DNA of 64,000 nt, taken from Agromyces aureus (GTDB lineage: Bacteria; Actinomycetota; Actinomycetes; Actinomycetales; Microbacteriaceae). The translations under genes were made by a program, and so were the position numbers. Positions within the stretch are counted from its first letter, which is position 1, and every line of letters starts with the position of its first letter. Where the stretch lies: contig NZ_CP013979.1 in assembly GCF_001660485.1 (NCBI RefSeq), positions 1,798,001 through 1,862,000 on the forward strand, written 5' to 3'. A model generated the notes under the pieces. That model saw only the letters and a list, made by a program, of their open reading frames with translations, ran no database searches and had not been told where the DNA came from. Below are positions 1 to 64,000 of this stretch, piece by piece.

Positions 1-770
1 CGGTCGCCGATGGTCGCCGCCTGGCGGTGCTGCTGCACGACCCATGGCTTGTGCCGGTTGGTCTGCGTGGCGCCGAGGTAGCTGAGGGCGCCGATCGAGC
101 CGATGACGGCCGCGCCGGCGAGCACGAGCCAGGCGAGGTCGAGGTGCACGATCACGACGGGCGTGAACGCGAGACCTGCGAGCAGCAGGCCCGTGGCCGC
201 GCCGTACCCGATCGCGCGGCCGGCGGGCATGCGGTGGTTCGTCGTGGTCTCCTGGCTCAGCGCGTCGGCCGTGACCGCGCCGAGCGCGAGCCCGAACACC
301 GCGGCGAGGGCGACGGGCACGCCCGCGCCGAACGCGAGCAGGGGCGTGAGGCCGAGCACGAGGAGCACGAGCGCGGCGCCGCCGATGATCGAGAGCACGA
401 CGGTGCGCACGACGAACGCGGGGTTCGGTCGAACGTGGTTGCGGATCGCGGCGGCGGCCGCCGACTCGGTGCGGCTGGCAGCGGCGCCCCGAGCGGCGGA
501 GCCGGCCGCGACCGGGCCGCGCGCGGCATCCGCTCGACGGTCGTCGGTGTCGAGGTCGACGAGCTCGCGCACGTCGCCGAGTTCGGCGATGGCCCGGCGG
601 GCGGCATCGGGCTGGGAGAGTCCGGATGCCTCGAGCTCGCCCATGCGTGCGAGCAGGTTGCCGCGGATCTCCTCTTTCAGGTCTTGGATCTCGGGCGTGA
701 CCTCGATGTCGACGAAGGCCTCGTCGAGCAGTCGGTGCAGGTCGCCGCCGGAGGAGCGGTGGTCGGTCAT
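1..770 (-). CDS. Permease prefix domain 1-like membrane protein, 3' part cut by window edge
   Basis: The frame is open from an ATG at 770 down to position 1 with no stop, so the C-terminus lies outside. Residues 1-70 form a soluble helical domain (MTDHRSSGGDL start, then ELEASGLSQPDAARRAIAEL) typical of the short domain found with PadR regulators. An Ala/Arg-rich linker follows, then at least four hydrophobic segments. The start sits one base after the padR stop, and its ribosome site (AAGGGCTCC) lies inside padR, so the two are translationally coupled. Family knowledge suggests a membrane partner controlled by PadR; the substrate is unknown. Confidence 0.75.
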   Translation of the reverse strand, partial: MTDHRSSGGDLHRLLDEAFVDIEVTPEIQDLKEEIRGNLLARMGELEASGLSQPDAARRAIAELGDVRELVDLDTDDRRADAARGPVAAGSAARGAAASRTESAAAAAIRNHVRPNPAFVVRTVVLSIIGGAALVLLVLGLTPLLAFGAGVPVALAAVFGLALGAVTADALSQETTTNHRMPAGRAIGYGAATGLLLAGLAFTPVVIVHLDLAWLVLAGAAVIGSIGALSYLGATQTNRHKPWVVQQHRQAATIGD

Positions 771-771
771 G

Positions 772-1158
772 TCAGGAGCCCTTCTTGGCTGCGGGCGTGC
801 TGCCCAGCAGGGAGTCGATGATGGTGCGGGTCGCGACCCAGGCGGCGACGTTCTGCGTGAACGCGGCGCGGCCGGCGTCGGTGATGCGGTAGTACTTGCG
901 GCGGCCGCCCTGCGACTCGTCGCCCCAGTACGCCTCGGCGAGCCCGTCGCGAAGCAGGCGGCGGTAGCTCGCGTAGAGCGTCGCCTCCTTGATCTCGTAC
1001 GCGCCGCCCGTGGCGTCGCGGATGAGCTTGTAGATCTCGAAGCCGTAGCTGTCGTTGCGGCGCAGCACGCCGAGCACGATCGTGTCGGTGTGACCGCGCA
1101 GCAGGTCGGCTGCGAAGGCGTCGTCCGGCGTCGCGCCGGAGGCTGTGTCCTTGGTCAT
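772..1158 (-). CDS. PadR-family transcriptional regulator
   Basis: 128 aa, normal length for the short PadR group. A winged helix spans about residues 20-105, with the landmark segments TIVLGVLRRNDSYGFEIYK, KEATLYASYRRLLRDGL and GGRRKYYRITDAG (wing). It is the first gene of a leftward pair with the membrane protein ending beyond the window. PadR proteins usually repress their own operon and release it on ligand binding; the ligand here is unknown. A near-perfect inverted repeat lies just upstream of the start and may be its operator. Confidence 0.88.
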   Translation of the reverse strand: MTKDTASGATPDDAFAADLLRGHTDTIVLGVLRRNDSYGFEIYKLIRDATGGAYEIKEATLYASYRRLLRDGLAEAYWGDESQGGRRKYYRITDAGRAAFTQNVAAWVATRTIIDSLLGSTPAAKKGS

Positions 1159-1172
1159 GACAAGTACTGTAC

Positions 1173-1192
1173 CAGATCAATTACCTGATGTG
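1173..1192. promoter_or_regulatory. Inverted repeat upstream of padR, candidate operator
   Basis: CAGATCA, a six-base spacer, then TGATGTG: six of seven arm positions are symmetric. It lies 15 bases before the padR start in an AT-richer patch. Autoregulation by PadR is an inference from position. Confidence 0.4.
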
Positions 1193-1237
1193 AACACGAC
1201 AACGGATGTCGCGGGCGGGCGTCGTCGCGTCCCGGGC

Positions 1238-1334
1238 GTTCGCCGCATCGGGGCGCCGTCGAAACGGCCGTGGCTGCGCGAAACGCCGTGGCGCGGCATC
1301 CGCGAAGCGCATCGAGCGGATGCCGCGGGCCGGC
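1238..1334. repeat. 97-bp intergenic repeat, copy 1
   Basis: It matches 3474-3570 in the same orientation with three mismatches over 97 bases. It contains the inverted pair GCGGCATCCGC / GCGGATGCCGC separated by 12 bases, which can form an 11-bp hairpin. This copy lies beyond the 3' end of the leftward lacI gene. Confidence 0.9.
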
Positions 1335-1342
1335 GGCCCTGA

Positions 1343-2290
1343 TCAGGCCGAGTCGCGCCGCACGACGACGGCCGCCGCGGGGGTCGGGGCCATCGGGTCG
1401 GCCGGGAGGCCCAGCGTCGTGCGCGCGAGCCGTCGCCCGAATGCCGCGGTGTCGATGCGCACGGTGGTGAGGCTCGGCGTCGCGAACTCGCCCTGGCCGG
1501 CGTCGTCGAAGCCGATCACGGCAATGCGGCCGGGAACGTCGAGGCGGAGCGCGCTCGCCGCGGCCAGCACGCGCAGCGCGGTCTCGTCGTCGAGGCCGGC
1601 GATGGCGGTGACCTGCGGGTGCCGTTCGACGAACTCGGCCAGGCTGCGGCGGTCGTCGATGGCGGACGGCCCCAGGGTCAGCGTGTGCGGCTGCGGCATC
1701 CGCAGGTCTTCGAGCACTCGACGTGCGTAACCGACGCGCAGTGCCGCGAGTCGTGCGAGCCCTGCCGGGACTCGGGAGCTCGGCAGCGCGAGGCCGATGT
1801 ACTCGTGGCCGGTGCCGACGAGGTGACGGATCTGCACTGCGGTGTGCGCGGCGAGGCCCTCGGTCCAGCCGCCGTCGGCCCGCTCGGCGTCGGGGGAGTC
1901 GTAGATGCGGTCGAGGTCGAGCACCGCGCGCGGCGAGACCATCGCGGTCAGGCGTCCGATGTCGTCGGCGCCCACCCGATAGCGCACGAGGAGCATGTGG
2001 TCGAGGCGTTCGAGCTCGGCGTCGAGCGCGTCGATGAAGGCCGCGAGGCCCGTGCCGCCGTGGGGGAGGCGCGCGACGTTCAGGATCACGATGCGCGACG
2101 TGCCCTCGCGGAGCGCGCGGGCAGACCCGTTCGGCACGTACCCGAGCTCGGCGGCCGCTCGGCGCACGCGGTCGCGGGTCTCGGGGGAGATGGTCTCGGT
2201 GGGCTTGTCGTTCAGCACGAAGCTCACGGTGGCCTGCGAGACGCCGGCCGCGACGGAAACGTCCTTCATGGTCACGCGCTTGGCTCGCAT
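1343..2290 (-). CDS. LacI-family transcriptional regulator
   Basis: 315 aa, slightly short for the family (about 330-340). The N-terminal helix-turn-helix is at residues 8-27 (MKDVSVAAGVSQATVSFVLN) with the hinge helix at about 50-60 (ARALREGTS). A periplasmic-binding-protein-like effector domain fills the rest, including the late IAVIGFDDAG segment. An internal ATG at residue 8 is an alternative start. It is divergent from the zinc dehydrogenase at 2396, and a palindrome with a central CG lies between them, so it probably controls that gene and itself. The sugar-like effector cannot be deduced. Confidence 0.9.
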   Translation of the reverse strand: MRAKRVTMKDVSVAAGVSQATVSFVLNDKPTETISPETRDRVRRAAAELGYVPNGSARALREGTSRIVILNVARLPHGGTGLAAFIDALDAELERLDHMLLVRYRVGADDIGRLTAMVSPRAVLDLDRIYDSPDAERADGGWTEGLAAHTAVQIRHLVGTGHEYIGLALPSSRVPAGLARLAALRVGYARRVLEDLRMPQPHTLTLGPSAIDDRRSLAEFVERHPQVTAIAGLDDETALRVLAAASALRLDVPGRIAVIGFDDAGQGEFATPSLTTVRIDTAAFGRRLARTTLGLPADPMAPTPAAAVVVRRDSA

Positions 2291-2328
2291 CTGCTCTTCT
2301 CCACCTCTCAGGATCCCAGCGTAGACTG

Positions 2329-2346
2329 CACTTATTCGATTTAGTG
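2329..2346. promoter_or_regulatory. LacI-type operator between lacI gene and dehydrogenase
   Basis: CACTTATTCGATTTAGTG is symmetric at 14 of 18 positions around a central CG, the usual form for LacI-family sites. It lies in the divergent intergenic region, 39 bases before the lacI start and 50 before the dehydrogenase start. Confidence 0.6.
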
Positions 2347-2395
2347 ATCCGCGACGCGAACCCAGCGCGAGCCGGACGAGAGAGGAATGACGGCG

Positions 2396-3415
2396 ATGAA
2401 GTCAGTCATGGTCACCGCGCCCAACACCACCGAGATCGTGGAGGTGCCCGAGCCCACTGCCGGCCCGCGCGACGTGCTCGTGCGCATTCGCGCGTGCGGC
2501 ATCTGCGGCAGCGACCACATGTACACGATGTACGGCGGCATCCCGCCGCGGCAGGGTGCGACGCCGCTCGGCCACGAGCCCGCGGGCGAGATCGTGTTCG
2601 TCGGCGACGAGGTGCAGGGCGCGCAGGTGGGCGACCACGTCGTCATCAACCCGATGGCCGCGAGCGACGGCATCATCGGCTCGGGCGGTGCGCAGGGCGC
2701 GTTCTCGCCGTTCGTCGTGCTGTTCGACGCCGTGGCCGGCACACACTTCCGCGTGATCCCGAACGAGATCCCGTTCGAGGTCGCCGCGCTCAACGAGCCC
2801 ATGGCCGTCGCCCGCCACGCCGTGAACCGATCGGGTGCGAAAGCCGGCGAGCAGGCTGTCGTGTTCGGCGCCGGCCCGATCGGCCTCGGCGTGCTGCTCA
2901 GCCTCAAGGCGAAGGGCGTCGAGCACGTCGTCGTCATCGACATCATCCCGACCCGCCTGGAGAAGGCCCTCGCGATCGGTGCGGATGCCGTCATCAACTC
3001 GGCTGAAGAGGACGTCAAGGCCCGGCTCATCGAGCTGCACGGCGAGGCGCCGCCCGTCGTCGGCATCCGGGATGCCCGCCCCGCGACCGATCTCTACCTC
3101 GACGCAGCGGGCGCGCCCGTCGTGCCGACCACGGTGTTCGGCCTCGTCAAGCAGGGCGCGCGCCTCGTGATTCCGGCGGTGCACAAGAAGCCCGTCGAGG
3201 TCGACTTCGGCGGCCTGCTCACCACCGAGATCTCGATCATCATGTCGATGGGCTACCCGACCGAGATCTTCGAGGTCACCGACGACCTCATCGCCAACTG
3301 GCAGAAGTACCAGCTCATCATCAGCGACCGCTTCGACATCGCCGACGTGCAGCGCGCCCTCGAGGTCGCCGCGACGCCCGGCGCCGCCGACAAGGTGATG
3401 GTCACGCTCGATTGA
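2396..3415 (+). CDS. Zinc-dependent medium-chain alcohol/polyol dehydrogenase
   Basis: 339 aa from the ATG at 2396. That start is preferred over the ATG at 2387 because the ribosome site AGAGGA (2381-2386) abuts 2387 but is nine bases from 2396. The GroES-like domain carries catalytic-zinc ligands Cys37 (GICGSD) and His60-Glu61 (GHEPAGE). The Rossmann domain has VFGAGPIGLG. The four-cysteine structural-zinc lobe common in this family is absent. It probably oxidises a sugar alcohol or related substrate with NAD(P), under the divergent LacI regulator. The exact substrate is not recognisable. Confidence 0.85.
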   Translation: MKSVMVTAPNTTEIVEVPEPTAGPRDVLVRIRACGICGSDHMYTMYGGIPPRQGATPLGHEPAGEIVFVGDEVQGAQVGDHVVINPMAASDGIIGSGGAQGAFSPFVVLFDAVAGTHFRVIPNEIPFEVAALNEPMAVARHAVNRSGAKAGEQAVVFGAGPIGLGVLLSLKAKGVEHVVVIDIIPTRLEKALAIGADAVINSAEEDVKARLIELHGEAPPVVGIRDARPATDLYLDAAGAPVVPTTVFGLVKQGARLVIPAVHKKPVEVDFGGLLTTEISIIMSMGYPTEIFEVTDDLIANWQKYQLIISDRFDIADVQRALEVAATPGAADKVMVTLD

Positions 3416-3433
3416 CCCCGTCAGTCGGCTGAG

Positions 3434-3474
3434 CGGCCGTGGCGCAGGAATTTCCCCATCCTGCGCCACGGCCG
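3434..3474 (+). terminator. Strong hairpin after the dehydrogenase
   Basis: A perfect 16-bp stem (CGGCCGTGGCGCAGGA and its complement) with a 9-base loop starts 18 bases after the stop codon. No clear T-run follows, as is common in high-G+C actinobacteria. Confidence 0.75.
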
Positions 3475-3570
3475 TTCGCCGCATCGGGGTGCCGTCGAAA
3501 CGGCCGTGGTTGCGCGAAACGCCGTGGCGCGGCATCCGCGAAGCGCATCGAGCGGATGCCGCGGGCGGGC
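3474..3570. repeat. 97-bp intergenic repeat, copy 2
   Basis: Second copy of the 1238-1334 repeat with three substitutions, including the same 11-bp inverted pair of the GGATGCC word. It abuts the terminator stem of the dehydrogenase and ends about 40 bases before the tad operon start. Confidence 0.9.
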
Positions 3571-3612
3571 CGTGTGGATAACTTCGCGGTGCCCGGCGGC
3601 CGTCACTCCAAG

Positions 3613-4926
3613 ATGGGGGACATGTCCGACCCCGTCCGCACGATCACCGAGCGCGTGCGCACCCGCGTGCTGCACGAGGGCGTGGATCTCGGCCGCGACT
3701 CGGGCGCCGCCGCGCGATTCACGCGCGAAGAGGTGCTCCGCTACAGCGAGCGCGCGCTCGCCGGGGCGCACGCCGAACTCGTCGACGAGTTCGCCACCGC
3801 GCGCGAGGTCGAGGCCGCGATCACGGGCTACGGGCCGCTGCAGCCCTACTTCGACGACCCCGACATCGAAGAGATCTGGATCAACGGGCCGACCCGCGTC
3901 TTCGTCGCGCGCAACGGCGTCCCCGAACTCACGACGCTCGTGCTCGCCGATCGCGAGGTGCGCGAGCTCGTCGAGCGCATGCTGCAGCACAGCGGACGCC
4001 GCGTCGACCTGAGTTCGCCGTTCGTCGACGCGTCACTGCCCGACGGCTCGCGGCTGCACGTGGCGATCCCCGACGTCTCGCGGGCTCACTGGGCGGTCAA
4101 CATCCGCAAGTTCCAGCGCCGCATCCGCACGCTCGAATCGCTCGTGGAGCTCGGTTCGCTCACCGCTGAGGCCGCCGGGTTCCTGCGCGCGAGCGTCGTG
4201 GCCGGGGCGAACATCCTCGTGTCGGGTGCCACGCACACCGGCAAGACCACCCTCTTGAACGCGCTGATGTCGTCGGCTCGGGTCGACGAGCGGGTGATCA
4301 CCATCGAGGAGACGTTCGAACTCGACCTCGACGTGCGCGACCTGGTGTCGCTGCAGTGCCGCCAGCCGAGCCTCGAGGGCACCGGCGAGATCACGCTTCG
4401 GCGACTCATCAAGGAGTCGCTGCGCATGCGGCCCGACCGGCTCATCGTGGGAGAGGTGCGCGAAGCCGAGAGCCTCGACCTGCTCATCGCGTTGAACTCC
4501 GGGCTGCCGGGCATGTGCACCATCCACGCGAACTCGGCGCGCGACGCCTTGACGAAGCTGTGCACGCTGCCGCTCCTCGCCGGTCGCAACATCGATGCGT
4601 CGTTCGTGGTTCCGACCGTCGCGACCTGCATCGACCTCGTGGTGCACCTCGGTATCGACGCGGCCGGGCGCCGGAGCGTCGTCGAGATCTCGGCGCCGAC
4701 CGGCGACTGCACCGAAGGCAGCGTCGACGTCGATCCGATCTTCGCGACGGTCGGGGGAGTACTGCGGGCCACCGGGCTGCGGCCGCGTCGACTCGAGAAG
4801 TACCGAGCCGCCGGGCTCATCGCCGACGACGCACCGCACCCGAGCGAAGGGTCCGACCTCGTCGATGGGCCTGGCGTCATCGATGGGTCGGGCGAGATCG
4901 ACGCCGAGACCGTGGCGGTCGCATGA
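3613..4926 (+). CDS. tadA: Tad pilus assembly ATPase (CpaF/TadA family)
   Basis: 437 aa from the ATG at 3613; an ATG at 3622 is equally possible. Starts further upstream would run through the 97-bp repeat and are rejected. It is a type II/IV secretion hexameric ATPase. The N-terminal domain contains GYGPLQPYFDDPDIEEIWING; Walker A is GATHTGKTT at about residue 202, followed by the Asp box, Walker B LIVGEVRE at about 276 and the His box CTIHAN at about 301. It should power assembly of the pilus whose other parts follow. The last 45 residues are a low-complexity acidic tail. Its stop overlaps the next start as ATGA. Confidence 0.92.
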   Translation: MGDMSDPVRTITERVRTRVLHEGVDLGRDSGAAARFTREEVLRYSERALAGAHAELVDEFATAREVEAAITGYGPLQPYFDDPDIEEIWINGPTRVFVARNGVPELTTLVLADREVRELVERMLQHSGRRVDLSSPFVDASLPDGSRLHVAIPDVSRAHWAVNIRKFQRRIRTLESLVELGSLTAEAAGFLRASVVAGANILVSGATHTGKTTLLNALMSSARVDERVITIEETFELDLDVRDLVSLQCRQPSLEGTGEITLRRLIKESLRMRPDRLIVGEVREAESLDLLIALNSGLPGMCTIHANSARDALTKLCTLPLLAGRNIDASFVVPTVATCIDLVVHLGIDAAGRRSVVEISAPTGDCTEGSVDVDPIFATVGGVLRATGLRPRRLEKYRAAGLIADDAPHPSEGSDLVDGPGVIDGSGEIDAETVAVA

Positions 4927-5789
4927 GCCTCGCACTCGGAGCGCTGCTCGGCGTCGGCGTGCTGCTCGCGCTCGCGCCGCTGCTGTGGCCGGCGAAGCCC
5001 GCGACGGTCGGTGGGCAGCCTTCGGCGTTCGCCCGCCGCATCCACGACGACCTCTCGCTGGCCGGGCTCGGACAGGTGCCGATCCCGGTCATCGTGGTCG
5101 TGGCGATCGTGTTCGCCGTCGTGCTGGGCGCCGTGGTGCAGGCCGTCATGCAGGTGCCGACCATCACGGTCGTCGCCTCGCTCCTCGGTGCTGCGGCCGT
5201 TCCACTGGCCATCGGCGCCCGTGCCGATCGTCGGCGTGCCGCAAACCGGGCCGTCTGGCCGGATGTCGTCGACCACCTCGTCGCGTCGGTGCGGTCGGGA
5301 GTGCCGCTGCCCGAGAGCGTCGGAGCCCTCGGCGATCTCGGGCCGGCGCAGACGCGCCCGGCGTTCTCGGCGTTCGCGCTCGAGTACCGTCGCACGGGCA
5401 ACTTCTCGCTGTGCCTCGACCGCCTGAAGGAACTGTTGGCCGACCCCATCGCCGACCGCATCCTCGAGACGTTGCGCATGGCGCGCGAGGTCGGCGGCAC
5501 CGAACTGACCACGGTGCTTCGGGGACTCTCGGGGTACCCGCGCGAAGACGCCGCGCTCCGAGCCGAGGTCGTCGCCCGCCAGTCGTGGATCCGCAACGCC
5601 GCCCGCCTCGGCGTCGCGGCCCCGTGGTTGCTCCTCGTCGTGCTGTCGTCGCGTCACGAGACGCTCGTCGCCTACGACTCGCCCGCAGGAGCCGTGCTCA
5701 TCGTGGTCGGCGTCATCGTGACGATCGTGGCCTACCAATCGATGAACGCGCTCGGCCGACTCCCCGAGGAGCGACGATGGTTCCGCTGA
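4923..5789 (+). CDS. tadB: Tad pilus inner-membrane platform protein (TadB-like)
   Basis: 288 aa, four-base ATGA overlap with tadA. Two hydrophobic segments lie near the N-terminus and at about 60-95, a cytoplasmic GspF/T2SF-like helical domain spans about 115-235 (WPDVVDHLVASVRSGVPLPE, REVGGTELTTVLRGL), and one or two segments close the C-terminus. Family role: platform that couples the ATPase to pilin extrusion. Upstream in-frame ATG starts lie within tadA and read as out-of-frame junk. Confidence 0.88.
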   Translation: MSLALGALLGVGVLLALAPLLWPAKPATVGGQPSAFARRIHDDLSLAGLGQVPIPVIVVVAIVFAVVLGAVVQAVMQVPTITVVASLLGAAAVPLAIGARADRRRAANRAVWPDVVDHLVASVRSGVPLPESVGALGDLGPAQTRPAFSAFALEYRRTGNFSLCLDRLKELLADPIADRILETLRMAREVGGTELTTVLRGLSGYPREDAALRAEVVARQSWIRNAARLGVAAPWLLLVVLSSRHETLVAYDSPAGAVLIVVGVIVTIVAYQSMNALGRLPEERRWFR

Positions 5790-6724
5790 ACGCGACCGTG
5801 CCGCTCGCGCTGCTGTTCGGGGTGCTCATCGGGCTGGGCCTCTGGCTCGCCCTCAACGCCGTTCCGCGCATCGGGCGCCCCCGGCTCGCCGAACGGGTCG
5901 CCCCGTACGTGGCCGACTTCTCGGTCGAGGCGCGGGCGATGCTCGCGCGCCGCTCCTCCGATCCGTCTCCCGTGTTCGGCGTGGTGCTCGGCCCGGTGCT
6001 GCGGCGCGTCCGAGCCGTTCTGCTCTCGTGGCTCGGCGGCCCCGAGACGGTCGCCAGGCGGCTTCGTCAGGCCGGTTCGTCGGCGACGGTCGAACGGTTC
6101 CGCGCCGAGCAGCTCGCCTGGGGCGCGTCCGCCTTCGCCGCGGCTGCAGCGCTCGCGCTCTTCGCGCCCGGATTCGCTGCGCTGCCCGCTCCGGTTCGTC
6201 TGGTCGCACCGTTGCTCGCAGCGGCGCTGGGCGTGGTCGCGCGCGACTGGACGCTGCAGCGCAGTGCGGCCCGCCGACTCGGGCGTATCTCCGACGAACT
6301 GCCGACGGTGCTCGAGTTCCTGACGCTGAGTCTCACGGCGGGCGAGGGCATGCTCGACGCGCTCCGCCGTGTCGCACGCATCGGGTCGGGCGAACTGCCG
6401 CAGGAGTTCCGGGCGGTCGTGGCCGCGGTCGGCACCGGCGTGCCGCTCGTCGACGCGATCACCGAACTCCGCGACGCGCTCGACCACCCTGCGCTTTCGC
6501 GAGCGCTCGATCAGGTGCTCGGAGCTCTCGATCGCGGTGCTCCGCTCGCTTCGGTGCTCGCGTCCCAGGCGGGTGATGCGCGCGACCAGGCGAAGCGCAC
6601 GATCATCGAGCTCGCCGGACGCAAGGAGATCGCGATGCTCGTGCCGCTCGTCTTCCTGATCCTGCCCATCACGATCGCCTTCGCCCTGCTTCCCGGATAT
6701 CTCGTGCTCCAGACGGGGTTCTGA
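5777..6724 (+). CDS. tadC: Tad pilus inner-membrane platform protein (TadC-like)
   Basis: 315 aa, overlapping tadB by 13 bases. An N-terminal membrane helix (about residues 8-30) and two at about 110-155 precede a T2SF/GspF domain (ISDELPTVLEFLTLSLTAGE, RDQAKRTIIELAGRKEIAML) and a C-terminal hydrophobic hairpin. TadB and TadC normally act as paired platform proteins. Confidence 0.88.
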   Translation: MVPLNATVPLALLFGVLIGLGLWLALNAVPRIGRPRLAERVAPYVADFSVEARAMLARRSSDPSPVFGVVLGPVLRRVRAVLLSWLGGPETVARRLRQAGSSATVERFRAEQLAWGASAFAAAAALALFAPGFAALPAPVRLVAPLLAAALGVVARDWTLQRSAARRLGRISDELPTVLEFLTLSLTAGEGMLDALRRVARIGSGELPQEFRAVVAAVGTGVPLVDAITELRDALDHPALSRALDQVLGALDRGAPLASVLASQAGDARDQAKRTIIELAGRKEIAMLVPLVFLILPITIAFALLPGYLVLQTGF

Positions 6725-6784
6725 TGCGAACCCCGTTCCCCTCGACCTCACCGCGCTCCGATGGCGCGAACGAAAGGATCCCCC

Positions 6785-6985
6785 ATGCACCAGCACCTCG
6801 GCCGTCTGAGGCTCGCCCTCACGCAGCGCGTCATCGCCCCGTTGTCGAACGAGCGCGGCGACGTACCCGGTTGGGTGCTCATCACCCTCATGACCGCTGG
6901 ACTCGTGATCGTGATCTGGGGTCTTGCCGGCCCGGCCCTGGCCGGGGTCTTCGAGCAGGCCATCGATCGAGTGACGGGCTTCTGA
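6785..6985 (+). CDS. Small Flp-type pilin candidate
   Basis: 66 aa. The ATG at 6785 is chosen because AAAGGA ends six bases before it, better than the upstream ATG at 6761. One hydrophobic helix (about residues 29-55, VLITLMTAGLVIVIWGLAG) follows the polar stretch NERGDVPGW. Size, position between tadC and the TadE genes, and the single N-proximal helix fit the major pilin. The classic Glu-Tyr pair of Flp prepilins is not seen, so the processing site is uncertain. Confidence 0.7.
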   Translation: MHQHLGRLRLALTQRVIAPLSNERGDVPGWVLITLMTAGLVIVIWGLAGPALAGVFEQAIDRVTGF

Positions 6986-7074
6986 CCGCCACGACGGATG
7001 TCGCGATCGACCATGATCCGTCCGAGCCGCGAGACAGCAAGCTCCGCGCGCTCAGCGGGCTCCGGGCGCTGCGG

Positions 7075-7458
7075 GTGCGACTGGCCAACGACCGGGGCTC
7101 CGCCGTCGCCGAGTTCACGATGGTCGGTGTGCTGCTGACCGTGCTCGCCCTCGCCGTGGTGCAGCTCGCGCTCGCGCTGCACGTGCGCAACACCCTCCTC
7201 GACGCCGCCGCCGAGGGAGCGCGGTTCGCCTCGCTCGCCGGCTCCTCGCCGTCCGACGGCGTCGCTCGCACGCGCGATCTCATCGACGCGGCGATCTCGG
7301 CCGAGTACGCGCAGGACATCGCGGCGAGGGCGACCTCGTTCGGCGGCGTGCCCGCGATCGAGATCCGAGTGCGTGCAGCGCTTCCGGTGATCGGGCTCCT
7401 CGGCGTCTCCGACGGGCTGGAGGTGACCGGGCATGCGCCGATCGAGACGCTCGACTGA
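7075..7458 (+). CDS. tadE: TadE-family pseudopilin
   Basis: About 127 aa from the GTG at 7075. The same frame is open to an ATG at 6724, but that upstream part is an out-of-frame reading of the pilin gene. The start is soft, and other starts between 6986 and 7075 are possible. The hallmark N-terminus RGSAVAEFTMVGVLLTVLAL gives a prepilin-like glutamate followed by one helix, then a small alpha/beta domain. Minor pseudopilin role by family. Confidence 0.8.
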   Translation: MRLANDRGSAVAEFTMVGVLLTVLALAVVQLALALHVRNTLLDAAAEGARFASLAGSSPSDGVARTRDLIDAAISAEYAQDIAARATSFGGVPAIEIRVRAALPVIGLLGVSDGLEVTGHAPIETLD

Positions 7459-7918
7459 GTCGCGCGGCCCTCGCCCGCCCGGCCTCCTCGACGATGAATC
7501 CGGCTCGGCGTCGCTCGAGTTCCTCACCGTCGGCCTGCTGCTGCTCGTGCCGATCGTGTATCTCGTGTTGAGCATGTCGGCGATCCAGGCCGGCGCTTTC
7601 GCGGTCGAGGGGGCCGCGCGGCACGCCGCCCGCATCGCCGCCGACGGGGCCGGCGCACCGGGTGCCACGTCCGATGTCGAGCGTGCGGTTCGCGTTGCCC
7701 TCGAGGATTTCGGAGTCGACGAGGACTCGGCCACGGTCTCGATCTCGTGCGAGTCCGCCGACTGCGACGAGCCGGGCGAACGCATCGACGTCGTCGTCCG
7801 TGCCCGGGTCATGCTGCCGCTCGTGCCCGACGTGCTCGGACTCTCGGGCGTCGCGAGCGTGCCCGTCGAATCGGCGGCGACGCAGACGGTCTCGCGGTTC
7901 GCGAAGGTCACGCCATGA
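7433..7918 (+). CDS. Second TadE-like pseudopilin
   Basis: 161 aa, overlapping the previous gene by 26 bases. A short Arg-rich N-terminus leads to DESGSASLEFLTVGLLLLVP, again the SA-x-EF motif and one membrane helix, then an extracytoplasmic domain with two cysteines (ISCESADCDE) that may form a disulphide. Part of the tad operon. Confidence 0.8.
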   Translation: MRRSRRSTESRGPRPPGLLDDESGSASLEFLTVGLLLLVPIVYLVLSMSAIQAGAFAVEGAARHAARIAADGAGAPGATSDVERAVRVALEDFGVDEDSATVSISCESADCDEPGERIDVVVRARVMLPLVPDVLGLSGVASVPVESAATQTVSRFAKVTP

Positions 7919-8424
7919 GCACATCGACGCGAGCGGCCCGCGCGCCATGGTGGCGACTTCGGCTTGGAGCCGAACCGGTGTCGACGGATTCGACTCTCCT
8001 CGGCGACGATGAAGACGGATCCACGCTGCTGCTCACGATCTTCTTCTCGTTCCTCGCGCTGGTCATCGTGCTGGTCGTGGTCGCGTCGTCCTCGCTGTAC
8101 CTCGAGCGAAAACGCCTGTTCACGCTCGCCGACGGCGCCGCGCTCGCCGGGGCCGAAGCCTGGAGCCTCGATGACGTCTCGATCGACGGTGATTCGCTCG
8201 GCGTCGAGCTCGATGACGACGCGGTGCGCGCCGCTGCCGCGGCGTACCTCGGCGAGGCGGCCGGCCGCCTCGACCGCGTCGAACTCGTCAGGGCCGTGTC
8301 CCGCGACGGGCGCAGCGCGACCGTGACCCTGCGCGCCGAGTGGCACGCGCCGATCCACACCGAGGTGCTGCCGCTCAGTGTGCCGATCGAGGTCACGACC
8401 ACGGCGCGCTCCGTGTTCCACTGA
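7915..8424 (+). CDS. TadG-like pilus assembly protein
   Basis: 169 aa, four-base ATGA overlap with the preceding gene. DEDGSTLLLTIFFSFLAL begins a single helix at about residues 33-60, followed by KRLFTLADGAALAGAEAW, the conserved Putative Flp pilus-assembly TadE/G pattern. Last gene of the pilus operon. No prepilin peptidase gene is present in this window, so processing must be supplied from elsewhere. Confidence 0.78.
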   Translation: MSTSTRAARAPWWRLRLGAEPVSTDSTLLGDDEDGSTLLLTIFFSFLALVIVLVVVASSSLYLERKRLFTLADGAALAGAEAWSLDDVSIDGDSLGVELDDDAVRAAAAAYLGEAAGRLDRVELVRAVSRDGRSATVTLRAEWHAPIHTEVLPLSVPIEVTTTARSVFH

Positions 8425-8465
8425 TCGCGACGTTCCGCTGATCGCGCCGTCGCGGTCACCCGCCA

Positions 8466-8471
8466 TACGAT
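8466..8471 (+). promoter_or_regulatory. -10 element of a leaderless transcript
   Basis: TACGAT lies eight bases before the GTG start at 8480, placing the expected transcription start at or next to the start codon. No ribosome site is present. No convincing -35 is seen. Confidence 0.5.
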
Positions 8472-8479
8472 ACGACCTA

Positions 8480-10075
8480 GTGAGCATCGAGACCGATTCA
8501 GAGCTGGGGCGGCAGCAGGGCGAGCCTTCGCATGCCCGCGCCGTCGTCGCCGAGGTGCTCGGCTGGGCCTTCGCGCTCGCGATGGCGCTGCTCGTCACCG
8601 CGCACATCTCGACCAGCCGCGCTGAGCTCGTGTTCATCGACGCCGACTCGATGTTCAACGCGCTGCTCACGCACTCGATCGCGTCGGGCGCGCCACAGAG
8701 CTGGGCGATGTCACCCGTGCTCTTCGTGCCAGAGGCGATCGCGTTCGGCGCCGTCTCGGTGTTCGTGCCAGACCTGCACTCGGCGTTCATCGTGAGCTCG
8801 GTCGTGAACTTCGTCGCCCTGTACGGGGCGTTCCGCGTCGCCTCGGGCAGCCGCCGCACCGCGAGCGCGCCGGTCCTGGGTGCGGTCGCCGGGTACGCCG
8901 CCTTCGGCGCGATCTCGCTGCTCGAGTCGGGCGGTGACCGCAACAGCCTGCAGCTCGCGAGCCTGCTCGGCACGACGACGTACTACAGCGCCACGGTCAT
9001 CGGCTCGGTGCTCGCGATCGGGCTCGTGCGGCGCGCACTCGACACCGGCCGGCTGCGCGCCCGCGCTTGGGCGCCGCTCGCGGCGGTCGTCGCGGTCTCG
9101 GCGTTCAGTAACCCGCTCATCGTCGTGTGGGCGGTCGCGCCCACGGCCCTCGTGCTCGTCACCATGGCGATCAGAGCCAGATGGCGGATGCCGCAGCCGC
9201 CTCCACTGCCCCTGCAGCTCGTGTTCGTACTCGCCGGGGCATCCGCGGTCGGCATCGTCGCGCGAGCTGCGCTCGGCGACCTCATCGTGGCGCAGGGGTC
9301 GGAGTACCTGAAGGACGGCAACCAGTTCGGGGCCATGGGCGACCTGCTGCACCGCCTCGCCGCCGAGCTCGCGCGGCCAGGCGGCATCGGTGCCGCGATC
9401 CTGATCGTCGGGGTCACCGTGCTCGCGATCGCGCTCACGTTCTCGCGCACGGCCCACGCCAAGCCCGGCGCGGGTCTGCTCGTCGCGGTGGCGTGGATCG
9501 CGCCGCTCGCGTGCACGGTCGGCGTGATCCTGCTCGGCAACCCGTCGCCGCGCTACCTCCAGCCATGGGTGTTCGCGCCCGTGCTCGTGCTCGCGTGCCT
9601 CGCCGAATGGACGCCGCCCCGGCTCACGTGGCGGCAGCGGCGCGACGAGCGACGGCGGGGGAGCGTGCTCGCGCTCGCCGCGGCATCCGTCGTCATCGTC
9701 GTGCTCGGCGGCATCGGCGTCGCGCGACTCGCGACGGCTCCGACCACCGCATCGGCGACGTCGCTCGCGTGCGTCGTCGACTGGGTGAACGCGACCGACG
9801 AGCATGGCGCCGGGCAGTTCTGGACGATCCGGGCGCCCAAGGCGTACGCCGCCGATCCGGCGCAACTGCTGCAGGTGACCCACGACCTGCACCCGTACGT
9901 GTGGCTCGTCAACCGCACGGATGACGAGACGACCTCGGTGTCGTTCCTCATCACCGATGCCCAGAGCGCGCCGTTCGCGCTTCCCGGCGGCCTCGAACTC
10001 GCGGATGCCGCGACGATCGACTGCGGTCGCTACACGATCCACGACTTCGGGTCGACGAGCATCCCCGTGTTCTGA
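8480..10075 (+). CDS. Polytopic membrane protein of unknown function
   Basis: 531 aa from GTG 8480. The longer ORF from 8378 overlaps tadG-like coding and reads as junk. About ten to eleven hydrophobic segments occupy residues 25-425, including an early extracytoplasmic motif around FIDADSMFNALL, followed by a soluble C-terminal domain of about 95 residues with two cysteines. The layout (acidic first loop, many helices, C-terminal exoplasmic domain) recalls GT-C glycosyltransferases, but no diagnostic motif is certain, so no function is assigned. Confidence 0.8.
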   Translation: MSIETDSELGRQQGEPSHARAVVAEVLGWAFALAMALLVTAHISTSRAELVFIDADSMFNALLTHSIASGAPQSWAMSPVLFVPEAIAFGAVSVFVPDLHSAFIVSSVVNFVALYGAFRVASGSRRTASAPVLGAVAGYAAFGAISLLESGGDRNSLQLASLLGTTTYYSATVIGSVLAIGLVRRALDTGRLRARAWAPLAAVVAVSAFSNPLIVVWAVAPTALVLVTMAIRARWRMPQPPPLPLQLVFVLAGASAVGIVARAALGDLIVAQGSEYLKDGNQFGAMGDLLHRLAAELARPGGIGAAILIVGVTVLAIALTFSRTAHAKPGAGLLVAVAWIAPLACTVGVILLGNPSPRYLQPWVFAPVLVLACLAEWTPPRLTWRQRRDERRRGSVLALAAASVVIVVLGGIGVARLATAPTTASATSLACVVDWVNATDEHGAGQFWTIRAPKAYAADPAQLLQVTHDLHPYVWLVNRTDDETTSVSFLITDAQSAPFALPGGLELADAATIDCGRYTIHDFGSTSIPVF

Positions 10076-10125
10076 GACCGGCCACGACGAACGCACCGAG
10101 CCCGCGGATGCGTTTGACTGGACCC

Positions 10126-10404
10126 ATGACCTCCGAGCCCCAGCGCCGCGCACGACTCGGGCGCAACACGTCGCGCATCGCGATCGCCGGCGTCGCCGCC
10201 GCCGTGATCTCGATGCTGCTGCCCGCGATCCCCGCCCTCGTGGTGGCCTTCGTCGCCTTCGTGCTCGGACTCGTCGCGCGCCGCCAGTTGCGGGTCGACC
10301 CGGCGACCGGGCCCTCGTGGGTGTCGATCGTCGCGATCGTGCTCGGCGCATTCATCTTCGTGAGCCAGGGCGCGATCGTCTGGTTCGCGACGATGTCGAG
10401 CTGA
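10126..10404 (+). CDS. Small two-helix membrane protein
   Basis: 92 aa from ATG 10126 (an ATG at 10108 is less likely). An Arg-rich N-terminus is followed by two hydrophobic segments with a short polar loop (RRQLRVDPATGPSW), similar to DUF4190-type proteins common in actinobacteria. Function unknown. Confidence 0.65.
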   Translation: MTSEPQRRARLGRNTSRIAIAGVAAAVISMLLPAIPALVVAFVAFVLGLVARRQLRVDPATGPSWVSIVAIVLGAFIFVSQGAIVWFATMSS

Positions 10405-10483
10405 GCCGGCGTCCGGACCGAACGACGGTCGGCCGAGCACCGCGTTCTCGGCGCGAACCGCGCCCGAGTAGGCTGGGGGAGCC

Positions 10484-11593
10484 ATGTTGGATCTTGACCT
10501 CACGCAGGAGATCGCCGCGCTGCGCTCCACCTTCAGCGATATCAGCGCCGTCGTCGACGTCGAAGCCGTCAAGGCCGACATCAACCGTCTGTCAGAAGAG
10601 GCCGGCAAGCCCGACCTCTGGGACGACCCCGCCGCCGCGCAGAAGGTGACGAGCGCGCTCAGCCACCGGCAGACCGAACTCAAGCGCATCACCGAGATCG
10701 AGCAGCGCCTCGACGACCTCGACGTGCTCATCGAGCTCGCCCTCGAGATGGACGACGAGGAGTCGGCCGCCGAGGCGCGCCAAGAGCTCGCCAAGCTCGA
10801 AGAGGTCATCGGCCAGCTCGAGGTGCAGACCCTGCTCGACGGCGAATACGACCCGCGCGGCGCGGTCGTCACGATCCGCTCGGGCGCCGGCGGCGACGAC
10901 GCCACCGACTTCGCCGAGATGCTCATGCGCATGTACCTGCGCTGGGCCGAGCGGCACAAGTACCCCGTCAAGGTCATGGACACCTCGTACGCCGAGGGCG
11001 CGGGCATCAAGTCGGCGACCTTCGAGATCGACGTGCCCTACGCCTACGGCACGCTCTCGGTCGAGGCCGGCACGCACCGCCTCGCGCGCATCAGCCCGTT
11101 CGGCTCGGCCGACAAGCGCCAGACGAGCTTCGCCGCCGTCGAGGTCATCCCCGTGATGGAAGAAGCGGTCGAGGTCGAGATCCCCGAGAACGACATCCGA
11201 GTCGACGTCTTCCGCTCGTCGGGCCCCGGCGGGCAGTCGGTCAACACGACCGACTCGGCCGTGCGCCTGACGCACCTTCCGACCGGACTCGTCGTCTCGA
11301 TGCAGAACGAGAAGTCGCAGATCCAGAACCGCGCAGCCGCCATGCGCGTGCTGCAGACCCGACTCCTGCTGCTGAAGCGCGAAGAAGAGGCCGCGAAGAA
11401 GAAGGAGCTCGCCGGCACGATCACCGCGAGCTGGGGCGACCAGATGCGCTCGTACTTCCTCTACGGCCAGCAGCTCGTCAAAGACCTGCGCACCGGCTAC
11501 GAGGTCGGCAACCCGGCGAGCGTCTTCGACGGCGACCTCGACGGCCTCATCGCCGCCGGCATCAAGTGGCGCAAACGCAAGGACGACGACTAG
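10484..11593 (+). CDS. prfB: Peptide chain release factor 2
   Basis: 369 aa, full length. It recognises UGA and UAA stop codons through the SPF anticodon-like tripeptide at about residues 204-206 ([12 protein letters not shown]) and triggers hydrolysis with the GGQ loop at about 248-250 ([10 protein letters not shown]). The reading frame is continuous from the ATG, so there is no programmed +1 frameshift as in enterobacterial prfB. The ribosome site GGGGGAG precedes the start. In related genomes prfB usually sits directly upstream of ftsE; here four kilobases intervene. Confidence 0.97.
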
Positions 11594-11600
11594 CCGACGG

Positions 11601-12308
11601 CTACTCGGCGGTCGAATCCGTCGGGCCGGTCGGCGCCTCGCGAGCTGACGAGGGTCGCAGGCCCGCGAGCATCGCGCGCAGTCCGAGTTCGAAGCTGCGA
11701 TCGGTCGGGCGGATGCCGCGTGCGGCCGATTCCCGGGCGCGCAGCGCCTCGGCGGCGGCGAACGCCGGTGCGGTGGCCGCGGCATCCCCGGGCGACATGA
11801 TGTCGGCGGGCGCGAGCGCATCGAGCGACGAGCCGATGATGAAGGATTCGAACGCGACGATCGTGTCGACGACGTCGCCTTCAACCCAGCCCTCGGCGAG
11901 CAGGCGCACGGTGATCGCCTCGTAGTTGTCGACCGATCGCTGTTGGCCGTCGATCGAGGTGGTGGCGAGCAGGGTGCTGCCCGAGGGGAACGCGGCGAAC
12001 GCGTCGCGGTAGGTGCGAGCCCAGCGCAGCACGGCCTCGGCGAGCGGTACCTCGCGATCGGTGAAGCCGCTCGTGTCGATGCGCTCGGCGAGCCGCCCGC
12101 GCATGGCGCGGATCACCTCGTCGCGGCTGCCGAAGTAGTGGTAGAGCGCGGGGGGCTGCACCGAGAGCGAGCGGGCGAGCGCGGCCATCGTGAAGCCGTC
12201 CGTGCCGGCGGTGCGGGCGAGGTCGAACGCCGCGTCGACGATCTGGTCGACGCTCAGCACGCGCGTGCGCGGGCGCCCGGCGGTGCGCTTCGTCGGGGTC
12301 TCGGCCAC
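11601..12308 (-). CDS. TetR-family transcriptional regulator
   Basis: 235 aa from the GTG at 12308, chosen because a strong AGGAG lies four bases upstream. A start at 12377 would add 23 unrelated residues. The N-terminal HTH is at about residues 22-65 (FTMAALARSLSVQPPALYHYFGSRDEVI), and the C-terminal ligand domain has the TetR_C shape of the WHG/TetR_C_33 kind. It is divergent from the amidohydrolase-antiporter pair and probably represses it. Convergent with prfB, seven bases apart. Confidence 0.85.
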   Translation of the reverse strand: MAETPTKRTAGRPRTRVLSVDQIVDAAFDLARTAGTDGFTMAALARSLSVQPPALYHYFGSRDEVIRAMRGRLAERIDTSGFTDREVPLAEAVLRWARTYRDAFAAFPSGSTLLATTSIDGQQRSVDNYEAITVRLLAEGWVEGDVVDTIVAFESFIIGSSLDALAPADIMSPGDAAATAPAFAAAEALRARESAARGIRPTDRSFELGLRAMLAGLRPSSAREAPTGPTDSTAE

Positions 12309-12426
12309 GGGTCTCCTCGTCGGATTTGCGGCGGGCGATGGCGAGGCGTAGCCTGTGCCCGATTTATTTACGATCATTCAATAGTATGGGCGACCCGATG
12401 GCGGGGCGCCCGGAAGGCGAGAGCGC
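12309..12426. promoter_or_regulatory. AT-rich divergent control region
   Basis: The segment around 12360-12390 (GATTTATTTACGATCATTCA) is much richer in AT than its surroundings and separates tetR from the amidohydrolase gene. TAGTAT at 12382-12387 could be a rightward -10. No clean palindrome is visible, so an exact operator is not called. Confidence 0.35.
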
Positions 12427-14136
12427 ATGCATCAGGTGTTCGCCGACACCATTCTCGTCGGAGCGCGCGTGATCACCATGAATCCGCGTCAGCCGAGCGC
12501 CGTGGCCGTCGCGATCCGCGGCGGTCGCTTCGTCGCCGTTGGCGACGCCGCGACGCTCATGGAGCTGCGCGGGCCGCGCACCGTGGTCGAGGACCTGCAC
12601 GGGGCCTGCATCACGCCCGGCCTCATCGACTCGCACATGCACCCGATCCAGGGCATCGAGCTCGCGGTCGGCATCGACTTCGGGGGAGTGCGCGACCCCG
12701 AGGTGTTCCTCGCGATGCTGCGCGCCGAGGCCGATCGGGTGGCCGACGGGGCCTCCGGCGGCTGGGTACGCGGGTGGAACGTCGACTACGACGTGTTCTC
12801 GACGCTGCCCATGACCGCCGCCGCGATCGACGCGGCGACCTCGCCCGCCCCGGCGTTCCTCATGTGCTTCGACGGCCACACCGCGCTCGCGAACACCGAG
12901 GCGCTGCGCCGTTCGGGCATCACGGGCGCCCGAACCTTTGGCGACACCTCCGAGATCGTCGTCGACGAGCGCGGCACGCCCACCGGATGCCTCCGCGAGG
13001 ACTCCGCGTTCGACCTCGTGCTGCGAACCGCCCCCGAGTACACGCGGGACGAGACGCTCGAACGCGTGCGCGGCATTCTCGGCGGGCTCTCGGCGTCGGG
13101 CATCACGGGCGGCTGCATCATGGACGGCAACCCCGGCACGCTCGACCTGCTCGACGAGCTCGACGGCGAGGGCCCGGGTGGCACCGCGACATCCGTCACC
13201 CGAGCAGAATCGGGCGACCCCGCGACATCCGAAGCCCACGAGACCGTGAGCGGACTGCCCGTGCGCATCGTCTCGGCGATGGCCCACAACCCCGGCTACG
13301 ACGAGGAGCGCACCGAGCGGTACCTCGCCCAGCGCGACCGGCACGGCGCCCGCTGGCGCGGCGGGCTCGTGAAGCTCTTCAACGACGGCGTCATCGACAC
13401 GGGAACCGCATGGCTCTACGAGCCCGACACGCACGGCGACGGCAACAGTTCGTTCTGGGCCGACCCGGCCGAGTTCGAGCGCGTCGTCGCACGCTACGCC
13501 GCCGCCGGGTTCCAGATCGCGACGCACGCGATCGGCGACCGCGCCATCGGCACGACGATCGACGCCTACGTCAAGGCGGGCGTGCACTCGCGCCGTGGCG
13601 CCCCGCACCGCATCGAGCACCTCGAGCTCCTCGCCGACCGCGACCTCGCGCGCCTCGCCCAGTTCGGCATCACCGCCTCGGTGCAGCCCCTGCACATGCA
13701 GTGGCGCAAGGCCGACGGCAGCGACTTCTGGGCCGAACGGCTCGGCCCGGGGCGCGCCGCCCTCGGCTGGCGGGTGCGCGACATGATCGACGCCGGCGCC
13801 CCCGTGGCGCTCGGCTCCGACTGGCCGGTGGCGCAGACCGACGCGCGCATCGGCCTCGCCTGGGCGCGGCTCCGCCGCGAACCCGGCAACCCCGACGCCC
13901 CGGTGTTCGAGCCCGACCAGGTGCTCACGCCGTACGAGGCCCTACAGGGCTACACCGTCTGGGCCGCGCAGGCCCAGGGCGACCACGACCTCGGCGTCAT
14001 CGCGCCCGGGTGCCGCGCCGACCTCGTCGTGTGGGAAGACAGCCCGCTCGACGTCGGCGCGGACGACCTGCTGAACCTCCCCGTGCGCACGACGATCGTC
14101 GACGGGCAGCCCCTGTACGCGGCATCCGCCGCCTGA
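12427..14136 (+). CDS. YtcJ-like amidohydrolase
   Basis: 569 aa. A metal-dependent hydrolase of the amidohydrolase superfamily. The N-terminal beta-sandwich half (VGARVITMNP) is followed by the metal motif GLIDSHMHP at about residue 65, later metal ligands in THAIGDRAIG and RIEHLELL, and the C-terminal aspartate in LGSDWPV. It likely hydrolyses an amide or related C-N bond in a small molecule; the substrate is unknown. It starts a two-gene unit with the antiporter 24 bases downstream, facing the TetR gene. Confidence 0.87.
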   Translation: MHQVFADTILVGARVITMNPRQPSAVAVAIRGGRFVAVGDAATLMELRGPRTVVEDLHGACITPGLIDSHMHPIQGIELAVGIDFGGVRDPEVFLAMLRAEADRVADGASGGWVRGWNVDYDVFSTLPMTAAAIDAATSPAPAFLMCFDGHTALANTEALRRSGITGARTFGDTSEIVVDERGTPTGCLREDSAFDLVLRTAPEYTRDETLERVRGILGGLSASGITGGCIMDGNPGTLDLLDELDGEGPGGTATSVTRAESGDPATSEAHETVSGLPVRIVSAMAHNPGYDEERTERYLAQRDRHGARWRGGLVKLFNDGVIDTGTAWLYEPDTHGDGNSSFWADPAEFERVVARYAAAGFQIATHAIGDRAIGTTIDAYVKAGVHSRRGAPHRIEHLELLADRDLARLAQFGITASVQPLHMQWRKADGSDFWAERLGPGRAALGWRVRDMIDAGAPVALGSDWPVAQTDARIGLAWARLRREPGNPDAPVFEPDQVLTPYEALQGYTVWAAQAQGDHDLGVIAPGCRADLVVWEDSPLDVGADDLLNLPVRTTIVDGQPLYAASAA

Positions 14137-14160
14137 CCCCCTTCGAATCAAGAGGCAACC

Positions 14161-15678
14161 ATGCAAGACGTCGGCGCGCTCGCGCTCCTCCCCGTCGTCA
14201 TCATCCTCGTCGTGGCCGTGTTCACCCGGCGCACGCTGTTCGCGATGCTCTGCGGCACCCTCGCCGGTGCCGTGCTGCTCGGCGGCTGGGAGTTCTTCGA
14301 CTCCTGGATCGGCTACTTCGGCACGGCCATGGCCGACGAGACCCTGCAGTGGCTCATGCTCGTCGTCGTGCTCTTCGGCATCCTGATCACGTTGTTCGAG
14401 CGTTCGGGTGCCGTACGCGAGTTCGCCGCGTGGGCCGAGCGCTTCGTGAACTCGCGACGCAAGTCCACCGCGCTGAGCTTCCTGCTCAGCATCGTGCTCT
14501 TCGTCGACGACTACCTCAACGTGCTCACCGTCGGCACGTCGATGAAGGCCGTCACCGACCGTTACCACGTGCCGCGCACCGAGCTCGGCACGATCATGAA
14601 GATGACCGCGGCGCCGATCGCCGTCATCGTGCCGTTCTCGACGTGGGCGCTCTTCTTCGCGGGCCTACTCGAGGCGCAGGGGGTCACGGCCAACGGGTCG
14701 GGCTTCGGCGCCTACCTGCAGGCCATCCCGTTCATCTTCTTCGGCTGGATCGCCATCGCGATCGCGGCGCTCGTCGCGTTCGGCTGGTTCCCGCGGCTCG
14801 GCGCCCTGAAGAAGGACATCGCGCGAGCGGATGCCACGGGCGACGTGTTCCCCGTCGGCACCACCGCCGAGGAGCGAGAGGCCGAGGGCGGGCTGCCCGT
14901 GCACGCCGAGGTCGGCGAGTTCGCGGCATCCGGTGACGGGGGAGCGCGAGCCGTGGGATCCGCCCCCGAGGCCTCCGGAGCGAACGCAACGACCGCGACG
15001 TCGGCGGGGACCGAGGCGACCGCCACCGCCGTCGCGACCCGCGCGCCCGAGTACGTGAAGCCGCGCCCGTGGAACTTCCTCGTGCCGATCGCCGTCATGA
15101 TCGCCGTGACGATCCTCACCGAGGTCGACGTGCTCAAGGGCACGGTCGCCGCGCTCATCGTCGCGATCGTCATGTACACCGTGCAGCGCCGCCTGAAGAT
15201 CAAGGCGGTGTTCGAGGCCGCGTTCGACGGCGTGGGCAGCATGCTCTTCGTCATCGTGCTCACCGCGCTCGCCTTCATGGTGCAGCACATGAACATCGAC
15301 CTGCACCTCGCCGACTGGGTGATCGACACGACCCAGCCCGTCATGAGCGGCGCGCTGCTGCCGGCCATGGTGTTCCTCGTCTGCGGTGTCTACGCCTACG
15401 CGACCGGCTCGTTCTGGGACCTCGCCGCGGTCATCACGCCCATCGTGATCCCGCTCGCGTTCGCGATGGACGTGAACCCGATCATCGCGGGTGCCGCGGT
15501 CTTCTCGGGCGCGGCGCTCGGTTCGACGACGTGCCTCTACGGCGACGGCATCATCCTCGCGTCGCGCTCGACGGGCATCAAGCCGCTCAACCTGATGACC
15601 GCGATCCTGCCGTACGCGGGCATCGCGGCCGGCCTCTCGCTGGTGCTCTACCTCGTCGTCGGGTTCGCCGGCGTCTGA
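14161..15678 (+). CDS. NhaC-family Na+/H+ antiporter-like transporter
   Basis: 505 aa, ten to twelve hydrophobic segments. Conserved charged sites include [14 protein letters not shown] in the membrane and the late [16 protein letters not shown] central cytoplasmic loop (about residues 225-300) is unusually long and Ala/Thr-rich, probably a flexible insertion. Paired with an amidohydrolase and a TetR gene, it may import or export the hydrolase's substrate or product rather than only exchange sodium; that is inference from context. Confidence 0.83.
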
Positions 15679-15758
15679 GTTCGAGCGCCACGCGTCCCGA
15701 TCCGTGGGCGGCGATGCCGATTTCCGGTGTCGCTGCCCACTTTTCGGTACGGCCTGCT

Positions 15759-15764
15759 TAGGCT
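15759..15764 (+). promoter_or_regulatory. -10 element TAGGCT of leaderless ftsE transcript
   Basis: TAGGCT followed by eight bases and then the ATG of ftsE. No ribosome site precedes the ATG. The same word and spacing recur at 18566. Confidence 0.55.
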
Positions 15765-15772
15765 CGAACGCG

Positions 15773-17011
15773 ATGATCCGCTTCGACTCCGTCACCAAGA
15801 CCTACTCCGGGCAGGCGAAGCCCGCGCTGAACGACATCGGCGTGGAGATCCTCCGCGGCGAGTTCGTGTTCCTCGTGGGCGCCTCCGGCTCCGGCAAGTC
15901 CAGCTTCCTTCGGCTGATCCTCAAAGAGGAGAAGCCGTCGAAGGGCACGATCCACGTGCTCGGCCAGAACCTCGGCTCGATCTCGAGCCGCAAGGTTCCG
16001 TACTTCCGACGCGACCTCGGGGTCGTGTTCCAGGACTTCCGCCTGCTGCGCGACAAGTCCGTCTACGAGAACGTGGCGTTCACGCTGCGCGTGATCGGCA
16101 AGTCGCGCGGGTACATCCACACCGCGGTGCCCGAGACCCTGAAGCTCGTCGGACTCGACGGCAAGGGCAAGCGCATGCCGCACGAGCTCTCCGGCGGTGA
16201 GCAGCAGCGCGTCGCGATCGCGCGCGCCATCGTCAACAAGCCCCAGATCCTGCTCGCCGACGAGCCGACGGGCAACCTCGACCCGGTCACGTCCGCCGGC
16301 ATCATGACGCTGCTCGAGCGCATCAACGCGGGCGGCACGACCATCATCATGGCCACGCACGAGGCCGGCATCGTGGATGAGATGCGCCGCCGCGTGATCG
16401 AGCTCTCGGCGGGCGACATCGTGCGCGACGAGCGCTCGGCCGGGTACGGCTCGGTCGTCGGCACCCTGCCCGTCGACGACGACGCCGCCGCGGCAGCGGC
16501 TGCGGTTGCTGCGGCCGAGGCGGCGAACGCGGCCCTCCTGCACGAGCAGCACGAGCGCGAGGCGAAGGCGGCGGCAGCCGCGACGAAGCCCAAGCGAGCG
16601 TCGCGATCGAAGAAGCAGGCCGAGCCCGAACCGATCGCGCCCGTGGTCGGCATGGATGCGCCCGAGACGATCACCGCAGCCGCGCCCAAGGTGACCCCCG
16701 AGATGATGCAGCAGAGCCAGCCGCTCTACGTCGAGCCCGAGGCCACCGACGCCGTCACCGATGCGGCGGCCGAGATCACGGCGGCGGCGACCGCGTCGAT
16801 CGAGATCCCGCGGGGGTCGAAGGCGACGGATGCCGCGGCATCCGCATCGACCGTCGACGCCGTCGACGACGCGACCTCAGCCACCACCGGCGAAGCGGAT
16901 GCCGCAGCCGACGCGAAACAGCACCTCACGCTCGCCGAACGACTGGGGCTGCGAGCGCCCGGCGGGCCGCGCGAGGGTGACGACGACCAGGAAGTGGGCC
17001 CGACGCGATGA
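15773..17011 (+). CDS. ftsE: Cell-division ABC ATPase FtsE with long C-terminal extension
   Basis: 412 aa from ATG 15773. The first 230 residues are canonical FtsE: Walker [10 protein letters not shown] at about 36-44, signature LSGGEQQ at about 139, Walker [14 protein letters not shown]. The remaining 180 residues are an Ala/Glu/Thr-rich, probably disordered tail ending in [11 protein letters not shown], nearly doubling the usual 220-230 aa. FtsE with FtsX controls septal peptidoglycan hydrolases. Its stop overlaps ftsX as ATGA. A longer ORF start at 15704 is rejected because it precedes the promoter. Confidence 0.95.
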
Positions 17012-17919
17012 GGTTCGGACTCGTCCTCGCCGAGGCCGGCAACGGCCTGCGGCGCAACATCACCATGGTCGTCTCGGTCGTGCTCGTGACGTTCATCTCG
17101 CTGACCTTCGTCGGCACCGCCGCGCTGCTGCAGCTCCAGATCGGGCAGATGAAGAACTACTGGTACGACCGGGCGCAGGTCGCGGTCTACCTCTGCACGT
17201 CGGTCTCGACGGCCGCCGGATGCGTCGACGGCGAGGCCACGGCCGAGCAGAAGGACGCCGTCGAGGCGCAGCTCACCTCGGACACGCTCTCGCCGTTCAT
17301 CGACGAGTACTACTTCGAGGACCGCCAGCAGGCGTACGAGAACTTCCAGGAGCAGTTCGCCGGAACGCCCGCGGCCGACTACGTCACGCCCGAGGTGCTC
17401 AACGAGACGTTCTGGGTGAACCTCGTGGACCCGTCGCAGTCCGACGTGCTCGTCGAGGCCCTCGCGGGACTCGCGGGCGTCGAGCAGGTGGTCGACCAGC
17501 GGCGATACCTCGACCAGATCTTCGACGTGCTGAACGCCGCGAGCTACACGGCCATCGCGGTGGCCGCGATCATGCTGGTCGCGGCGGCGCTGCTGATCGC
17601 GACGACGATCCGCCTGTCGGCGTTCTCGCGCCGGCGCGAGCTCGGCATCATGCGGCTCGTGGGTGCCTCGAACCGGTTCATCCAGACGCCCTTCATCCTC
17701 GAGGGCGTGTTCGCCGGACTCATCGGGTCGGTGCTCGCCGGCGGTGCGGTCGTGGCGATCGTGCACTTCTTCGTGCAGGGCTACCTGAGCGAGCGATTGT
17801 CGTTCACGTTCGTCGACCTCGGCGACGCCCTGCTCGTCGTGCCCCTGCTGATCATCGTCGGCGTGCTGCTCGCGGCGCTGTCGGCGGGCATCGCGATCCG
17901 GCGCTACCTGCGCGTCTGA
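17008..17919 (+). CDS. ftsX: Cell-division membrane protein FtsX
   Basis: 303 aa, normal length. One N-terminal helix (about 20-45) is followed by a large extracytoplasmic loop (about 50-180) with a cysteine pair ([12 protein letters not shown]) and three C-terminal helices, including [14 protein letters not shown] before the last pair. It couples FtsE ATP hydrolysis to periplasmic or wall hydrolase activation. Translationally coupled to ftsE. Confidence 0.95.
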
Positions 17920-18066
17920 GGCTTCGTCGGCGTGCTGCCGCGCAGTGCGCCGACGCTGCCGCGACGGTGCCGCCCGCGCATGCGGCGTCGGGCTGCGTGC
18001 GCGTGCACTAGAGTGAAAGGCTGCTCCGGATGCCGGGGCATCCGTCGAATCGAGAAGGAGCATGCC

Positions 18067-18543
18067 GTGCCCAGGGAACGCGGTCAGAAGGTGGTGGCGA
18101 CCAACCGCAAGGCGCGCCACGACTACACGATCGAGGACACCTACGAGGCGGGCATCGTGCTCACCGGAACCGAGGTGAAGTCGCTCCGCGAGGGGCGCGC
18201 GTCGCTCGTCGATGGGTACGCGTTCATCGACGGCGGCGAGATGTGGCTCGACGCGGTGCACATCCCGCAGTACACCGAGGGCACGTGGAACAACCACTCG
18301 CCGAGGCGCAAGCGCAAGCTCCTGCTGCACAAGCAGGAGATCGTGAAGATCAGCCACCGCACCGCGCAGGGCGGGTACACGCTCGTTCCGCTGCAGATCT
18401 ACTTCGCCGACGGTCGGGCCAAGGTCGAGATCGCGGTCGCCAAGGGCAAGCGCGAGTACGACAAGCGCCAGGCGCTGCGCGAGAAGCAGGACAAGCGCGA
18501 GTCCGACCGTGCCATCTCGAGTCGCCGCAACCTCGGCGACTGA
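18067..18543 (+). CDS. smpB: SsrA-binding protein
   Basis: 158 aa from the GTG at 18067, set by AAGGAG six bases upstream. The longer frame is rejected. It binds tmRNA and brings it to stalled ribosomes. Conserved segments are [33 protein letters not shown] and the basic C-terminal tail [17 protein letters not shown] separate promoter (TAGAGT near 18010) may serve it. Its RNA partner ssrA lies 5.5 kb downstream on the same strand. Confidence 0.97.
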
Positions 18544-18565
18544 GCCGACGGTCGGAGGCCGGGGG

Positions 18566-18571
18566 TAGGCT
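18566..18571 (+). promoter_or_regulatory. -10 element TAGGCT of leaderless phosphatase transcript
   Basis: TAGGCT, seven bases, then ATG at 18579; the spacer CGACGCG is almost the same as the CGAACGCG of the ftsE promoter. Confidence 0.5.
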
Positions 18572-18578
18572 CGACGCG

Positions 18579-19316
18579 ATGGAGACCCCGACCCGAATCC
18601 CAGTTGCCGGCACCTTCAACTTCCGCGACGTCGGCGGGCTTCCCGCCTCGACCGGCACGATCCGCGACGGCGTGCTGTTCCGCTCCGACGGCCTGTACCG
18701 CCTCGGCGACGAGGGGCGCGACCAGCTTCGCGACCTCGGCGTCGGCATCATCATCGACCTCCGCGACGAGCAGGAGGCGGCGCGCATGCCCGACGACCTC
18801 GACGGGCTCGACGTCGAGGTGCTCCGGCTGCCGGTCTTCGAGGGCTCCGGGGCCTCCCAGGGCGCGGCGGGCATCTCGCTCGAGGCGCTGTACGACCGCA
18901 TCGTGACGCAGCACGCGCCGATCGTGGTCGACGCCGTGCGCGAGATCGCGAGTGCGGGCGATCGCAGCGTGCTCGTGCACTGCACGGCCGGCAAGGACCG
19001 AACGGGTGTCGTCATCGCGATCACGCTGCTCGCGGTCGGCGTCGACCGCGACGCCGTCATCGAGGACTACGCGCGCACCGAGGGCAACCTCGCGGGCGAG
19101 TGGCTCGAAGAGATGATCGAGCTGATCGGCCGCTACGGCGTGCCCGACAGCCCCGCGCTGCGCACGCTCATGGGCGGCAGCCCGCGCGAGGCCATCGAGG
19201 GCGCCATCGAGACGATCGAGCGGGCGCACGGGTCGGCACGCGAGTACCTGCTCGCGTCGGGGCTCACCCTCGACGAGCTCGCACGCCTCGAGCACCTGCT
19301 CGTCGACGCCGACTGA
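18579..19316 (+). CDS. Tyrosine-protein phosphatase (DSP/PtpB type)
   Basis: 245 aa. The P-loop HCTAGKDRTG is the CX5R signature of protein tyrosine phosphatases, here with the AGKD form of the MptpB-like family. The N-terminus NFRDVGGLPAS and RSDGLY segments also match that group. It could act on phosphotyrosine, phosphoserine or phosphoinositide; the substrate is not known. Separate from smpB by 35 bases with its own leaderless -10. Confidence 0.88.
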   Translation: METPTRIPVAGTFNFRDVGGLPASTGTIRDGVLFRSDGLYRLGDEGRDQLRDLGVGIIIDLRDEQEAARMPDDLDGLDVEVLRLPVFEGSGASQGAAGISLEALYDRIVTQHAPIVVDAVREIASAGDRSVLVHCTAGKDRTGVVIAITLLAVGVDRDAVIEDYARTEGNLAGEWLEEMIELIGRYGVPDSPALRTLMGGSPREAIEGAIETIERAHGSAREYLLASGLTLDELARLEHLLVDAD

Positions 19317-19360
19317 GGCCGGCCGAGGTCGTCGGCCGCCGGGTCGCGGTCCGTCGTCGG

Positions 19361-20020
19361 TCAGCCCGCGTCGGCCGTGAACCTGGCGTCGACGGACGCC
19401 TCGATCACGAGATCGAGCGGTGCGAACTCGGTCGATCCGCCACCGCCCTGGTCGGCCACGGCCCGCATCATCATGGCCTTGGGCATCGGCGACGGCTGGG
19501 ATCCGAGCAGGCCGTGGTCCGAGAGCTCGACGACCTCCGGCGCACCGAGTCCGAGCGCCGACGCGTAGACACCGGCCTTCGCGATCGCAACGGCGACCGC
19601 ACCCCGCTGCGCAGCCTCTTGGGCGCCGCGGCGCGTGGCATCCGTCAATCGCCAATCGACGCCGCCGATGGTGAGCTCGTCGGAGGTCGCCGCGTCGCCG
19701 AGCCACTCGCCGAGCCTGGCGAGGTCGCGGAACACCACCTCGACGTCGGCACGCGCCTCGTGCACGAGCGGCAACTGCCGGCCCTCGGCGTTCCACGGAC
19801 GCTGCGACCAGACGCGCAACTGCGGCGCCGACCAGCTCTCGAGAGCGCCGGATGCCTCGAGCTCGCGAACCGCCGCAAGCAGGCGCTCGTGGGCGGCCCG
19901 AGTGCGAGCCAGGACGTCGTCGCGGGACCCGCCCGAACCGCCGACCGACAGGGTCACGGCCGCGAGCTCGGGGGCGATGCGCTCTTCGGCGCGGCCGGTG
20001 ACGGCGATGGTGGTCGGCAT
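19361..20020 (-). CDS. SIMPL (DUF541) domain protein
   Basis: 219 aa. ITVAVTGRAEERIAPELA-like start (TIAVTGRAEERIAPELAAV), then the repeated pattern of the SIMPL family with the ending ASVDARFTADAG. No signal peptide is seen, so this version appears cytoplasmic, unlike many secreted members. Molecular function of the family is not established. Convergent with the phosphatase gene. Confidence 0.78.
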   Translation of the reverse strand: MPTTIAVTGRAEERIAPELAAVTLSVGGSGGSRDDVLARTRAAHERLLAAVRELEASGALESWSAPQLRVWSQRPWNAEGRQLPLVHEARADVEVVFRDLARLGEWLGDAATSDELTIGGVDWRLTDATRRGAQEAAQRGAVAVAIAKAGVYASALGLGAPEVVELSDHGLLGSQPSPMPKAMMMRAVADQGGGGSTEFAPLDLVIEASVDARFTADAG

Positions 20021-20129
20021 GGGGTCCCCTCTCGACGGCGGGCGCCGGTGGGGCGGCCCGAGGCCCGCACGAGTGCGGCCGAGGCCAGCCTAGGGCGCGT
20101 CCCCGACAGCCGCGCCGAACGGCCGCACC

Positions 20130-21419
20130 TCACACGGGCAGCCGTGCCGGCAACGCCCCCGCTCGGTCGAAGAGTCGTTCGAACACCACGCCGCGGTCGA
20201 ACTGCAGCGCGTACGCCCGGGCCGCAGCCGCGCGTTCGGCGCGTTCGGCGGGGGAGAGGGCGAGTGCGGCGTCGATCGCGGCGGCGATGGCATCCGGATC
20301 CTCGACGGGCACGATGGTCGCGTGCGAGCCGACGGCCTCGATGATGCCGCCCGTGTCGGTCGTGATGACGGCACCGCCGCCCGCGAGCATCTGCTCGGCG
20401 AGCGCGATGCCGAACGTCTCGACGAACTCGGGTCGCGGTTTGCTCGGCAGCACGTACGTCGCGCACCCGGCCATGAGGTACGGCTTCTCGGCGTCGTCGA
20501 CGTCGTCCAAGAACACGATGCGATCGGCGACGACGGATGCCGCCGCGAACTCGCGCAACGCCTGCTCTTCGGGCCCGCGACCGACGATCACGAGCTTCAG
20601 CCGCCCGTTCGCCGCCGTGCGCTCGAAGCCTCGGATGAGGTCGTCGACGCCCTTCGCCTTCGTCAGGCGGGAGAGGAACAGCACGTACCCGTCGCGTTCG
20701 AGGCCGCGCATCGCGAGGGTCGCCTCGATCACCGCCGGGTCGAGGTCGAGGTACGCCGACGTGTCGATCGCCGGGTACGAGATGTCGATGCGGCGGCTGC
20801 ACTGCTCGGCGAAGGCCGTGCCGTGCTCCGCATCGATCTCGGCGGCCGAGCTCACGATGAGGTCGCGGGTGTACTCCGAGACCGCCACGCAGTGGTCCTG
20901 CGAGAGGTAGCTCGAGAGCACGTGCGCCGCGGCGCCGAAGCGGCCCTCGTCGACGCACGAACGCACGACGTTCGTGACATCCGACCCCACGGCCTCGGCG
21001 ATGGTCGTGACGTTGACGGGCAGCCCGGTGTTCCAGGCGGCGCGCACGGCATCGGCCACGGCGATGGTGTGCGGGCTCAGGTAGAGCGAGAGGCACACCG
21101 TCGGCACGCCGTCGGTGAACAGTTCGATGAGGCGCCCGGTCAGGCCGGCGAGATATCGCCCGTCGGGCACCTTGTAGTCGCCCACCGGGTCGGGGCGTTC
21201 GACGAAGATGCCCTCGCTGTAGGGCAGCATCGTGTCGAGGGGCTTCAGTGGGAGCCCCGTCGCCTGCAGTCGCTCGATCGGCCAGGTGACGATGCGCACC
21301 TCGTCGAATCCGCGTTCGATCGCGGCCTCGGCGAGGTTGCGTCCCTCGACCGAGTGCCCGCAGATCACGGGGTCGGCGCGATTGACGATGACGAGACGGT
21401 TGCGTGGTGTGCCGGTCAT
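20130..21419 (-). CDS. GT4-family glycosyltransferase
   Basis: 429 aa from the ATG at 21419, with AAAGGAA five bases upstream; the longer ORF to 21899 lies inside the GH92 gene and is rejected. GT-B fold with the C-terminal Rossmann domain at about 240-400: LFLSRLTKAKGVDDLIRGF, VIVGRGPEEQAL and the E-x7-E region PEFVETFGIALAEQML. The N-terminal part starts VIVNRADPVICGHSVEGRN. It would transfer a sugar from a nucleotide donor; acceptor unknown. It follows the GH92 gene by 35 bases on the same strand. Confidence 0.82.
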   Translation of the reverse strand: MTGTPRNRLVIVNRADPVICGHSVEGRNLAEAAIERGFDEVRIVTWPIERLQATGLPLKPLDTMLPYSEGIFVERPDPVGDYKVPDGRYLAGLTGRLIELFTDGVPTVCLSLYLSPHTIAVADAVRAAWNTGLPVNVTTIAEAVGSDVTNVVRSCVDEGRFGAAAHVLSSYLSQDHCVAVSEYTRDLIVSSAAEIDAEHGTAFAEQCSRRIDISYPAIDTSAYLDLDPAVIEATLAMRGLERDGYVLFLSRLTKAKGVDDLIRGFERTAANGRLKLVIVGRGPEEQALREFAAASVVADRIVFLDDVDDAEKPYLMAGCATYVLPSKPRPEFVETFGIALAEQMLAGGGAVITTDTGGIIEAVGSHATIVPVEDPDAIAAAIDAALALSPAERAERAAAARAYALQFDRGVVFERLFDRAGALPARLPV

Positions 21420-21454
21420 GATGGTTCCTTTCAGCGCTGACAGTGGTGCCCGGG

Positions 21455-23659
21455 TCATCCGCTCGGGGTCGAAGGCGGACGGGAGTTCGCACCCCATGCG
21501 CCCGGCTCGGGCCCGAGCTCGACGAGTAATCGGCCGCCGCGATGCACCTCGTCGCCGCGGAGCCACGTGCGTTCGACCGGATCGCCGTTCAGCGAGACGC
21601 GCTGCACGTACTGCGCGGGGCCGTCGTGCCGCGGATCGACGAACCCCTTCGTCTCGATCGCGAGGTCGCCGCCGCTCATCGCGATGCGGCTCTCGGCGTG
21701 CGCCGGGGCGTTCACGAGGAACAGGTTCTGACCGGCGACGGGGAAGAGCCCGAGCGACGCCCACACGTACCAGGAGCTCAGCCCGCCGGAGTCGTCGTTG
21801 CCCGGCAGCCCGCCGCGGCCCGTGCCGAACTGCTGCTGCACGGCGGCGTGCACGACCTCGGCCGTGCGGTCGGGGCGTCCGGCGTAGTGGTACGCCCACG
21901 GGGCGTCCATGTCGGGCTCGTTGTTCATGCCTTCGAACCGGCCGAGCGCGTAGCCCGCCATGATCTCATCGAGGCCCGGCTGCAGCCCCGGCTGGCGCAC
22001 GGGGTCGGCGCCGAACCCGAAGAATCGGTCGAGCATGCCGACGAAGCGGTCGTCACCTCCGGCCAGGTCGATGCGCCCGCGCATGTCGTGCAGCAGGCGG
22101 AACGAGTAGTTGTACCGGCTGCCCTCGTAGAACGTCGAGTCCACGAGGAGGCCGGTCTCGGGGTCGAACGCGTTGCGCCAGCGTGACGCGAGCCCGAGGA
22201 ACTGCTCGACGAGCGCCGGGTCGCCCACGCGCTCGGCGACCTTCGCCGTGCACCAGTACCCGAATGCGAGATCGAGCGTGTGGCTGATCGGATGCGCGTG
22301 GCCCCGCAGGAGGAAGTCCTCGCCGTACGTGCGCCGGAGGTCGGCGTGCATGTGCACGAGCGCCCAGTCCCAGTCGACGCCCGGCAGCTCGAGCTGGCAG
22401 AGGTCGGCGAGGAAGGTCTGCGCGAGGGCACTGCCCTGGCGGGAGAACCGGTCGCTGCCCCGCGCCATCCGATACCCGATCGGGAAGTTGCCCTCCTCCT
22501 CGCAGATGGTGAGCAGCGCCGTGCCGAGTTCGACCGCGCGCTCCGGCATGACCGCCGTGATGAGCGGCAGCTGCGTGCGGTAGATGTCCCACATCGTCGA
22601 GAGGTCGAACACGAACGGGCCGTCGGTCGGCCAGAACGGGCTCTCCTCGGGCGCGAGACACGGCTTGATGAGCGAGTGGTAGAGCGCCGTCGTGAACACC
22701 GTGTCGCGCTCGGCGCTGGTCGCGTCGACCGCGATCGTCTTCAGCTGGCGCCGCCAGGTCTTGCGCGTGCGCTCTCGACGCGGAGCGAATCGGGCATGCC
22801 CCTCGCCGCAGTCGGCCCGCAGGTTCGCCTTCGCCTGCTCGACGCCCCGCAGCGAGAAGCCGATCCGCACCTCGATCGACTGGCCGGGCTCGCTCGGCCC
22901 GGCCCACATGAGCCCGAACGGGCGCAGGGTCGTCGGCCGGATGTGGTCGAATGCGAGCCGCGTGCCGCCCGGCATCAGGCGTCGGTCGTACCAGAGCATC
23001 TGCCGCCATGAACTCGCGTCGCACTCGATGTAGACGGCGAGCGGGGTGCCCTCGACGACGATCTCGCCCTGCGCGACGCCCGGCCCGATCGACTCGAGCT
23101 TCGCGCGCAGCGGGATGGTCTCGCCGTAGGGGATGCCGAGTCCGCCGAGCGAGAAGTCGATCACGACGCGCGCATTGCGGTGCCGCGGGAAGGTGTAGCG
23201 GTGCACCGCGCTCTTGGGCCCCACGGTCAGCTCGGCGCGGATGCCGTTCTCGAGGGTCGCGCCGTAGTACCCGGGTTCGGCCGTCTCATCGGCGATCTCC
23301 CACTGCCGCCCGAGCTCGTCGAGCGGCTCGATCATGGGCGTCACCCGGAAGTAATTGTAGTACTTCCGGATCGCGCCGGTGCCCGACTGCTGGAAGTGCG
23401 TGAATCCGGATGCCACGGCCCGGTCGTGGATCGCGACCGGCAGCCCTTCGGTGCCGAGGTCGTAGCGCCCGTACCCCGTGGGATACGCCCCCGAGTACGC
23501 GCACGCCGAGACCATGCCGAGCGGATACGTCGCACCCGGATGCGTGTTGCCGACCTGCGGCTTCGGCCACCACCAGGTCGCCGCGAGCCCCGACCGCGGC
23601 GGCAGGTCCGTCGCCTCGGTGCCGATGAACGGGTCGACGCGGCCGATCATGCCGGGCAC
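21455..23659 (-). CDS. GH92 alpha-mannosidase
   Basis: 734 aa from a GTG; an ATG three codons in is an alternative. The GH92 family acts as calcium-dependent exo-alpha-mannosidase by inversion. Hallmarks are VGNTHPGATYPLGMV near the N-terminus, FDLSTMWDIYRTQLPL in the middle, and the conserved GNDDSGGLSSWYVWASLG at about residue 620. No signal peptide is seen, which suggests intracellular trimming of imported glycans, or a wrong start. Upstream of a GT4 gene, so together they may process a mannosylated compound. Confidence 0.88.
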   Translation of the reverse strand: MPGMIGRVDPFIGTEATDLPPRSGLAATWWWPKPQVGNTHPGATYPLGMVSACAYSGAYPTGYGRYDLGTEGLPVAIHDRAVASGFTHFQQSGTGAIRKYYNYFRVTPMIEPLDELGRQWEIADETAEPGYYGATLENGIRAELTVGPKSAVHRYTFPRHRNARVVIDFSLGGLGIPYGETIPLRAKLESIGPGVAQGEIVVEGTPLAVYIECDASSWRQMLWYDRRLMPGGTRLAFDHIRPTTLRPFGLMWAGPSEPGQSIEVRIGFSLRGVEQAKANLRADCGEGHARFAPRRERTRKTWRRQLKTIAVDATSAERDTVFTTALYHSLIKPCLAPEESPFWPTDGPFVFDLSTMWDIYRTQLPLITAVMPERAVELGTALLTICEEEGNFPIGYRMARGSDRFSRQGSALAQTFLADLCQLELPGVDWDWALVHMHADLRRTYGEDFLLRGHAHPISHTLDLAFGYWCTAKVAERVGDPALVEQFLGLASRWRNAFDPETGLLVDSTFYEGSRYNYSFRLLHDMRGRIDLAGGDDRFVGMLDRFFGFGADPVRQPGLQPGLDEIMAGYALGRFEGMNNEPDMDAPWAYHYAGRPDRTAEVVHAAVQQQFGTGRGGLPGNDDSGGLSSWYVWASLGLFPVAGQNLFLVNAPAHAESRIAMSGGDLAIETKGFVDPRHDGPAQYVQRVSLNGDPVERTWLRGDEVHRGGRLLVELGPEPGAWGANSRPPSTPSG

Positions 23660-23797
23660 GGCCGCCTCGCCCGTCTGCTCGACGCCGGCGTGCGCTCCTC
23701 GGTCGCGTGCATCCTGGTCATGTGGGGACGCTACGTGCTGGGCGCTCCTCGTGGGTTACGGGCCGATGAACGATGCCCGGCCACCCTGCGGCACCGT

Positions 23798-23861
23798 GCG
23801 GCAGCGGTTCGAGGCGGCAGCGGTTCGAGTCGGCATCCGTTCGGCGCGGCATCCGTTCACT
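23798..23861. repeat. Four tandem 16-base units upstream of ssrA
   Basis: Two identical units of GCGGCAGCGGTTCGAG are followed by two related units, TCGGCATCCGTTCGGC and GCGGCATCCGTTCACT. They lie in the 360-base gene-free stretch 23660-24020, between the GH92 start and tmRNA, about 40 bases before the ssrA promoter. Confidence 0.75.
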
Positions 23862-23897
23862 GAACGAGGCGGATGTCGCGCAGAACCGGCGTCGGGA

Positions 23898-23926
23898 ATG
23901 ACAGGCCGCGCAGGCTGTTGTACTCT
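23898..23926 (+). promoter_or_regulatory. Promoter of tmRNA gene
   Basis: ATGACA (23898-23903), a 17-base spacer and TACTCT (23921-23926) form a good vegetative promoter. Transcription would begin near 23933, leaving about 90 bases of 5' precursor to be trimmed from tmRNA. Confidence 0.6.
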
Positions 23927-24020
23927 GTAAGGCCGCGTGCACTTCGGTTCAGGCGGCATTGAAAACTCCACAGCGTGCGACAACGGCTCGCCGAACCGGT
24001 ACGACCGGGCGGTGCGACAT

Positions 24021-24390
24021 GGGGATGATCGGTTTCGACATCGTCTGTGTACCCACGAGAAGCGGGCCGAGGATCCAGGGTTATCTCGTAAACGATCTCT
24101 GGAAAACAATAACTGCCAATAAGACGCAGTCTGACTTCGCCCTCGCTGCTTAAGCGAGTCCGATAGTCCGTCAGCCCGGGTTCGTTTCCGCCCCGGTCGC
24201 TGGCGTCATCTAGGAAACTCGCTGTGCGTCGTCGCCTGAGCGCCGTACGGGACTTTCTTCAGGCTGGGCCTGTCGACTTAGGTGCCTGTGGCAAAGGTCG
24301 GGGCCGAGCAGAACGCTTGCACAGGATGCGCCCGGAGAAGGCGTGGAAACTCAGCGATGGACGGGGGTTCAATTCCCCCCATCTCCACCA
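24021..24390 (+). ncRNA. ssrA: Transfer-messenger RNA
   Basis: One-piece tmRNA. The 5' end GGGGATGATCGGTTTCGAC and 3' end GGGGTTCAATTCCCCCCATC plus CTCCACCA form the tRNA-like domain, with acceptor pairing GGGGATG to CATCTCC and an encoded CCA. The tag reading frame runs from GCC at 24115 to TAA at 24151-24153 and encodes ANKTQSDFALAA, a protease tag ending in the usual ALAA. It rescues stalled ribosomes with SmpB, encoded 5.5 kb upstream. Pseudoknot-forming G/C blocks follow the tag. Confidence 0.97.
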
Positions 24391-24420
24391 TCAGTCGTTG
24401 TCGCACGTTGCGGAACTCGA

Positions 24421-24450
24421 CGAGAGGCCGCCCTTCGGGGCGGCCTCTCG
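24421..24450 (+). terminator. Terminator of ssrA
   Basis: A perfect 13-bp stem (CGAGAGGCCGCCC) capped by a TTCG tetraloop lies 30 bases after the CCA end, followed by TCGTCTCGTT. Confidence 0.9.
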
Positions 24451-24484
24451 TCGTCTCGTTCGGCGGTCGTCTCGACGTGTCCCC

Positions 24485-24514
24485 TTGACAGGGGGCACCG
24501 GTTCACGGAATCGT
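24485..24514 (+). promoter_or_regulatory. Promoter of the cellulase gene
   Basis: A consensus TTGACA at 24485-24490 is followed after 17-18 bases by a weak -10 (AATCGT). The CelR-type palindrome begins about 20 bases downstream, a position where a bound repressor would block transcription. Confidence 0.5.
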
Positions 24515-24531
24515 GAGGATCGCTCTCGATG

Positions 24532-24547
24532 GTGAGAGCGCTCTCAC
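24532..24547. promoter_or_regulatory. CelR-type (LacI-family) operator
   Basis: GTGAGAGCGCTCTCAC is a perfect 16-base palindrome containing GAGAGCGCTCTC. It closely resembles the GGGAGCGCTCCC-core site bound by CelR, the cellobiose-responsive repressor of actinobacterial cellulases. A half-like CGCTCTCGAT lies 11 bases upstream. Position before a GH6 gene supports the call. Confidence 0.85.
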
Positions 24548-24616
24548 GACGTGGAGGGCCGATGTTCCCTGCCGCCTCGGCGCGCAGTGGTCGATGAAGA
24601 TCAATGGAGCGTGACG

Positions 24617-26227
24617 ATGACATCCGATGCCCGATACTGCTGGCGACCGTGGGCGGCGGTCGCCGCGGCCGGCCTCGTGGCCGCGACCCTGACGGCGGTG
24701 GCCTCGCCCGCCGGCGCCGCCGAGCCCGACGGCCTTGCGGGGGCGACGCTCTACGTCGACCCCTTCAGCACGACGCTCGAGGCCGCGCAGCAGCTCGGCG
24801 GTCGAGCCCGAGCCGACGCGCAGCTGCTCGGCAGCATCCCGTCGGGATCGTGGATCACCAAGGGCACGCCCGCCGAGGCTCAGGCCGCCGTCGACACGAT
24901 CGTCGACCGCTCGACGGCACGCGGCGAGATGCCCGTGATCGTGGTCTACAACCTGCCGTTCCGCGACTGCGCGCAGTACTCCGCCGGTGGTGCCGCGAGC
25001 ACTGCGGACTACCTCGCGTGGGTCGACGGGGTCGTCGCGGGCATCGGCGGGCGACCGGCATCCGTGATCCTCGAGCCCGACGGCGTCGGCATCATCCCGC
25101 ACTACACGACCCTCGACGGCGTGCGGGAGTGGTGTCAGCCCGCCGAGCTCGACCCGGCCACGGCGGCCTCCGACCGGTTCGTTCAGCTGAACGGCGCGGT
25201 CGATCGCCTGAAGGCCGGCGCCGCGACCTCCGTCTACCTCGACGGAACCGGAGCGAGCTGGCTCAACGTCGGCGAGATCTCCGACCGGCTCATCAAGGCC
25301 GGCGTCGAGCGCGCCGACGGGTTCTTCCTGAACGCCTCGAACTACCAGTTCACGGCGAACTCGACGGCCTTCGGCACGTGGGTCTCGTCGTGCATCGCGT
25401 ACGCGACCGAGGTGAACCCGGTGCCCGCTGCGTTCGAGCAGTGCGGCAATCAATACTGGAACGGCGGGCCCGACACGGGCTGGCAGGGCGTCGCGATGAC
25501 CCAGTACGCCGAGTGGAGCGCGGGCGCCGTCAACCCGGCGGAGAACACGAGTGGCGTCGATTCGCGCTACCGATCCATCCTGGGCGGCACGGAACCGACC
25601 ACGCACTTCGTGATCGACACGAGTCGCAACGGACGCGGGCCGTGGCAGTACCCCGCCGACACGTACCCGACGCACGAGGACTGGTGCAACCCGCCCGCCC
25701 GCGGCCTCGGCGTGCAGCCGAGCACCGAGACCGGTGTGCCGCTCGTCGACGCGTACCTCTGGATCAAGGTTCCGGGCGAGTCCGACGGCAAGTGCTACCG
25801 CGGCACGGCGGGCCCGCTCGACCCCGCGCGCGGCATTGAGGACCCGGCAGCCGGCCAGTGGTTCGCGCAGCAGGCGCGCGAGCTCGTCTCGCTCGCAGCT
25901 CCGTCGATCGCGCCCCTCGCGTGCGACGTCGCCGTCAAGGGAACGAAGATCGGGCGCGGGTTCGCGGCCGTGCTCGTGCTCGAGAACCGCGGCACCACCG
26001 CGATCGACCCGTGGCGCCTCGCATGGAGCTTCGACGGCGCACAACGCGTCACCGGCGTGCTCGGCGGGTCGTACGCGCAGCATGGCGCCGACATGAAGGT
26101 CGACGCACCCAAGCGCCTCGCCGAGCTCGCGCCGGGCAAGAAGACGCTGCTCGTCGTCACCGGGTTCGGCGCGGCGACCGAGCCGTGGCAGTTCTCGTTG
26201 AACGGGCGTGCCTGCACCTCGAGGTGA
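24617..26227 (+). CDS. Secreted GH6 cellulase with CBM2
   Basis: 536 aa from ATG 24617 (GGAG seven bases upstream; the ORF start at 24551 lies before the operator's spacer and is rejected). A signal peptide covers residues 1-34 with cleavage near AGA/AE. The GH6 catalytic domain spans about 40-420: PFRDCAQYSAGG, SVILEPDGVGIIP with the acid Asp, WLNVGE, HFVIDTSRNGRGPW and KVPGESDGKC. A family 2 cellulose-binding module fills about 435-536, with paired cysteines at its ends. It cleaves beta-1,4-glucan outside the cell, likely induced by cellobiose through the upstream CelR-type site. Confidence 0.93.
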   Translation: MTSDARYCWRPWAAVAAAGLVAATLTAVASPAGAAEPDGLAGATLYVDPFSTTLEAAQQLGGRARADAQLLGSIPSGSWITKGTPAEAQAAVDTIVDRSTARGEMPVIVVYNLPFRDCAQYSAGGAASTADYLAWVDGVVAGIGGRPASVILEPDGVGIIPHYTTLDGVREWCQPAELDPATAASDRFVQLNGAVDRLKAGAATSVYLDGTGASWLNVGEISDRLIKAGVERADGFFLNASNYQFTANSTAFGTWVSSCIAYATEVNPVPAAFEQCGNQYWNGGPDTGWQGVAMTQYAEWSAGAVNPAENTSGVDSRYRSILGGTEPTTHFVIDTSRNGRGPWQYPADTYPTHEDWCNPPARGLGVQPSTETGVPLVDAYLWIKVPGESDGKCYRGTAGPLDPARGIEDPAAGQWFAQQARELVSLAAPSIAPLACDVAVKGTKIGRGFAAVLVLENRGTTAIDPWRLAWSFDGAQRVTGVLGGSYAQHGADMKVDAPKRLAELAPGKKTLLVVTGFGAATEPWQFSLNGRACTSR

Positions 26228-26252
26228 CGGTGTCGCGCGACATCCGCCCCGG

Positions 26253-27170
26253 TCAGTCGGTCGGGGCGGATGCCGCGCGCAGCAACGCGCTCGCGCGCAT
26301 CACGGCCGGGTTGGTGCGCATCGAGCGCTTGACGCGCAGCATGATGCGACGGCGGGCCGCGGCATCCCGGATCGGGATCATCACGGTGCCGGGCGGCAGC
26401 GCGATCGCGCCCAGGCGGGGGAGCACCGTGACGCCGACGCCCTGCTCGACGTAGTCGAACGCGCTCGTGTAGTCGGGTGCCTGGAGGCGGAACCGGGGCG
26501 CGAAGCCGGCCGAGGCCGCCGCGGACATCACGATCTCGCGGCAGGGTCCGCGGCTGTGGTCGTTGTCGATCCACGGCTCGTCGGCGAGGTCGGCGAGGTC
26601 GACCGAGGCCCGACCGGCGAGCGGATGCCGCGACGGCACGACGACGACGTAGTCCTCGACGCGCAGCGGCTCGAGGTCGTACGCGTCGGCGGCCCCCTCG
26701 GCCGCGGTCGGGTCGCGGTCGGCGCGCACGGACTCGGCGACGTAGATCTCGAGGTCGGGATCTCCGGTGAGCTGCCCGCGGTGCTCGATCATCGTGAGTT
26801 CGAGGCGCAGTTGCGGGAACTCCTCGGTGAGCGCGGCGACGACGCGCGGCAGCCAGGCGCGGTTGGCCGACGAGAACGTGCCGATGCGCAGGGTGCCCGT
26901 GCGCCCCGTGCGAAGGTCGTCGACGACGCCGTCGAAGTCGGCGAGGTGGTCGAGCACCCGGCCCGCCCGCTCGGCGACGGCGACGCCGGCCGCGGTCGCC
27001 ACGATGCCGCGCCCGCGCCGTTCGACGAGGGTCAGGCCGGTCTCGCGCTGTAGCGCGCTCACGTGCTGGCTCACGGCCGAGGCCGTGTAGCCGAGGCGCA
27101 CAGCGGCCCGGTTGATCGAGCCGGTCTGCACGACGGCCCGGAACACATGGAGGCGATGCGGATCGACCAT
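26253..27170 (-). CDS. LysR-family regulator (ArgP/IciA-like size)
   Basis: 305 aa from ATG 27170. N-terminal HTH at residues 3-60 (VFRAVVQTGSINRAAVRLGY, TASAVSQHVSALQRETG), then the two-lobed substrate-binding domain. Divergent from an EamA exporter whose start is 65 bases away, so it most likely regulates that transporter, the usual LysR-EamA arrangement. The upstream ORF extension overlaps the exporter and is rejected. Confidence 0.9.
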   Translation of the reverse strand: MVDPHRLHVFRAVVQTGSINRAAVRLGYTASAVSQHVSALQRETGLTLVERRGRGIVATAAGVAVAERAGRVLDHLADFDGVVDDLRTGRTGTLRIGTFSSANRAWLPRVVAALTEEFPQLRLELTMIEHRGQLTGDPDLEIYVAESVRADRDPTAAEGAADAYDLEPLRVEDYVVVVPSRHPLAGRASVDLADLADEPWIDNDHSRGPCREIVMSAAASAGFAPRFRLQAPDYTSAFDYVEQGVGVTVLPRLGAIALPPGTVMIPIRDAAARRRIMLRVKRSMRTNPAVMRASALLRAASAPTD

Positions 27171-27234
27171 ACAACGACCGTACAGTCTTGCTTCACGAAT
27201 GCCAATGATCGTCCGCTTGTGCTGAGGTGTCGTG

Positions 27235-28251
<1,017 letters not shown>

Positions 28252-28257
28252 ACGGAA

Positions 28258-28301
28258 CGCGAGCGGATGCCGCCGGCGGCTGTCGGGGGCATCCGCTCGC
28301 G
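28258..28301. terminator. Bidirectional terminator built from an inverted GGATGCC pair
   Basis: CGCGAGCGGATGCC and its exact complement form a 14-bp stem with a 16-base loop, located between two convergent genes (exporter and DUF1653). The stem contains the genome-wide repeated word GCGGATGCC. Confidence 0.8.
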
Positions 28302-28316
28302 TGGCCGGTCTGTGCG

Positions 28317-28568
28317 CTACGCCGACTCGACCCGCCGGAACCGCGGTACGCGTGCGCCGTCGACCTCGATCGTCTCGGCGAACATGACGAGCGGTCGGAT
28401 CCAGACGCCCCGCTCGCCGTAGAGGGCGCGGTAGACGACGAACCACTCCTCGGTCTCCGAGTGCCGCGCGAGCTCGAGCACCTCGTAGCGGTGGCCCTTG
28501 TAGTGCTCGTAGAGGCCGGGCGCGACCTCGTGATCGGGGTCTTCGGGCAGCTCGGAGGGCTCGCTCAC
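28317..28568 (-). CDS. DUF1653 protein
   Basis: 83 aa from GTG 28568. The pattern GLYEHYKGHRYEVLELARHSETEE, VVYRALYGERGVWIRPLVMF, matches DUF1653, a small domain of unknown function. Its start overlaps the stop of the LLM gene as GTGA, so it is translationally coupled as the third gene of a leftward operon. Confidence 0.85.
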   Translation of the reverse strand: MSEPSELPEDPDHEVAPGLYEHYKGHRYEVLELARHSETEEWFVVYRALYGERGVWIRPLVMFAETIEVDGARVPRFRRVESA

Positions 28569-29527
28569 GCGCGCCCTCCGAGGTGGGGGAGCACCTCGGT
28601 GCCGAGCAGTTCGACGTGCTCGAGGTCGAGCTGGTCGACCGTCTGCAGGTAGACCCGGTCGGCGCCGAGTGCTCGCAGGCGTTCGACCTTCTCGATCGCG
28701 GCGGCGGGCGTGCCGGCGACGTTGACCTCGGCGAAGGTGTCGGGGTCGGCGTCGATGGCCGCGAGCCGGCGGAGGTACGTGGCGTAGTCGGTGGCGACGA
28801 CGGTCGGCAGGGCGACCGAGAGCTTGAGCGTCGCGGGGTCGCGGTCGATCGCCTCGCAGGCTCGGCGGACGCCGTCGAACCGCTCGGCGATCTCGCGTTC
28901 GTCGCGGAAGCCGATGTTGAACTCGGTCGCGTAGCGCGCCGCGAGCGCCGGCGTGCGCTTCGGGCCGCCGCCGCCCACGATGACGGGCACACGAGGCTGC
29001 GCGGGCTTCGGCAGGGCGGGCGAGCCATCGAGCGCGTAGTGCTCGCCGGTGAAATCGAACGTCGATCCCTCCGGCGTCGCCCAGAGTCCCGTCACGACGG
29101 CGAGCTGCTCCTCGAGCAGGCCGAACCGCTTGTCGGGGAACGGGATGCCGTAGGCGGCGTGCTCCTCGGCGAACCAGCCCGTGCCGAGTCCGAGCTCGGC
29201 GCGGCCGCCCGACATCCGATCGACCTGCGCGACCTGGATCGCGAGGATCGCCGGCACGCGGTACGTCACCGAGGAGACGAGCGTGCCGAGGCGGATGCGG
29301 CTCGTCTCGCGGGCGAGCCCGGCGAGGGTAGTCCAGGCATCCGTCGGCCCCGGCAGCGGGTCGCCTCCGCCCATGCGCAGGTAGTGGTCGGAGCGGAACC
29401 AGCCGTCGAACCCGAAGCGTTCGGCCGCCGACGCGTGGGCGAGCTGCGTGTCGTAGCTCGCACCCTGCTGCGGTTCGGTGAACAGGCAGACCTCGAAGGC
29501 GGGGCGCGCCACGGTCGCGTCGGTCAT
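28565..29527 (-). CDS. LLM-class flavin/F420-dependent oxidoreductase
   Basis: 320 aa from ATG 29527, preceded by AGAGGAA. Luciferase-like TIM-barrel: FEVCLFTEPQQGASYDTQL at the start, RIRLGTLVSSVTYR and VDRMSGGRAELGLGTGWF in the core. TIGR-type F420 proteins in actinobacteria share this layout. Substrate unknown. Second gene of the HisN-like/LLM/DUF1653 operon, joined by four-base overlaps at both ends. Confidence 0.87.
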   Translation of the reverse strand: MTDATVARPAFEVCLFTEPQQGASYDTQLAHASAAERFGFDGWFRSDHYLRMGGGDPLPGPTDAWTTLAGLARETSRIRLGTLVSSVTYRVPAILAIQVAQVDRMSGGRAELGLGTGWFAEEHAAYGIPFPDKRFGLLEEQLAVVTGLWATPEGSTFDFTGEHYALDGSPALPKPAQPRVPVIVGGGGPKRTPALAARYATEFNIGFRDEREIAERFDGVRRACEAIDRDPATLKLSVALPTVVATDYATYLRRLAAIDADPDTFAEVNVAGTPAAAIEKVERLRALGADRVYLQTVDQLDLEHVELLGTEVLPHLGGRA

Positions 29528-30390
29528 GCGTTCCTCTCGGTGGGGTTCTCGGATGCCGCGGGCCGGGCGATGATCGCGAGCACCTGGTCGTGCAGGTGAC
29601 CGTTCGTCGCGAGCGACGAGCCGTGCGCGTGGCCCGGCGCGCCGTCGGCCGAGGTGAAGCGGCCGCCGGCCTCCTCGACGATCGGCACGAGCGCGGCGAG
29701 GTCGTATTCCTTCACGTCGAACTCCCCGACGATGTCGACGAGTCCCTCGGCGAGCAGCATGTACGACCAGAGGTCGCCGTACGCGCGATCGCGCCACACG
29801 GCCTCGCCCAGGGCGAGCAGCGCCGGCAGGCGACCCGCCTCGCGCCACTGGGCGATGCTCTGGAAGCTCAGCGAGGCGTCGGCGAGGTCGGCGACCCCCG
29901 AGACGCGGATGCGGCGGGCCGGCGCGTCGGCCGACCCGGGTTCGTTCGTCCAGGCGCCGAGGCCGCGAGCAGCCCACCAGCGCCGGCCGAACGTCGGCAT
30001 CGACGCGACCCCGACCACCGGGACGCCGTCGATCACGAGCGAGACGAGCGCACCCCACACGGGAACTCCGCGGAGGAAGTTCGAGGTGCCGTCGATCGGG
30101 TCGACGATCCACTGACGCGAGCCGCGGTCCTCGCGGCCGAACTCCTCGCCGAGGATGCCGTCGTCGGGGCGAGCCTCGGCGAGCCGGTCGCGGATCGCTC
30201 GCTCGACGGCGAGGTCGGACTCCGTCACGAACGTGCGGTCGGGTTTCGTCGCGATCTCGAGATCGGCCGAGCGGAAGCGCTCGAGTGCGACTCGGTCGGC
30301 CAGTTCGGCCAGTTCGAGGGCGAGCTCGAGGTCTGGGGTGAGATCGTCTGGAAGGTCGGAACTGGGGGAGTGGGTCGCGTCGCCGTTCAC
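29524..30390 (-). CDS. Inositol monophosphatase-family phosphatase, HisN-like
   Basis: 288 aa. Metal-binding motifs of the IMPase family: GEEFG (about 102), WIVDPIDGTSNF (about 115-126) and EFDVKEYDLAALVPIVEEAGG near the C-terminus. In actinobacteria close relatives serve as histidinol-phosphatase HisN; inositol- or other sugar-phosphatase activity is equally possible. It leads the coupled leftward operon. tRNA-Lys begins 163 bases away on the other strand. Confidence 0.83.
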   Translation of the reverse strand: MNGDATHSPSSDLPDDLTPDLELALELAELADRVALERFRSADLEIATKPDRTFVTESDLAVERAIRDRLAEARPDDGILGEEFGREDRGSRQWIVDPIDGTSNFLRGVPVWGALVSLVIDGVPVVGVASMPTFGRRWWAARGLGAWTNEPGSADAPARRIRVSGVADLADASLSFQSIAQWREAGRLPALLALGEAVWRDRAYGDLWSYMLLAEGLVDIVGEFDVKEYDLAALVPIVEEAGGRFTSADGAPGHAHGSSLATNGHLHDQVLAIIARPAASENPTERNA

Positions 30391-30553
30391 CGTGACAGGC
30401 TATCCGGCGGAGCCGTCGCCTCGCCCCGATCGGGTCGCGAAACGACCCGACACGCCCGGCGGAATCGCCGGCGCGGCCTCGATTCGCGCTTCGTCGCAAA
30501 GTGCTGATAGAGTCATCTCTCGGTTCGGAAAGCGAAAAATCGCCCCGAATCAC

Positions 30554-30626
30554 GCACCTCTAGCTCAATCGGCAGAGCAACTGACTCTTAATCAGTGGGT
30601 TCTGGGTTCAAGTCCCAGGGGGTGCA
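30554..30626 (+). tRNA. tRNA-Lys (anticodon CTT)
   Basis: Acceptor stem GCACCTC/GGGGTGC, anticodon arm ACTGA-CTCTTAA-TCAGT giving CTT, T arm CTGGG-TTCAAGT-CCCAG, and CCA encoded at 30627-30629. The gene remains intact because the element supplies the identical last 56 bases. It is the integration target of the adjacent element. Confidence 0.97.
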
Positions 30627-30627
30627 C
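30572..30627 (+). repeat. attL, 56-bp att core within tRNA-Lys
   Basis: Identical over 56 bases to 40865-40920. It covers part of the D arm, the anticodon arm, variable and T arms and the acceptor 3' strand; the bases just outside differ on both sides. Confidence 0.96.
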
Positions 30628-30633
30628 CACGGA

Positions 30634-30674
30634 GAAACCCCCGGCTATTCGCTAAATGCGAGGCCGGGGGTTTC
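30634..30674 (+). terminator. tRNA terminator carried by the element
   Basis: Stem GAAACCCCCGGC with its exact complement (12 bp) and a 17-base loop, five bases after the CCA. It lies inside the element, so it replaces the original tRNA terminator now displaced to 40925. Confidence 0.85.
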
Positions 30675-30690
30675 TTGCGTTTCGCGTAAC

Positions 30691-30720
30691 GTGCAACGTC
30701 GTGTGCAATCCCCGTGCAAC
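30691..30720. promoter_or_regulatory. Integrase arm-type sites, left
   Basis: Three near-identical heptamers: GTGCAAC at 30691, GTGCAAT at 30703 and GTGCAAC at 30714, all in one orientation just inside attL. The same word occurs twice just inside attR. Repeats flanking the core at both ends are what a lambda-type integrase uses as arm sites. Confidence 0.55.
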
Positions 30721-30741
30721 ACGGGCGTGTCTCAGCGTGTC

Positions 30742-31005
30742 CTAGTTGCTGTGGCGTCGGCGACTGCGCGGCGCAGCGAACGGGTCCACCGGCCGCGTGA
30801 GGTGGGCTCGAACCTCGGACAGGTAGAAGCGCAGCGGAGCTCGTGGGCCAGTGCTGAGCCTGAAACTCGGGATCTCGCCTCTCTGCGCGTAAGCCCGCAC
30901 CGTGTACTCCGAGACGCCAAGGTACTCGGCCATCGTTTTCGCGTCGACTGGCTTCTCCTCGAGCCCGGAATCGACAGGGGGAAACGGTCCAGAGATTCTC
31001 ATCAT
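30742..31005 (-). CDS. Excisionase-like HTH protein (left end)
   Basis: About 87 aa from ATG 31005; a TTG at 31026 is less likely. VDAKTMAEYLGVSEYTVRAY, then QRGEIPSFRLSTGPRAPLRF, is the winged HTH of the excisionase/AlpA family. It sits 115 bases from attL, the usual place for a recombination directionality factor or an early regulator. A palindrome lies between it and the tail-fibre gene. Confidence 0.7.
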   Translation of the reverse strand: MMRISGPFPPVDSGLEEKPVDAKTMAEYLGVSEYTVRAYAQRGEIPSFRLSTGPRAPLRFYLSEVRAHLTRPVDPFAAPRSRRRHSN

Positions 31006-31047
31006 GACCACCACGCTAAGGCACAACCCAAGTTGCTAAACCGAGTT

Positions 31048-31065
31048 CCTAAACCCCAGTTTAGG
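31048..31065. promoter_or_regulatory. Palindrome CCTAAAC-CCCA-GTTTAGG
   Basis: Perfect 7-bp arms around CCCA, with a third CTAAAC copy at 31037-31042. It may be the operator of the excisionase-like gene. Followed rightward by GATTGTTTTT, it could also act as a rightward terminator. Confidence 0.5.
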
Positions 31066-31107
31066 GATTGTTTTTGCGTCGAACTTGCAGCCAAAATCAG
31101 CCCATGG

Positions 31108-31821
31108 TCATACCCCCAGTAGGGTCTTGATCGCCGCCACATCGTTTGTCAGCGACTGTACGACCGGTAGCAAGGCCAATGACAGTCGGTCGTACTTGAT
31201 GCCGAACGGGAGCCCGTCCGCGTCGTAGTAGACCAGCCAATGCAGGCCAAGAGCGTGAACCTCTTCCGCGATGAGACCAATCTCCTGGTCTGCATCCTCG
31301 CCGAGCTCTTCCACCGCGTTGATGTACCTGAACGTCACCACTTGCAACGCTTGTAGCGTCGCAGGATCCAACGTGGCCGGCGCAATGTCCTGCTTGAACC
31401 GCTGACTCGAGGGGACGTGTCCGATGCGCCCACCGTCGCTTGTACTGCCGTATGTAGCAAAGTACGCCGACGTCAGGATCGTGACTGGCACGTTCGGCAT
31501 CCGCACTTCACCCGCAACTGTCAGGCTGCCTGCTGAGCTGATCGCGCCAGACGCCGTAACCGTGGACGGTGCGATTGCCCCTGGTGATGCAACCTTCGCG
31601 TCAATCTCAGCCTTGGTGTAGAAGTCGTCCATCGCGGACTCCACGAGTTCTTCGACCGTCTCCGTCAGTTCGGCAAGCTTTGCCTGCACCTGAGCCACCA
31701 GGGATGCGTTCTGCGTACCAGACGGGATCTCCAACTCACGCAGACGACGCTTGATCTCGTTGATCTGCTGAACCAGACCATCCAGACCGTCACCACTGCC
31801 ACGCTGATATCCACCAGACAT
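31108..31821 (-). CDS. Phage tail fibre/spike with S74 self-cleaving chaperone domain
   Basis: 237 aa from ATG 31821; the longer ORF start is inside the tape-measure gene. Residues 15-75 form a coiled coil (LVQQINEIKRRLRELE, ELTETVEELVESAMDD). A short FYTKAEIDAKV fibre segment follows. The C-terminal peptidase S74 domain (about 145-237) has the catalytic serine context SSQRFKQDI and the conserved GLIAEEVHALGL. S74 domains trimerise the fibre and cut themselves off. Two bases after the tape-measure stop. Confidence 0.87.
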   Translation of the reverse strand: MSGGYQRGSGDGLDGLVQQINEIKRRLRELEIPSGTQNASLVAQVQAKLAELTETVEELVESAMDDFYTKAEIDAKVASPGAIAPSTVTASGAISSAGSLTVAGEVRMPNVPVTILTSAYFATYGSTSDGGRIGHVPSSQRFKQDIAPATLDPATLQALQVVTFRYINAVEELGEDADQEIGLIAEEVHALGLHWLVYYDADGLPFGIKYDRLSLALLPVVQSLTNDVAAIKTLLGV

Positions 31822-31823
31822 GA

Positions 31824-34610
31824 TCAGCCCCCAATCTTGCGAGCGAACTCGCGCATCATGATCGTGTTGACCGCGCGGGGGTCCATCTCGCGAATAGGCG
31901 ACGCGTTGTAGCTGAAGTGCTGGATCGTGTCGCCGGCAGGCATCTGACCACCCAGTCGGCCGTAAGCCTCGAGTGCGTAGCCACGGTTCTCTGCTTCTTT
32001 CCCCGGCCGGCCAGAGATGAACGCTTCCCAACCAACCTCAGGTTCAGCGAACTTGTACAACGCACCCTGACGGCCCGAATAGAAGCCCTCACCGAAGCCA
32101 CCACTCGAATACGAGTACATGCCACCGTCTGCGTTCGCGTACGCGGCACCCACCTGACCGGCCGGCGCACCAGACGCAATCCGCTGCTCCTGCACATACA
32201 GGTACACCTCCTTCGAGTTCGGAATCTCCGCCAACTTCCGTGCGAACGCCGTCGCTGCATCCATCGCCGCCTGAGCGTGAAGGTTGACCTGAGTGCTGAC
32301 GTCACCGGGAATCAGACCCAACTGATCCGCGTACGCACCCGCCTGCTCCTTGGACATACCCGCAGCCTCACCGGCCGCAACAATCGCGTCACGACCCGCC
32401 TGAATCACCGGGATCGCATCAGACTGCACACCAGTCTGTTCGACTGTCGCAGCCGCAGCTTTCTTGTACGACTCCGCGATAGCGTCAAGAGCGGCCTGGT
32501 TCTCACGACCGGCCTCAGTCGTAATGTCCAAAGCCTGCCCCTGGGCGACCGCAGCGTCAGCGGCAGCGTGCGCCGCTTCCTCGGATGCCCCATTCGCGAT
32601 CGCCGTGTCATAAACGCTCTGCTTGAACTTGTCCAGCACCTCCGTCGCATCATCAAGCGACGCCTCAACCTGACGGTTCGCGTCGTTCAACGACAACTGC
32701 GTGTCACCGAGACCCTGCAACGCCGTGATGAAGTCATCCACCGACTGCTGAGCGGTCGCTGTCACACTCGTGAACTCCTCCAACGCGGACGTCTGCCCCT
32801 CAGTCGCAGCAGTACCGTCGTCGACCGCGGACTCATGCTGACGTGCCAGACGGATGGCCTCCTCGAGCGACGCCGACTCACCCTTCACACCGTTCACGAC
32901 GGAATCGATAGCGTCAGCCCACTCGCCCTCCTTCAGACCCAGCTTCTCGCGAACCGCGACCGCATCCTCATCGGTACGATTCCGCAGCTTCGTCACCGCA
33001 GCGACCTGCTCCAACGCCTCCACGCTGCCCATCGTCGCGTCAGCCACAGTTGACACCGACAAGCCCAACTTCTCCGCAGCATCCGCAGCCGAATCAAACT
33101 GCACCGCATCAATCTCAAGACCCAGCAAGTTCAGCGACTGCTTCGCCTGCAGGTTCGCCACCACCATGTCACGGGTAGCTGCCGTCGTACGCTGCGACCC
33201 CTCCTCAAGCGTGTCCGCATACGCCTCAGCAGAAGCGCGAGCCTCCGCCTGCTGCGACGCCAACTGCGACACAACCAGCGCCATTCCAGTGATCGCGATA
33301 GCTGCGCCGGCAACACCCTTCGCAACCTTGCCACCCGAGATATTCAGCGATTCAAGGGATGCCTTGTACGCCGCGGCCTTCGGAACAGCGAGCAAAGCAG
33401 CGCCACCCATCAGGCCAACAGCGGCAGTCACACCACCAATCGCAAGAGCCGTATTCTGCACCGGCTCAGGAGCATCAGCAAACGCAGCCACCACATCCGT
33501 AGCACCCTGCACAAGACCCCTCAGAGGCCCGTCAGCGCCCTCACCAACACCGATGAGAGCCGTCTCCATCGCGCCGCCAAACGCCTCCACATCGCCAGCC
33601 AGGTTGTCGAGACGTAGAGCAGCGGTCTCAGCCGCATATCCCTGGTCATCAACCGCTGTGATCCAGTCCTGAATGCCTTCCGCGCCTTCGTCGTAGAGCA
33701 CGGTCGCAGCACGAATCGCATCCGCCCCGAAGATTGTCGACAACGCCGCCTGACGCTGCTGAGTCGACAAACCCGACAGCCCGTCCTGCAACCTGCCGGC
33801 GAACTCAGCCAGCCCGATGAAGTTGCCCTGTGCGTCGTACGCCGAGATACCCAGATCCGCCATCAGCTTCTCAGCCTCAGCACTCCGCGGATTCAACGAC
33901 GACAGAGCCGTCTTCAAAGACGTACCCGCATCCGAACCCTTCAACCCAGCCTGAGCGAACGCAGCCAGAGCACCCGTCGTCTCCTCAACCGTCAAACCCG
34001 TAGCCGAAGCCACCTGACCCGACTGTGCGAGAGCCGCAGAGAGGTCCGAGACCTCGCCGGACGCCTTACCGGCACCAGCCGCGAGAAGGTCAGCAATATG
34101 CTCAGTCTCGGAACCCTCAAGGTTGAACTGTGCCAACGTGGTTGCCGCGATCTCAGCCGCCTGAGCAACCTCAAGGCCACCAGCAGCAGCAAGATCCAGC
34201 GCACCGCTCAGAGCACCATCCAGGATCTCCGCCGTAGACAGGCCCGCCTTCGAGAGCTCCTCGATAGCAGCCGACGACTCGGTAGCCGAGAAGACCGTTG
34301 TACGACCAGCCTCGAGCGCCGCATCCCGCAGCAGATCCATGTTCGACGCAGACTCGTGCGTCGCCGCCTGCACATTCGACATCGCCTTGTCGAAGTCCGC
34401 GAACTTCGCCACAGCGAGCCCCACACCCGCAGCAGCAAACGCACCGACTGCCAACGCTCCCTTGCCGATGCCATCAAATGCCTGCTGCTGTGCGGCCAAC
34501 TTCCCGGCCGCGGTATCCAGCTTCTGGGTCGCGACAGCAGCGTCGGTCATGCCCTTCACGTAGCCACTCACGACCGCATCGAGAGTCACCTTCGTATTGC
34601 GTTCACCCAT
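31824..34610 (-). CDS. Phage tail tape-measure protein (TP901 type)
   Basis: 928 aa, intact. TP901 core at about residues 75-330, with KFADFDKAMSNVQAATHES, AAIEELSKAGLSTAEIL and TALSSLNPRSAEAEKLM. Hydrophobic stretches lie at about 48-70, 400-425 and 440-465, and long helical coiled-coil regions fill the rest. It sets tail length and enters the host membrane in siphophages. A strong AGGAGG precedes the ATG and overlaps the end of the upstream small gene. No tube or capsid gene accompanies it. Confidence 0.92.
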   Translation of the reverse strand: MGERNTKVTLDAVVSGYVKGMTDAAVATQKLDTAAGKLAAQQQAFDGIGKGALAVGAFAAAGVGLAVAKFADFDKAMSNVQAATHESASNMDLLRDAALEAGRTTVFSATESSAAIEELSKAGLSTAEILDGALSGALDLAAAGGLEVAQAAEIAATTLAQFNLEGSETEHIADLLAAGAGKASGEVSDLSAALAQSGQVASATGLTVEETTGALAAFAQAGLKGSDAGTSLKTALSSLNPRSAEAEKLMADLGISAYDAQGNFIGLAEFAGRLQDGLSGLSTQQRQAALSTIFGADAIRAATVLYDEGAEGIQDWITAVDDQGYAAETAALRLDNLAGDVEAFGGAMETALIGVGEGADGPLRGLVQGATDVVAAFADAPEPVQNTALAIGGVTAAVGLMGGAALLAVPKAAAYKASLESLNISGGKVAKGVAGAAIAITGMALVVSQLASQQAEARASAEAYADTLEEGSQRTTAATRDMVVANLQAKQSLNLLGLEIDAVQFDSAADAAEKLGLSVSTVADATMGSVEALEQVAAVTKLRNRTDEDAVAVREKLGLKEGEWADAIDSVVNGVKGESASLEEAIRLARQHESAVDDGTAATEGQTSALEEFTSVTATAQQSVDDFITALQGLGDTQLSLNDANRQVEASLDDATEVLDKFKQSVYDTAIANGASEEAAHAAADAAVAQGQALDITTEAGRENQAALDAIAESYKKAAAATVEQTGVQSDAIPVIQAGRDAIVAAGEAAGMSKEQAGAYADQLGLIPGDVSTQVNLHAQAAMDAATAFARKLAEIPNSKEVYLYVQEQRIASGAPAGQVGAAYANADGGMYSYSSGGFGEGFYSGRQGALYKFAEPEVGWEAFISGRPGKEAENRGYALEAYGRLGGQMPAGDTIQHFSYNASPIREMDPRAVNTIMMREFARKIGG

Positions 34611-34622
34611 TTAGTCACCTCC

Positions 34623-34904
34623 TCAGATCATCGACGGGTCGAAAGGCGCATCGCCCACAACCTCGCCCTCATCAAGCTCCGCGTCGTCGTAACGACGAAC
34701 CTCGGAATCCAAACGCTCCATCTCCGCAATCAGCCGGCCCAACGCATGCGCCGGAACCACGCCCGCATCAATCACCGACGCAATATGCAGACGGGCACGC
34801 ACCAGAAACTCACGACGCCCCATCTCCGCGGCCTCCACCAACGACCCCGGAACGTCCGGCACCACAGGCTCATCGGCCTCCACAGCCCTCAAAACACGAC
34901 CCAT
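34623..34904 (-). CDS. Small phage protein, possibly terminase small subunit
   Basis: 93 aa from ATG 34904 with GAGGAGG upstream. The core LVRARLHIASVIDAGVVPAH, then LGRLIAEMERLDSEVRR, is the helical pattern of small TerS-like proteins in actinophages. The position between HNH endonuclease and structural genes also fits. An alternative is a tail-assembly chaperone, because it directly precedes the tape measure by 12 bases. No slippery sequence for a chaperone frameshift is obvious. Confidence 0.45.
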   Translation of the reverse strand: MGRVLRAVEADEPVVPDVPGSLVEAAEMGRREFLVRARLHIASVIDAGVVPAHALGRLIAEMERLDSEVRRYDDAELDEGEVVGDAPFDPSMI

Positions 34905-34905
34905 G

Positions 34906-35271
34906 TCAGGCCTCCTCGAATCTTTTTTTCAGCCGGGGGGAGATGCCGCCTAGCCCCAGAGGTCCTGAGCACAGGTCGAGGGGTGACCCGCCCCTGGGGT
35001 CACTCGAGCGAGTGAGAGCGTCGGATGATCGGTGCCACGATGCGGGCTCGCTTCTTCGAGTTGCAGTCGCTTGTCGGTGCGCTGCTTTGATGTTGTGCAG
35101 CGCGTCTTCACCGCCCTTGGCTAGGGGAATGACGTGATCGATGACGAAGGATCGCGGGTCGGTGTGCGGCAGCGTGTAGTCCACTGGTTCACCACAGATG
35201 TGGCAGGCCGCACGTGTGCGTCTGATGCGGTCACGCCATCGCTGCGCTTGGGCACGGTTGCGGGCGGTCAT
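34906..35271 (-). CDS. HNH endonuclease
   Basis: 121 aa. Zinc pair CHICGEP, then the HNH core FVIDHVIPLAKGGEDALHNI with the final His in KAAHR. The usual second cysteine after that His is replaced (HRQATATRR), so only one clear CxxC is present. HNH proteins next to TerS/TerL are needed for cos cleavage in several phages. ATGA overlap with the upstream gene, one base before the next. C-terminal 40 residues are not conserved-looking. Confidence 0.85.
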   Translation of the reverse strand: MTARNRAQAQRWRDRIRRTRAACHICGEPVDYTLPHTDPRSFVIDHVIPLAKGGEDALHNIKAAHRQATATRRSEPASWHRSSDALTRSSDPRGGSPLDLCSGPLGLGGISPRLKKRFEEA

Positions 35272-36083
35272 CGGGCATTCATCCGCACGTACTCGGCAGC
35301 GCGTGCCTCCTGCACGTGGTCGCGCTGTGCTTCGCGGTGGCTTGCTGACTGTGCCGAGTACGCCTGCTCACGTCGCGCTTCAACCTCGGTGGGGGTGGCG
35401 AGGCTGATGCGGTAGCCGGCCGTCGCGATATCCCAGTGGTCGGCACGCTTGCTGCCACGGAACGCATCGAGGATCTCGGTTGCGGTGGCGTCGCCGGCAT
35501 CGACGTTCTGCAGGAGTGCGCCGACCGCTGTTCCTTCTGCCCGTCCCACGAGGTACAGGAGGGTGCCGATGGCTTCGTGCAGGTCGTGGAGGATCTTGTG
35601 TGCTTCGCGGGCGTCGAGGTTTGCCCTGGCGATGTCGAGACCCATGCTGCTGACTCGAGGGTCGTCAAGGCCTGTGATGCCGTGTGCGGTGAGGATTGCG
35701 TGTGCTTCGGTGAACCGTTCGCCGGTGCTGTCGTAGGCCGGCTGGTATGCGGCTACGAGCTCGTCGATGTTGTCGCGTACGGTCTCGGAAAGCCTGTCGA
35801 TGCCGACGTTCGCAATGCCGCTCTGCGACACGATCGGCAGAAGTGCGCTGCGAACGGTCGCGCGCAGTACTTCCTTGTCGTCGAGGGGGTTCTTGCCGTT
35901 GCTGATCGCGTCGTATGTGGCTTCGGCAACGGACGGGCCGGTGAGGTCGAGGTTGTTCGCCGCTTCGATGAGTGCGAGTTTCTTCGTGATGTCGGCTGCC
36001 AGGACGTCCGGCAGTTCGACTGCGTACTGATCGGCGGTGGTGAGGTACTTGCGGATGGTCGGTGCGAAGGATCGGTAAGACAT
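35268..36083 (-). CDS. Unknown phage-element protein, 271 aa
   Basis: From ATG 36083 with AGGAGA eight bases upstream; the longer frame start is rejected. Almost entirely helical, soluble, no signal or membrane segment. Recognisable landmarks are SYRSFAPTIRKYLTTADQ at the start and a C-terminus rich in Arg/Gln/Glu (ARREQAYSAQSASHREAQRD), likely a coiled coil. I do not recognise the family. It lies in the coupled run leading into HNH. Confidence 0.75.
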   Translation of the reverse strand: MSYRSFAPTIRKYLTTADQYAVELPDVLAADITKKLALIEAANNLDLTGPSVAEATYDAISNGKNPLDDKEVLRATVRSALLPIVSQSGIANVGIDRLSETVRDNIDELVAAYQPAYDSTGERFTEAHAILTAHGITGLDDPRVSSMGLDIARANLDAREAHKILHDLHEAIGTLLYLVGRAEGTAVGALLQNVDAGDATATEILDAFRGSKRADHWDIATAGYRISLATPTEVEARREQAYSAQSASHREAQRDHVQEARAAEYVRMNAR

Positions 36084-36085
36084 GG

Positions 36086-36217
36086 TTAGTTCTCCTGTTC
36101 GGCAGTGGGGGTCGCGGGGCGGGTCGTGAATATCCCTGAGGCGGGTTCGTCGTGCTCGGTCTGGGCTTCTCCCCAGAGGTTGCGGATGAACTCCCGCATC
36201 TCGTCGGCGTCGGTCAT
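36086..36217 (-). CDS. Small acidic protein, 43 aa
   Basis: Starts MTDADEMREFIRNLWGEAQ and stops at 36086-36088, two bases before the next start. Its ATG overlaps the preceding stop (ATGA at 36214-36217). Short acidic proteins with an MREF-IRNL helix are common in actinophage structural regions. Function unknown. Confidence 0.6.
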   Translation of the reverse strand: MTDADEMREFIRNLWGEAQTEHDEPASGIFTTRPATPTAEQEN

Positions 36218-36441
36218 GAGGTTCTGCTTTCTGGGACGTAGAACGTGTAGCCGTTCGCTCGTTGGTCACGGTTCACGGGGGTATAGAGGCGGCATCCTGC
36301 GGCGCGCCATTGGCGTCGGTTGCTGGGCACGTATTCGTGGTCGTGTTCTTCTCCGCAGAGCGGGCATCGGATGATTGCTCGCCCGTATTGGGTGCGAAGG
36401 AACTCGGCTTCAGGGGTGTCGGTGGGGGGACGTCTCCTCAT
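36214..36441 (-). CDS. Small protein with one zinc-finger-like CxxC
   Basis: 75 aa from ATG 36441 (GGAGG seven bases upstream). CPLCGEEHDHEY gives a Cys pair plus His residues, then an Arg-rich half ending NGYTFYVPES. Possibly a metal-binding DNA- or RNA-associated protein; unknown. Confidence 0.6.
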   Translation of the reverse strand: MRRRPPTDTPEAEFLRTQYGRAIIRCPLCGEEHDHEYVPSNRRQWRAAGCRLYTPVNRDQRANGYTFYVPESRTS

Positions 36442-36593
36442 GAGCACGCCTCCCGAAGGACGGGGCAGGTGTCGTCGTGTCGGAGCACCTTGGGCCAGTA
36501 GAAGCCAGGTGTTATCTCGACCATGCGGATACGGCCGGTGCAGTCATCGCACGTTCCCCAACCGCCTTCGAGGCCGATGTAGTCGATAGCCAT
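36438..36593 (-). CDS. Small zinc-ribbon-like protein, 51 aa
   Basis: From ATG 36593 with AAGGAG six bases upstream. TCDDCTGRIR and HDDTCPVLREAC provide four or five cysteines and a histidine in a ribbon-like spacing. Overlaps both neighbours by a few bases. Function unknown. Confidence 0.6.
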   Translation of the reverse strand: MAIDYIGLEGGWGTCDDCTGRIRMVEITPGFYWPKVLRHDDTCPVLREACS

Positions 36594-36823
36594 CAGTTGC
36601 TCCTTGTCATGAGTTCGCCAGCCCACGTGCCGCCTTCGGGGCGACCTACACGCCGGTAAGTGAGGCACTGCGCCATGAGTGGGCACAGGTTGCAGGTCTC
36701 CCGCATTTCGATGCGGTCACCTGGCGATGGGTTGTCATCCGTATAGCGGTCTTGGCCCAGACACGCGGGAGGTGACTTCTCCATCGCGGACTGAAGCACC
36801 CTGAACTCGAGCGCGCCCCTCAC
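36593..36823 (-). CDS. WhiB-like iron-sulphur regulator
   Basis: 76 aa from GTG 36823, which overlaps the ATPase stop as GTGA and has AGAAGG seven bases upstream. Four cysteines in WhiB order: PACLGQD, ETCNLCPL, AQC. The tail motif GTWAGE corresponds to the family's G-I/V-W-G-G turn but is degenerate. WhiB proteins carry a 4Fe-4S cluster and bind sigma factor; phage copies such as mycobacteriophage TM4 WhiB interfere with host WhiB function. Likely a transcription modifier of the element. Confidence 0.8.
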   Translation of the reverse strand: MRGALEFRVLQSAMEKSPPACLGQDRYTDDNPSPGDRIEMRETCNLCPLMAQCLTYRRVGRPEGGTWAGELMTRSN

Positions 36824-37947
36824 GAGGTGACCTTCTCGGTGTGCTCCTTGCTCCCGTACTCCCACTGTGAGGAGCGGGGAGCAGTGTTGTATTGGTGCTC
36901 TGGGAGCGCTCCGGGAGCGGTATATGAGTGCTCCTCTGCTCCTGACACATAGGGTTCAGGAGCGGGGAGCACGATCGTTGGGGAGCCCAGTCGACGCCAT
37001 TCCTTCAATGTGTCGAGCGCCCGTGAGGAACCCCAGTTGAGCCGTTCCTTGATGTCTCGCTGAGACTTCGGCGGGGGAGTGAGCTCCGACAGCGTCTGAA
37101 TGTCGGCTGCCGAAACGATGTCCTGCTTCGGTGCCGCTTCACCTTCCTTCGGAGGGATGAAGTTCCATGCGAGATCCCCGTCCGTCTGCGTCCAGAGCTT
37201 GAACGTGGCTGCAAGCGGCTCGCGATCATCACTCGGGCAGGACGCCCTCAGGCCGCCGTGACGGTCCTTGTTGAGGGTCACATGGGCCCGCCCACCGATG
37301 CCCGGTTTGAACGGCTCAGCGATGCTCACGCGCAACGAGGTGCCACCGATCGCCCGCTTCTTCGCCGTCGTCCCCGTGGCACCGAACGACTGAGCGTCAC
37401 GATTCTTGGGGAGGTGGTCGATGATGATCACCGCTGCGCCAGACTTGACTAGCGCCTTGACGACGGTCGTGTGGACCCGCGTGAAGTCATCTGGCGAGTT
37501 CGACGATGCGCCATACATGGGCAGGAGTTCGCCCAGCGAGTCGAGCAAAACGATCGCCGGCTTCCAGTCGAGAGCGTCTGCCACGACGGTTGCCATATGT
37601 TCGGCATCCTCGGGCTGGCAGTAGCGGAACCTGCCCGCGTCACGCAGTACCGCCTCGTCGACACCCATGCTGATGAGACGTGAGATGGTTGCGCCGGCCC
37701 CGTTGTGGTCGAGGTCGATCAGTAGGGCAGAGTTGCCTCGGGCGAGCTCGTCTGCGACGGCGCACTGAGCGAGCAGCGTCTTGCCGGATTCGGGGTCACC
37801 GAATACAAGATTGGACTGTCCTCGGTAGAACAGTCCAATGCCGTCGTCACGCAGTCCGATAGACGGGGCTGGGGGAGTGATGTCGCCTCGGTCGAGGAGT
37901 TCACCGATGTCGGTGTACGCGTCCTGGGTGTAGTTCGAACCGTTCAT
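36820..37947 (-). CDS. RecA-fold ATPase (AAA_25/RepA type)
   Basis: 375 aa from ATG 37947. Walker A GDPESGKT at about residue 49, Walker B AIVLLDSLGEL at about 130, and VIIIDHLPKNRD beyond it, as in phage/plasmid RepA-like helicases. The C-terminal 100 residues hold a possible winged helix (SQRDIKERLNWGSSRALDTL) and a Tyr/Ser-rich tail. Probable replication initiator or helicase loader of the element. Four-base overlaps at both ends. Confidence 0.82.
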   Translation of the reverse strand: MNGSNYTQDAYTDIGELLDRGDITPPAPSIGLRDDGIGLFYRGQSNLVFGDPESGKTLLAQCAVADELARGNSALLIDLDHNGAGATISRLISMGVDEAVLRDAGRFRYCQPEDAEHMATVVADALDWKPAIVLLDSLGELLPMYGASSNSPDDFTRVHTTVVKALVKSGAAVIIIDHLPKNRDAQSFGATGTTAKKRAIGGTSLRVSIAEPFKPGIGGRAHVTLNKDRHGGLRASCPSDDREPLAATFKLWTQTDGDLAWNFIPPKEGEAAPKQDIVSAADIQTLSELTPPPKSQRDIKERLNWGSSRALDTLKEWRRLGSPTIVLPAPEPYVSGAEEHSYTAPGALPEHQYNTAPRSSQWEYGSKEHTEKVTS

Positions 37948-38252
37948 GCGCGGCCCCGATCTTCGATGATGTCGCGTACGCGCTCGTGCACGAACTCTTC
38001 CCAATAGGCCGCAGCACCGGCCCGCATGCGGCGCAGCCTCACGTCTGGCAGTTCCTTGCCGTAGTAGAGGCGTTCGTAGAGACGGTCGCGCTCGGCTGCC
38101 ATTGATTCCTGCCCGTCGTTGAAGCCGACTGAGTAGAAGCCGGCGAGTGCGGGCGTGAGGTCGTGCAGCCCGATTTCTGCTGACACGAGACGCCAGAGAC
38201 AGGCGTCCAATTGCTTCTCGACGGTGTGGCCGACTAGTTCAATGCCGCTCAT
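37944..38252 (-). CDS. Unknown small phage-type protein, 102 aa
   Basis: Landmarks are LTPALAGFYSVGFNDGQESM and YWEEFVHERVRDIIEDRG; helical, acidic, no cysteine motif. Similar small proteins precede RepA-like ATPases in actinobacterial prophages. First gene of the tightly coupled leftward run. Function unknown. Confidence 0.65.
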   Translation of the reverse strand: MSGIELVGHTVEKQLDACLWRLVSAEIGLHDLTPALAGFYSVGFNDGQESMAAERDRLYERLYYGKELPDVRLRRMRAGAAAYWEEFVHERVRDIIEDRGRA

Positions 38253-38324
38253 CGATCACGCCCCTATCTGGTGCGCTGGCAGTAAACTTGAAAGGGCCGC
38301 TATGCCAGCAAGCAACGTGGTTTC

Positions 38325-38356
38325 GCCCGGTCGCCGCTCCTAACGGCGTACCGGGC
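38325..38356. terminator. Hairpin between HTH gene and leftward operon
   Basis: GCCCGG-CGCCG pairs with CGGCG-CCGGGC around a 7-base loop, followed rightward by TTCTTCTTTG. It reads best as a rightward terminator, but rightward coding upstream is not evident; it may attenuate leftward transcription between the HTH gene and the operon. Confidence 0.5.
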
Positions 38357-38369
38357 TTCTTCTTTGTGT

Positions 38370-38534
38370 TCAAGCGACCAAGCTCCGACCTGCGTGCTCC
38401 AGCGAGACCGCGTTGACGCGAATAAGTCGTGGGCCGAAGCGTTCTGCTTCGATGAGGCCGGCCGAGATCATTCGCCGGATGGTGCGCGTAGAAACGTCCC
38501 GCCGTGTGGCCGCTTCCTGGATGGTGATCCACAT
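38370..38534 (-). CDS. Short excisionase-family HTH protein
   Basis: 54 aa, perfect AAGGAG five bases before ATG 38534. ITIQEAATRRDVSTRTIRRM, then a wing ISAGLIEAERFGPRLIRVNA, is the helix-turn-helix of the excisionase/MerR-like group. Likely the early regulator or recombination directionality factor that heads the leftward genes. Confidence 0.78.
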   Translation of the reverse strand: MWITIQEAATRRDVSTRTIRRMISAGLIEAERFGPRLIRVNAVSLEHAGRSLVA

Positions 38535-38620
38535 ATCGACTCCTTAAATGAAGAAAGCGCCAGCACGGGTGCGCTGACGCTGAGACCGCTCCGACCATGG
38601 GAAGCGGGGGCTTAAATGAC

Positions 38621-38649
38621 GAAAGCCCCGACATGTAGTCGGGGCTTTC
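38621..38649. terminator. Perfect 12-bp bidirectional terminator
   Basis: GAAAGCCCCGAC, loop ATGTA, then the exact complement ending in CTTTC. Confidence 0.85.
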
Positions 38650-38690
38650 TGTGTCGAACCGTGAGTTGTTCTGTCACGGTGATGGGGCAA

Positions 38691-38720
38691 AAAAATAACC
38701 CGACTCGTGTGAGTCAGGTT
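38691..38720 (-). terminator. Rho-independent terminator of the 153-aa gene
   Basis: On the minus strand a 9-bp stem (AACC.GACTC type, one mismatch) with loop ACAC is followed by TTATTTTTTT, the classic form, and lies 270 bases after the stop of the leftward gene ending at 38989. Confidence 0.85.
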
Positions 38721-38988
38721 TTAGGCACGCAAAATCGGTGTGATCCATTTGACCATGGCCGGTCATTCTGAAGGGTGCCGACACGCCGTTAAATGCGAAA
38801 TCCCTAGGAGACAGAGTCCTAGGGAGCAAAGACGAAACTATCAGCGCGAGAACGAATTGCCAAAGCGACACGCCGGGGGAATGACAAAGCCGATGGCGAC
38901 CTGCTTTTGTGCAGGCGTCATCGGCTTGATCAATAAACTAACTGAGTTTCGAGGATATGTCCAGTTGCGTCCGGGTGTGTCGCGAAGT

Positions 38989-39450
38989 TCAGCCGACCAG
39001 CTCGAGCACGACGTAGCGGAATGGCTTCGGGAAGGTGTCGGCTACTGAACCCATCACGACCTCAGCGATGAGCCGCCAGATACCGTGCCGCACTCGATGG
39101 CGATCGTGATCCATGTCATCCCGCCATGACTTGCCCTGGGGGTCGCCATTCCTCCAAACGGCATAGCCGGCGTTCTGGTTGTTGGCGCGCTCAACTGCCC
39201 ACGGTTCCGTCTCGCTGATCACGTCGCCTTTGAAGTGGTCGACGATATAGAACAGACCGGACTCGCTGTGCGCCCACTGGTTCGGCAGCACCACGACAGT
39301 CTTGCCTTCGCGTTCGAGTTGTCTGATCGTCTCGGCTTCGGACTGTCGCGCCCTGGCCTGAAGGTCGAGCGCCTCGACTACCACTGCGGTCAAGTCAGTG
39401 TGCGCCCCGATACCCGAGGCGTTTGCGTCGGTACCCTTGATCTTGTTCAC
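38989..39450 (-). CDS. Unknown element protein, 153 aa
   Basis: From GTG 39450, set by AAAGGAG six bases upstream. Contains a basic/Gln-rich helix (LDLQARARQSEAETIRQLER) and a charged region PWAVERANNQNAGYAVWRNG, then HDRHRVRHGIWRLIAEVV. No signal or membrane segment. It lies between integrase and the origin-like region, in its own unit with a terminator; lysogeny maintenance or superinfection immunity would fit but is only inferred from position. Confidence 0.7.
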   Translation of the reverse strand: MNKIKGTDANASGIGAHTDLTAVVVEALDLQARARQSEAETIRQLEREGKTVVVLPNQWAHSESGLFYIVDHFKGDVISETEPWAVERANNQNAGYAVWRNGDPQGKSWRDDMDHDRHRVRHGIWRLIAEVVMGSVADTFPKPFRYVVLELVG

Positions 39451-39532
39451 GATTCGCTCCTTTGTGTGATTGTGAACCATGCCCCCGGCCTGTTCCAGCA
39501 GGTGCGGGGGTCCTTATCGCGACCCGGATGGG

Positions 39533-40717
39533 TTACGTTCGCGTCGGAACCGGCATGCGTTCCGCAATCTCCGCCAGACGGTCTGCGGCGGCATGTTGAT
39601 ACGCCATAGCCGCGACGGTGGTCGAATGACCGAGAAACTTCATCGTTTCGGCCAGAGTCGCACCCGACTGTGCGTGTAGTGTGCCGGCGAACCGTCGCAG
39701 GTCGTGCTCTCGAACGACGCCCCGAATGCTGAGAAGGTCGCGGACGCGATTCCATTCTTTGTAGAACACCGAGTTGTCTACGAATTCGGAGTGTCCGTGC
39801 GGTTGGAACAGCAAGCTCTCGGGGAAGCGGCCCGCGAAATGACTCAGGTGTGCTTCAACTGCGGGCGTGAGTGCTGAGGGTAGGACAACCGCGCGCATGC
39901 CCTCTTCTGATTTCGGGGAGCCGACTACCCAGCCCTCGCCGGTTATTCGCTGTGCTTGGCGGCTCACTTCCACGGTGGTTACGCCATCACGGATGGTGAT
40001 GTCCATCCGGCGAAGTGCCCGCCACTCGGACATGCGAAGACCGCCGTAGGCTGCGAGCAGGATCGCGAGCTCGAACCGGTCGTCGATGAAGTCAAGTATC
40101 GAACCCAGTTCACCCAACGTTGGCGGCCGGTACGTCTGCTTCATGCCGGCGCTTGTCTTCGTCAGATCCGATGGAACGGGATTCGAAGTGACAATGCCCT
40201 CGACGATCGCCGTATTCATGATTGCTCGGAGGAGACGCGCCTCAGCGCCCGCGGCCGTACGCCCCGCCTTCATCCGATCCGCGTGCCAGTTGCGAACTCG
40301 CGCCGCGGTAATTTCCGAAACGCGGTCGTTCTTGAACCTCGAAAGGCCCTTCTCGAGTTGTCGCGCGTACTCGGCGCGAGTCTTCGCAGACAGGAGGCGC
40401 CCCTTAACGACGCGCTGCGCGACCCACGTCGCTGCGTACGATCCGAAGCGCTCATCTACGACCCGGTTTGCCGCCTCGCGTGCCTGCGCCTCCAGGACGG
40501 TGGGGGAGATCCACTGCCCTCGCTCGAGATCAACGCGCACGCCGTCCAACCACTCTCGAGCTTTGTCACTGCCGGTCCTTGGCTTCGCTCGTGTTCCAGG
40601 AGGCGGCGGTGAATCGGTGAACGTGACGGGGGCGTTGTACCGAACCCCGGCGACGACATACGACGCCTGAACACGCCCGGAGGGTAGCTTGCGGATGGCT
40701 CCCCATTGCTTCGGCAT
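39533..40717 (-). CDS. int: Tyrosine-type integrase
   Basis: 394 aa from ATG 40717; a GTG at 40723 is possible. Arm-binding N-terminus, core-binding SAM-like domain (about 95-175), catalytic domain with first Arg in AAYGGLRMSEW, HDLRRF giving H-x-x-R, LGHSTTVAAMAYQH giving the second His and the nucleophile Tyr. Intact, next to attR. It should recombine the 56-bp core in tRNA-Lys. Confidence 0.95.
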   Translation of the reverse strand: MPKQWGAIRKLPSGRVQASYVVAGVRYNAPVTFTDSPPPPGTRAKPRTGSDKAREWLDGVRVDLERGQWISPTVLEAQAREAANRVVDERFGSYAATWVAQRVVKGRLLSAKTRAEYARQLEKGLSRFKNDRVSEITAARVRNWHADRMKAGRTAAGAEARLLRAIMNTAIVEGIVTSNPVPSDLTKTSAGMKQTYRPPTLGELGSILDFIDDRFELAILLAAYGGLRMSEWRALRRMDITIRDGVTTVEVSRQAQRITGEGWVVGSPKSEEGMRAVVLPSALTPAVEAHLSHFAGRFPESLLFQPHGHSEFVDNSVFYKEWNRVRDLLSIRGVVREHDLRRFAGTLHAQSGATLAETMKFLGHSTTVAAMAYQHAAADRLAEIAERMPVPTRT

Positions 40718-40738
40718 GTTCACCTAACCCTCGTTGGC

Positions 40739-40861
40739 GTGCAACGATCGTGCGATCAATCGTGTCCAAATGTGACACCTAGAGTCTCATCAATCAGAGA
40801 GCCAATGTCAATAGTGCCCCGCACTGGCGGGGCCAATCGGTGCGAATTCAAGCCGTGCAAC
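40739..40861. promoter_or_regulatory. Integrase arm-type sites, right
   Basis: GTGCAAC at 40739-40745 and 40855-40861, matching the heptamers inside attL. The second ends three bases before the att core. Confidence 0.5.
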
Positions 40862-40864
40862 ATT

Positions 40865-40920
40865 GCAGAGCAACTGACTCTTAATCAGTGGGTTCTGGGT
40901 TCAAGTCCCAGGGGGTGCAC
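40865..40920 (+). repeat. attR, 56-bp tRNA-Lys 3' fragment
   Basis: Exact copy of 30572-30627. The acceptor 5' strand and most of the D arm are missing, so it is not a functional tRNA. Confidence 0.96.
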
Positions 40921-40924
40921 GATC

Positions 40925-40957
40925 AGCCCCGAACCTCTCGCCAGGTTCGGGGCTTTT
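40925..40957 (+). terminator. Original host terminator of tRNA-Lys
   Basis: AGCCCCGAACCT and its exact complement with a 6-base loop, followed by TTTC, five bases after attR. Before integration it would have followed the tRNA directly. Confidence 0.85.
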
Positions 40958-40986
40958 CTCATGTCCCGTGGCTCGTTCCGGGCGGC

Positions 40987-41328
40987 TCAGTCCGTTGCGG
41001 CCCGGCCGGGTTGGTCGAACACGTAGAACGCGTTGCCGTCGGGGCCGTCGAGTTCGACCATGCGTCCGTCGGGGATGTCCTTCACCTCGCCCCGTTCGAC
41101 CACCGCCGCGTGCGAGTTGAGCCAGGCATCGAGGTCTTCGACCTCGTACATCGGTCCTGACGCGCCGGGTGCGGTCGACACCATGATCTGCACGTCGGAA
41201 TCCGCCAGGGCGAACGCGACCGTGTCGTCGCCTTCGCGCCACGACTCGGCGAGCCCGAGCACGTCGCGGTGGACCGCGACCGCCTCGGGGAGATCGTCGA
41301 CGGGGACGTAGATGAAGCGCAACTGCAT
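40987..41328 (-). CDS. VOC-superfamily (glyoxalase-like) protein
   Basis: 113 aa from ATG 41328 (GGAG upstream); the longer ORF is a shadow. One vicinal-oxygen-chelate domain: RFIYVPVDDLPEAVAVHRDV, then VQIMVSTAPG, and MVELDGPDGNAFYVF at the end. The glutamate-like metal ligand in VELDGPDGN is present. Enzymatic or binding role unknown. Confidence 0.85.
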   Translation of the reverse strand: MQLRFIYVPVDDLPEAVAVHRDVLGLAESWREGDDTVAFALADSDVQIMVSTAPGASGPMYEVEDLDAWLNSHAAVVERGEVKDIPDGRMVELDGPDGNAFYVFDQPGRAATD

Positions 41329-41417
41329 CGTCTGCTCCGTTCTGGTTCGAGGGTGCGGCCGGATGCCGCCTTCCGCCTCCCGCGAGGCGGGCCGGCGGCA
41401 TCCGACCGACTGGTTCG

Positions 41418-41822
41418 TCAGTGCTTCAGGTCTCGCCCGTGCACCGTGATGGCGTAGATGACGAGCACGTCGATCGCGATGACGATGAGCGACCACCACG
41501 GCTGCGCCGGGATCAGGAACAGCTGCCCGAGCGCGCTCAGGGAGGCGATGATCACGGCGAGGACGCGGGCCCAGGTCGCCCCGCTGAACAGCGCGAACCC
41601 GGTGAGCGCCAGGACGACGCCGATGATGATGTTCCACCAACCCCATCCGGTGAGATCGAACACCACCAGGCCGCCTTCGCCGACGACGTAGTAGTAATTC
41701 GATCCGATGACGGCGACGGATCCTTGGATGATGCTGAACAGGCCGTTCAGGAGGATGACGACGGCGGCGAAGCCGACCCATCCGACCCAGCCCGACATGC
41801 CCTTGGTCTCGGTGTCACTCAT
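41418..41822 (-). CDS. DUF7144-type membrane protein
   Basis: 134 aa from ATG 41822 with GGAGATGCC before it. Four hydrophobic segments: GWVGFAAVVILLNGLFSIIQG, WWNIIIGVVLALTGFALFSG, VLAVIIASLSALGQLFLIP, WSLIVIAIDVLVIYAITVHG. The family is common in actinobacteria and has no known function. Confidence 0.78.
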   Translation of the reverse strand: MSDTETKGMSGWVGWVGFAAVVILLNGLFSIIQGSVAVIGSNYYYVVGEGGLVVFDLTGWGWWNIIIGVVLALTGFALFSGATWARVLAVIIASLSALGQLFLIPAQPWWSLIVIAIDVLVIYAITVHGRDLKH

Positions 41823-41990
41823 GGCATCTCCATTCCTGGTGCATTCGACCTCCGCATCGGTGTGGGTCGCTCGAACAGCGATCCGATCGGAGACGGCCAC
41901 ACCTTATCGCCGCCCACGGCCCGAACGATGGAACGAAACGCGCTCAGTTCGGGACGGGAATCCACTTCTCGTGGGAGGGGGAGCCCCGCT

Positions 41991-44672
41991 CTAACCGCCG
42001 GATCCGGTCAGAACGCGTCGAGTCGTCCTGGCGACCGTCAGGACGAGCAGGCCACCGAGCAGCGCCGCCAGAGCCAGTCCGAGTGCTGGCGCACCGTCGA
42101 TGCCGCTCGTCGCGAGTTCGGCGCGCGGGCCGGGCGTCGGCGTCGGCGTGGACGTCCCGGCCGCCGTGTTCTCGAGCGCGAGCGCCACGGTCGTGCCCGT
42201 GGTGGGCACGAAGGTCACCCAGCCGTCCGCGTCGGGTGCGACCGTGGCGCCGTCGACGGTCCACGTCGGCGTGCCCCAGATGATGCCGGGAATGGCCGGG
42301 GGCGCCTGCTCTCGCACCGACACGGGCACGCCGGTCGGGAGGTTCTCGGCAGTGATCGGCACACCGGTGACGAGTTCGGTGGCGTTCGCCGGGCCGTTCG
42401 AGATGCGGTACTCGACCGGGAAGACCGTGCCGTCGGGCACGAGTGCCGATCCGGTGCCGTCGACGGTCTTCACCACCGACAACGACCCGAAGCCGTTCAT
42501 GGTGTTCGTCAGCGCGAGCGACACCGTGGTGCCGGGCAGGACGACGAACGTGATGTTGCCGTCGGCATCGGGGATCTGGAGCGTGCCGTCGACCGTCCAC
42601 CCGGGCGTGCCCCACTCGACGCCCGGGATCTCGGGCAGATCTCCCTCGCGGACGGTGACGACCGTTCCGGCCGGCAGCGCCGGGAACGTGATGGCCTCCG
42701 ACGCGGGGATCTCGACGGTCGCCTCGGCGCCGCCGTCGAGCGTGTAGATGAGCGGGAAGGTCGTTCCTTCCGGCAGCGCGCTGCTGCCGTCGCCGATCAC
42801 CGTCTTCGCGATCGCGATCCAGCCGACGGCGTCGGCCTCGTTCGTCAGCTCGACGGCGATCGTCTCGTTTCCGACGAGGGTGAAGGTGATGTCGCCGTTC
42901 TCGTCGGGCGCAACGGGCTGGCCGTCGATGGTCCACACCGGAGTGCCCCAGGTGATGCCGGGGACGTCGGGGATGCCGGTCTCCTCGATCGTCACGACGT
43001 CGCCCGCGACGAGTCCGTCGACGACGGCGGCGGGGTCGTCGGGTGAGACGAGCACGTCGATCGGCTCGCCGCCGTTGACCGTGTAGGTGAGCGTGAATTC
43101 GGAGCCGGAGGGCACCGCCGTCTCACCCGAGCCGCTCAGCACCTTGGACACGCTGAACCCCGCGGGGATCGGCGCGGCGGTGTTCGTCACGACGAGTTCG
43201 ACCATGGCATGCGTGGCGTCGACGACGAACGTCGTGTCGCCGTTCCAGGTGACGTCGGTCCATGCCAGATCCGGCGGCAGCGCATCGTCGCCGGGTCGGA
43301 CCTCGAAGAGCGCGATCCTCGTGCCGAACGGGAAGGTCGTATCGGGCGAGACGGGCGTGCCGTCGGCGCTCAGTTCGAGCTCGCCGGTCGTCCGGACGCC
43401 GTCGGGAGTGAGCGCGATGTAGCGCACGCCGAAGGTCGTTCCGGGTGCGAGATCTTCGGGATCGACGCCGGAGAGCGCTTTCGCGACCGAGAACGAGCCC
43501 TGCTCGGCCGGCGTGTCGCACGGGAGCGCGCCGGCGAACAGGAAGGAATGCACCTCGCCGCCGAGGATCGTCACGTCGTTCGCGATGATCTGCCCGTCCC
43601 ACGGTTGGGCGGTGATCGTGAGGTCCGCGTCGGGTGCGTAGATCGAGCCGTCGCCACGGCCGCCCGTGCCGATCGAGACCGGGCCCGTCACTTCGGAGAG
43701 ATCCCAGACCGTGTACGGCGAGTAGGTTCCCTCGGGGTCGATCGCGGGCGGCAGGATCGACGTGGTTCCGGGCTCGACGTGGATCACGAGCGGATTCAGC
43801 GGACCAGGCACGCCATCGGAGAACTGCAGCAGGGTCGCGCCGGCGATGTCGGCGTACTCGAGCACATTGGGCTGGTCGGGCGACAGCGGGCCCAGCACGA
43901 TCCGATCGCCGGTGTCCTCGAGGATCTCGACGGGGTGGCCGACGAGCTGCGTCGGGTCGACGACGTCGGCGAAGCACTGCGCGATCTCGTCGGCGTTGGC
44001 GTCGGCACTCGCCTCGACGTAATCGGCGACCACGGCCTGTCGATCGGCGCCGGTCGCGTACGTGAAGATGCTGCCGTCGCCAGCCGAGGTCGCCGGCGGG
44101 GTCGCGTCATCGGGATAGACCTGGTTCTGGGCGTCGATGAGCGGCGGGTCGTCGGTGCCGGCCGTTCGCGCGTACCGGAGCCAGCTTCCGCGGGTGAACG
44201 AGACGAACGGGGCGGCGCGGTCGACGATCTTGAGGTCGCCGATCTGCGACGGCTGCGTCGCGCCGAGGCTGGTGATCTGCGCTCGGCCCGGATTGCTCGC
44301 GGGGTCCGACGCGTAGTCGCCGATGAGCACGCGGGTCGGGTCGCCGTCGACGGTCGGCAGCACGTACGAGCCGGTGCCGGCGATGACGTGCGCGAACTGG
44401 TACGTCGCGGTCTGGGTGAGTCGCAGCCGATCGCCGACGGCGATGCTGCCCTCGAACTCGGAGTTCCCGAGCGCGGCGTTGCCCCTCGCGTAGACGGTGA
44501 ACCCGCCGGCGAGCGTGAGCGGATTGATCGCCGAGACGCCGGTCGAGAGCACGGGTGCGATCCTGGCGTCGGCCGCGGGCACCGAGCCCGGGATCGCCGT
44601 CGCGACGACCCCGCCGGCGAGCAGCACCGCTCCGATCGCCGCCACGATCGCGGACCACCGACGTCGACCCAT
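41991..44672 (-). CDS. Cell-wall choice-of-anchor A protein with four DUF5979 repeats
   Basis: 893 aa from ATG 44672 (GAGGG upstream). Signal peptide at about 1-35. Choice-of-anchor A domain at about 45-395 (FTVYARGNAALGNSEFEGSI, VIHVEPGTTS, GQIIANDVTILGGEVHSF). Four Ig-like DUF5979 repeats follow (about 405-850), each opening with SVxKxLSG and carrying WGTPxWTxDG. The C-terminus has ELATSGID, a membrane helix and RTTRR, a sorting signal of the LAxTG-like kind with Ser in place of Thr. Likely a surface adhesin anchored by a class E sortase; none is encoded nearby. Confidence 0.85.
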   Translation of the reverse strand: MGRRRWSAIVAAIGAVLLAGGVVATAIPGSVPAADARIAPVLSTGVSAINPLTLAGGFTVYARGNAALGNSEFEGSIAVGDRLRLTQTATYQFAHVIAGTGSYVLPTVDGDPTRVLIGDYASDPASNPGRAQITSLGATQPSQIGDLKIVDRAAPFVSFTRGSWLRYARTAGTDDPPLIDAQNQVYPDDATPPATSAGDGSIFTYATGADRQAVVADYVEASADANADEIAQCFADVVDPTQLVGHPVEILEDTGDRIVLGPLSPDQPNVLEYADIAGATLLQFSDGVPGPLNPLVIHVEPGTTSILPPAIDPEGTYSPYTVWDLSEVTGPVSIGTGGRGDGSIYAPDADLTITAQPWDGQIIANDVTILGGEVHSFLFAGALPCDTPAEQGSFSVAKALSGVDPEDLAPGTTFGVRYIALTPDGVRTTGELELSADGTPVSPDTTFPFGTRIALFEVRPGDDALPPDLAWTDVTWNGDTTFVVDATHAMVELVVTNTAAPIPAGFSVSKVLSGSGETAVPSGSEFTLTYTVNGGEPIDVLVSPDDPAAVVDGLVAGDVVTIEETGIPDVPGITWGTPVWTIDGQPVAPDENGDITFTLVGNETIAVELTNEADAVGWIAIAKTVIGDGSSALPEGTTFPLIYTLDGGAEATVEIPASEAITFPALPAGTVVTVREGDLPEIPGVEWGTPGWTVDGTLQIPDADGNITFVVLPGTTVSLALTNTMNGFGSLSVVKTVDGTGSALVPDGTVFPVEYRISNGPANATELVTGVPITAENLPTGVPVSVREQAPPAIPGIIWGTPTWTVDGATVAPDADGWVTFVPTTGTTVALALENTAAGTSTPTPTPGPRAELATSGIDGAPALGLALAALLGGLLVLTVARTTRRVLTGSGG

Positions 44673-44860
44673 GCGGACCCTCTTCCCCCGAAGCCGGCAC
44701 GACGCCCGAGGGCGTGTGCGTCGACGCACTCCGAATCGGATGCCGGGTGCGACCTCGGGTTCGGCGCGTCTCACGTCATGAAAGCACATCCGGAGAGGCC
44801 AGTCGACAGCGAACCCACGACCGAGATCGGCGCGGCGGCCGCACGAATCGACCGCGGGCC

Positions 44861-45787
44861 TCAGCCGTTGCCGAGCGCGGCGAGCACGCGCGGCGCCGCC
44901 CCGCCGAGGTTCCACTGCTCGGCGAAGCGGTCGAAGTCGGCTCGACGGGCGTCGTCGAGCGGGCGGATCGTCGCGTCGAACTCGCCGAGTTGCAGGTCGC
45001 GCACGACCTCGACGACGGTCGGGGCGACGTCGAGGTAGTCCGCGGCATCGGCGATTCTGGAGCGCATCGTGGCCGACAGCGGCACGGAAGCGTCGGCCGC
45101 GGCCGCACGGATGCCGTCGAGGTCGACGAAGTCGCGCAGGAGGCTCGCGGCTGTCTTCTCGCCGATGCCCTTGACCCCGGGCAGGCCGTCGGAGGCGTCG
45201 CCGCGCAGGGCCGCGAAGTCGGCGTACTGCTGCGGGAGCACCGAGTACTTGGCGACGACGGACGCGTCGGTCAGCACCTCGAGCTTGCTCATGCCGCGGG
45301 CCGTGTAGATCACGCGCACGTCGCGGGCGTCATCGACGAGCTGGAACAGGTCGCGGTCGCCCGTCACGACGTCGACCGGCACGGTGGCCTGCGTCGCGAG
45401 GCTGCCGATGACGTCGTCGGCCTCGTGCTCGGGCGCGCCCACGATCGGGATGCCGAGGATGCCGAGCACCTCGCGGATCAGCGGGATCTGCACGACGAGC
45501 GGGTCGGGCGTCTCCTCGATGTCGGCGGCCGCCTCGACGACCTCGACCACACGGTGCGCCTTGTAGCTCGGGATGAGCTCGACACGCCAAGCGGGTCGCC
45601 AGTCGTCGTCCCAGCATGCGACGAGCTGCGTGGGCTCGTAGTCGGTGACGAGCCTCGAGATGATGTCGAGGAGGCCGCGCACGGCGTTGACGGGCGTGCC
45701 GTCGGCGGCCTTCAGCGAGTCGGGCACGCCGTAGAACGCGCGGAAGTAGAGCGAGGCGGTGTCGAGGAGCATCAGGCGTTCGGTCAC
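44861..45787 (-). CDS. Stand-alone 5'-3' exonuclease (Pol I N-terminal type)
   Basis: 308 aa from GTG 45787; ATG 45772 is an alternative. FEN/PIN-like domain: LMLLDTASLYFRAFYGVP, the acidic cluster APEHEADDVIGSLA, DVVTGDRDLFQLV, and the helix-hairpin-helix GVKGIGEKTAASLL. It would remove 5' flaps or RNA primers. Actinobacteria often carry this in addition to polymerase I. No operon partner. Confidence 0.9.
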   Translation of the reverse strand: MTERLMLLDTASLYFRAFYGVPDSLKAADGTPVNAVRGLLDIISRLVTDYEPTQLVACWDDDWRPAWRVELIPSYKAHRVVEVVEAAADIEETPDPLVVQIPLIREVLGILGIPIVGAPEHEADDVIGSLATQATVPVDVVTGDRDLFQLVDDARDVRVIYTARGMSKLEVLTDASVVAKYSVLPQQYADFAALRGDASDGLPGVKGIGEKTAASLLRDFVDLDGIRAAAADASVPLSATMRSRIADAADYLDVAPTVVEVVRDLQLGEFDATIRPLDDARRADFDRFAEQWNLGGAAPRVLAALGNG

Positions 45788-45860
45788 AGGGCGATCCTGC
45801 CACGACCCTCCGTCGGCCACGACGTCAGGAGGGCGGATGCCACGGCGAGGCGTCGCGCGC

Positions 45861-46646
45861 TCAGCCGCCGGCGAGCACCTCGACGCCCATCATGCGCAGG
45901 CACTCGTAGCCGAAGTTCGCGAGGCAGTAGAGGCCGAGGACGGCGCCGAGCATGGTCTCGCGGAACGAGCCCGTGTCACCGAGCAGCGGCAGCGAGACGT
46001 GCCCGCTCGGAAGCCAGAGCCGGTTGACCACCGGCGTCTCGCGGAACCGCTCGGGCGGGCGGTGCACCTGCGGCCAGAGCATCCCCGGAACGCCGCCGGT
46101 CGTGAGGAAGTCGCCGAGCAGGTGCACGACGAACCCGAGCGTCACGGCGAGCGGGAACCACGCGATCTGCTCGGGTGCGAGGAACACGATCGCGGCTCCG
46201 ACGGCGGCGCCGGCGACCCAGGCGGCGGCCCACGTGCGCACGAAACCGCGGGCCTTGAGGCCGAAGCACGTCAGCACGGCCGTGCCGATGCCCGCGCCGA
46301 CCGCGATGGTGCCGAGCCCGTCGACGGGCACCGCGATGAGCGTGAGCACCCAGGCCAGCACCATCATCACGATCACGGCGATGGCCGAGTGCGCGCCCTG
46401 CCGATGCCCGCCCGAGAGCGTGCCGACCGTGCGCGCCGCGAGCCGGCCGAGCACTGGCACCGAGTGCGCGATCGTGGCGCTGTGGTGGTCGGCGTCGGGC
46501 AGCAGCGCAGCGCCGGCGGCGACGGCCGTGCCGGCGAGCACGCCCACGGGGTCGAGCGGGTAGGCGCCGAGGCCGAGCACCGGCATCGTGCTCGTGACCG
46601 CGATCCACGCGGCCGCGCCGCTCGTGGCGTGCGTGATGCCCATCAT
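45861..46646 (-). CDS. YdjM-like metal-dependent membrane hydrolase
   Basis: 261 aa, several hydrophobic segments. Metal motifs include MMGITHATSGAAAW at the start, LLPDADHHSATIAH, GGHRQGAHSA and LGDFLTTGGVPGMLWP, as in the DUF457/YdjM group once called LexA-binding hydrolases. Catalytic substrate unknown. Confidence 0.85.
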   Translation of the reverse strand: MMGITHATSGAAAWIAVTSTMPVLGLGAYPLDPVGVLAGTAVAAGAALLPDADHHSATIAHSVPVLGRLAARTVGTLSGGHRQGAHSAIAVIVMMVLAWVLTLIAVPVDGLGTIAVGAGIGTAVLTCFGLKARGFVRTWAAAWVAGAAVGAAIVFLAPEQIAWFPLAVTLGFVVHLLGDFLTTGGVPGMLWPQVHRPPERFRETPVVNRLWLPSGHVSLPLLGDTGSFRETMLGAVLGLYCLANFGYECLRMMGVEVLAGG

Positions 46647-46810
46647 GGTGCTGCTTCCGGTCGGCGCGGTGCTCGGCCGATCGGCCGTCGACCAGTCTGC
46701 CGGGTGCCGACGACATCACGCGAACCGGCCGGCGACAGCGACCCGCGGCATCCGCGAACCGACGGCCGACGGCCGCCCGCGGCATCCGCCGACGAACGAA
46801 CCGCCCCGAC

Positions 46811-47404
46811 TCAGTCGTCGAACCCGCGCGCCGTGAGCGCCTCTCCGAGGTGCTCGGCCGTGCGCAGTGCCCGCACGATGACCGGCACGGCGAGCGCGAG
46901 CAGCGACCCCTCGGCGCCGCGGGCCTTGCGCGCCTCCATGACCTCGCGCACGAGGTCGGCGAGCAGCGGCACGCAGCGGATCGTGAGTGCGAGCGCGAGC
47001 CCGACGCGATCGGCGTCGACCCATCGACGGAACGGCCGCAGCACCGCCTGCATGGCGTCGAGCGTCTCGCTCACGGGCGTCGTGAGCGTGTAGAGCGCCG
47101 CGAGCGCGACGGCGACGACGAGCCGCACGGCCATGACCGAGGCCGCCTCCCACCCGCCGAAGAGCACCTGCACGGGCACCGCGAACACGAGCACCCAGAG
47201 GATCGGCACGATCTGCCGCAGCGCCACCCGCGCGGGCACGCGAGCGAGCACGAAGAGCAGCAGGACGACGACGGATGCCGCGGCGAGCCACACGAGCGAC
47301 GAGACCAGCGCGGCGACCGTGACGAACGCCGCCAGCAGCCCGAGCTTCACGAGCGCGGAGGCGCGGTGCACGATCGACGTGCCGGGGTGGAAGACGCCGA
47401 TCAC
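46811..47404 (-). CDS. bioN: ECF transporter T component for biotin
   Basis: 197 aa, four to five hydrophobic segments and the coupling motifs EARKARGAEG and LTARGFDD near the C-terminus, which contact the ATPase. The last gene of the bioY operon, overlapping the ATPase stop by four bases. Biotin specificity is inferred from BioY in the same operon. Confidence 0.88.
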   Translation of the reverse strand: MIGVFHPGTSIVHRASALVKLGLLAAFVTVAALVSSLVWLAAASVVVLLLFVLARVPARVALRQIVPILWVLVFAVPVQVLFGGWEAASVMAVRLVVAVALAALYTLTTPVSETLDAMQAVLRPFRRWVDADRVGLALALTIRCVPLLADLVREVMEARKARGAEGSLLALAVPVIVRALRTAEHLGEALTARGFDD

Positions 47405-48081
47405 GCGATCAGCACCCGGTAGGCATCGAGCGCGACCGAGGGCACGTCGTCGGCGACGACCCGGCCGTGCTCCATGACGATCACGCGGTCGAAGTCCTCG
47501 AGGAGTTCGAGCTGGTGGCTGACGACGACGAGCTGCTGGTCGAGGCTCGCGAAGTGGCGTGCGATCAGCCGGGCGTTGCGCGCGTCGAGCAGCGTCGTCG
47601 GCTCGTCGGCCACGAGGATCTCGGGCTCGGCCACGAGCACCGAGGCGAGCGCCAGCAGCTGCTTCTGCCCGCCGGACAGCCGATGGGCCGGGCGGTCGGC
47701 GAGGTCGGTGAGCCCGAGGCGCTTGAGCGTCGCGTCGACACGCGCCGCGGCATCCGCCTTGTCGAGCTTGTGGCGACGCAGGGTGAAGGCGACGTCTTCG
47801 CGCACGGTGGGCATGACGATCTGGTTGTCGGCGTTCGTGAACACGAAGCCGACCCGGCGTCGCACCTCGCGGGCACGACGGGCGACGTCGAGTCCGTCGA
47901 CGACCACGCGGCCGTCGGTGGGGGAGACGAGGCCATTGATCATGCGCGCGAGCGTGGACTTGCCGGAGCCGTTGGCGCCGACGATGCCGATTCGGCGCTC
48001 GGTCAGCACGAGCGAGACCTCGTCGACGACCCGCTCGGCGCCGAAGTCGTGGCTCACGCCGTCGAACACGATCTCGCTCAT
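47401..48081 (-). CDS. bioM: ECF transporter ATPase for biotin
   Basis: 226 aa from ATG 48081. Walker A GANGSGKST, Q-loop NADNQIVMPT, signature LSGGQKQLLALAS, Walker B ILVADEPTTLLD and the H-loop VSHQLELL. The Q-loop NQIV is typical of ECF ATPases. A single ATPase, as in BioMNY systems. Overlaps the thiolase stop (ATGA) and bioN start. Confidence 0.93.
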   Translation of the reverse strand: MSEIVFDGVSHDFGAERVVDEVSLVLTERRIGIVGANGSGKSTLARMINGLVSPTDGRVVVDGLDVARRAREVRRRVGFVFTNADNQIVMPTVREDVAFTLRRHKLDKADAAARVDATLKRLGLTDLADRPAHRLSGGQKQLLALASVLVAEPEILVADEPTTLLDARNARLIARHFASLDQQLVVVSHQLELLEDFDRVIVMEHGRVVADDVPSVALDAYRVLIA

Positions 48082-49226
48082 TCCGCCTTCTCCACGATGA
48101 TCGCCACGCCCTGGCCGCCGCCGATCGAGCAGGCCGCGAGGCCGGGCCTCGGGTCGTCGGTCGCGGCCATACGCGCGGCCAGGCGCACGAGCAGTACGGC
48201 TCCGGATGCCCCCCACGGGTGTCCGAGGGCGATGGCCCCGCCGTCGCCGCTGATGAGCTCCTCGTCGAGCTCGAGCTCGTCGCTCACAGCGAGCACCTGG
48301 GCGGCGAACGCCTCGGTGATCTCGACGAAGCCCAGATCACGGGCCGCGAGGCCGGCCCTGGCGAGTGCGACACGTGCGGCGGGCGCCGCGCCGAGGCCGG
48401 GCAGGGCCGGATCGCCGCCGGCGACGGCCGCGGCGCGGATGCGCAGTGCGGGCAGTCCGAGCTCGCGCGCGACGCGCTCGGTCGTCACGGCCATCGCCGC
48501 CGCGCCGTCGGAGAACCCGCACGAGTTGCCCGCGGTCACGGTCGCCTCGTACGACGACGAGAACGCGGGGGCGAACCGGGCCAGCGTGGCCGCGTCGAGG
48601 CTCGCGCGCGGCCGGTCGTCGCGAGCCACGCCGTCGACGGCCACGATCTCGGTCTCGAAGAGCCCGGCATCGCGGGCGGATGTCGCCAGCGCATGCGAGC
48701 GCGCAGCCCAGGCGTCCTGCCTGGCGCGCGTGATGCCGCGCACGACGGCGAGGCGGTCGGCGGCCGGCCCCATGTCGGGATCGGGGAAGCCCGGGGGAGC
48801 GAAGGGCGCACGCGCGTACCGTTCACCCGACTCGGGCCACACGCGGTGCGGGGCCGTTGACGCCGACTCGGCGCCGCCCGCGAGCACGAGCTGCGCGTCG
48901 CCGGCCTTCACGCGCGACGCGGCCTGCAGCACGGCGTCGAGCCCCGAGCCGCACTGGCGGTCGACCGTGACGCCGGGCACCTCGAAGCCGAGCCCGGCGC
49001 GCAACGCGGCCACGCGTGCGACATCGCCCCCAGGGCCCATGCAGTTGCCGAGGATCACGTCGTCGATGTGCAGCCCGGAGGGAGAGACGAGCCGTGCGAC
49101 CTCGGCGAGCACGGGCGCCGCCAGCGCATCGACGGTGTGCGCCGCGAACCCACGGCCCGCGGTGCCGATCGCGGTGCGGCGTCCGGCGACGATCACGGGC
49201 GCGGCATCGAGGCCGCCGCGGGTCAT
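48078..49226 (-). CDS. Thiolase (acetyl-CoA acyltransferase)
   Basis: 382 aa from ATG 49226. Nucleophile Cys in VDRQCGSGLDA (about residue 88), His in GHPWGASGA and the second Cys in CSIGGGQG. It cleaves or forms beta-ketoacyl-CoA. It sits between an acyl-CoA ligase and the ECF ATPase in a BioY operon. Bacillus subtilis has an analogous yhfU(bioY)-yhfT(ligase)-yhfS(thiolase) set in the biotin regulon, so a link to pimeloyl precursor supply or fatty-acid use is plausible. Confidence 0.9.
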   Translation of the reverse strand: MTRGGLDAAPVIVAGRRTAIGTAGRGFAAHTVDALAAPVLAEVARLVSPSGLHIDDVILGNCMGPGGDVARVAALRAGLGFEVPGVTVDRQCGSGLDAVLQAASRVKAGDAQLVLAGGAESASTAPHRVWPESGERYARAPFAPPGFPDPDMGPAADRLAVVRGITRARQDAWAARSHALATSARDAGLFETEIVAVDGVARDDRPRASLDAATLARFAPAFSSSYEATVTAGNSCGFSDGAAAMAVTTERVARELGLPALRIRAAAVAGGDPALPGLGAAPAARVALARAGLAARDLGFVEITEAFAAQVLAVSDELELDEELISGDGGAIALGHPWGASGAVLLVRLAARMAATDDPRPGLAACSIGGGQGVAIIVEKAE

Positions 49227-50518
49227 GCGCCGCTCCCGGCCGGTGCGCCGAGGTGGGGCGCACCGGGGTGTGGTGCGCCGAGCCATCCGTTCGCCAGGGC
49301 GGCGCGCACCTCGCCCCTGGCGATCTTGCCCGACGCCGTGCGGGGAACCCGGGCGGCGAACCAACGCCTCGGAAGCTCGTCGACGGGCATCTTGCGCCGC
49401 GCCGCGTCGGCGACCTCGGCGAGGGCGACGCCCTCGAAGAGTTCGACGACCGCGACGATGCGCTCGCCGAGGAGCTCGTGAGGCTCGCCGATGACGGCCG
49501 CCGCCCGCACACCCGGGATCGCCTCGAGGCGCGCCTCGACCTGCTCGACGAGCACGGTCGAACCCGCGGTCGTGATGGCGGCGTCGCCCCGGCCGAGCAC
49601 GCGCAGCCCGCCGTCGGGCGTGCGTTCGGCGAGGTCGCCGACGGTCGCGAACCCGCGCCCGTCGCGCTGCAGCATGCCACCGCCGACCACGCCGAGCGCG
49701 AGGTACGGCGACCTCGCCCAGAGGAGGTCGCCCGCGGCATCCGCCCGCAGTTCGACCTCGACGCCCGGGAACGGTCGAAGCCCGCCCTCGCCGCCCGAGA
49801 GCACGAACGACAGCTCGGCCGCACCGTAGTACTCGGTGAGGCGGATGCCGCGGTCGGCCGCCCGGTCGCGCAGCGTCGGGCTGAGCACGGCCCCCGCCAC
49901 GATCGCCGCCGCCGGGGGCGTGTCGCCGTCGATCACGCGGGCGAGCCTCGTGGGCGTCGCGTGCACCACCGCAGCGCCCTCGAGCGCGTCGGTCGCGGTC
50001 GCGCCCAGCCACAGCGCGTGCAGCACGCCGTAGAGATGCATCGACACGTGCAGCGGACCGGTGACGGCGATGCGCACACCGCTCATCGTGCCCTTGGCGG
50101 CGTCGCCGTCGTGCGCGACCTCACCCGGGTCGGCGCCGAGGCCCGCCACCGCGGCGAGCGGGCCCGCCGAGGCCAGCCACGACGCGTTCGTGCGGGCGAC
50201 CACGCGCGGCGAGCCACCGGAGGATCCCGAGGTCAGCAGCGCCAGTCCTGTGCCCTGCGGCAACCGGCCGACCAGATCGTCGGCCTCGCGCTGCGAACCG
50301 CCGACGAGCACCGGGCGACCCCGCTCGAGTGCGGCGAGCACGTGCGTGACGAGCGTGACGGGGTCGGTCGCCACGGGGCATCCGATCGGCCCGTCACCCG
50401 CGGGCAGCCCGACCGCCGCGACCGTCGACACGGAACGGGCGAGCGCGCCGAACCGCACGATCTCGCCCCCGAACGCGAGGGCGACGTCGTGCGGCGAGCC
50501 GTGGAGCCAGTCGCTCAT
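49223..50518 (-). CDS. AMP-binding acyl-CoA ligase, short form
   Basis: 431 aa from ATG 50518; short for the family (usually 500 or more). Phosphate loop LLTSGSSGGSPR, YYGAAELSFV for motif A4, GDLAERTPDG and GRGDAAITTAGSTV, then SGKIARGEV with the C-terminal lysine. It would activate a carboxylate as the CoA thioester for the coupled thiolase. Overlaps BioY and thiolase by four bases each. Confidence 0.87.
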   Translation of the reverse strand: MSDWLHGSPHDVALAFGGEIVRFGALARSVSTVAAVGLPAGDGPIGCPVATDPVTLVTHVLAALERGRPVLVGGSQREADDLVGRLPQGTGLALLTSGSSGGSPRVVARTNASWLASAGPLAAVAGLGADPGEVAHDGDAAKGTMSGVRIAVTGPLHVSMHLYGVLHALWLGATATDALEGAAVVHATPTRLARVIDGDTPPAAAIVAGAVLSPTLRDRAADRGIRLTEYYGAAELSFVLSGGEGGLRPFPGVEVELRADAAGDLLWARSPYLALGVVGGGMLQRDGRGFATVGDLAERTPDGGLRVLGRGDAAITTAGSTVLVEQVEARLEAIPGVRAAAVIGEPHELLGERIVAVVELFEGVALAEVADAARRKMPVDELPRRWFAARVPRTASGKIARGEVRAALANGWLGAPHPGAPHLGAPAGSGA

Positions 50519-51204
50519 GCCGAGGGAGCGACCGGCTTCTCGCGCTTCCACGGCCAGGTGCGCGGTGCGATCAGGCCCGGCCAGGCGCGGTGCACGCCCT
50601 TGGCCACGAGCACCGTGATGACCACCTTGACCACGTCGCCGGGCAGGAAGACGAGCGAGCCGGCGAGCGCGAGGCCGAGCGGAGTGCCCGTGATCGCGGC
50701 GAACAGCGGGACGCCGACGAGGTAGACCGCGACGATGCCGCCGAACGCGGTCCACAGCAACGCGGGCAGGATGCGGTACTTCGGCAGCAGGCGCGCCGTC
50801 GCCCAACCGATGACCAGCGCACCGAGCAGCCAGCCGAGGAGGTAGCCCACCGAGGGGCCGACGAAGACGCCGAGGCCGCCGCGACCGCCGGAGAGGAGCG
50901 GGAGCCCAGCCGCGACGAGCGCGATGAACAGCAGCACCGACAGGAATCCCTTGCGCGCACCCAGGATGGCGCCGGCCAGCATGACGCCGAGGGTCTGGAA
51001 CGTGATCGGCACCGCGGCACCGCCGATGGTCAGCGCGCCCGGAAGGCCGAGGGCCGCGATGAGCGCCGCGAAGACGGCGATCTGCGCGAGGTCGGTCGCG
51101 GTGCCGCGACGCCGTGGACGCGAGGCCCGCTCGTCGTGGGCATCGTCGTGCCGGTTCTCGTCGGCGTCGGCGGAGTCGCGCATGGTGGGCTCAGCGGCGG
51201 ACAT
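50515..51204 (-). CDS. bioY: Biotin-specific ECF substrate-binding protein BioY
   Basis: 229 aa, with a 35-residue charged N-terminal tail before the membrane part. Six hydrophobic segments and the BioY motifs ITFQTLGVMLAGAILGARKG, GGRGGLGVFVGPSVGYLLG and FLPGDVVKVVI. Leads the five-gene biotin operon; a TGGAGG site precedes its start. No BirA or BioQ site was recognised upstream. Confidence 0.95.
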   Translation of the reverse strand: MSAAEPTMRDSADADENRHDDAHDERASRPRRRGTATDLAQIAVFAALIAALGLPGALTIGGAAVPITFQTLGVMLAGAILGARKGFLSVLLFIALVAAGLPLLSGGRGGLGVFVGPSVGYLLGWLLGALVIGWATARLLPKYRILPALLWTAFGGIVAVYLVGVPLFAAITGTPLGLALAGSLVFLPGDVVKVVITVLVAKGVHRAWPGLIAPRTWPWKREKPVAPSA

Positions 51205-51351
51205 CGAGGGCCTCCAGAGTCGTGAGGAATCGAGCCGATCGGCCCGCGCGAGCCGGATGGCCCGCTCTTCACGCTAGGGAAACGCGACGCTCGCCCGCTC
51301 CCACGGCCGTACAAGAAACCGGGCCGGATTTTGGAACGGCGCCCGCGGCGA

Positions 51352-51804
51352 TCAGGCCGCGCGTGCCTCGAACCCGTGCTCGGAGTAGGCCGGAGCCACC
51401 GAGATCTCCTCCGCCTCGGCATCCGCCGTCGCGTCGGAGGTCGTCGCGTCGGAGGCCGGCTCGGCCCAGACCACGAGGGGAGCAGGCTCCCAGCTGAGCG
51501 CGAGCGGCTCGGCCTCGGCGGGAACGACGACGGCGACGGCATCGCGCTCGTCGAGCACCGCTCGGGTCAGCTCGGCCGAGATCTGGTGCGTGATGACGGC
51601 ATCGAAGATGCGGTCGGTGTCGCCCTCGGCGCGACGCACGAGCGACCATGCGCCGTTCGGGCCGATGAACTCCGAGAGCTTCGCGTTCAGCAGGTCGAAG
51701 AGGTGTTCGCCGCGGAGGTCGGCCGCGGTAGGACGCGGCGGCTTGGCGGCGGCGTGTGCCGAGGCCTGTGCGGCAAGCCTCGCTCTGCGCCAACGGCGGA
51801 ACAT
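51352..51804 (-). CDS. Hypothetical protein, 150 aa
   Basis: From ATG 51804 with GAGGGG upstream. Basic N-terminus FRRWRRARLAAQA, a conserved-looking middle LRGEHLFDLLNAKLSEFIGP, VRRAEGDTDRIFDAVITHQI, and a low-complexity Ala/Thr/Glu tail. No signal peptide, no recognised family. Confidence 0.6.
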   Translation of the reverse strand: MFRRWRRARLAAQASAHAAAKPPRPTAADLRGEHLFDLLNAKLSEFIGPNGAWSLVRRAEGDTDRIFDAVITHQISAELTRAVLDERDAVAVVVPAEAEPLALSWEPAPLVVWAEPASDATTSDATADAEAEEISVAPAYSEHGFEARAA

Positions 51805-51927
51805 CGGTGGCCCCTCTCGTGGGAACGGTGGCCGCACGGTTCGGGCCGTGCGGAACTGCATCCAGTTTCGGCCCCTGAGGGCTCGGAATGCCGCTGAACA
51901 CGCCGCAAGCGACGGGACGGACTGAGA

Positions 51928-52116
51928 CTAGTCCGTCAGCTCGCCGTCGCGGGTCTCTTCGGCCACCGTGCCTATGGCGATCGCGAGGCTCGCCGCCCAG
52001 GAGACCCACATGAGGAGCAGCCGCCAGTCGCGGGGACCCGATGCGGTGGCGCGAACGACTCCGATCCCGCTGATGATCGCTCCGAGGACGGCTCCGCTGA
52101 AGAGGTACTTGCGCAT
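51928..52116 (-). CDS. Small two-helix membrane protein
   Basis: 62 aa: LFSGAVLGAIISGIGVVRA and LLLMWVSWAASLAIAIGTVA are separated by a polar loop. Divergent from the trehalose gene. Unknown function. Confidence 0.6.
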   Translation of the reverse strand: MRKYLFSGAVLGAIISGIGVVRATASGPRDWRLLLMWVSWAASLAIAIGTVAEETRDGELTD

Positions 52117-52203
52117 GGGGCCACGCTACCGCGCGGACGCATCCGTCGCGAGGCATCCGCTCGGCCGCGGCGGAGGGTTGACATGCGCGGGACGATGCGT
52201 CAA

Positions 52204-52226
52204 GGCCCGATGGCGAGGATCGGGCC
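52204..52226. promoter_or_regulatory. Palindrome before the trehalose gene
   Basis: GGCCCGAT, a 7-base spacer, ATCGGGCC: perfect 8-bp arms. It lies where the -35 of a TAGCCT (52232-52237) promoter would be, so it may be an operator. A separate TTGAC/GTCAA pair is at 52177-52203. Confidence 0.45.
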
Positions 52227-52268
52227 GCTGTTAGCCTGAGGTTGCCCGCGAGGAGGGACTCCAGTCGC

Positions 52269-54530
52269 ATGAACACCGCCCAGTCGGATTCCGAAGAACT
52301 GTACGTCGACCACGCCTACGACATGATCGTCGTCTCCAACCGGCTCCCGGTCGACTACGTGGAGCAGCCCGACGGGAGCGCGGGCTGGAGGAGCTCGCCC
52401 GGCGGGCTGGTCACTGCACTCGAACCCGTGATGCGCGCGGCCGACGGCGCCTGGATCGGCTGGGCCGGCGTCGCCGACCGCGAGTTCGACCCGTTCGAGA
52501 ACGACGGCATCTCGATCATCCCCGTGCCGCTCAGCGAGTCCGAGCTCGAGGAGTACTACGAGGGGTTCTCGAACGACACCCTCTGGCCGCTCTACCACGA
52601 CGTGATCGCGCCGCCCACCTACCACCGCGAGTGGTGGGACGCCTACGTGCGCGTCAATCGCCGCTTCGCCGAGGCGGCCGCGCGCGCGGCCTCCGATGGC
52701 GCCGTCGTGTGGGTGCAGGACTACCAGCTCCAGCTCGTGCCGAAGATGCTCCGCGAGTCGCGGCCCGACCTCGTGATCGGGTTCTTCAATCACATTCCGT
52801 TCCCCGCATACGGCATCTACTCGCAGCTCCCGTGGCGGCGTCAGGTCATCGACGGACTGCTCGGCGCCGACGTCATCGGGTTCCAGCGCACAGCCGACGC
52901 CGGCAACTTCTCGCGGGCCGTGCGCCGCCTGCACGGCTACCCGACGCGCGGCAACGTGATCGAGGTGCCGAACGAGCCGCGCCCGGGCGACGAGGCCGAC
53001 ATGCGTCGCGTCGTGGCTCGGGCCTTCCCGATCTCGATCGACGCCGAGGGCTTCGAGGAGATCGCCCGGCGCCCCGACGTGCAGGCGAGGGCGCGCGAGA
53101 TCCGCGAGAGCCTCGGCAACCCCGAGACGGTCATGCTCGGCGTCGACCGCCTCGACTACACCAAGGGCATCCGGCACCGCATGAAGGCGTTCGGCGAGCT
53201 GCTGCGCGACGGTCGCATCGCCGTCCAGGACGCGACGCTCGTGCAGGTCGCCAGCCCCTCGCGCGAACGCGTCGAGACGTACCGGCAGCTCCGCGACGAG
53301 ATCGAGCTCACCGTCGGGCGCCTGAACGGCGACTACGCGACGCTCGGCCACCAGGCCATCGCCTACCTGCACCACGGCTACCCGCGCGAGGAGATGGTGG
53401 CGCTCTACCTCGCGGCCGACGTCATGCTCGTGACCGCGCTCCGCGACGGCATGAACCTCGTCGCGAAGGAGTACGTCGCCTGCCGGTTCGACAACGACGG
53501 CGTGCTCGTGCTGAGCGAGTTCGCCGGGGCATCCGACGAACTGCGCCAGGCCGTGCTCGTGAACCCGCACGACATCGAGGGCCTGAAGGACGCGATCATC
53601 GAGGCGGTGCGGATGCCGCGGCGCGAGCGGTCGCGTCGCATGCGCGCCCTGCGGCGACGCGTCCGCGAGAACGACGTCGCGAAGTGGTCGGCGAGCTTCC
53701 TCGAGACCCTGACCGGATCGGGCATCATCAAGGCCGGACTGACCGACCAGCTGCGCGACGCGGTCGCCGAGCTCGCCACGACCGAGCGCCTGCTCGTCGC
53801 CCTCGACTTCGACGGCACCATCGCGCCGCTCGTGGAGCACCCGCACGACGCGCGCGCCACCGAACGCGCCGTGGCCGCCATCGAACGGCTCGTCGCCCTG
53901 CCCGACACCCGGGTCGCGCTCGTCTCCGGGCGTGCGCTCGACAGCCTCGCCGAGGTGGCATCGCCACCGGAGGGCGTGCTGCTGAGCGGCTCGCACGGCG
54001 TCGAGCTGAAGCTCGACAGCGGCCCGATCACGCTCGACCTGCGCGACGCCGAGCTGTTGAAGCTCGCGCAGCTGACGAGGGTCGTCGAGGAGGTCGTGGC
54101 CGCGCACCCGGGCGCGCGCGTCGAGCACAAGCCCGCCGGGCTCGCCCTGCACACCCGCGGACTCGCCTCCACCGCCGCGACCGCGGCCCAGCTCGATGCC
54201 CGTGAGCGCGTCGCCGCGCAGCTCGACGGCATCACCGTGCGGTCGGGCAAGTCAGTGCTCGAGTTCTCGGTGCGCTCGACCGACAAGGGGGAGTCGTTCA
54301 CCCGGATGCGCCAGCACGCGGGAGCCACGGGCGCGATCTACCTCGGCGACGACGTGACCGACGAGGACGCGTTCGCCGCGCTCGAGGGCGAGGACCTCGG
54401 CGTCAAGGTCGGCCAGGGCAAGTCGATCGCGCCGTACCGGGTGCGGAACCCCGACGACGTCGCCGAACTCCTCGAGCACCTCGCGTCGGCTCGGGAGCGG
54501 GCGGCCGAAGGGGTGTCCCGCTGGGAATAG
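52269..54530 (+). CDS. otsA-otsB fusion: Bifunctional trehalose-6-phosphate synthase/phosphatase
   Basis: 753 aa from ATG 52269 (GAGGAGG 12 bases upstream). The N-terminal GT20 synthase (about 15-490) has [35 protein letters not shown] and [12 protein letters not shown]. The C-terminal HAD phosphatase (about 505-745) has [14 protein letters not shown] at about 512 and [12 protein letters not shown] at about 693. It makes trehalose from UDP-glucose and glucose-6-phosphate for stress protection. Fusion of both activities in one chain is known in some bacteria and in eukaryotes. Confidence 0.95.
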
Positions 54531-54533
54531 ACT
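54528..54533 (+). promoter_or_regulatory. -10 element of leaderless ilvD transcript
   Basis: TAGACT, seven bases, then the ilvD ATG. Its first three bases are the stop codon of the trehalose gene. No ribosome site is seen before ilvD. Confidence 0.5.
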
Positions 54534-54540
54534 TCTCGTC

Positions 54541-56235
54541 ATGTCGGAGTTCGATCCCAAACCGCGTAGTCGCACCGTAACCGATGGCATCGAGGCCATG
54601 ACCAGCCGGGGCATGCTCCGAGCAGTCGGCATGGGGGATGCCGACTGGGACAAGCCCCAGATCGGCATCGCGAGCTCGTGGAACGAGATCACGCCGTGCA
54701 ACCTCTCGCTCGCCCGCCTCGCGCAGGCCGCGAAGGAGGGCGTGCACGGCGGTGGCGGCTACCCGCTGCAGTTCGGCACCGTCTCCGTCTCCGACGGCAT
54801 CTCCATGGGCCACGAGGGCATGCACTTCTCCCTCGTCTCCCGCGAGGTCATCGCCGACTCGGTCGAGGTCGTCATGCAGGCCGAGCGCCTCGACGGCTCG
54901 GTGCTGCTCGCCGGCTGCGACAAGTCGATCCCCGGCATGCTCATGGCCGCGGCCCGCCTCGACCTCTCGTCCGTCTTCCTCTACGCCGGCTCGATCGCCC
55001 CCGGATGGGTCCGCCTGTCCGACGGCACCGAGAAGGACATCACCATCATCGACTCGTTCGAGGCCGTCGGCGCCGTCAAGGCCGGCACCATGAGCGCCGA
55101 GGACGCGCACCGCATCGAGTGCGCCTTCGCGCCCGGCGAGGGTGCCTGCGGCGGCATGTACACCGCGAACACGATGGCCTCGGTCGCCGAGGCCCTCGGC
55201 CTCTCGCTGCCGGGCTCGGCGTCGCCGGCCTCCGCCGACCGCCGCCGCGACTACTACGCCCACCGCTCGGGCGAGGCCGTCGTCAACCTGCTGAAGCACG
55301 GCATCACCGCGCGGCAGATCCTCACGAAGAAGGCGTTCGAGAACGCCATCGCCGTGGGCATGGCGCTCGGCGGTTCGACGAACATCGTGCTGCACCTGCT
55401 CGCGATCGCGCGCGAGGCCGAGGTCGACCTCACGCTCGACGATTTCAACCGCATCGGTGCCAAGGTGCCGCACATCGGCGACCTGAAGCCCTTCGGCAAG
55501 TACGTCATGAACGACGTCGACCGTCGCGGCGGCGTGCCCGTGCTCATGAAGGCCCTGCTCGACGCGGGCCTGCTGCACGGCGACGTCATGACCGTCACCG
55601 GCAAGACCATGGCCGAGAACCTCGAGGCGCTGAACCTCCCGCCGCTCGACGGCGAGGTGCTGCGCACGCTCGACAACCCGATCCACGAGACCGGCGGCCT
55701 CACGATCCTGCACGGCTCGCTCGCACCGGAGGGTGCGGTCGTGAAGACGGCCGGCTTCGATGCGGCCACCTTCGAGGGCCCCGCCCGCGTGTTCGAGCGC
55801 GAGCGCGCCGCGATGGACGCCCTGACCGCGGGCGAGATCAAGGCCGGCGACGTCGTCGTCATCCGCTACGAAGGTCCCAAGGGCGGCCCCGGCATGCGCG
55901 AGATGCTCGCCATCACGGCCGCCATCAAGGGCGCCGGCCTCGGCAAAGATGTACTACTCTTGACGGACGGTCGATTCTCAGGCGGCACAACCGGACTGTG
56001 CATCGGCCATCTGGCACCCGAAGCGGTGGACGCAGGTCCCATCGCCTTCGTGCGCGATGGTGATCTGATACGGGTCGATATCGCAGCTCGTTCCATCGAT
56101 CTACTTGTCGATGATGCCGAGCTGGCTGCCCGCCGTGAAGGCTGGGCTCCGCTTCCCCCGCGCTACACCCGAGGCGTTCTCGCGAAGTACTCCAAGCTCG
56201 TGCGCTCGGCCGCTGAAGGCGCCACGACGGGCTGA
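54541..56235 (+). CDS. ilvD: Dihydroxy-acid dehydratase
   Basis: 564 aa, full length. Iron-sulphur ligands in [13 protein letters not shown] and [14 protein letters not shown]; late [18 protein letters not shown]. It dehydrates 2,3-dihydroxy-isovalerate and -methylvalerate in valine, leucine and isoleucine synthesis. Heads an ilvD-ilvB-ilvN-ilvC run. Confidence 0.96.
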
Positions 56236-56279
56236 GTACGGCGTTCTCCGCTCACCCCGCTCACCAGAACAGGAACCGA

Positions 56280-58082
56280 ATGACCACGGAATCCAGTCCC
56301 GTGCCGTCGCCCAATCTCGTGCCCCCGCACGCGCCGGTGGAGATCACCGGCGCCGAGGGCGTCGTCCGTTCGCTCGAGATGCTCGGCATCACCGACGTGT
56401 TCGGACTTCCCGGCGGCGCCATCCTCCCCGTCTACGACCCGCTGCTCGACAGCAAGAAGCTGCGCCACATCCTCGTGCGTCACGAGCAGGGCGCCGGCCA
56501 CGCCGCCCAGGGCTACGCGTCCTCCACCGGCAAGCTCGGCGTCGCGATCGCGACCTCCGGCCCCGGTGCGACGAACCTCGTCACCGCGATCGCCGACGCC
56601 CACATGGACTCGGTGCCGCTGCTCGCGATCACCGGCCAGGTGTTCTCGAACCTCATGGGCACCGACGCGTTCCAGGAAGCCGACATCGTCGGCATCACGA
56701 TGCCGATCACGAAGCACTCCTTCCTCGTGAAGAAGGCCGAGGAGATCCCGGCCACGATCGCGGCCGCCGCGCACATCGCCTCGACCGGCCGCCCGGGGCC
56801 CGTGCTCGTCGACATCACGAAGGACGCCCAGCAGGCGCTGTTCAACTTCTCCTGGCCGCCGAAGATCGACCTGCCCGGCTACCGTCCGATCACGAAGGCG
56901 CACGGCAAGCAGGTCACGGCTGCGGCCCAGCTGCTCGCCGAGGCCAAGCGCCCCGTGCTCTACGTCGGCGGCGGCGTCATCCGCTCGCGTGCCTCCGAAG
57001 AGCTCCTCCAGCTCGCCGAGGCCACCGGTGCACCCGTCGTGACGACCCTCATGGCGCGCGGCGCATTCCCCGATTCGCACCAGCAGCACCTCGGCATGCC
57101 CGGCATGCACGGCACGGTCCCGGCCGTGATCGCGCTGCAGGAGTCCGACCTGCTGATCGCGCTCGGCGCGCGCTTCGACGACCGCGTGACCGGCAAGTCG
57201 GCGCTCTTCGCGCCGAACGCCAAGGTCGTGCACGTCGACATCGATCCCGCCGAGATCTCCAAGATCCGCGTCGCCGACGTGCCGATCGTGGGCGACCTGA
57301 AGGACGTCCTCGTCGACCTGCGCGCCGCGTACACCGAGCAGGTCGCCACCGTCACGCCCGACATCAGCGAGTGGTGGGCGACGCTCGACGGCCTCCGCGC
57401 GGAGTTCCCGCTCGGGTTCGCGCCGACCTCCGACGGGCTGCTGGCACCCCAGCAGGTGATCCAGCGCATCGGCCAGCTCACCGGACCCGAGGGCATCTAC
57501 GCCGCGGGCGTCGGCCAGCACCAGATGTGGGCCGCGCAGTTCATCAAGTACGAGCGTCCGAACTCGTGGCTGAACTCCGGCGGCGCCGGCACCATGGGCT
57601 ACGCGGTCCCGGCCGCGATGGGCGCCAAGGTCGCCGAACCGCACCGCACGGTGTGGGCGATCGATGGCGACGGCTGCTTCCAGATGACGAATCAGGAGCT
57701 CGCGACGTGCACCCTGAACGACATCCCGATCAAGGTCGCGATCATCAACAACTCGTCGCTCGGCATGGTGCGGCAGTGGCAGACGCTCTTCTACGACGGC
57801 CGCTACTCGAACACCGACCTGAACACGGGGCACGACAGCGTTCGCGTGCCCGACTTCGTCAAGCTGGCCGAGGCCTACGGCGCGCTCGGCATCCGCGTGA
57901 CGAAGGAAGACGAGATCGACGCGGCCATCAAGCTCGCGCTCGAGACCAACGACCGGCCCGTCGTGATCGACTTCGTCGTCTCGGCCGACGCCATGGTGTG
58001 GCCGATGGTGCCGCAGGGCGTGTCGAACAGCTACATCCAGTACGCCCGCGATCACTCGCCGGCCTTCAGCGAGGAGGACTGA
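56280..58082 (+). CDS. ilvB: Acetolactate synthase large subunit
   Basis: 600 aa. Thiamine-diphosphate enzyme: [30 protein letters not shown] with the catalytic Glu, and the GDG-NN motif [19 protein letters not shown] 35-residue N-terminal tail precedes the enzyme. It condenses pyruvates or pyruvate with 2-oxobutyrate. Confidence 0.96.
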
Positions 58083-58084
58083 CC

Positions 58085-59688
<1,604 letters not shown>

Positions 59689-59735
59689 CCCGAGCAGGCC
59701 TTCGCTGACGCGAGTCCTCCAGCACCACCCGCGAC

Positions 59736-59763
59736 GGCGGGGTCGGCTTCGGCCGGCCCCGCC
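59736..59763 (+). terminator. Terminator of the ilv run
   Basis: GGCGGGG-GGC stem with TTCG tetraloop and complement GCC-CCCCGCC, interrupted by two-base bulges, about 48 bases after ilvC. An outer CGACG/CGTCG pair may extend it. Confidence 0.8.
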
Positions 59764-59887
59764 GTTCGGCGTCGCGGGCATGCACCGGGCGCTGACCGGC
59801 GACCGTTCTTCGCCGTGATCACCGTGCACCGCAGACGTCGGCGCGAGACCTCGGCGCGACACCGCCGTGTGCAACGTCAAGAATTGG

Positions 59888-59919
59888 TTGACAGCAAGGA
59901 GCGTCAACGATACGTTGAC
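59888..59919 (+). promoter_or_regulatory. Consensus leaderless promoter with overlapping palindrome
   Basis: TTGACA (59888-59893), a 17-base spacer and TACGTT (59911-59916) are followed by six bases and the ATG at 59923, so transcription starts at the start codon. GTCAACGATACGTTGAC (59903-59919) is a perfect 7+3+7 palindrome covering the -10, and a third GTTGAC half-site covers the -35. Binding would shut the promoter completely. Confidence 0.8.
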
Positions 59920-59922
59920 AGA

Positions 59923-60171
59923 ATGAACCAGTCAGCCAAGTCCGATACCGCCGTTCGTCGTCTCGCCGGAGCCTCCGTCACCGCGATCGTCCTCGGCGCG
60001 ATCGTCACCCTCTGCGGTCTCGTGATGGACTGGGGCGGGTTCGTCGGCGGCATGGCGCTCGGTGCGGGCATCGGGCTCGTCGTCGTCGGCGCCTACCTGT
60101 GGGGCTATGCGAACGGCATCCGTCGTGGCGGTTCGCGTGCGACGTGGCTGCCGAGTCGGGACGCCGAGTGA
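59923..60171 (+). CDS. Small two-helix membrane protein
   Basis: 82 aa from ATG 59923; the longer ORF precedes the promoter. Hydrophobic segments SVTAIVLGAIVTLCGLVMDW and MALGAGIGLVVVGAYLWGYA. First gene of a two-gene unit with the HTH protein, overlapping it by GTGA. Function unknown. Confidence 0.75.
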   Translation: MNQSAKSDTAVRRLAGASVTAIVLGAIVTLCGLVMDWGGFVGGMALGAGIGLVVVGAYLWGYANGIRRGGSRATWLPSRDAE

Positions 60172-60689
60172 GCGATCTCGCCGACGCCATCAGTCGTGCG
60201 GTCCTCGACGACGCGGGGGTCGGGGCCGCAGAGACGCTCTCCCTCGACGCCCACCGCTCGTTGATCGCCGCGAGCGCGCGGGCCGACGCGGAGGTCCGCG
60301 GCATCCTGCAGCGCTCGGTCGAGGCCGCGCGTGCGGGGGGTGCCAGCTGGTCGGTCATCGGCGCAGAACTCGGCATGACCCGCCAGGCCGCGCAACAGCG
60401 GTTCGGGAGCGTCGAGGCGCCGAGGGGCGCGGCCGAGCGCTGGCTCGGGCCGGTGACGGCGTTCGACGAGATGGTCGAGCTCGAGGCCGCGGGTCGCGCC
60501 GGATGGCGCACGGTCGAAGCCGGCATGCTCGCGCACCGCATGGTGTACACCGGGACCCAGTGGGAGCACCGGCGGGTGCTCTGGCGGTCGGCGCCGGTGG
60601 CCGACGGGGCCGACGGCTGGCAGGTGGGATGCCGCGCCTTCCCGTGGATCTACCTCGTGCGGGATCTCGGCATCCCGGTGGAGGCCTGA
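60168..60689 (+). CDS. HTH protein, likely autoregulator of the pair
   Basis: 173 aa from GTG 60168. Helix-turn-helix at about residues 58-79 (SWSVIGAELGMTRQAAQQRF) preceded by a helical segment rich in Ala. The C-terminal half (LEAAGRAGWRTVEAGMLAHR, then WQVGCRAFPWIYLVRDLGIP) resembles a small ligand- or damage-sensing domain but I do not recognise it. Coupled to the small membrane protein and downstream of the GTTGAC palindrome, so it is the best candidate to bind it. Confidence 0.72.
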   Translation: MSDLADAISRAVLDDAGVGAAETLSLDAHRSLIAASARADAEVRGILQRSVEAARAGGASWSVIGAELGMTRQAAQQRFGSVEAPRGAAERWLGPVTAFDEMVELEAAGRAGWRTVEAGMLAHRMVYTGTQWEHRRVLWRSAPVADGADGWQVGCRAFPWIYLVRDLGIPVEA

Positions 60690-60866
60690 CCACGCCGTCG
60701 GCGCGGGAGGCGTCGGTACCCGACGCACGGGCACGGATGGAGTCGGCAGGGGCGGCATCGGCAGGGGCGTGACCGGCGTCGCCTCGTTCCGTGACGTCGT
60801 CGGGCGTTCACGCGGGCCTTCGGTGCGCGTCGCCGCTCGTTCATCCGCGGCGGCGAACGTGGAATC

Positions 60867-63800
60867 GTGCGACGCGGAACAGCCCCGGTTCGAACGGTTC
60901 ACACGTGGTCGACGGCTCCGGTCGTCGGTTTCCTGATCGCCGCACTGCTCGCGGCGGTGATGCCGCCGCAGGTCTCAGAGGCTTCGGAGGCCGCGCAAGG
61001 CCGGCCGGCGGTCGGGCGCACGGCGGGCGCGGCATCCGGCATCGTCATCGACGAACTCGCGAACGGCGACGGCCACGACGGCGCCTTCAGCTTCTTCGAG
61101 CTCCGCAACACGGGCGACGCGGAGGTCGACCTCAGCGGCTGGAACGTGTTCCGGTGCAGCGCCGAGGGCCTTCGGGCGAATGTCGGCCGGCCGGAGGCCC
61201 CCCTCGACGGCGTGGTGCTGCGCCCCGGCCAACGCTTCACCGTCGCGCGCGTCGGTGCCGTGCTGACCGACGGGCGCATCGCGGATGCGCGGTTCACCCA
61301 GCCCTACGACCGCGGCGGGTTCGGGCTCGTGGTCGTCGATGCCGACGGCGCACGAGTCGATGCGGTCGGCGTGTACCCGAGCGAGCCGAATCCGGTGGCG
61401 AGCGAGTGCACCGAGGGCGTGAATCTGCCGGAGGCGCTCGCGTTCGTCTCCGCGGTGGGCGAGAGCTGGCAGCGGGTCGCGACGACGGGCGACGTCGCCG
61501 CGGACTTCGTGCGCGCCGAGGCGACGCCGGGTGCACCGAACGCGACGCGGGCGGTCGAGCGGCCGCCCACGGCATCCGTTCGCATCGACGAGGTCGCCGC
61601 AGCGGGACCCGCCGGCTCGGGCGACGACCTCGTCGAACTGCGCAACGCGGGCGATGCGACGGTCGAGGTCGGCGGGTGGTCGGTCTACCGCTGCACGGCG
61701 GCCGGCACGGCCTCGCCCGAGACGAGGCAGTTCACGTTCCCCGAGGGGCGCAGCCTCGTGGCGGGCGAGCGGTTCGTGCTGGGCGGCCCGGGGTTCGAGC
61801 CGCGGGCGGGCGAGCGCGAGCCCGATGCCAGGGCGGCGACGAGCCTCGCCGACACGACCTTCGGCGTGCTGGTGACGGATGCCGCAGGCCGCCGCATCGA
61901 CCAGGTGAGCGTGTCGAACGGGCCCGACACGGCCTGCCAGAGCGGCACGGCGAAGCTGGCCTCGGTGCTGGACGCGCGCGCGGCGGAGTCGTGGCAGCGC
62001 GTGGACGGCACGGTCACCGGCGACGCGGAGTTCCTCATCGCCCCGCGCACGCCGGGGGCGCCGAACGCCCGGGTCGATCGGAGCGTGTTCGGCACGGCGT
62101 TCGCCTACGCGGAGCGTGTCGGAGTCGCCGTGAGCGAGCTCGCCGACGACCCGCGCACGCTCGAGGGTGCGGAACCGCAGCACTTCGTGGAGCTCGGCAA
62201 CTACGGCGACGAGCCCGTCGACCTCGGTGGGTGGCGGCTCATGCAGTGCGGCGTGGACGGTGCGCGCGAGCAGGCGACGCTGCTCACGATCGAGCGAGGC
62301 ACGCGGCTCGCACCTGGCGCGGCCTGGGTCGCGGCACTCGAGGGCACGGCTGCCGCGGCCTCCGCCGATGCACGGTTCTCGACCCCGTTCGACTTCCTCG
62401 GCACGGGAGTCTGGGTCGAGGACGCCGGCGGACGCAGGGTCGACAGCCTCGGTGTGTACCTGGCGAACGAGATGGACCAGCCCGACGAGCGCCTGAGCCC
62501 GTGCACGAAGGGCGTCTCGCTGACGACGTTCCAGCCCGATCGGCTGCGCGGCGAGACCTATCAGCGCAGCCGGTTCACGGGCTCGGATGCCGACGACTTC
62601 GTCGTGCGAGCGGCGACGCCCGGCGTGCTCGACCGGGCCGAGTGGACCGACGTCGAGGCGATCGCACAGCGGGCCACGACGAGGCTCGCGGCCGAGCTGC
62701 GCCGCGAACGCGAACACGCCGCCGTGCAGCTCGCGCGCACGGTCGCCGACGACGGGTCGACGCGATCCCGACGGATCGCCCGCGACGGCGTTGCCGCGGT
62801 CGTGGTCGAGGCGGCGCGGGGCGCGACCGAGGGCGGCCCGCTCGTCGAGCATCGGGCGCCGGGCGAGGTGCCGCTCGCACCGAGCGGCGCACCCGACGGC
62901 GCACCCGACGGGGCGGTCGACGGCACGGTCGACGGCGCACCGAACGGCGCACCGGGCGGTGCGGTCGGCGGGCCGACCGCGCTCACCGCGTCCGACGACG
63001 CGTTCGCCCTCCCGTACGTGCGCTTCGTGCTCGACACGAGCGGCACCGGCCTCGTCGACGGCGGCGCCGTGTCGTGGACCGGCCGCGGCGCCGGCAGATC
63101 CGAACTCGTGCTCTCGGTCCGGGATGCCGCGGCGAACGCCTGGCGACGGCTCGACGCCCGTTCGGGGGTCGACGGCGAGCCGCTGACGCTCGCGGGCCGC
63201 GTGCGCCCGTCCGAGGCATCCGGCAACCGGGTCGAACTGCTCGTGCAGAGTGCGGCGAAGCGAACGGAATCAGCACCGCACGGGGCCGACGGCGAGTTCG
63301 AGGACCCCGCCGACTACGACCTCGCGATCAGCCACATCACCGACACGCAGTACCTCAGCGAGGCCTACCCCGAGGTGTACGCCGACGTCGTCGGGTGGAT
63401 CGCGGCGAACGCCGACACCCGCAGGATCGCGTTCGCCACGCACACCGGCGACCTCGTGCAGAACTGGGTCGACCCCGGTCAGCAGGAGGATCGCGCGCGT
63501 CGCGAGTTCGAGGTCGCGTCGACCATGCAGGCCGTGCTCGATGACGCGGGCGTGCCGAACAGCGTGCTGCCCGGCAACCACGACAACAAGCGCGGCGCGA
63601 GCAACGCCCTGTTCAACGAGTACTTCGGCCCCGAGCGGTACGCCGACCGGCCCTGGTATGCGGGCTCGATCGCGCCCGACGACAACAGCGCGAACTTCAG
63701 CACCTTCGAGCAGGCGGGCGCCGGCTTCCTGATGCTCTCGCTGCCCTACGCCTACGGCGACCGCGAGCTCGCGTGGGCCGAGCAGGTCGTCGCCTCGCAC

Positions 63801-64000
63801 CCGGGCCACAACGTGATCGTCTCGACGCACGAGCACGTGACGCCGAAGCTCGCGGATGTCGCGGCCGGGCGTTCGACCGGGTCGCGCTGGCTCTCGCGGG
63901 GCGGCGAGCTCTGGGAGCGGGTGATCGCGCCGAACCGCAACGTCGTCGCGGTGCTCTCGGGGCACTTCCACGGCCTCGGGCGGATCGTGACCGAGGACGC
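60867..64000 (+). CDS. Secreted lamin-tail-domain metallophosphoesterase, C-terminus off window
   Basis: Open frame of at least 1044 codons from GTG 60867 with no stop by 64000; start is soft. Signal peptide with helix APVVGFLIAALLAAVMPP. Three lamin-tail-type domains at about 50-185, 230-365 and 405-545 (VIDELANGDG, FFELRNTGDAEVDLSGWNVF; RIDEVAAAG, VELRNAGDATVEVGGWSVY; VSELADDP, VELGNYGDEPVDLGGWRLM). A GAPDGAPDGAVDG repeat linker at about 670-695 leads to a calcineurin-like phosphoesterase: HITDTQ, HTGDLVQNW, LPGNHDNKRG, STHEH, LSGHFHGLG. Likely an extracellular nuclease or phosphatase. Confidence 0.85.
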   Translation, partial: MRRGTAPVRTVHTWSTAPVVGFLIAALLAAVMPPQVSEASEAAQGRPAVGRTAGAASGIVIDELANGDGHDGAFSFFELRNTGDAEVDLSGWNVFRCSAEGLRANVGRPEAPLDGVVLRPGQRFTVARVGAVLTDGRIADARFTQPYDRGGFGLVVVDADGARVDAVGVYPSEPNPVASECTEGVNLPEALAFVSAVGESWQRVATTGDVAADFVRAEATPGAPNATRAVERPPTASVRIDEVAAAGPAGSGDDLVELRNAGDATVEVGGWSVYRCTAAGTASPETRQFTFPEGRSLVAGERFVLGGPGFEPRAGEREPDARAATSLADTTFGVLVTDAAGRRIDQVSVSNGPDTACQSGTAKLASVLDARAAESWQRVDGTVTGDAEFLIAPRTPGAPNARVDRSVFGTAFAYAERVGVAVSELADDPRTLEGAEPQHFVELGNYGDEPVDLGGWRLMQCGVDGAREQATLLTIERGTRLAPGAAWVAALEGTAAAASADARFSTPFDFLGTGVWVEDAGGRRVDSLGVYLANEMDQPDERLSPCTKGVSLTTFQPDRLRGETYQRSRFTGSDADDFVVRAATPGVLDRAEWTDVEAIAQRATTRLAAELRREREHAAVQLARTVADDGSTRSRRIARDGVAAVVVEAARGATEGGPLVEHRAPGEVPLAPSGAPDGAPDGAVDGTVDGAPNGAPGGAVGGPTALTASDDAFALPYVRFVLDTSGTGLVDGGAVSWTGRGAGRSELVLSVRDAAANAWRRLDARSGVDGEPLTLAGRVRPSEASGNRVELLVQSAAKRTESAPHGADGEFEDPADYDLAISHITDTQYLSEAYPEVYADVVGWIAANADTRRIAFATHTGDLVQNWVDPGQQEDRARREFEVASTMQAVLDDAGVPNSVLPGNHDNKRGASNALFNEYFGPERYADRPWYAGSIAPDDNSANFSTFEQAGAGFLMLSLPYAYGDRELAWAEQVVASHPGHNVIVSTHEHVTPKLADVAAGRSTGSRWLSRGGELWERVIAPNRNVVAVLSGHFHGLGRIVTED

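Follow-up and report, generated by a model that had tools for sequence, protein, structure and literature searches.

Classical PICIs and SaPIs are small integrated elements that carry an integrase, an HTH regulator, a replication-type gene and TerS, and tail genes are not known to belong to this classical set.

Satellites with tail genes are described in the sections of the 2026 PLE11 paper drawn on here (PMC12987554). According to these, PLE11, a satellite of Vibrio, builds chimeric tails that contain a tape measure protein (TMP) encoded by the satellite itself; this TMP was found in PLE11 particles, and tmp loss lowered transduction by ~99.9%. The paper presents PLEs as the first satellites known to have chimeric tails and, in the legend of its Extended Data Fig. 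10, reports putative tmp genes in cf-PICIs. The Mulch and Flayer satellites of Streptomyces, as described in the part of that work consulted (PMC10690885), encode terminase, portal and capsid and lack key replication genes, with a tail-fibre gene present in MiniFlayer.

The element described here, also actinobacterial, is roughly the reverse of Mulch and Flayer, with a fibre gene in common with MiniFlayer. Like PLE11, PLE1 and PLE4 of Vibrio cholerae, it carries a TMP gene as part of an incomplete set of tail genes, and it resembles the cf-PICIs as a probable satellite outside Vibrio with a predicted tmp gene; cf-PICIs form capsids, whereas the search for capsid genes in this element found none. 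A tail-gene-bearing satellite, which an earlier sequence-only reading had put forward as possibly undescribed, is therefore preceded in principle by PLE11 (PMC12987554).

The insertion and its backbone genes

The window is a 64,000-nucleotide stretch of Agromyces aureus DNA. It contains a 10.3-kb mobile element whose two borders are formed by one perfect 56-nt direct repeat, the left copy lying within tRNA-Lys(CTT) (30554-30629). In the same-genus genome G054 the window flanks are joined at a single att copy (85-96% identity), which shows that 10,293 bp were inserted. The element is thus a real, repeat-bounded insertion in tRNA-Lys, and its att sites are intact, as had been proposed. Its GC content is 0.58-0.64, compared to ~0.71 in the surroundings. 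The features are:

30572..30627, plus strand: attL, 56-nt direct repeat, in the 3' part of tRNA-Lys(CTT)
30742..31026, minus strand: HTH_17 excisionase-like protein, 64% to an ORF in a G057 prophage region
31108..31821, minus strand: tail fibre with S74 chaperone domain, 237 aa (Peptidase_S74 1e-7)
31824..34610, minus strand: tail tape measure protein, 928 aa (PhageMin_Tail 2e-48, TIGR01760 1e-60)
34623..34904, minus strand: 93-aa protein terminating in DAPFDPSMI; three satellites have a similar ending
34906..35271, minus strand: HNH endonuclease, 121 aa (phrog_338 2e-23)
35268..36083, minus strand: 271-aa satellite-specific protein, 36% to G177
36086..36217, minus strand: 43-aa ORF with MREFIRNLW, a motif common to G177 and G448
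36214..36447, minus strand: 77-aa cysteine-bearing protein (Zn_ribbon_IS1595, E 0.027, weak and under cut-off)
36438..36686, minus strand: o82, small cysteine-bearing protein; residues 44-77 match G177 and G448 at 47%
36593..36865, minus strand: WhiB-like regulator (phrog_9926 4e-5; under its Pfam cut-off)
36820..37947, minus strand: AAA_25 ATPase, 375 aa, 61% to G178 and 46% to G448
37944..38252, minus strand: satellite backbone protein, 102 aa; homologues adjoin the ATPase in G178 and G218
38370..38534, minus strand: HTH_17 excisionase/regulator, 54 aa, 57% to G177
38989..39480, minus strand: 163-aa protein; no convincing match in family scans
39533..40723, minus strand: tyrosine integrase, 396 aa (Phage_integrase 1e-11, phrog_1 4e-42)
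40865..40920, plus strand: attR, 56-nt repeat identical to attL

The integrase, intact as first read, shares 37% identity with the satellite integrases of G177 and G448. The ATPase scored 27.2 bits against AAA_25, barely over the Pfam cut-off (27 bits), and its role in replication, also part of the sequence-only reading, is presumed; the G177 ATPase is highly divergent from it, or unrelated. Homologues of the WhiB-like regulator were found in G178, G264, G218 and G290, and the MREFIRNLW pattern was picked post hoc, with the sequences already in view. The 54-aa HTH protein matched the TerS-labelled family phrog_57 (2.5e-5), a match that probably arises through the common HTH. A PADLOC scan of the element for defence cargo gave two weak matches only (E 0.0025 and 0.0038).

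Judged by description, the element is similar to classical PICIs, with an integrase, a small HTH regulator and a replication gene. For TerS, the window offers the 93-aa protein, whose TerS-side match, to phrog_1459, reached E 0.058 only; it gave zero matches to phage proteins, and the earlier label "TerS-like" was not confirmed. The part in packaging first proposed for this protein and for the HNH endonuclease is thus a putative one. The full set, TerS included, occurs in G177 and G448.

When 16 window ORFs were scanned against Pfam and PHROG, none matched a family of TerL, portal, protease or capsid proteins, in agreement with the absence first reported, and no remnants of TerL, portal or capsid genes appeared. 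By these scans the element lacks a complete virion gene set and shows no capsid-forming module such as defines cf-PICIs. Marks of a defective prophage (broken genes, head or tail remnants) were not encountered among the scanned ORFs, and the TMP and fibre genes are open.

Related elements without head genes

Searches made without the TMP yielded 15 further head-less elements with a related backbone at other insertion sites (G177, G448, G786, G712, G574, G816, G178, G358, G264, G399, G218, G290, G176, G746 and G747), "head-less" referring to our own gene calls plus partial scans, with G786, G712, G574 and G816 outside the protein-family search. One backbone search reached 14 other genomes: seven were head-less, two had TerL (G345, G369), one had head-like genes (G230), G172 was cut by a contig end, and G015, G102 and G164 gave no clear picture and were excluded from the counts. 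Another reached six genomes besides its own, five of which (G177, G786, G712, G574, G816) were counted as satellites; the backbone was not found in the sixth (G811). Exact att repeats were present in 7 of the 15 elements (G177, G448, G399, G290, G218, G358, G712), and TerS also in seven, by PHROG (G177, G264, G746) or by similarity (G448, G290, G218, G816).

An open TMP gene was found in five of these relatives (G264, G399, G358, G786, G712); G178 retains a TMP remnant only, and the other nine have no TMP. Three more TMP-bearing elements (G427, G066, G445b) came from TMP searches, bringing the total to nine, window included. G445b has in addition a tail-assembly chaperone (phrog_3860 5e-8). 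In trees, satellite TMPs were intermixed with prophage TMPs, several different TMPs occurring in head-less elements. This suggests that the TMP gene was probably captured several times; the exchange between satellites and prophages could have run either way.

When 256 ORFs from 15 elements (window included) were compared with nine PHROG-confirmed TerL, portal and capsid proteins, there were zero BLAST matches, although this comparison is not exhaustive, since G345 and G369, in the same set, have TerL by Pfam. Scanning IMG/VR for the 271-aa family and for the ATPase returned zero relatives; with the TMP, 13 loci were returned, of which L037 alone was compared, and a scan of genome contigs gave two, of which L006 alone was compared.

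These data bear on whether the element is a decayed small prophage, that is, a temperate phage with this ATPase in which two clean deletions removed the head and most tail genes, leaving the HNH, 93-aa, TMP and fibre genes by chance. The TMP and fibre do match a single prophage, in which ~4 kb separates the two genes, and in G230 a related ATPase gene precedes genes that resemble those for HNH, TerL, portal and capsid (labels assigned by eye). Against such decay, the backbone is common to head-less elements at other sites, several different TMPs occur in them, the window TMP and fibre are free of frameshifts, and the G054 region matches the element only in its tail genes and in an integrase of 22% identity. 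We consider decay quite unlikely. The recurrence of the backbone in 15 elements agrees with the original view of an integrase-bearing head-less satellite rather than one deleted prophage. As for close relatives with a full module, none was found among the 15; more distant ATPase holders do have TerL (G345, G369) or head-like genes (G230), so that the lineage may, far back, have arisen by reduction of a phage.

Tape measure and fibre genes

The window TMP is 57% identical to the G054 prophage TMP over residues 1-928, and the fibre 54% identical to the fibre of the same prophage type, with identity at 51 of the fibre's first 60 positions; conservation is highest at both ends of the TMP and at the N-terminus of the fibre. 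PHROG labels for the fibre were split between tail and minor head protein. Its start was placed at 31821, the longer listed fibre ORF overlapping the TMP. The HNH, 93-aa, TMP and fibre genes adjoin one another, GAGGAGG precedes the 93-aa gene, GGAGGTGACTAA-ATG precedes the TMP, and the TMP-to-fibre junction is TGA-TC-ATG, so the tight gene order described from the sequence was confirmed.

The earlier proposal that the element sets its own tail length found no support, because the TMP (928 aa) is close in length to that of the resident prophage (930 aa) and to that of the nearest relative (899 aa). On these lengths, an altered tail length was dismissed as the main role of the TMP.

For the TMP, dN was 0.35 and dS 1.09; both include phage branches, and dS is close to saturation. 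Since the nearest prophage TMP found is only 57% identical, the tail genes were gained long ago or from an unsampled donor. This speaks against a reading in which the satellite acquired TMP and fibre as neutral passengers through recombination with prophages, as do the 928 codons still open and the recurrence of TMPs among the nine elements. The lack of a TMP in most of the related elements, and its remnant in G178, would fit passengers; on balance, we find this reading rather improbable.

Outside TMP and fibre, exact words common to the window and seven genus prophage regions did not exceed 19 nt (19 nt in G052); hence, a shared cos site was not seen. Neither a tail-assembly chaperone nor a hub was recognised in the window, where 16 ORFs were scanned for chaperone families; chaperones are short and diverse.

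A putative route to chimeric tails

The insertion, the open tail genes, the wider head-less family and the TMPs in several of its members are observed. Taken together, they make it likely that the element is a capsid-less satellite whose particles bear chimeric tails made with a helper siphophage. Judging from their families, its integrase and ATPase would drive excision and replication, and the genes absent from it suggest that capsid, packaging motor and tail tube would come from the helper. Tape measure and S74 fibre would come from the element itself, the former taking the place of the helper TMP and the latter docking through its N-terminal part onto the helper tail tip, which would result in satellite particles with chimeric tails. 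The benefit would probably be that tails are assembled preferentially on satellite particles, that control aimed at the tail is evaded, or that another receptor is used; another length is probably not the benefit.

Alternatively, TMP and fibre could act outside satellite particles, as competing decoys that cut helper yield. Tail-directed interference by satellites is reported for Tai and Rta, in the portions of the reports used here (PMC11364771 and PMC12987554, respectively). Rta has only 80 aa according to the latter, and a full-length TMP with conserved ends, together with a fibre that kept its N-terminus and S74 domain, suits incorporation better, as does the chaperone in G445b. Thus, we regard decoys as unlikely.

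Capsid redirection is a role for which the 271-aa protein may be a candidate. Searched against PHROGs, the 271-aa form had zero family matches, capsid homology included, and its 333-aa form had zero phage matches. The 333-aa ORF gave a sub-threshold match to the tail-tube family PF16460 (E 0.077; 13.1 vs 28.4 bits), of a type not seen for the 271-aa form in PHROGs.

A broader proposal, which we advance tentatively and with slightly less than even confidence, is that of a capsid-less satellite lineage across the actinobacterial order, specialised in rebuilding the helper tail by repeated uptake of the local siphophage tape measure, sometimes with a fibre or chaperone. A scaffold-like protein of its own might be added, reprogramming the satellite particle in head and tail alike, and the window element would swap the ruler jointly with the receptor-binding fibre. 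Beside PLE11 and cf-PICIs, such a lineage would be another one among satellites, capsid-less and also fibre-bearing. If true, tail reprogramming would be a general satellite strategy, extending to another bacterial group, to elements with no capsid genes and to several TMPs. The fibre raises the question of whether satellites choose their own receptor, and the paired satellite and prophage TMPs allow one to ask why an own ruler is needed at unchanged length.

The likeness to PLEs, judged by description, spans different bacterial groups, the PLE helper being contractile and the window TMP siphophage-like; the S74 fibre distinguishes the window element from the PLE genes described in the sections used, and no chaperone or hub was recognised in the window. 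With its TMP and chaperone, G445b resembles the PLE set of TMP, TAC and hub, PLE11 having a chaperone too in the same sections (PMC12987554).

Insertion and gene content of the element

A perfect 56-nt repeat bounds the element (window 30572-40920) at both ends, with its left copy within tRNA-Lys(CTT). In G054, a genome of the same genus, the two flanks join at a single repeat copy. This confirmed that the element is a genuine insertion with att repeats, as proposed in the sequence-only reading. GC content was 0.58-0.64 within the element vs about 0.71 around it, and the named genes are directed leftwards. Family scans (Pfam/PHROG type) supported the integrase, HTH proteins, AAA ATPase (barely reached), HNH endonuclease, tape measure protein (TMP) and S74 fibre, with a WhiB-like protein remaining under its own Pfam cut-off. 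The absence of large terminase (TerL), portal, protease and capsid genes, also claimed in that reading, was borne out among the 16 window ORFs scanned, a set leaving aside a 43-aa ORF and other-frame ORFs. The 93-aa protein encoded between HNH and TMP had been called similar to the small terminase (TerS), a label that was not confirmed, its match being sub-threshold (E 0.058).

Window 30704-30722; L021 plus L022 (G052) at 35429; G177 at 15206 and 24511: CGTGCAA-core short repeats (TGCAATCCCCGTGCAACAC; CGTGCAATACCCGTGCAA) adjoining att sites, perhaps integrase arm sites
Window 24021-24390: tmRNA gene, tag ANKTQSDFALAA

Head-less relatives

We have searched for relatives without using the TMP. 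The 333-aa ORF, a longer form of the 271-aa satellite protein, matched 1/60 genus genomes (its own alone) and 2/398 family genomes. The second, G177, carries at tRNA-Val an element with integrase, xis, TerS (phrog_1496, 5e-20) and a homologue of this ORF. A two-row profile matched 2 of the 24 genomes of G177's genus (G448 gained) and 7/396 of the order, adding G786, which is truncated by a contig end and lacks its integrase, G712, G816 and G574, the weakest member, whose 271-aa gene had no BLAST match. G811, also among these seven, showed no satellite backbone and was rejected. An ATPase profile matched 3/396 genomes of the order (G746 and G747 gained) and 15/398 of the family, comprising, besides the window's own genome, seven head-less elements, two with TerL, one with head-like genes, one cut and three unclear.

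In total, 15 elements found without a TMP query were head-less, that is, without TerL, portal and capsid genes as judged by our gene calls and partial family and BLAST scans. Related elements do occur at other insertion sites in other genomes, as in G177, which agreed with the earlier expectation. Exact att repeats were present in 7/15 relatives, ten having been inspected; G264, G178 and G176 had none in the stretch read. The 29-nt repeat of G712 lies at the end of a glutamine-synthetase-like gene, so that insertion sites are not tRNA genes alone.

L063 plus L064 (G712), 8028 and 17701; L133 (G747), 16639: satellite integrases adjoining a glutamine-synthetase-like gene

Tail genes and their origin

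No TMP was seen in 9/15 head-less relatives. In G178, whose ATPase is the closest to that of the window (64%, fork support 94/90), the TMP is present as a 169-aa remnant (phrog_9228, 2e-9), and a beta-helix tail protein is also encoded. G176 encodes an S74 fibre (40% to that of the window), and the fibre-like genes of G177, G448 and G358 were weakly supported. TMP searches matched 5/12 and 16/54 genomes, and the eight loci examined were three satellites (G427, G445b, G066) and five prophage regions.

TMP genes in related elements (genome; gene; support)
G264; open, 814 aa; phrog_12798, 2e-20
G712; open, 553 aa; residues 32-347 at 40% to TMPs annotated in Microbacterium phages
G786; open, 855 aa; 40% to G845 prophage TMP
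G399; open, 794 aa; no family match, 46% over 54 aa to annotated TMP, 51% to G445a
G358; open, 828 aa; 34-35% to G340 and G445b, sole PHROG match an endolysin-labelled family (0.002)
G427; satellite, 889 aa; phrog_12798, 5e-23
G445b; satellite, 938 aa; phrog_1686, 4e-4
G066; satellite, 915 aa; no PHROG match, 27% to annotated TMP

Ahead of the G445b TMP lie a chaperone gene (phrog_3860, 5e-8) and a 113-aa protein matching phrog_556 (minor head, 3e-11) and phrog_5 (tail completion or neck, 1e-7). No other head-labelled match occurred in these elements, TerS, TerL, S74 and weak scaffold-motif matches aside.

L115 (G445b), 9108-9601: tail-assembly chaperone spread over two frames that overlap (134 and 42 aa), both matching one prophage gene, looking as if read by frameshift
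L083 (G264), 2797-3537: DUF3800 protein directly past the TMP, possibly satellite cargo; no PADLOC match

The window TMP matched that of the G054 prophage at 57% over 1-928 (81% in residues 1-100, 78% in 101-200, 20-43% in 401-700, 70-71% in 701-900) and that of the prophage resident in the same genome at 51% over 1-887. The fibre was 54% to that of G054, with 51 identities in its first 60 residues. The dN/dS values were 0.32 (TMP) and 0.37 (fibre). In TMP trees, G399 paired with prophage G445a (100/100), G066 clustered with G340 and G148 (100/99) and G264 with G845 (89/95; four rows only), all three apart from other satellites. Since these satellite TMPs group with prophage TMPs and not with other satellites, TMPs probably entered satellites several times, the trees giving grouping and not direction of exchange.

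Head genes, helper candidate and proposed mechanism

We have compared 256 ORFs from 15 elements (window, 9/15 relatives, G345, G369, G427, G066 and G445b) with 509 ORFs of 12 prophage regions and phage Footloose (BLAST, E 1e-4). They matched 52/509 phage ORFs, and none matched the nine PHROG-confirmed TerL, portal and capsid proteins or two checked ORFs in tail-tube position; this search was not exhaustive, as it missed the TerL of G345 and G369, yet Pfam detected both. These two elements are att-bounded, with a related ATPase and no capsid called, and are possibly a TerL-bearing satellite type.

L090 (G345), 6550-8094: TerL by Pfam
L092 (G369), 12533-13996: TerL by Pfam, just under cut-off
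L088 (G230), 10527-19031: a serine recombinase gene and one for a related ATPase, followed by genes resembling HNH, TerL, portal, capsid and TMP (labelled by eye); either a small prophage or a satellite that forms capsids
L004 plus L005 (own genome, about 2.02-2.05 Mb): resident prophage adjoining tRNA-His, in which PHROGs recognised TerL, portal and capsid

The resident prophage, whose 930-aa TMP is related to that of the satellite, is the first helper candidate. A helper siphophage would supply head, motor and tail tube, and the satellite's TMP and fibre would be built into its own tails. At 1.5 Å per residue, the window tail would measure about 140 nm. The earlier idea of an imposed tail length was not upheld, because no length change is expected from a TMP of 928 aa vs 930 aa in the resident prophage.

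The Vibrio satellite PLE11 places its own TMP and hub in chimeric tails and requires its own TMP (PMC12987554). According to that paper, no other satellite had until then been reported to encode a TMP; it also presents putative tmp genes in other Vibrio satellites and cf-PICIs. We found no published description of such elements in this bacterial group in the open-access literature, subscription journals being mostly uncovered.

Small proteins of G399, G358 and G445b contain a motif resembling a phage scaffold C-terminus (E 0.0058 and 0.013), a weak clue to head redirection. Instead, the window carries a 43-aa ORF containing MREFIRNLW and the 93-aa protein ending in DAPFDPSMI. Endings of the latter type, the patterns having been chosen after the sequences were seen, follow TerS in G177, G448 and G290 and occur in 0/509 prophage ORFs; the window HNH thus occupies the TerS place of those elements.
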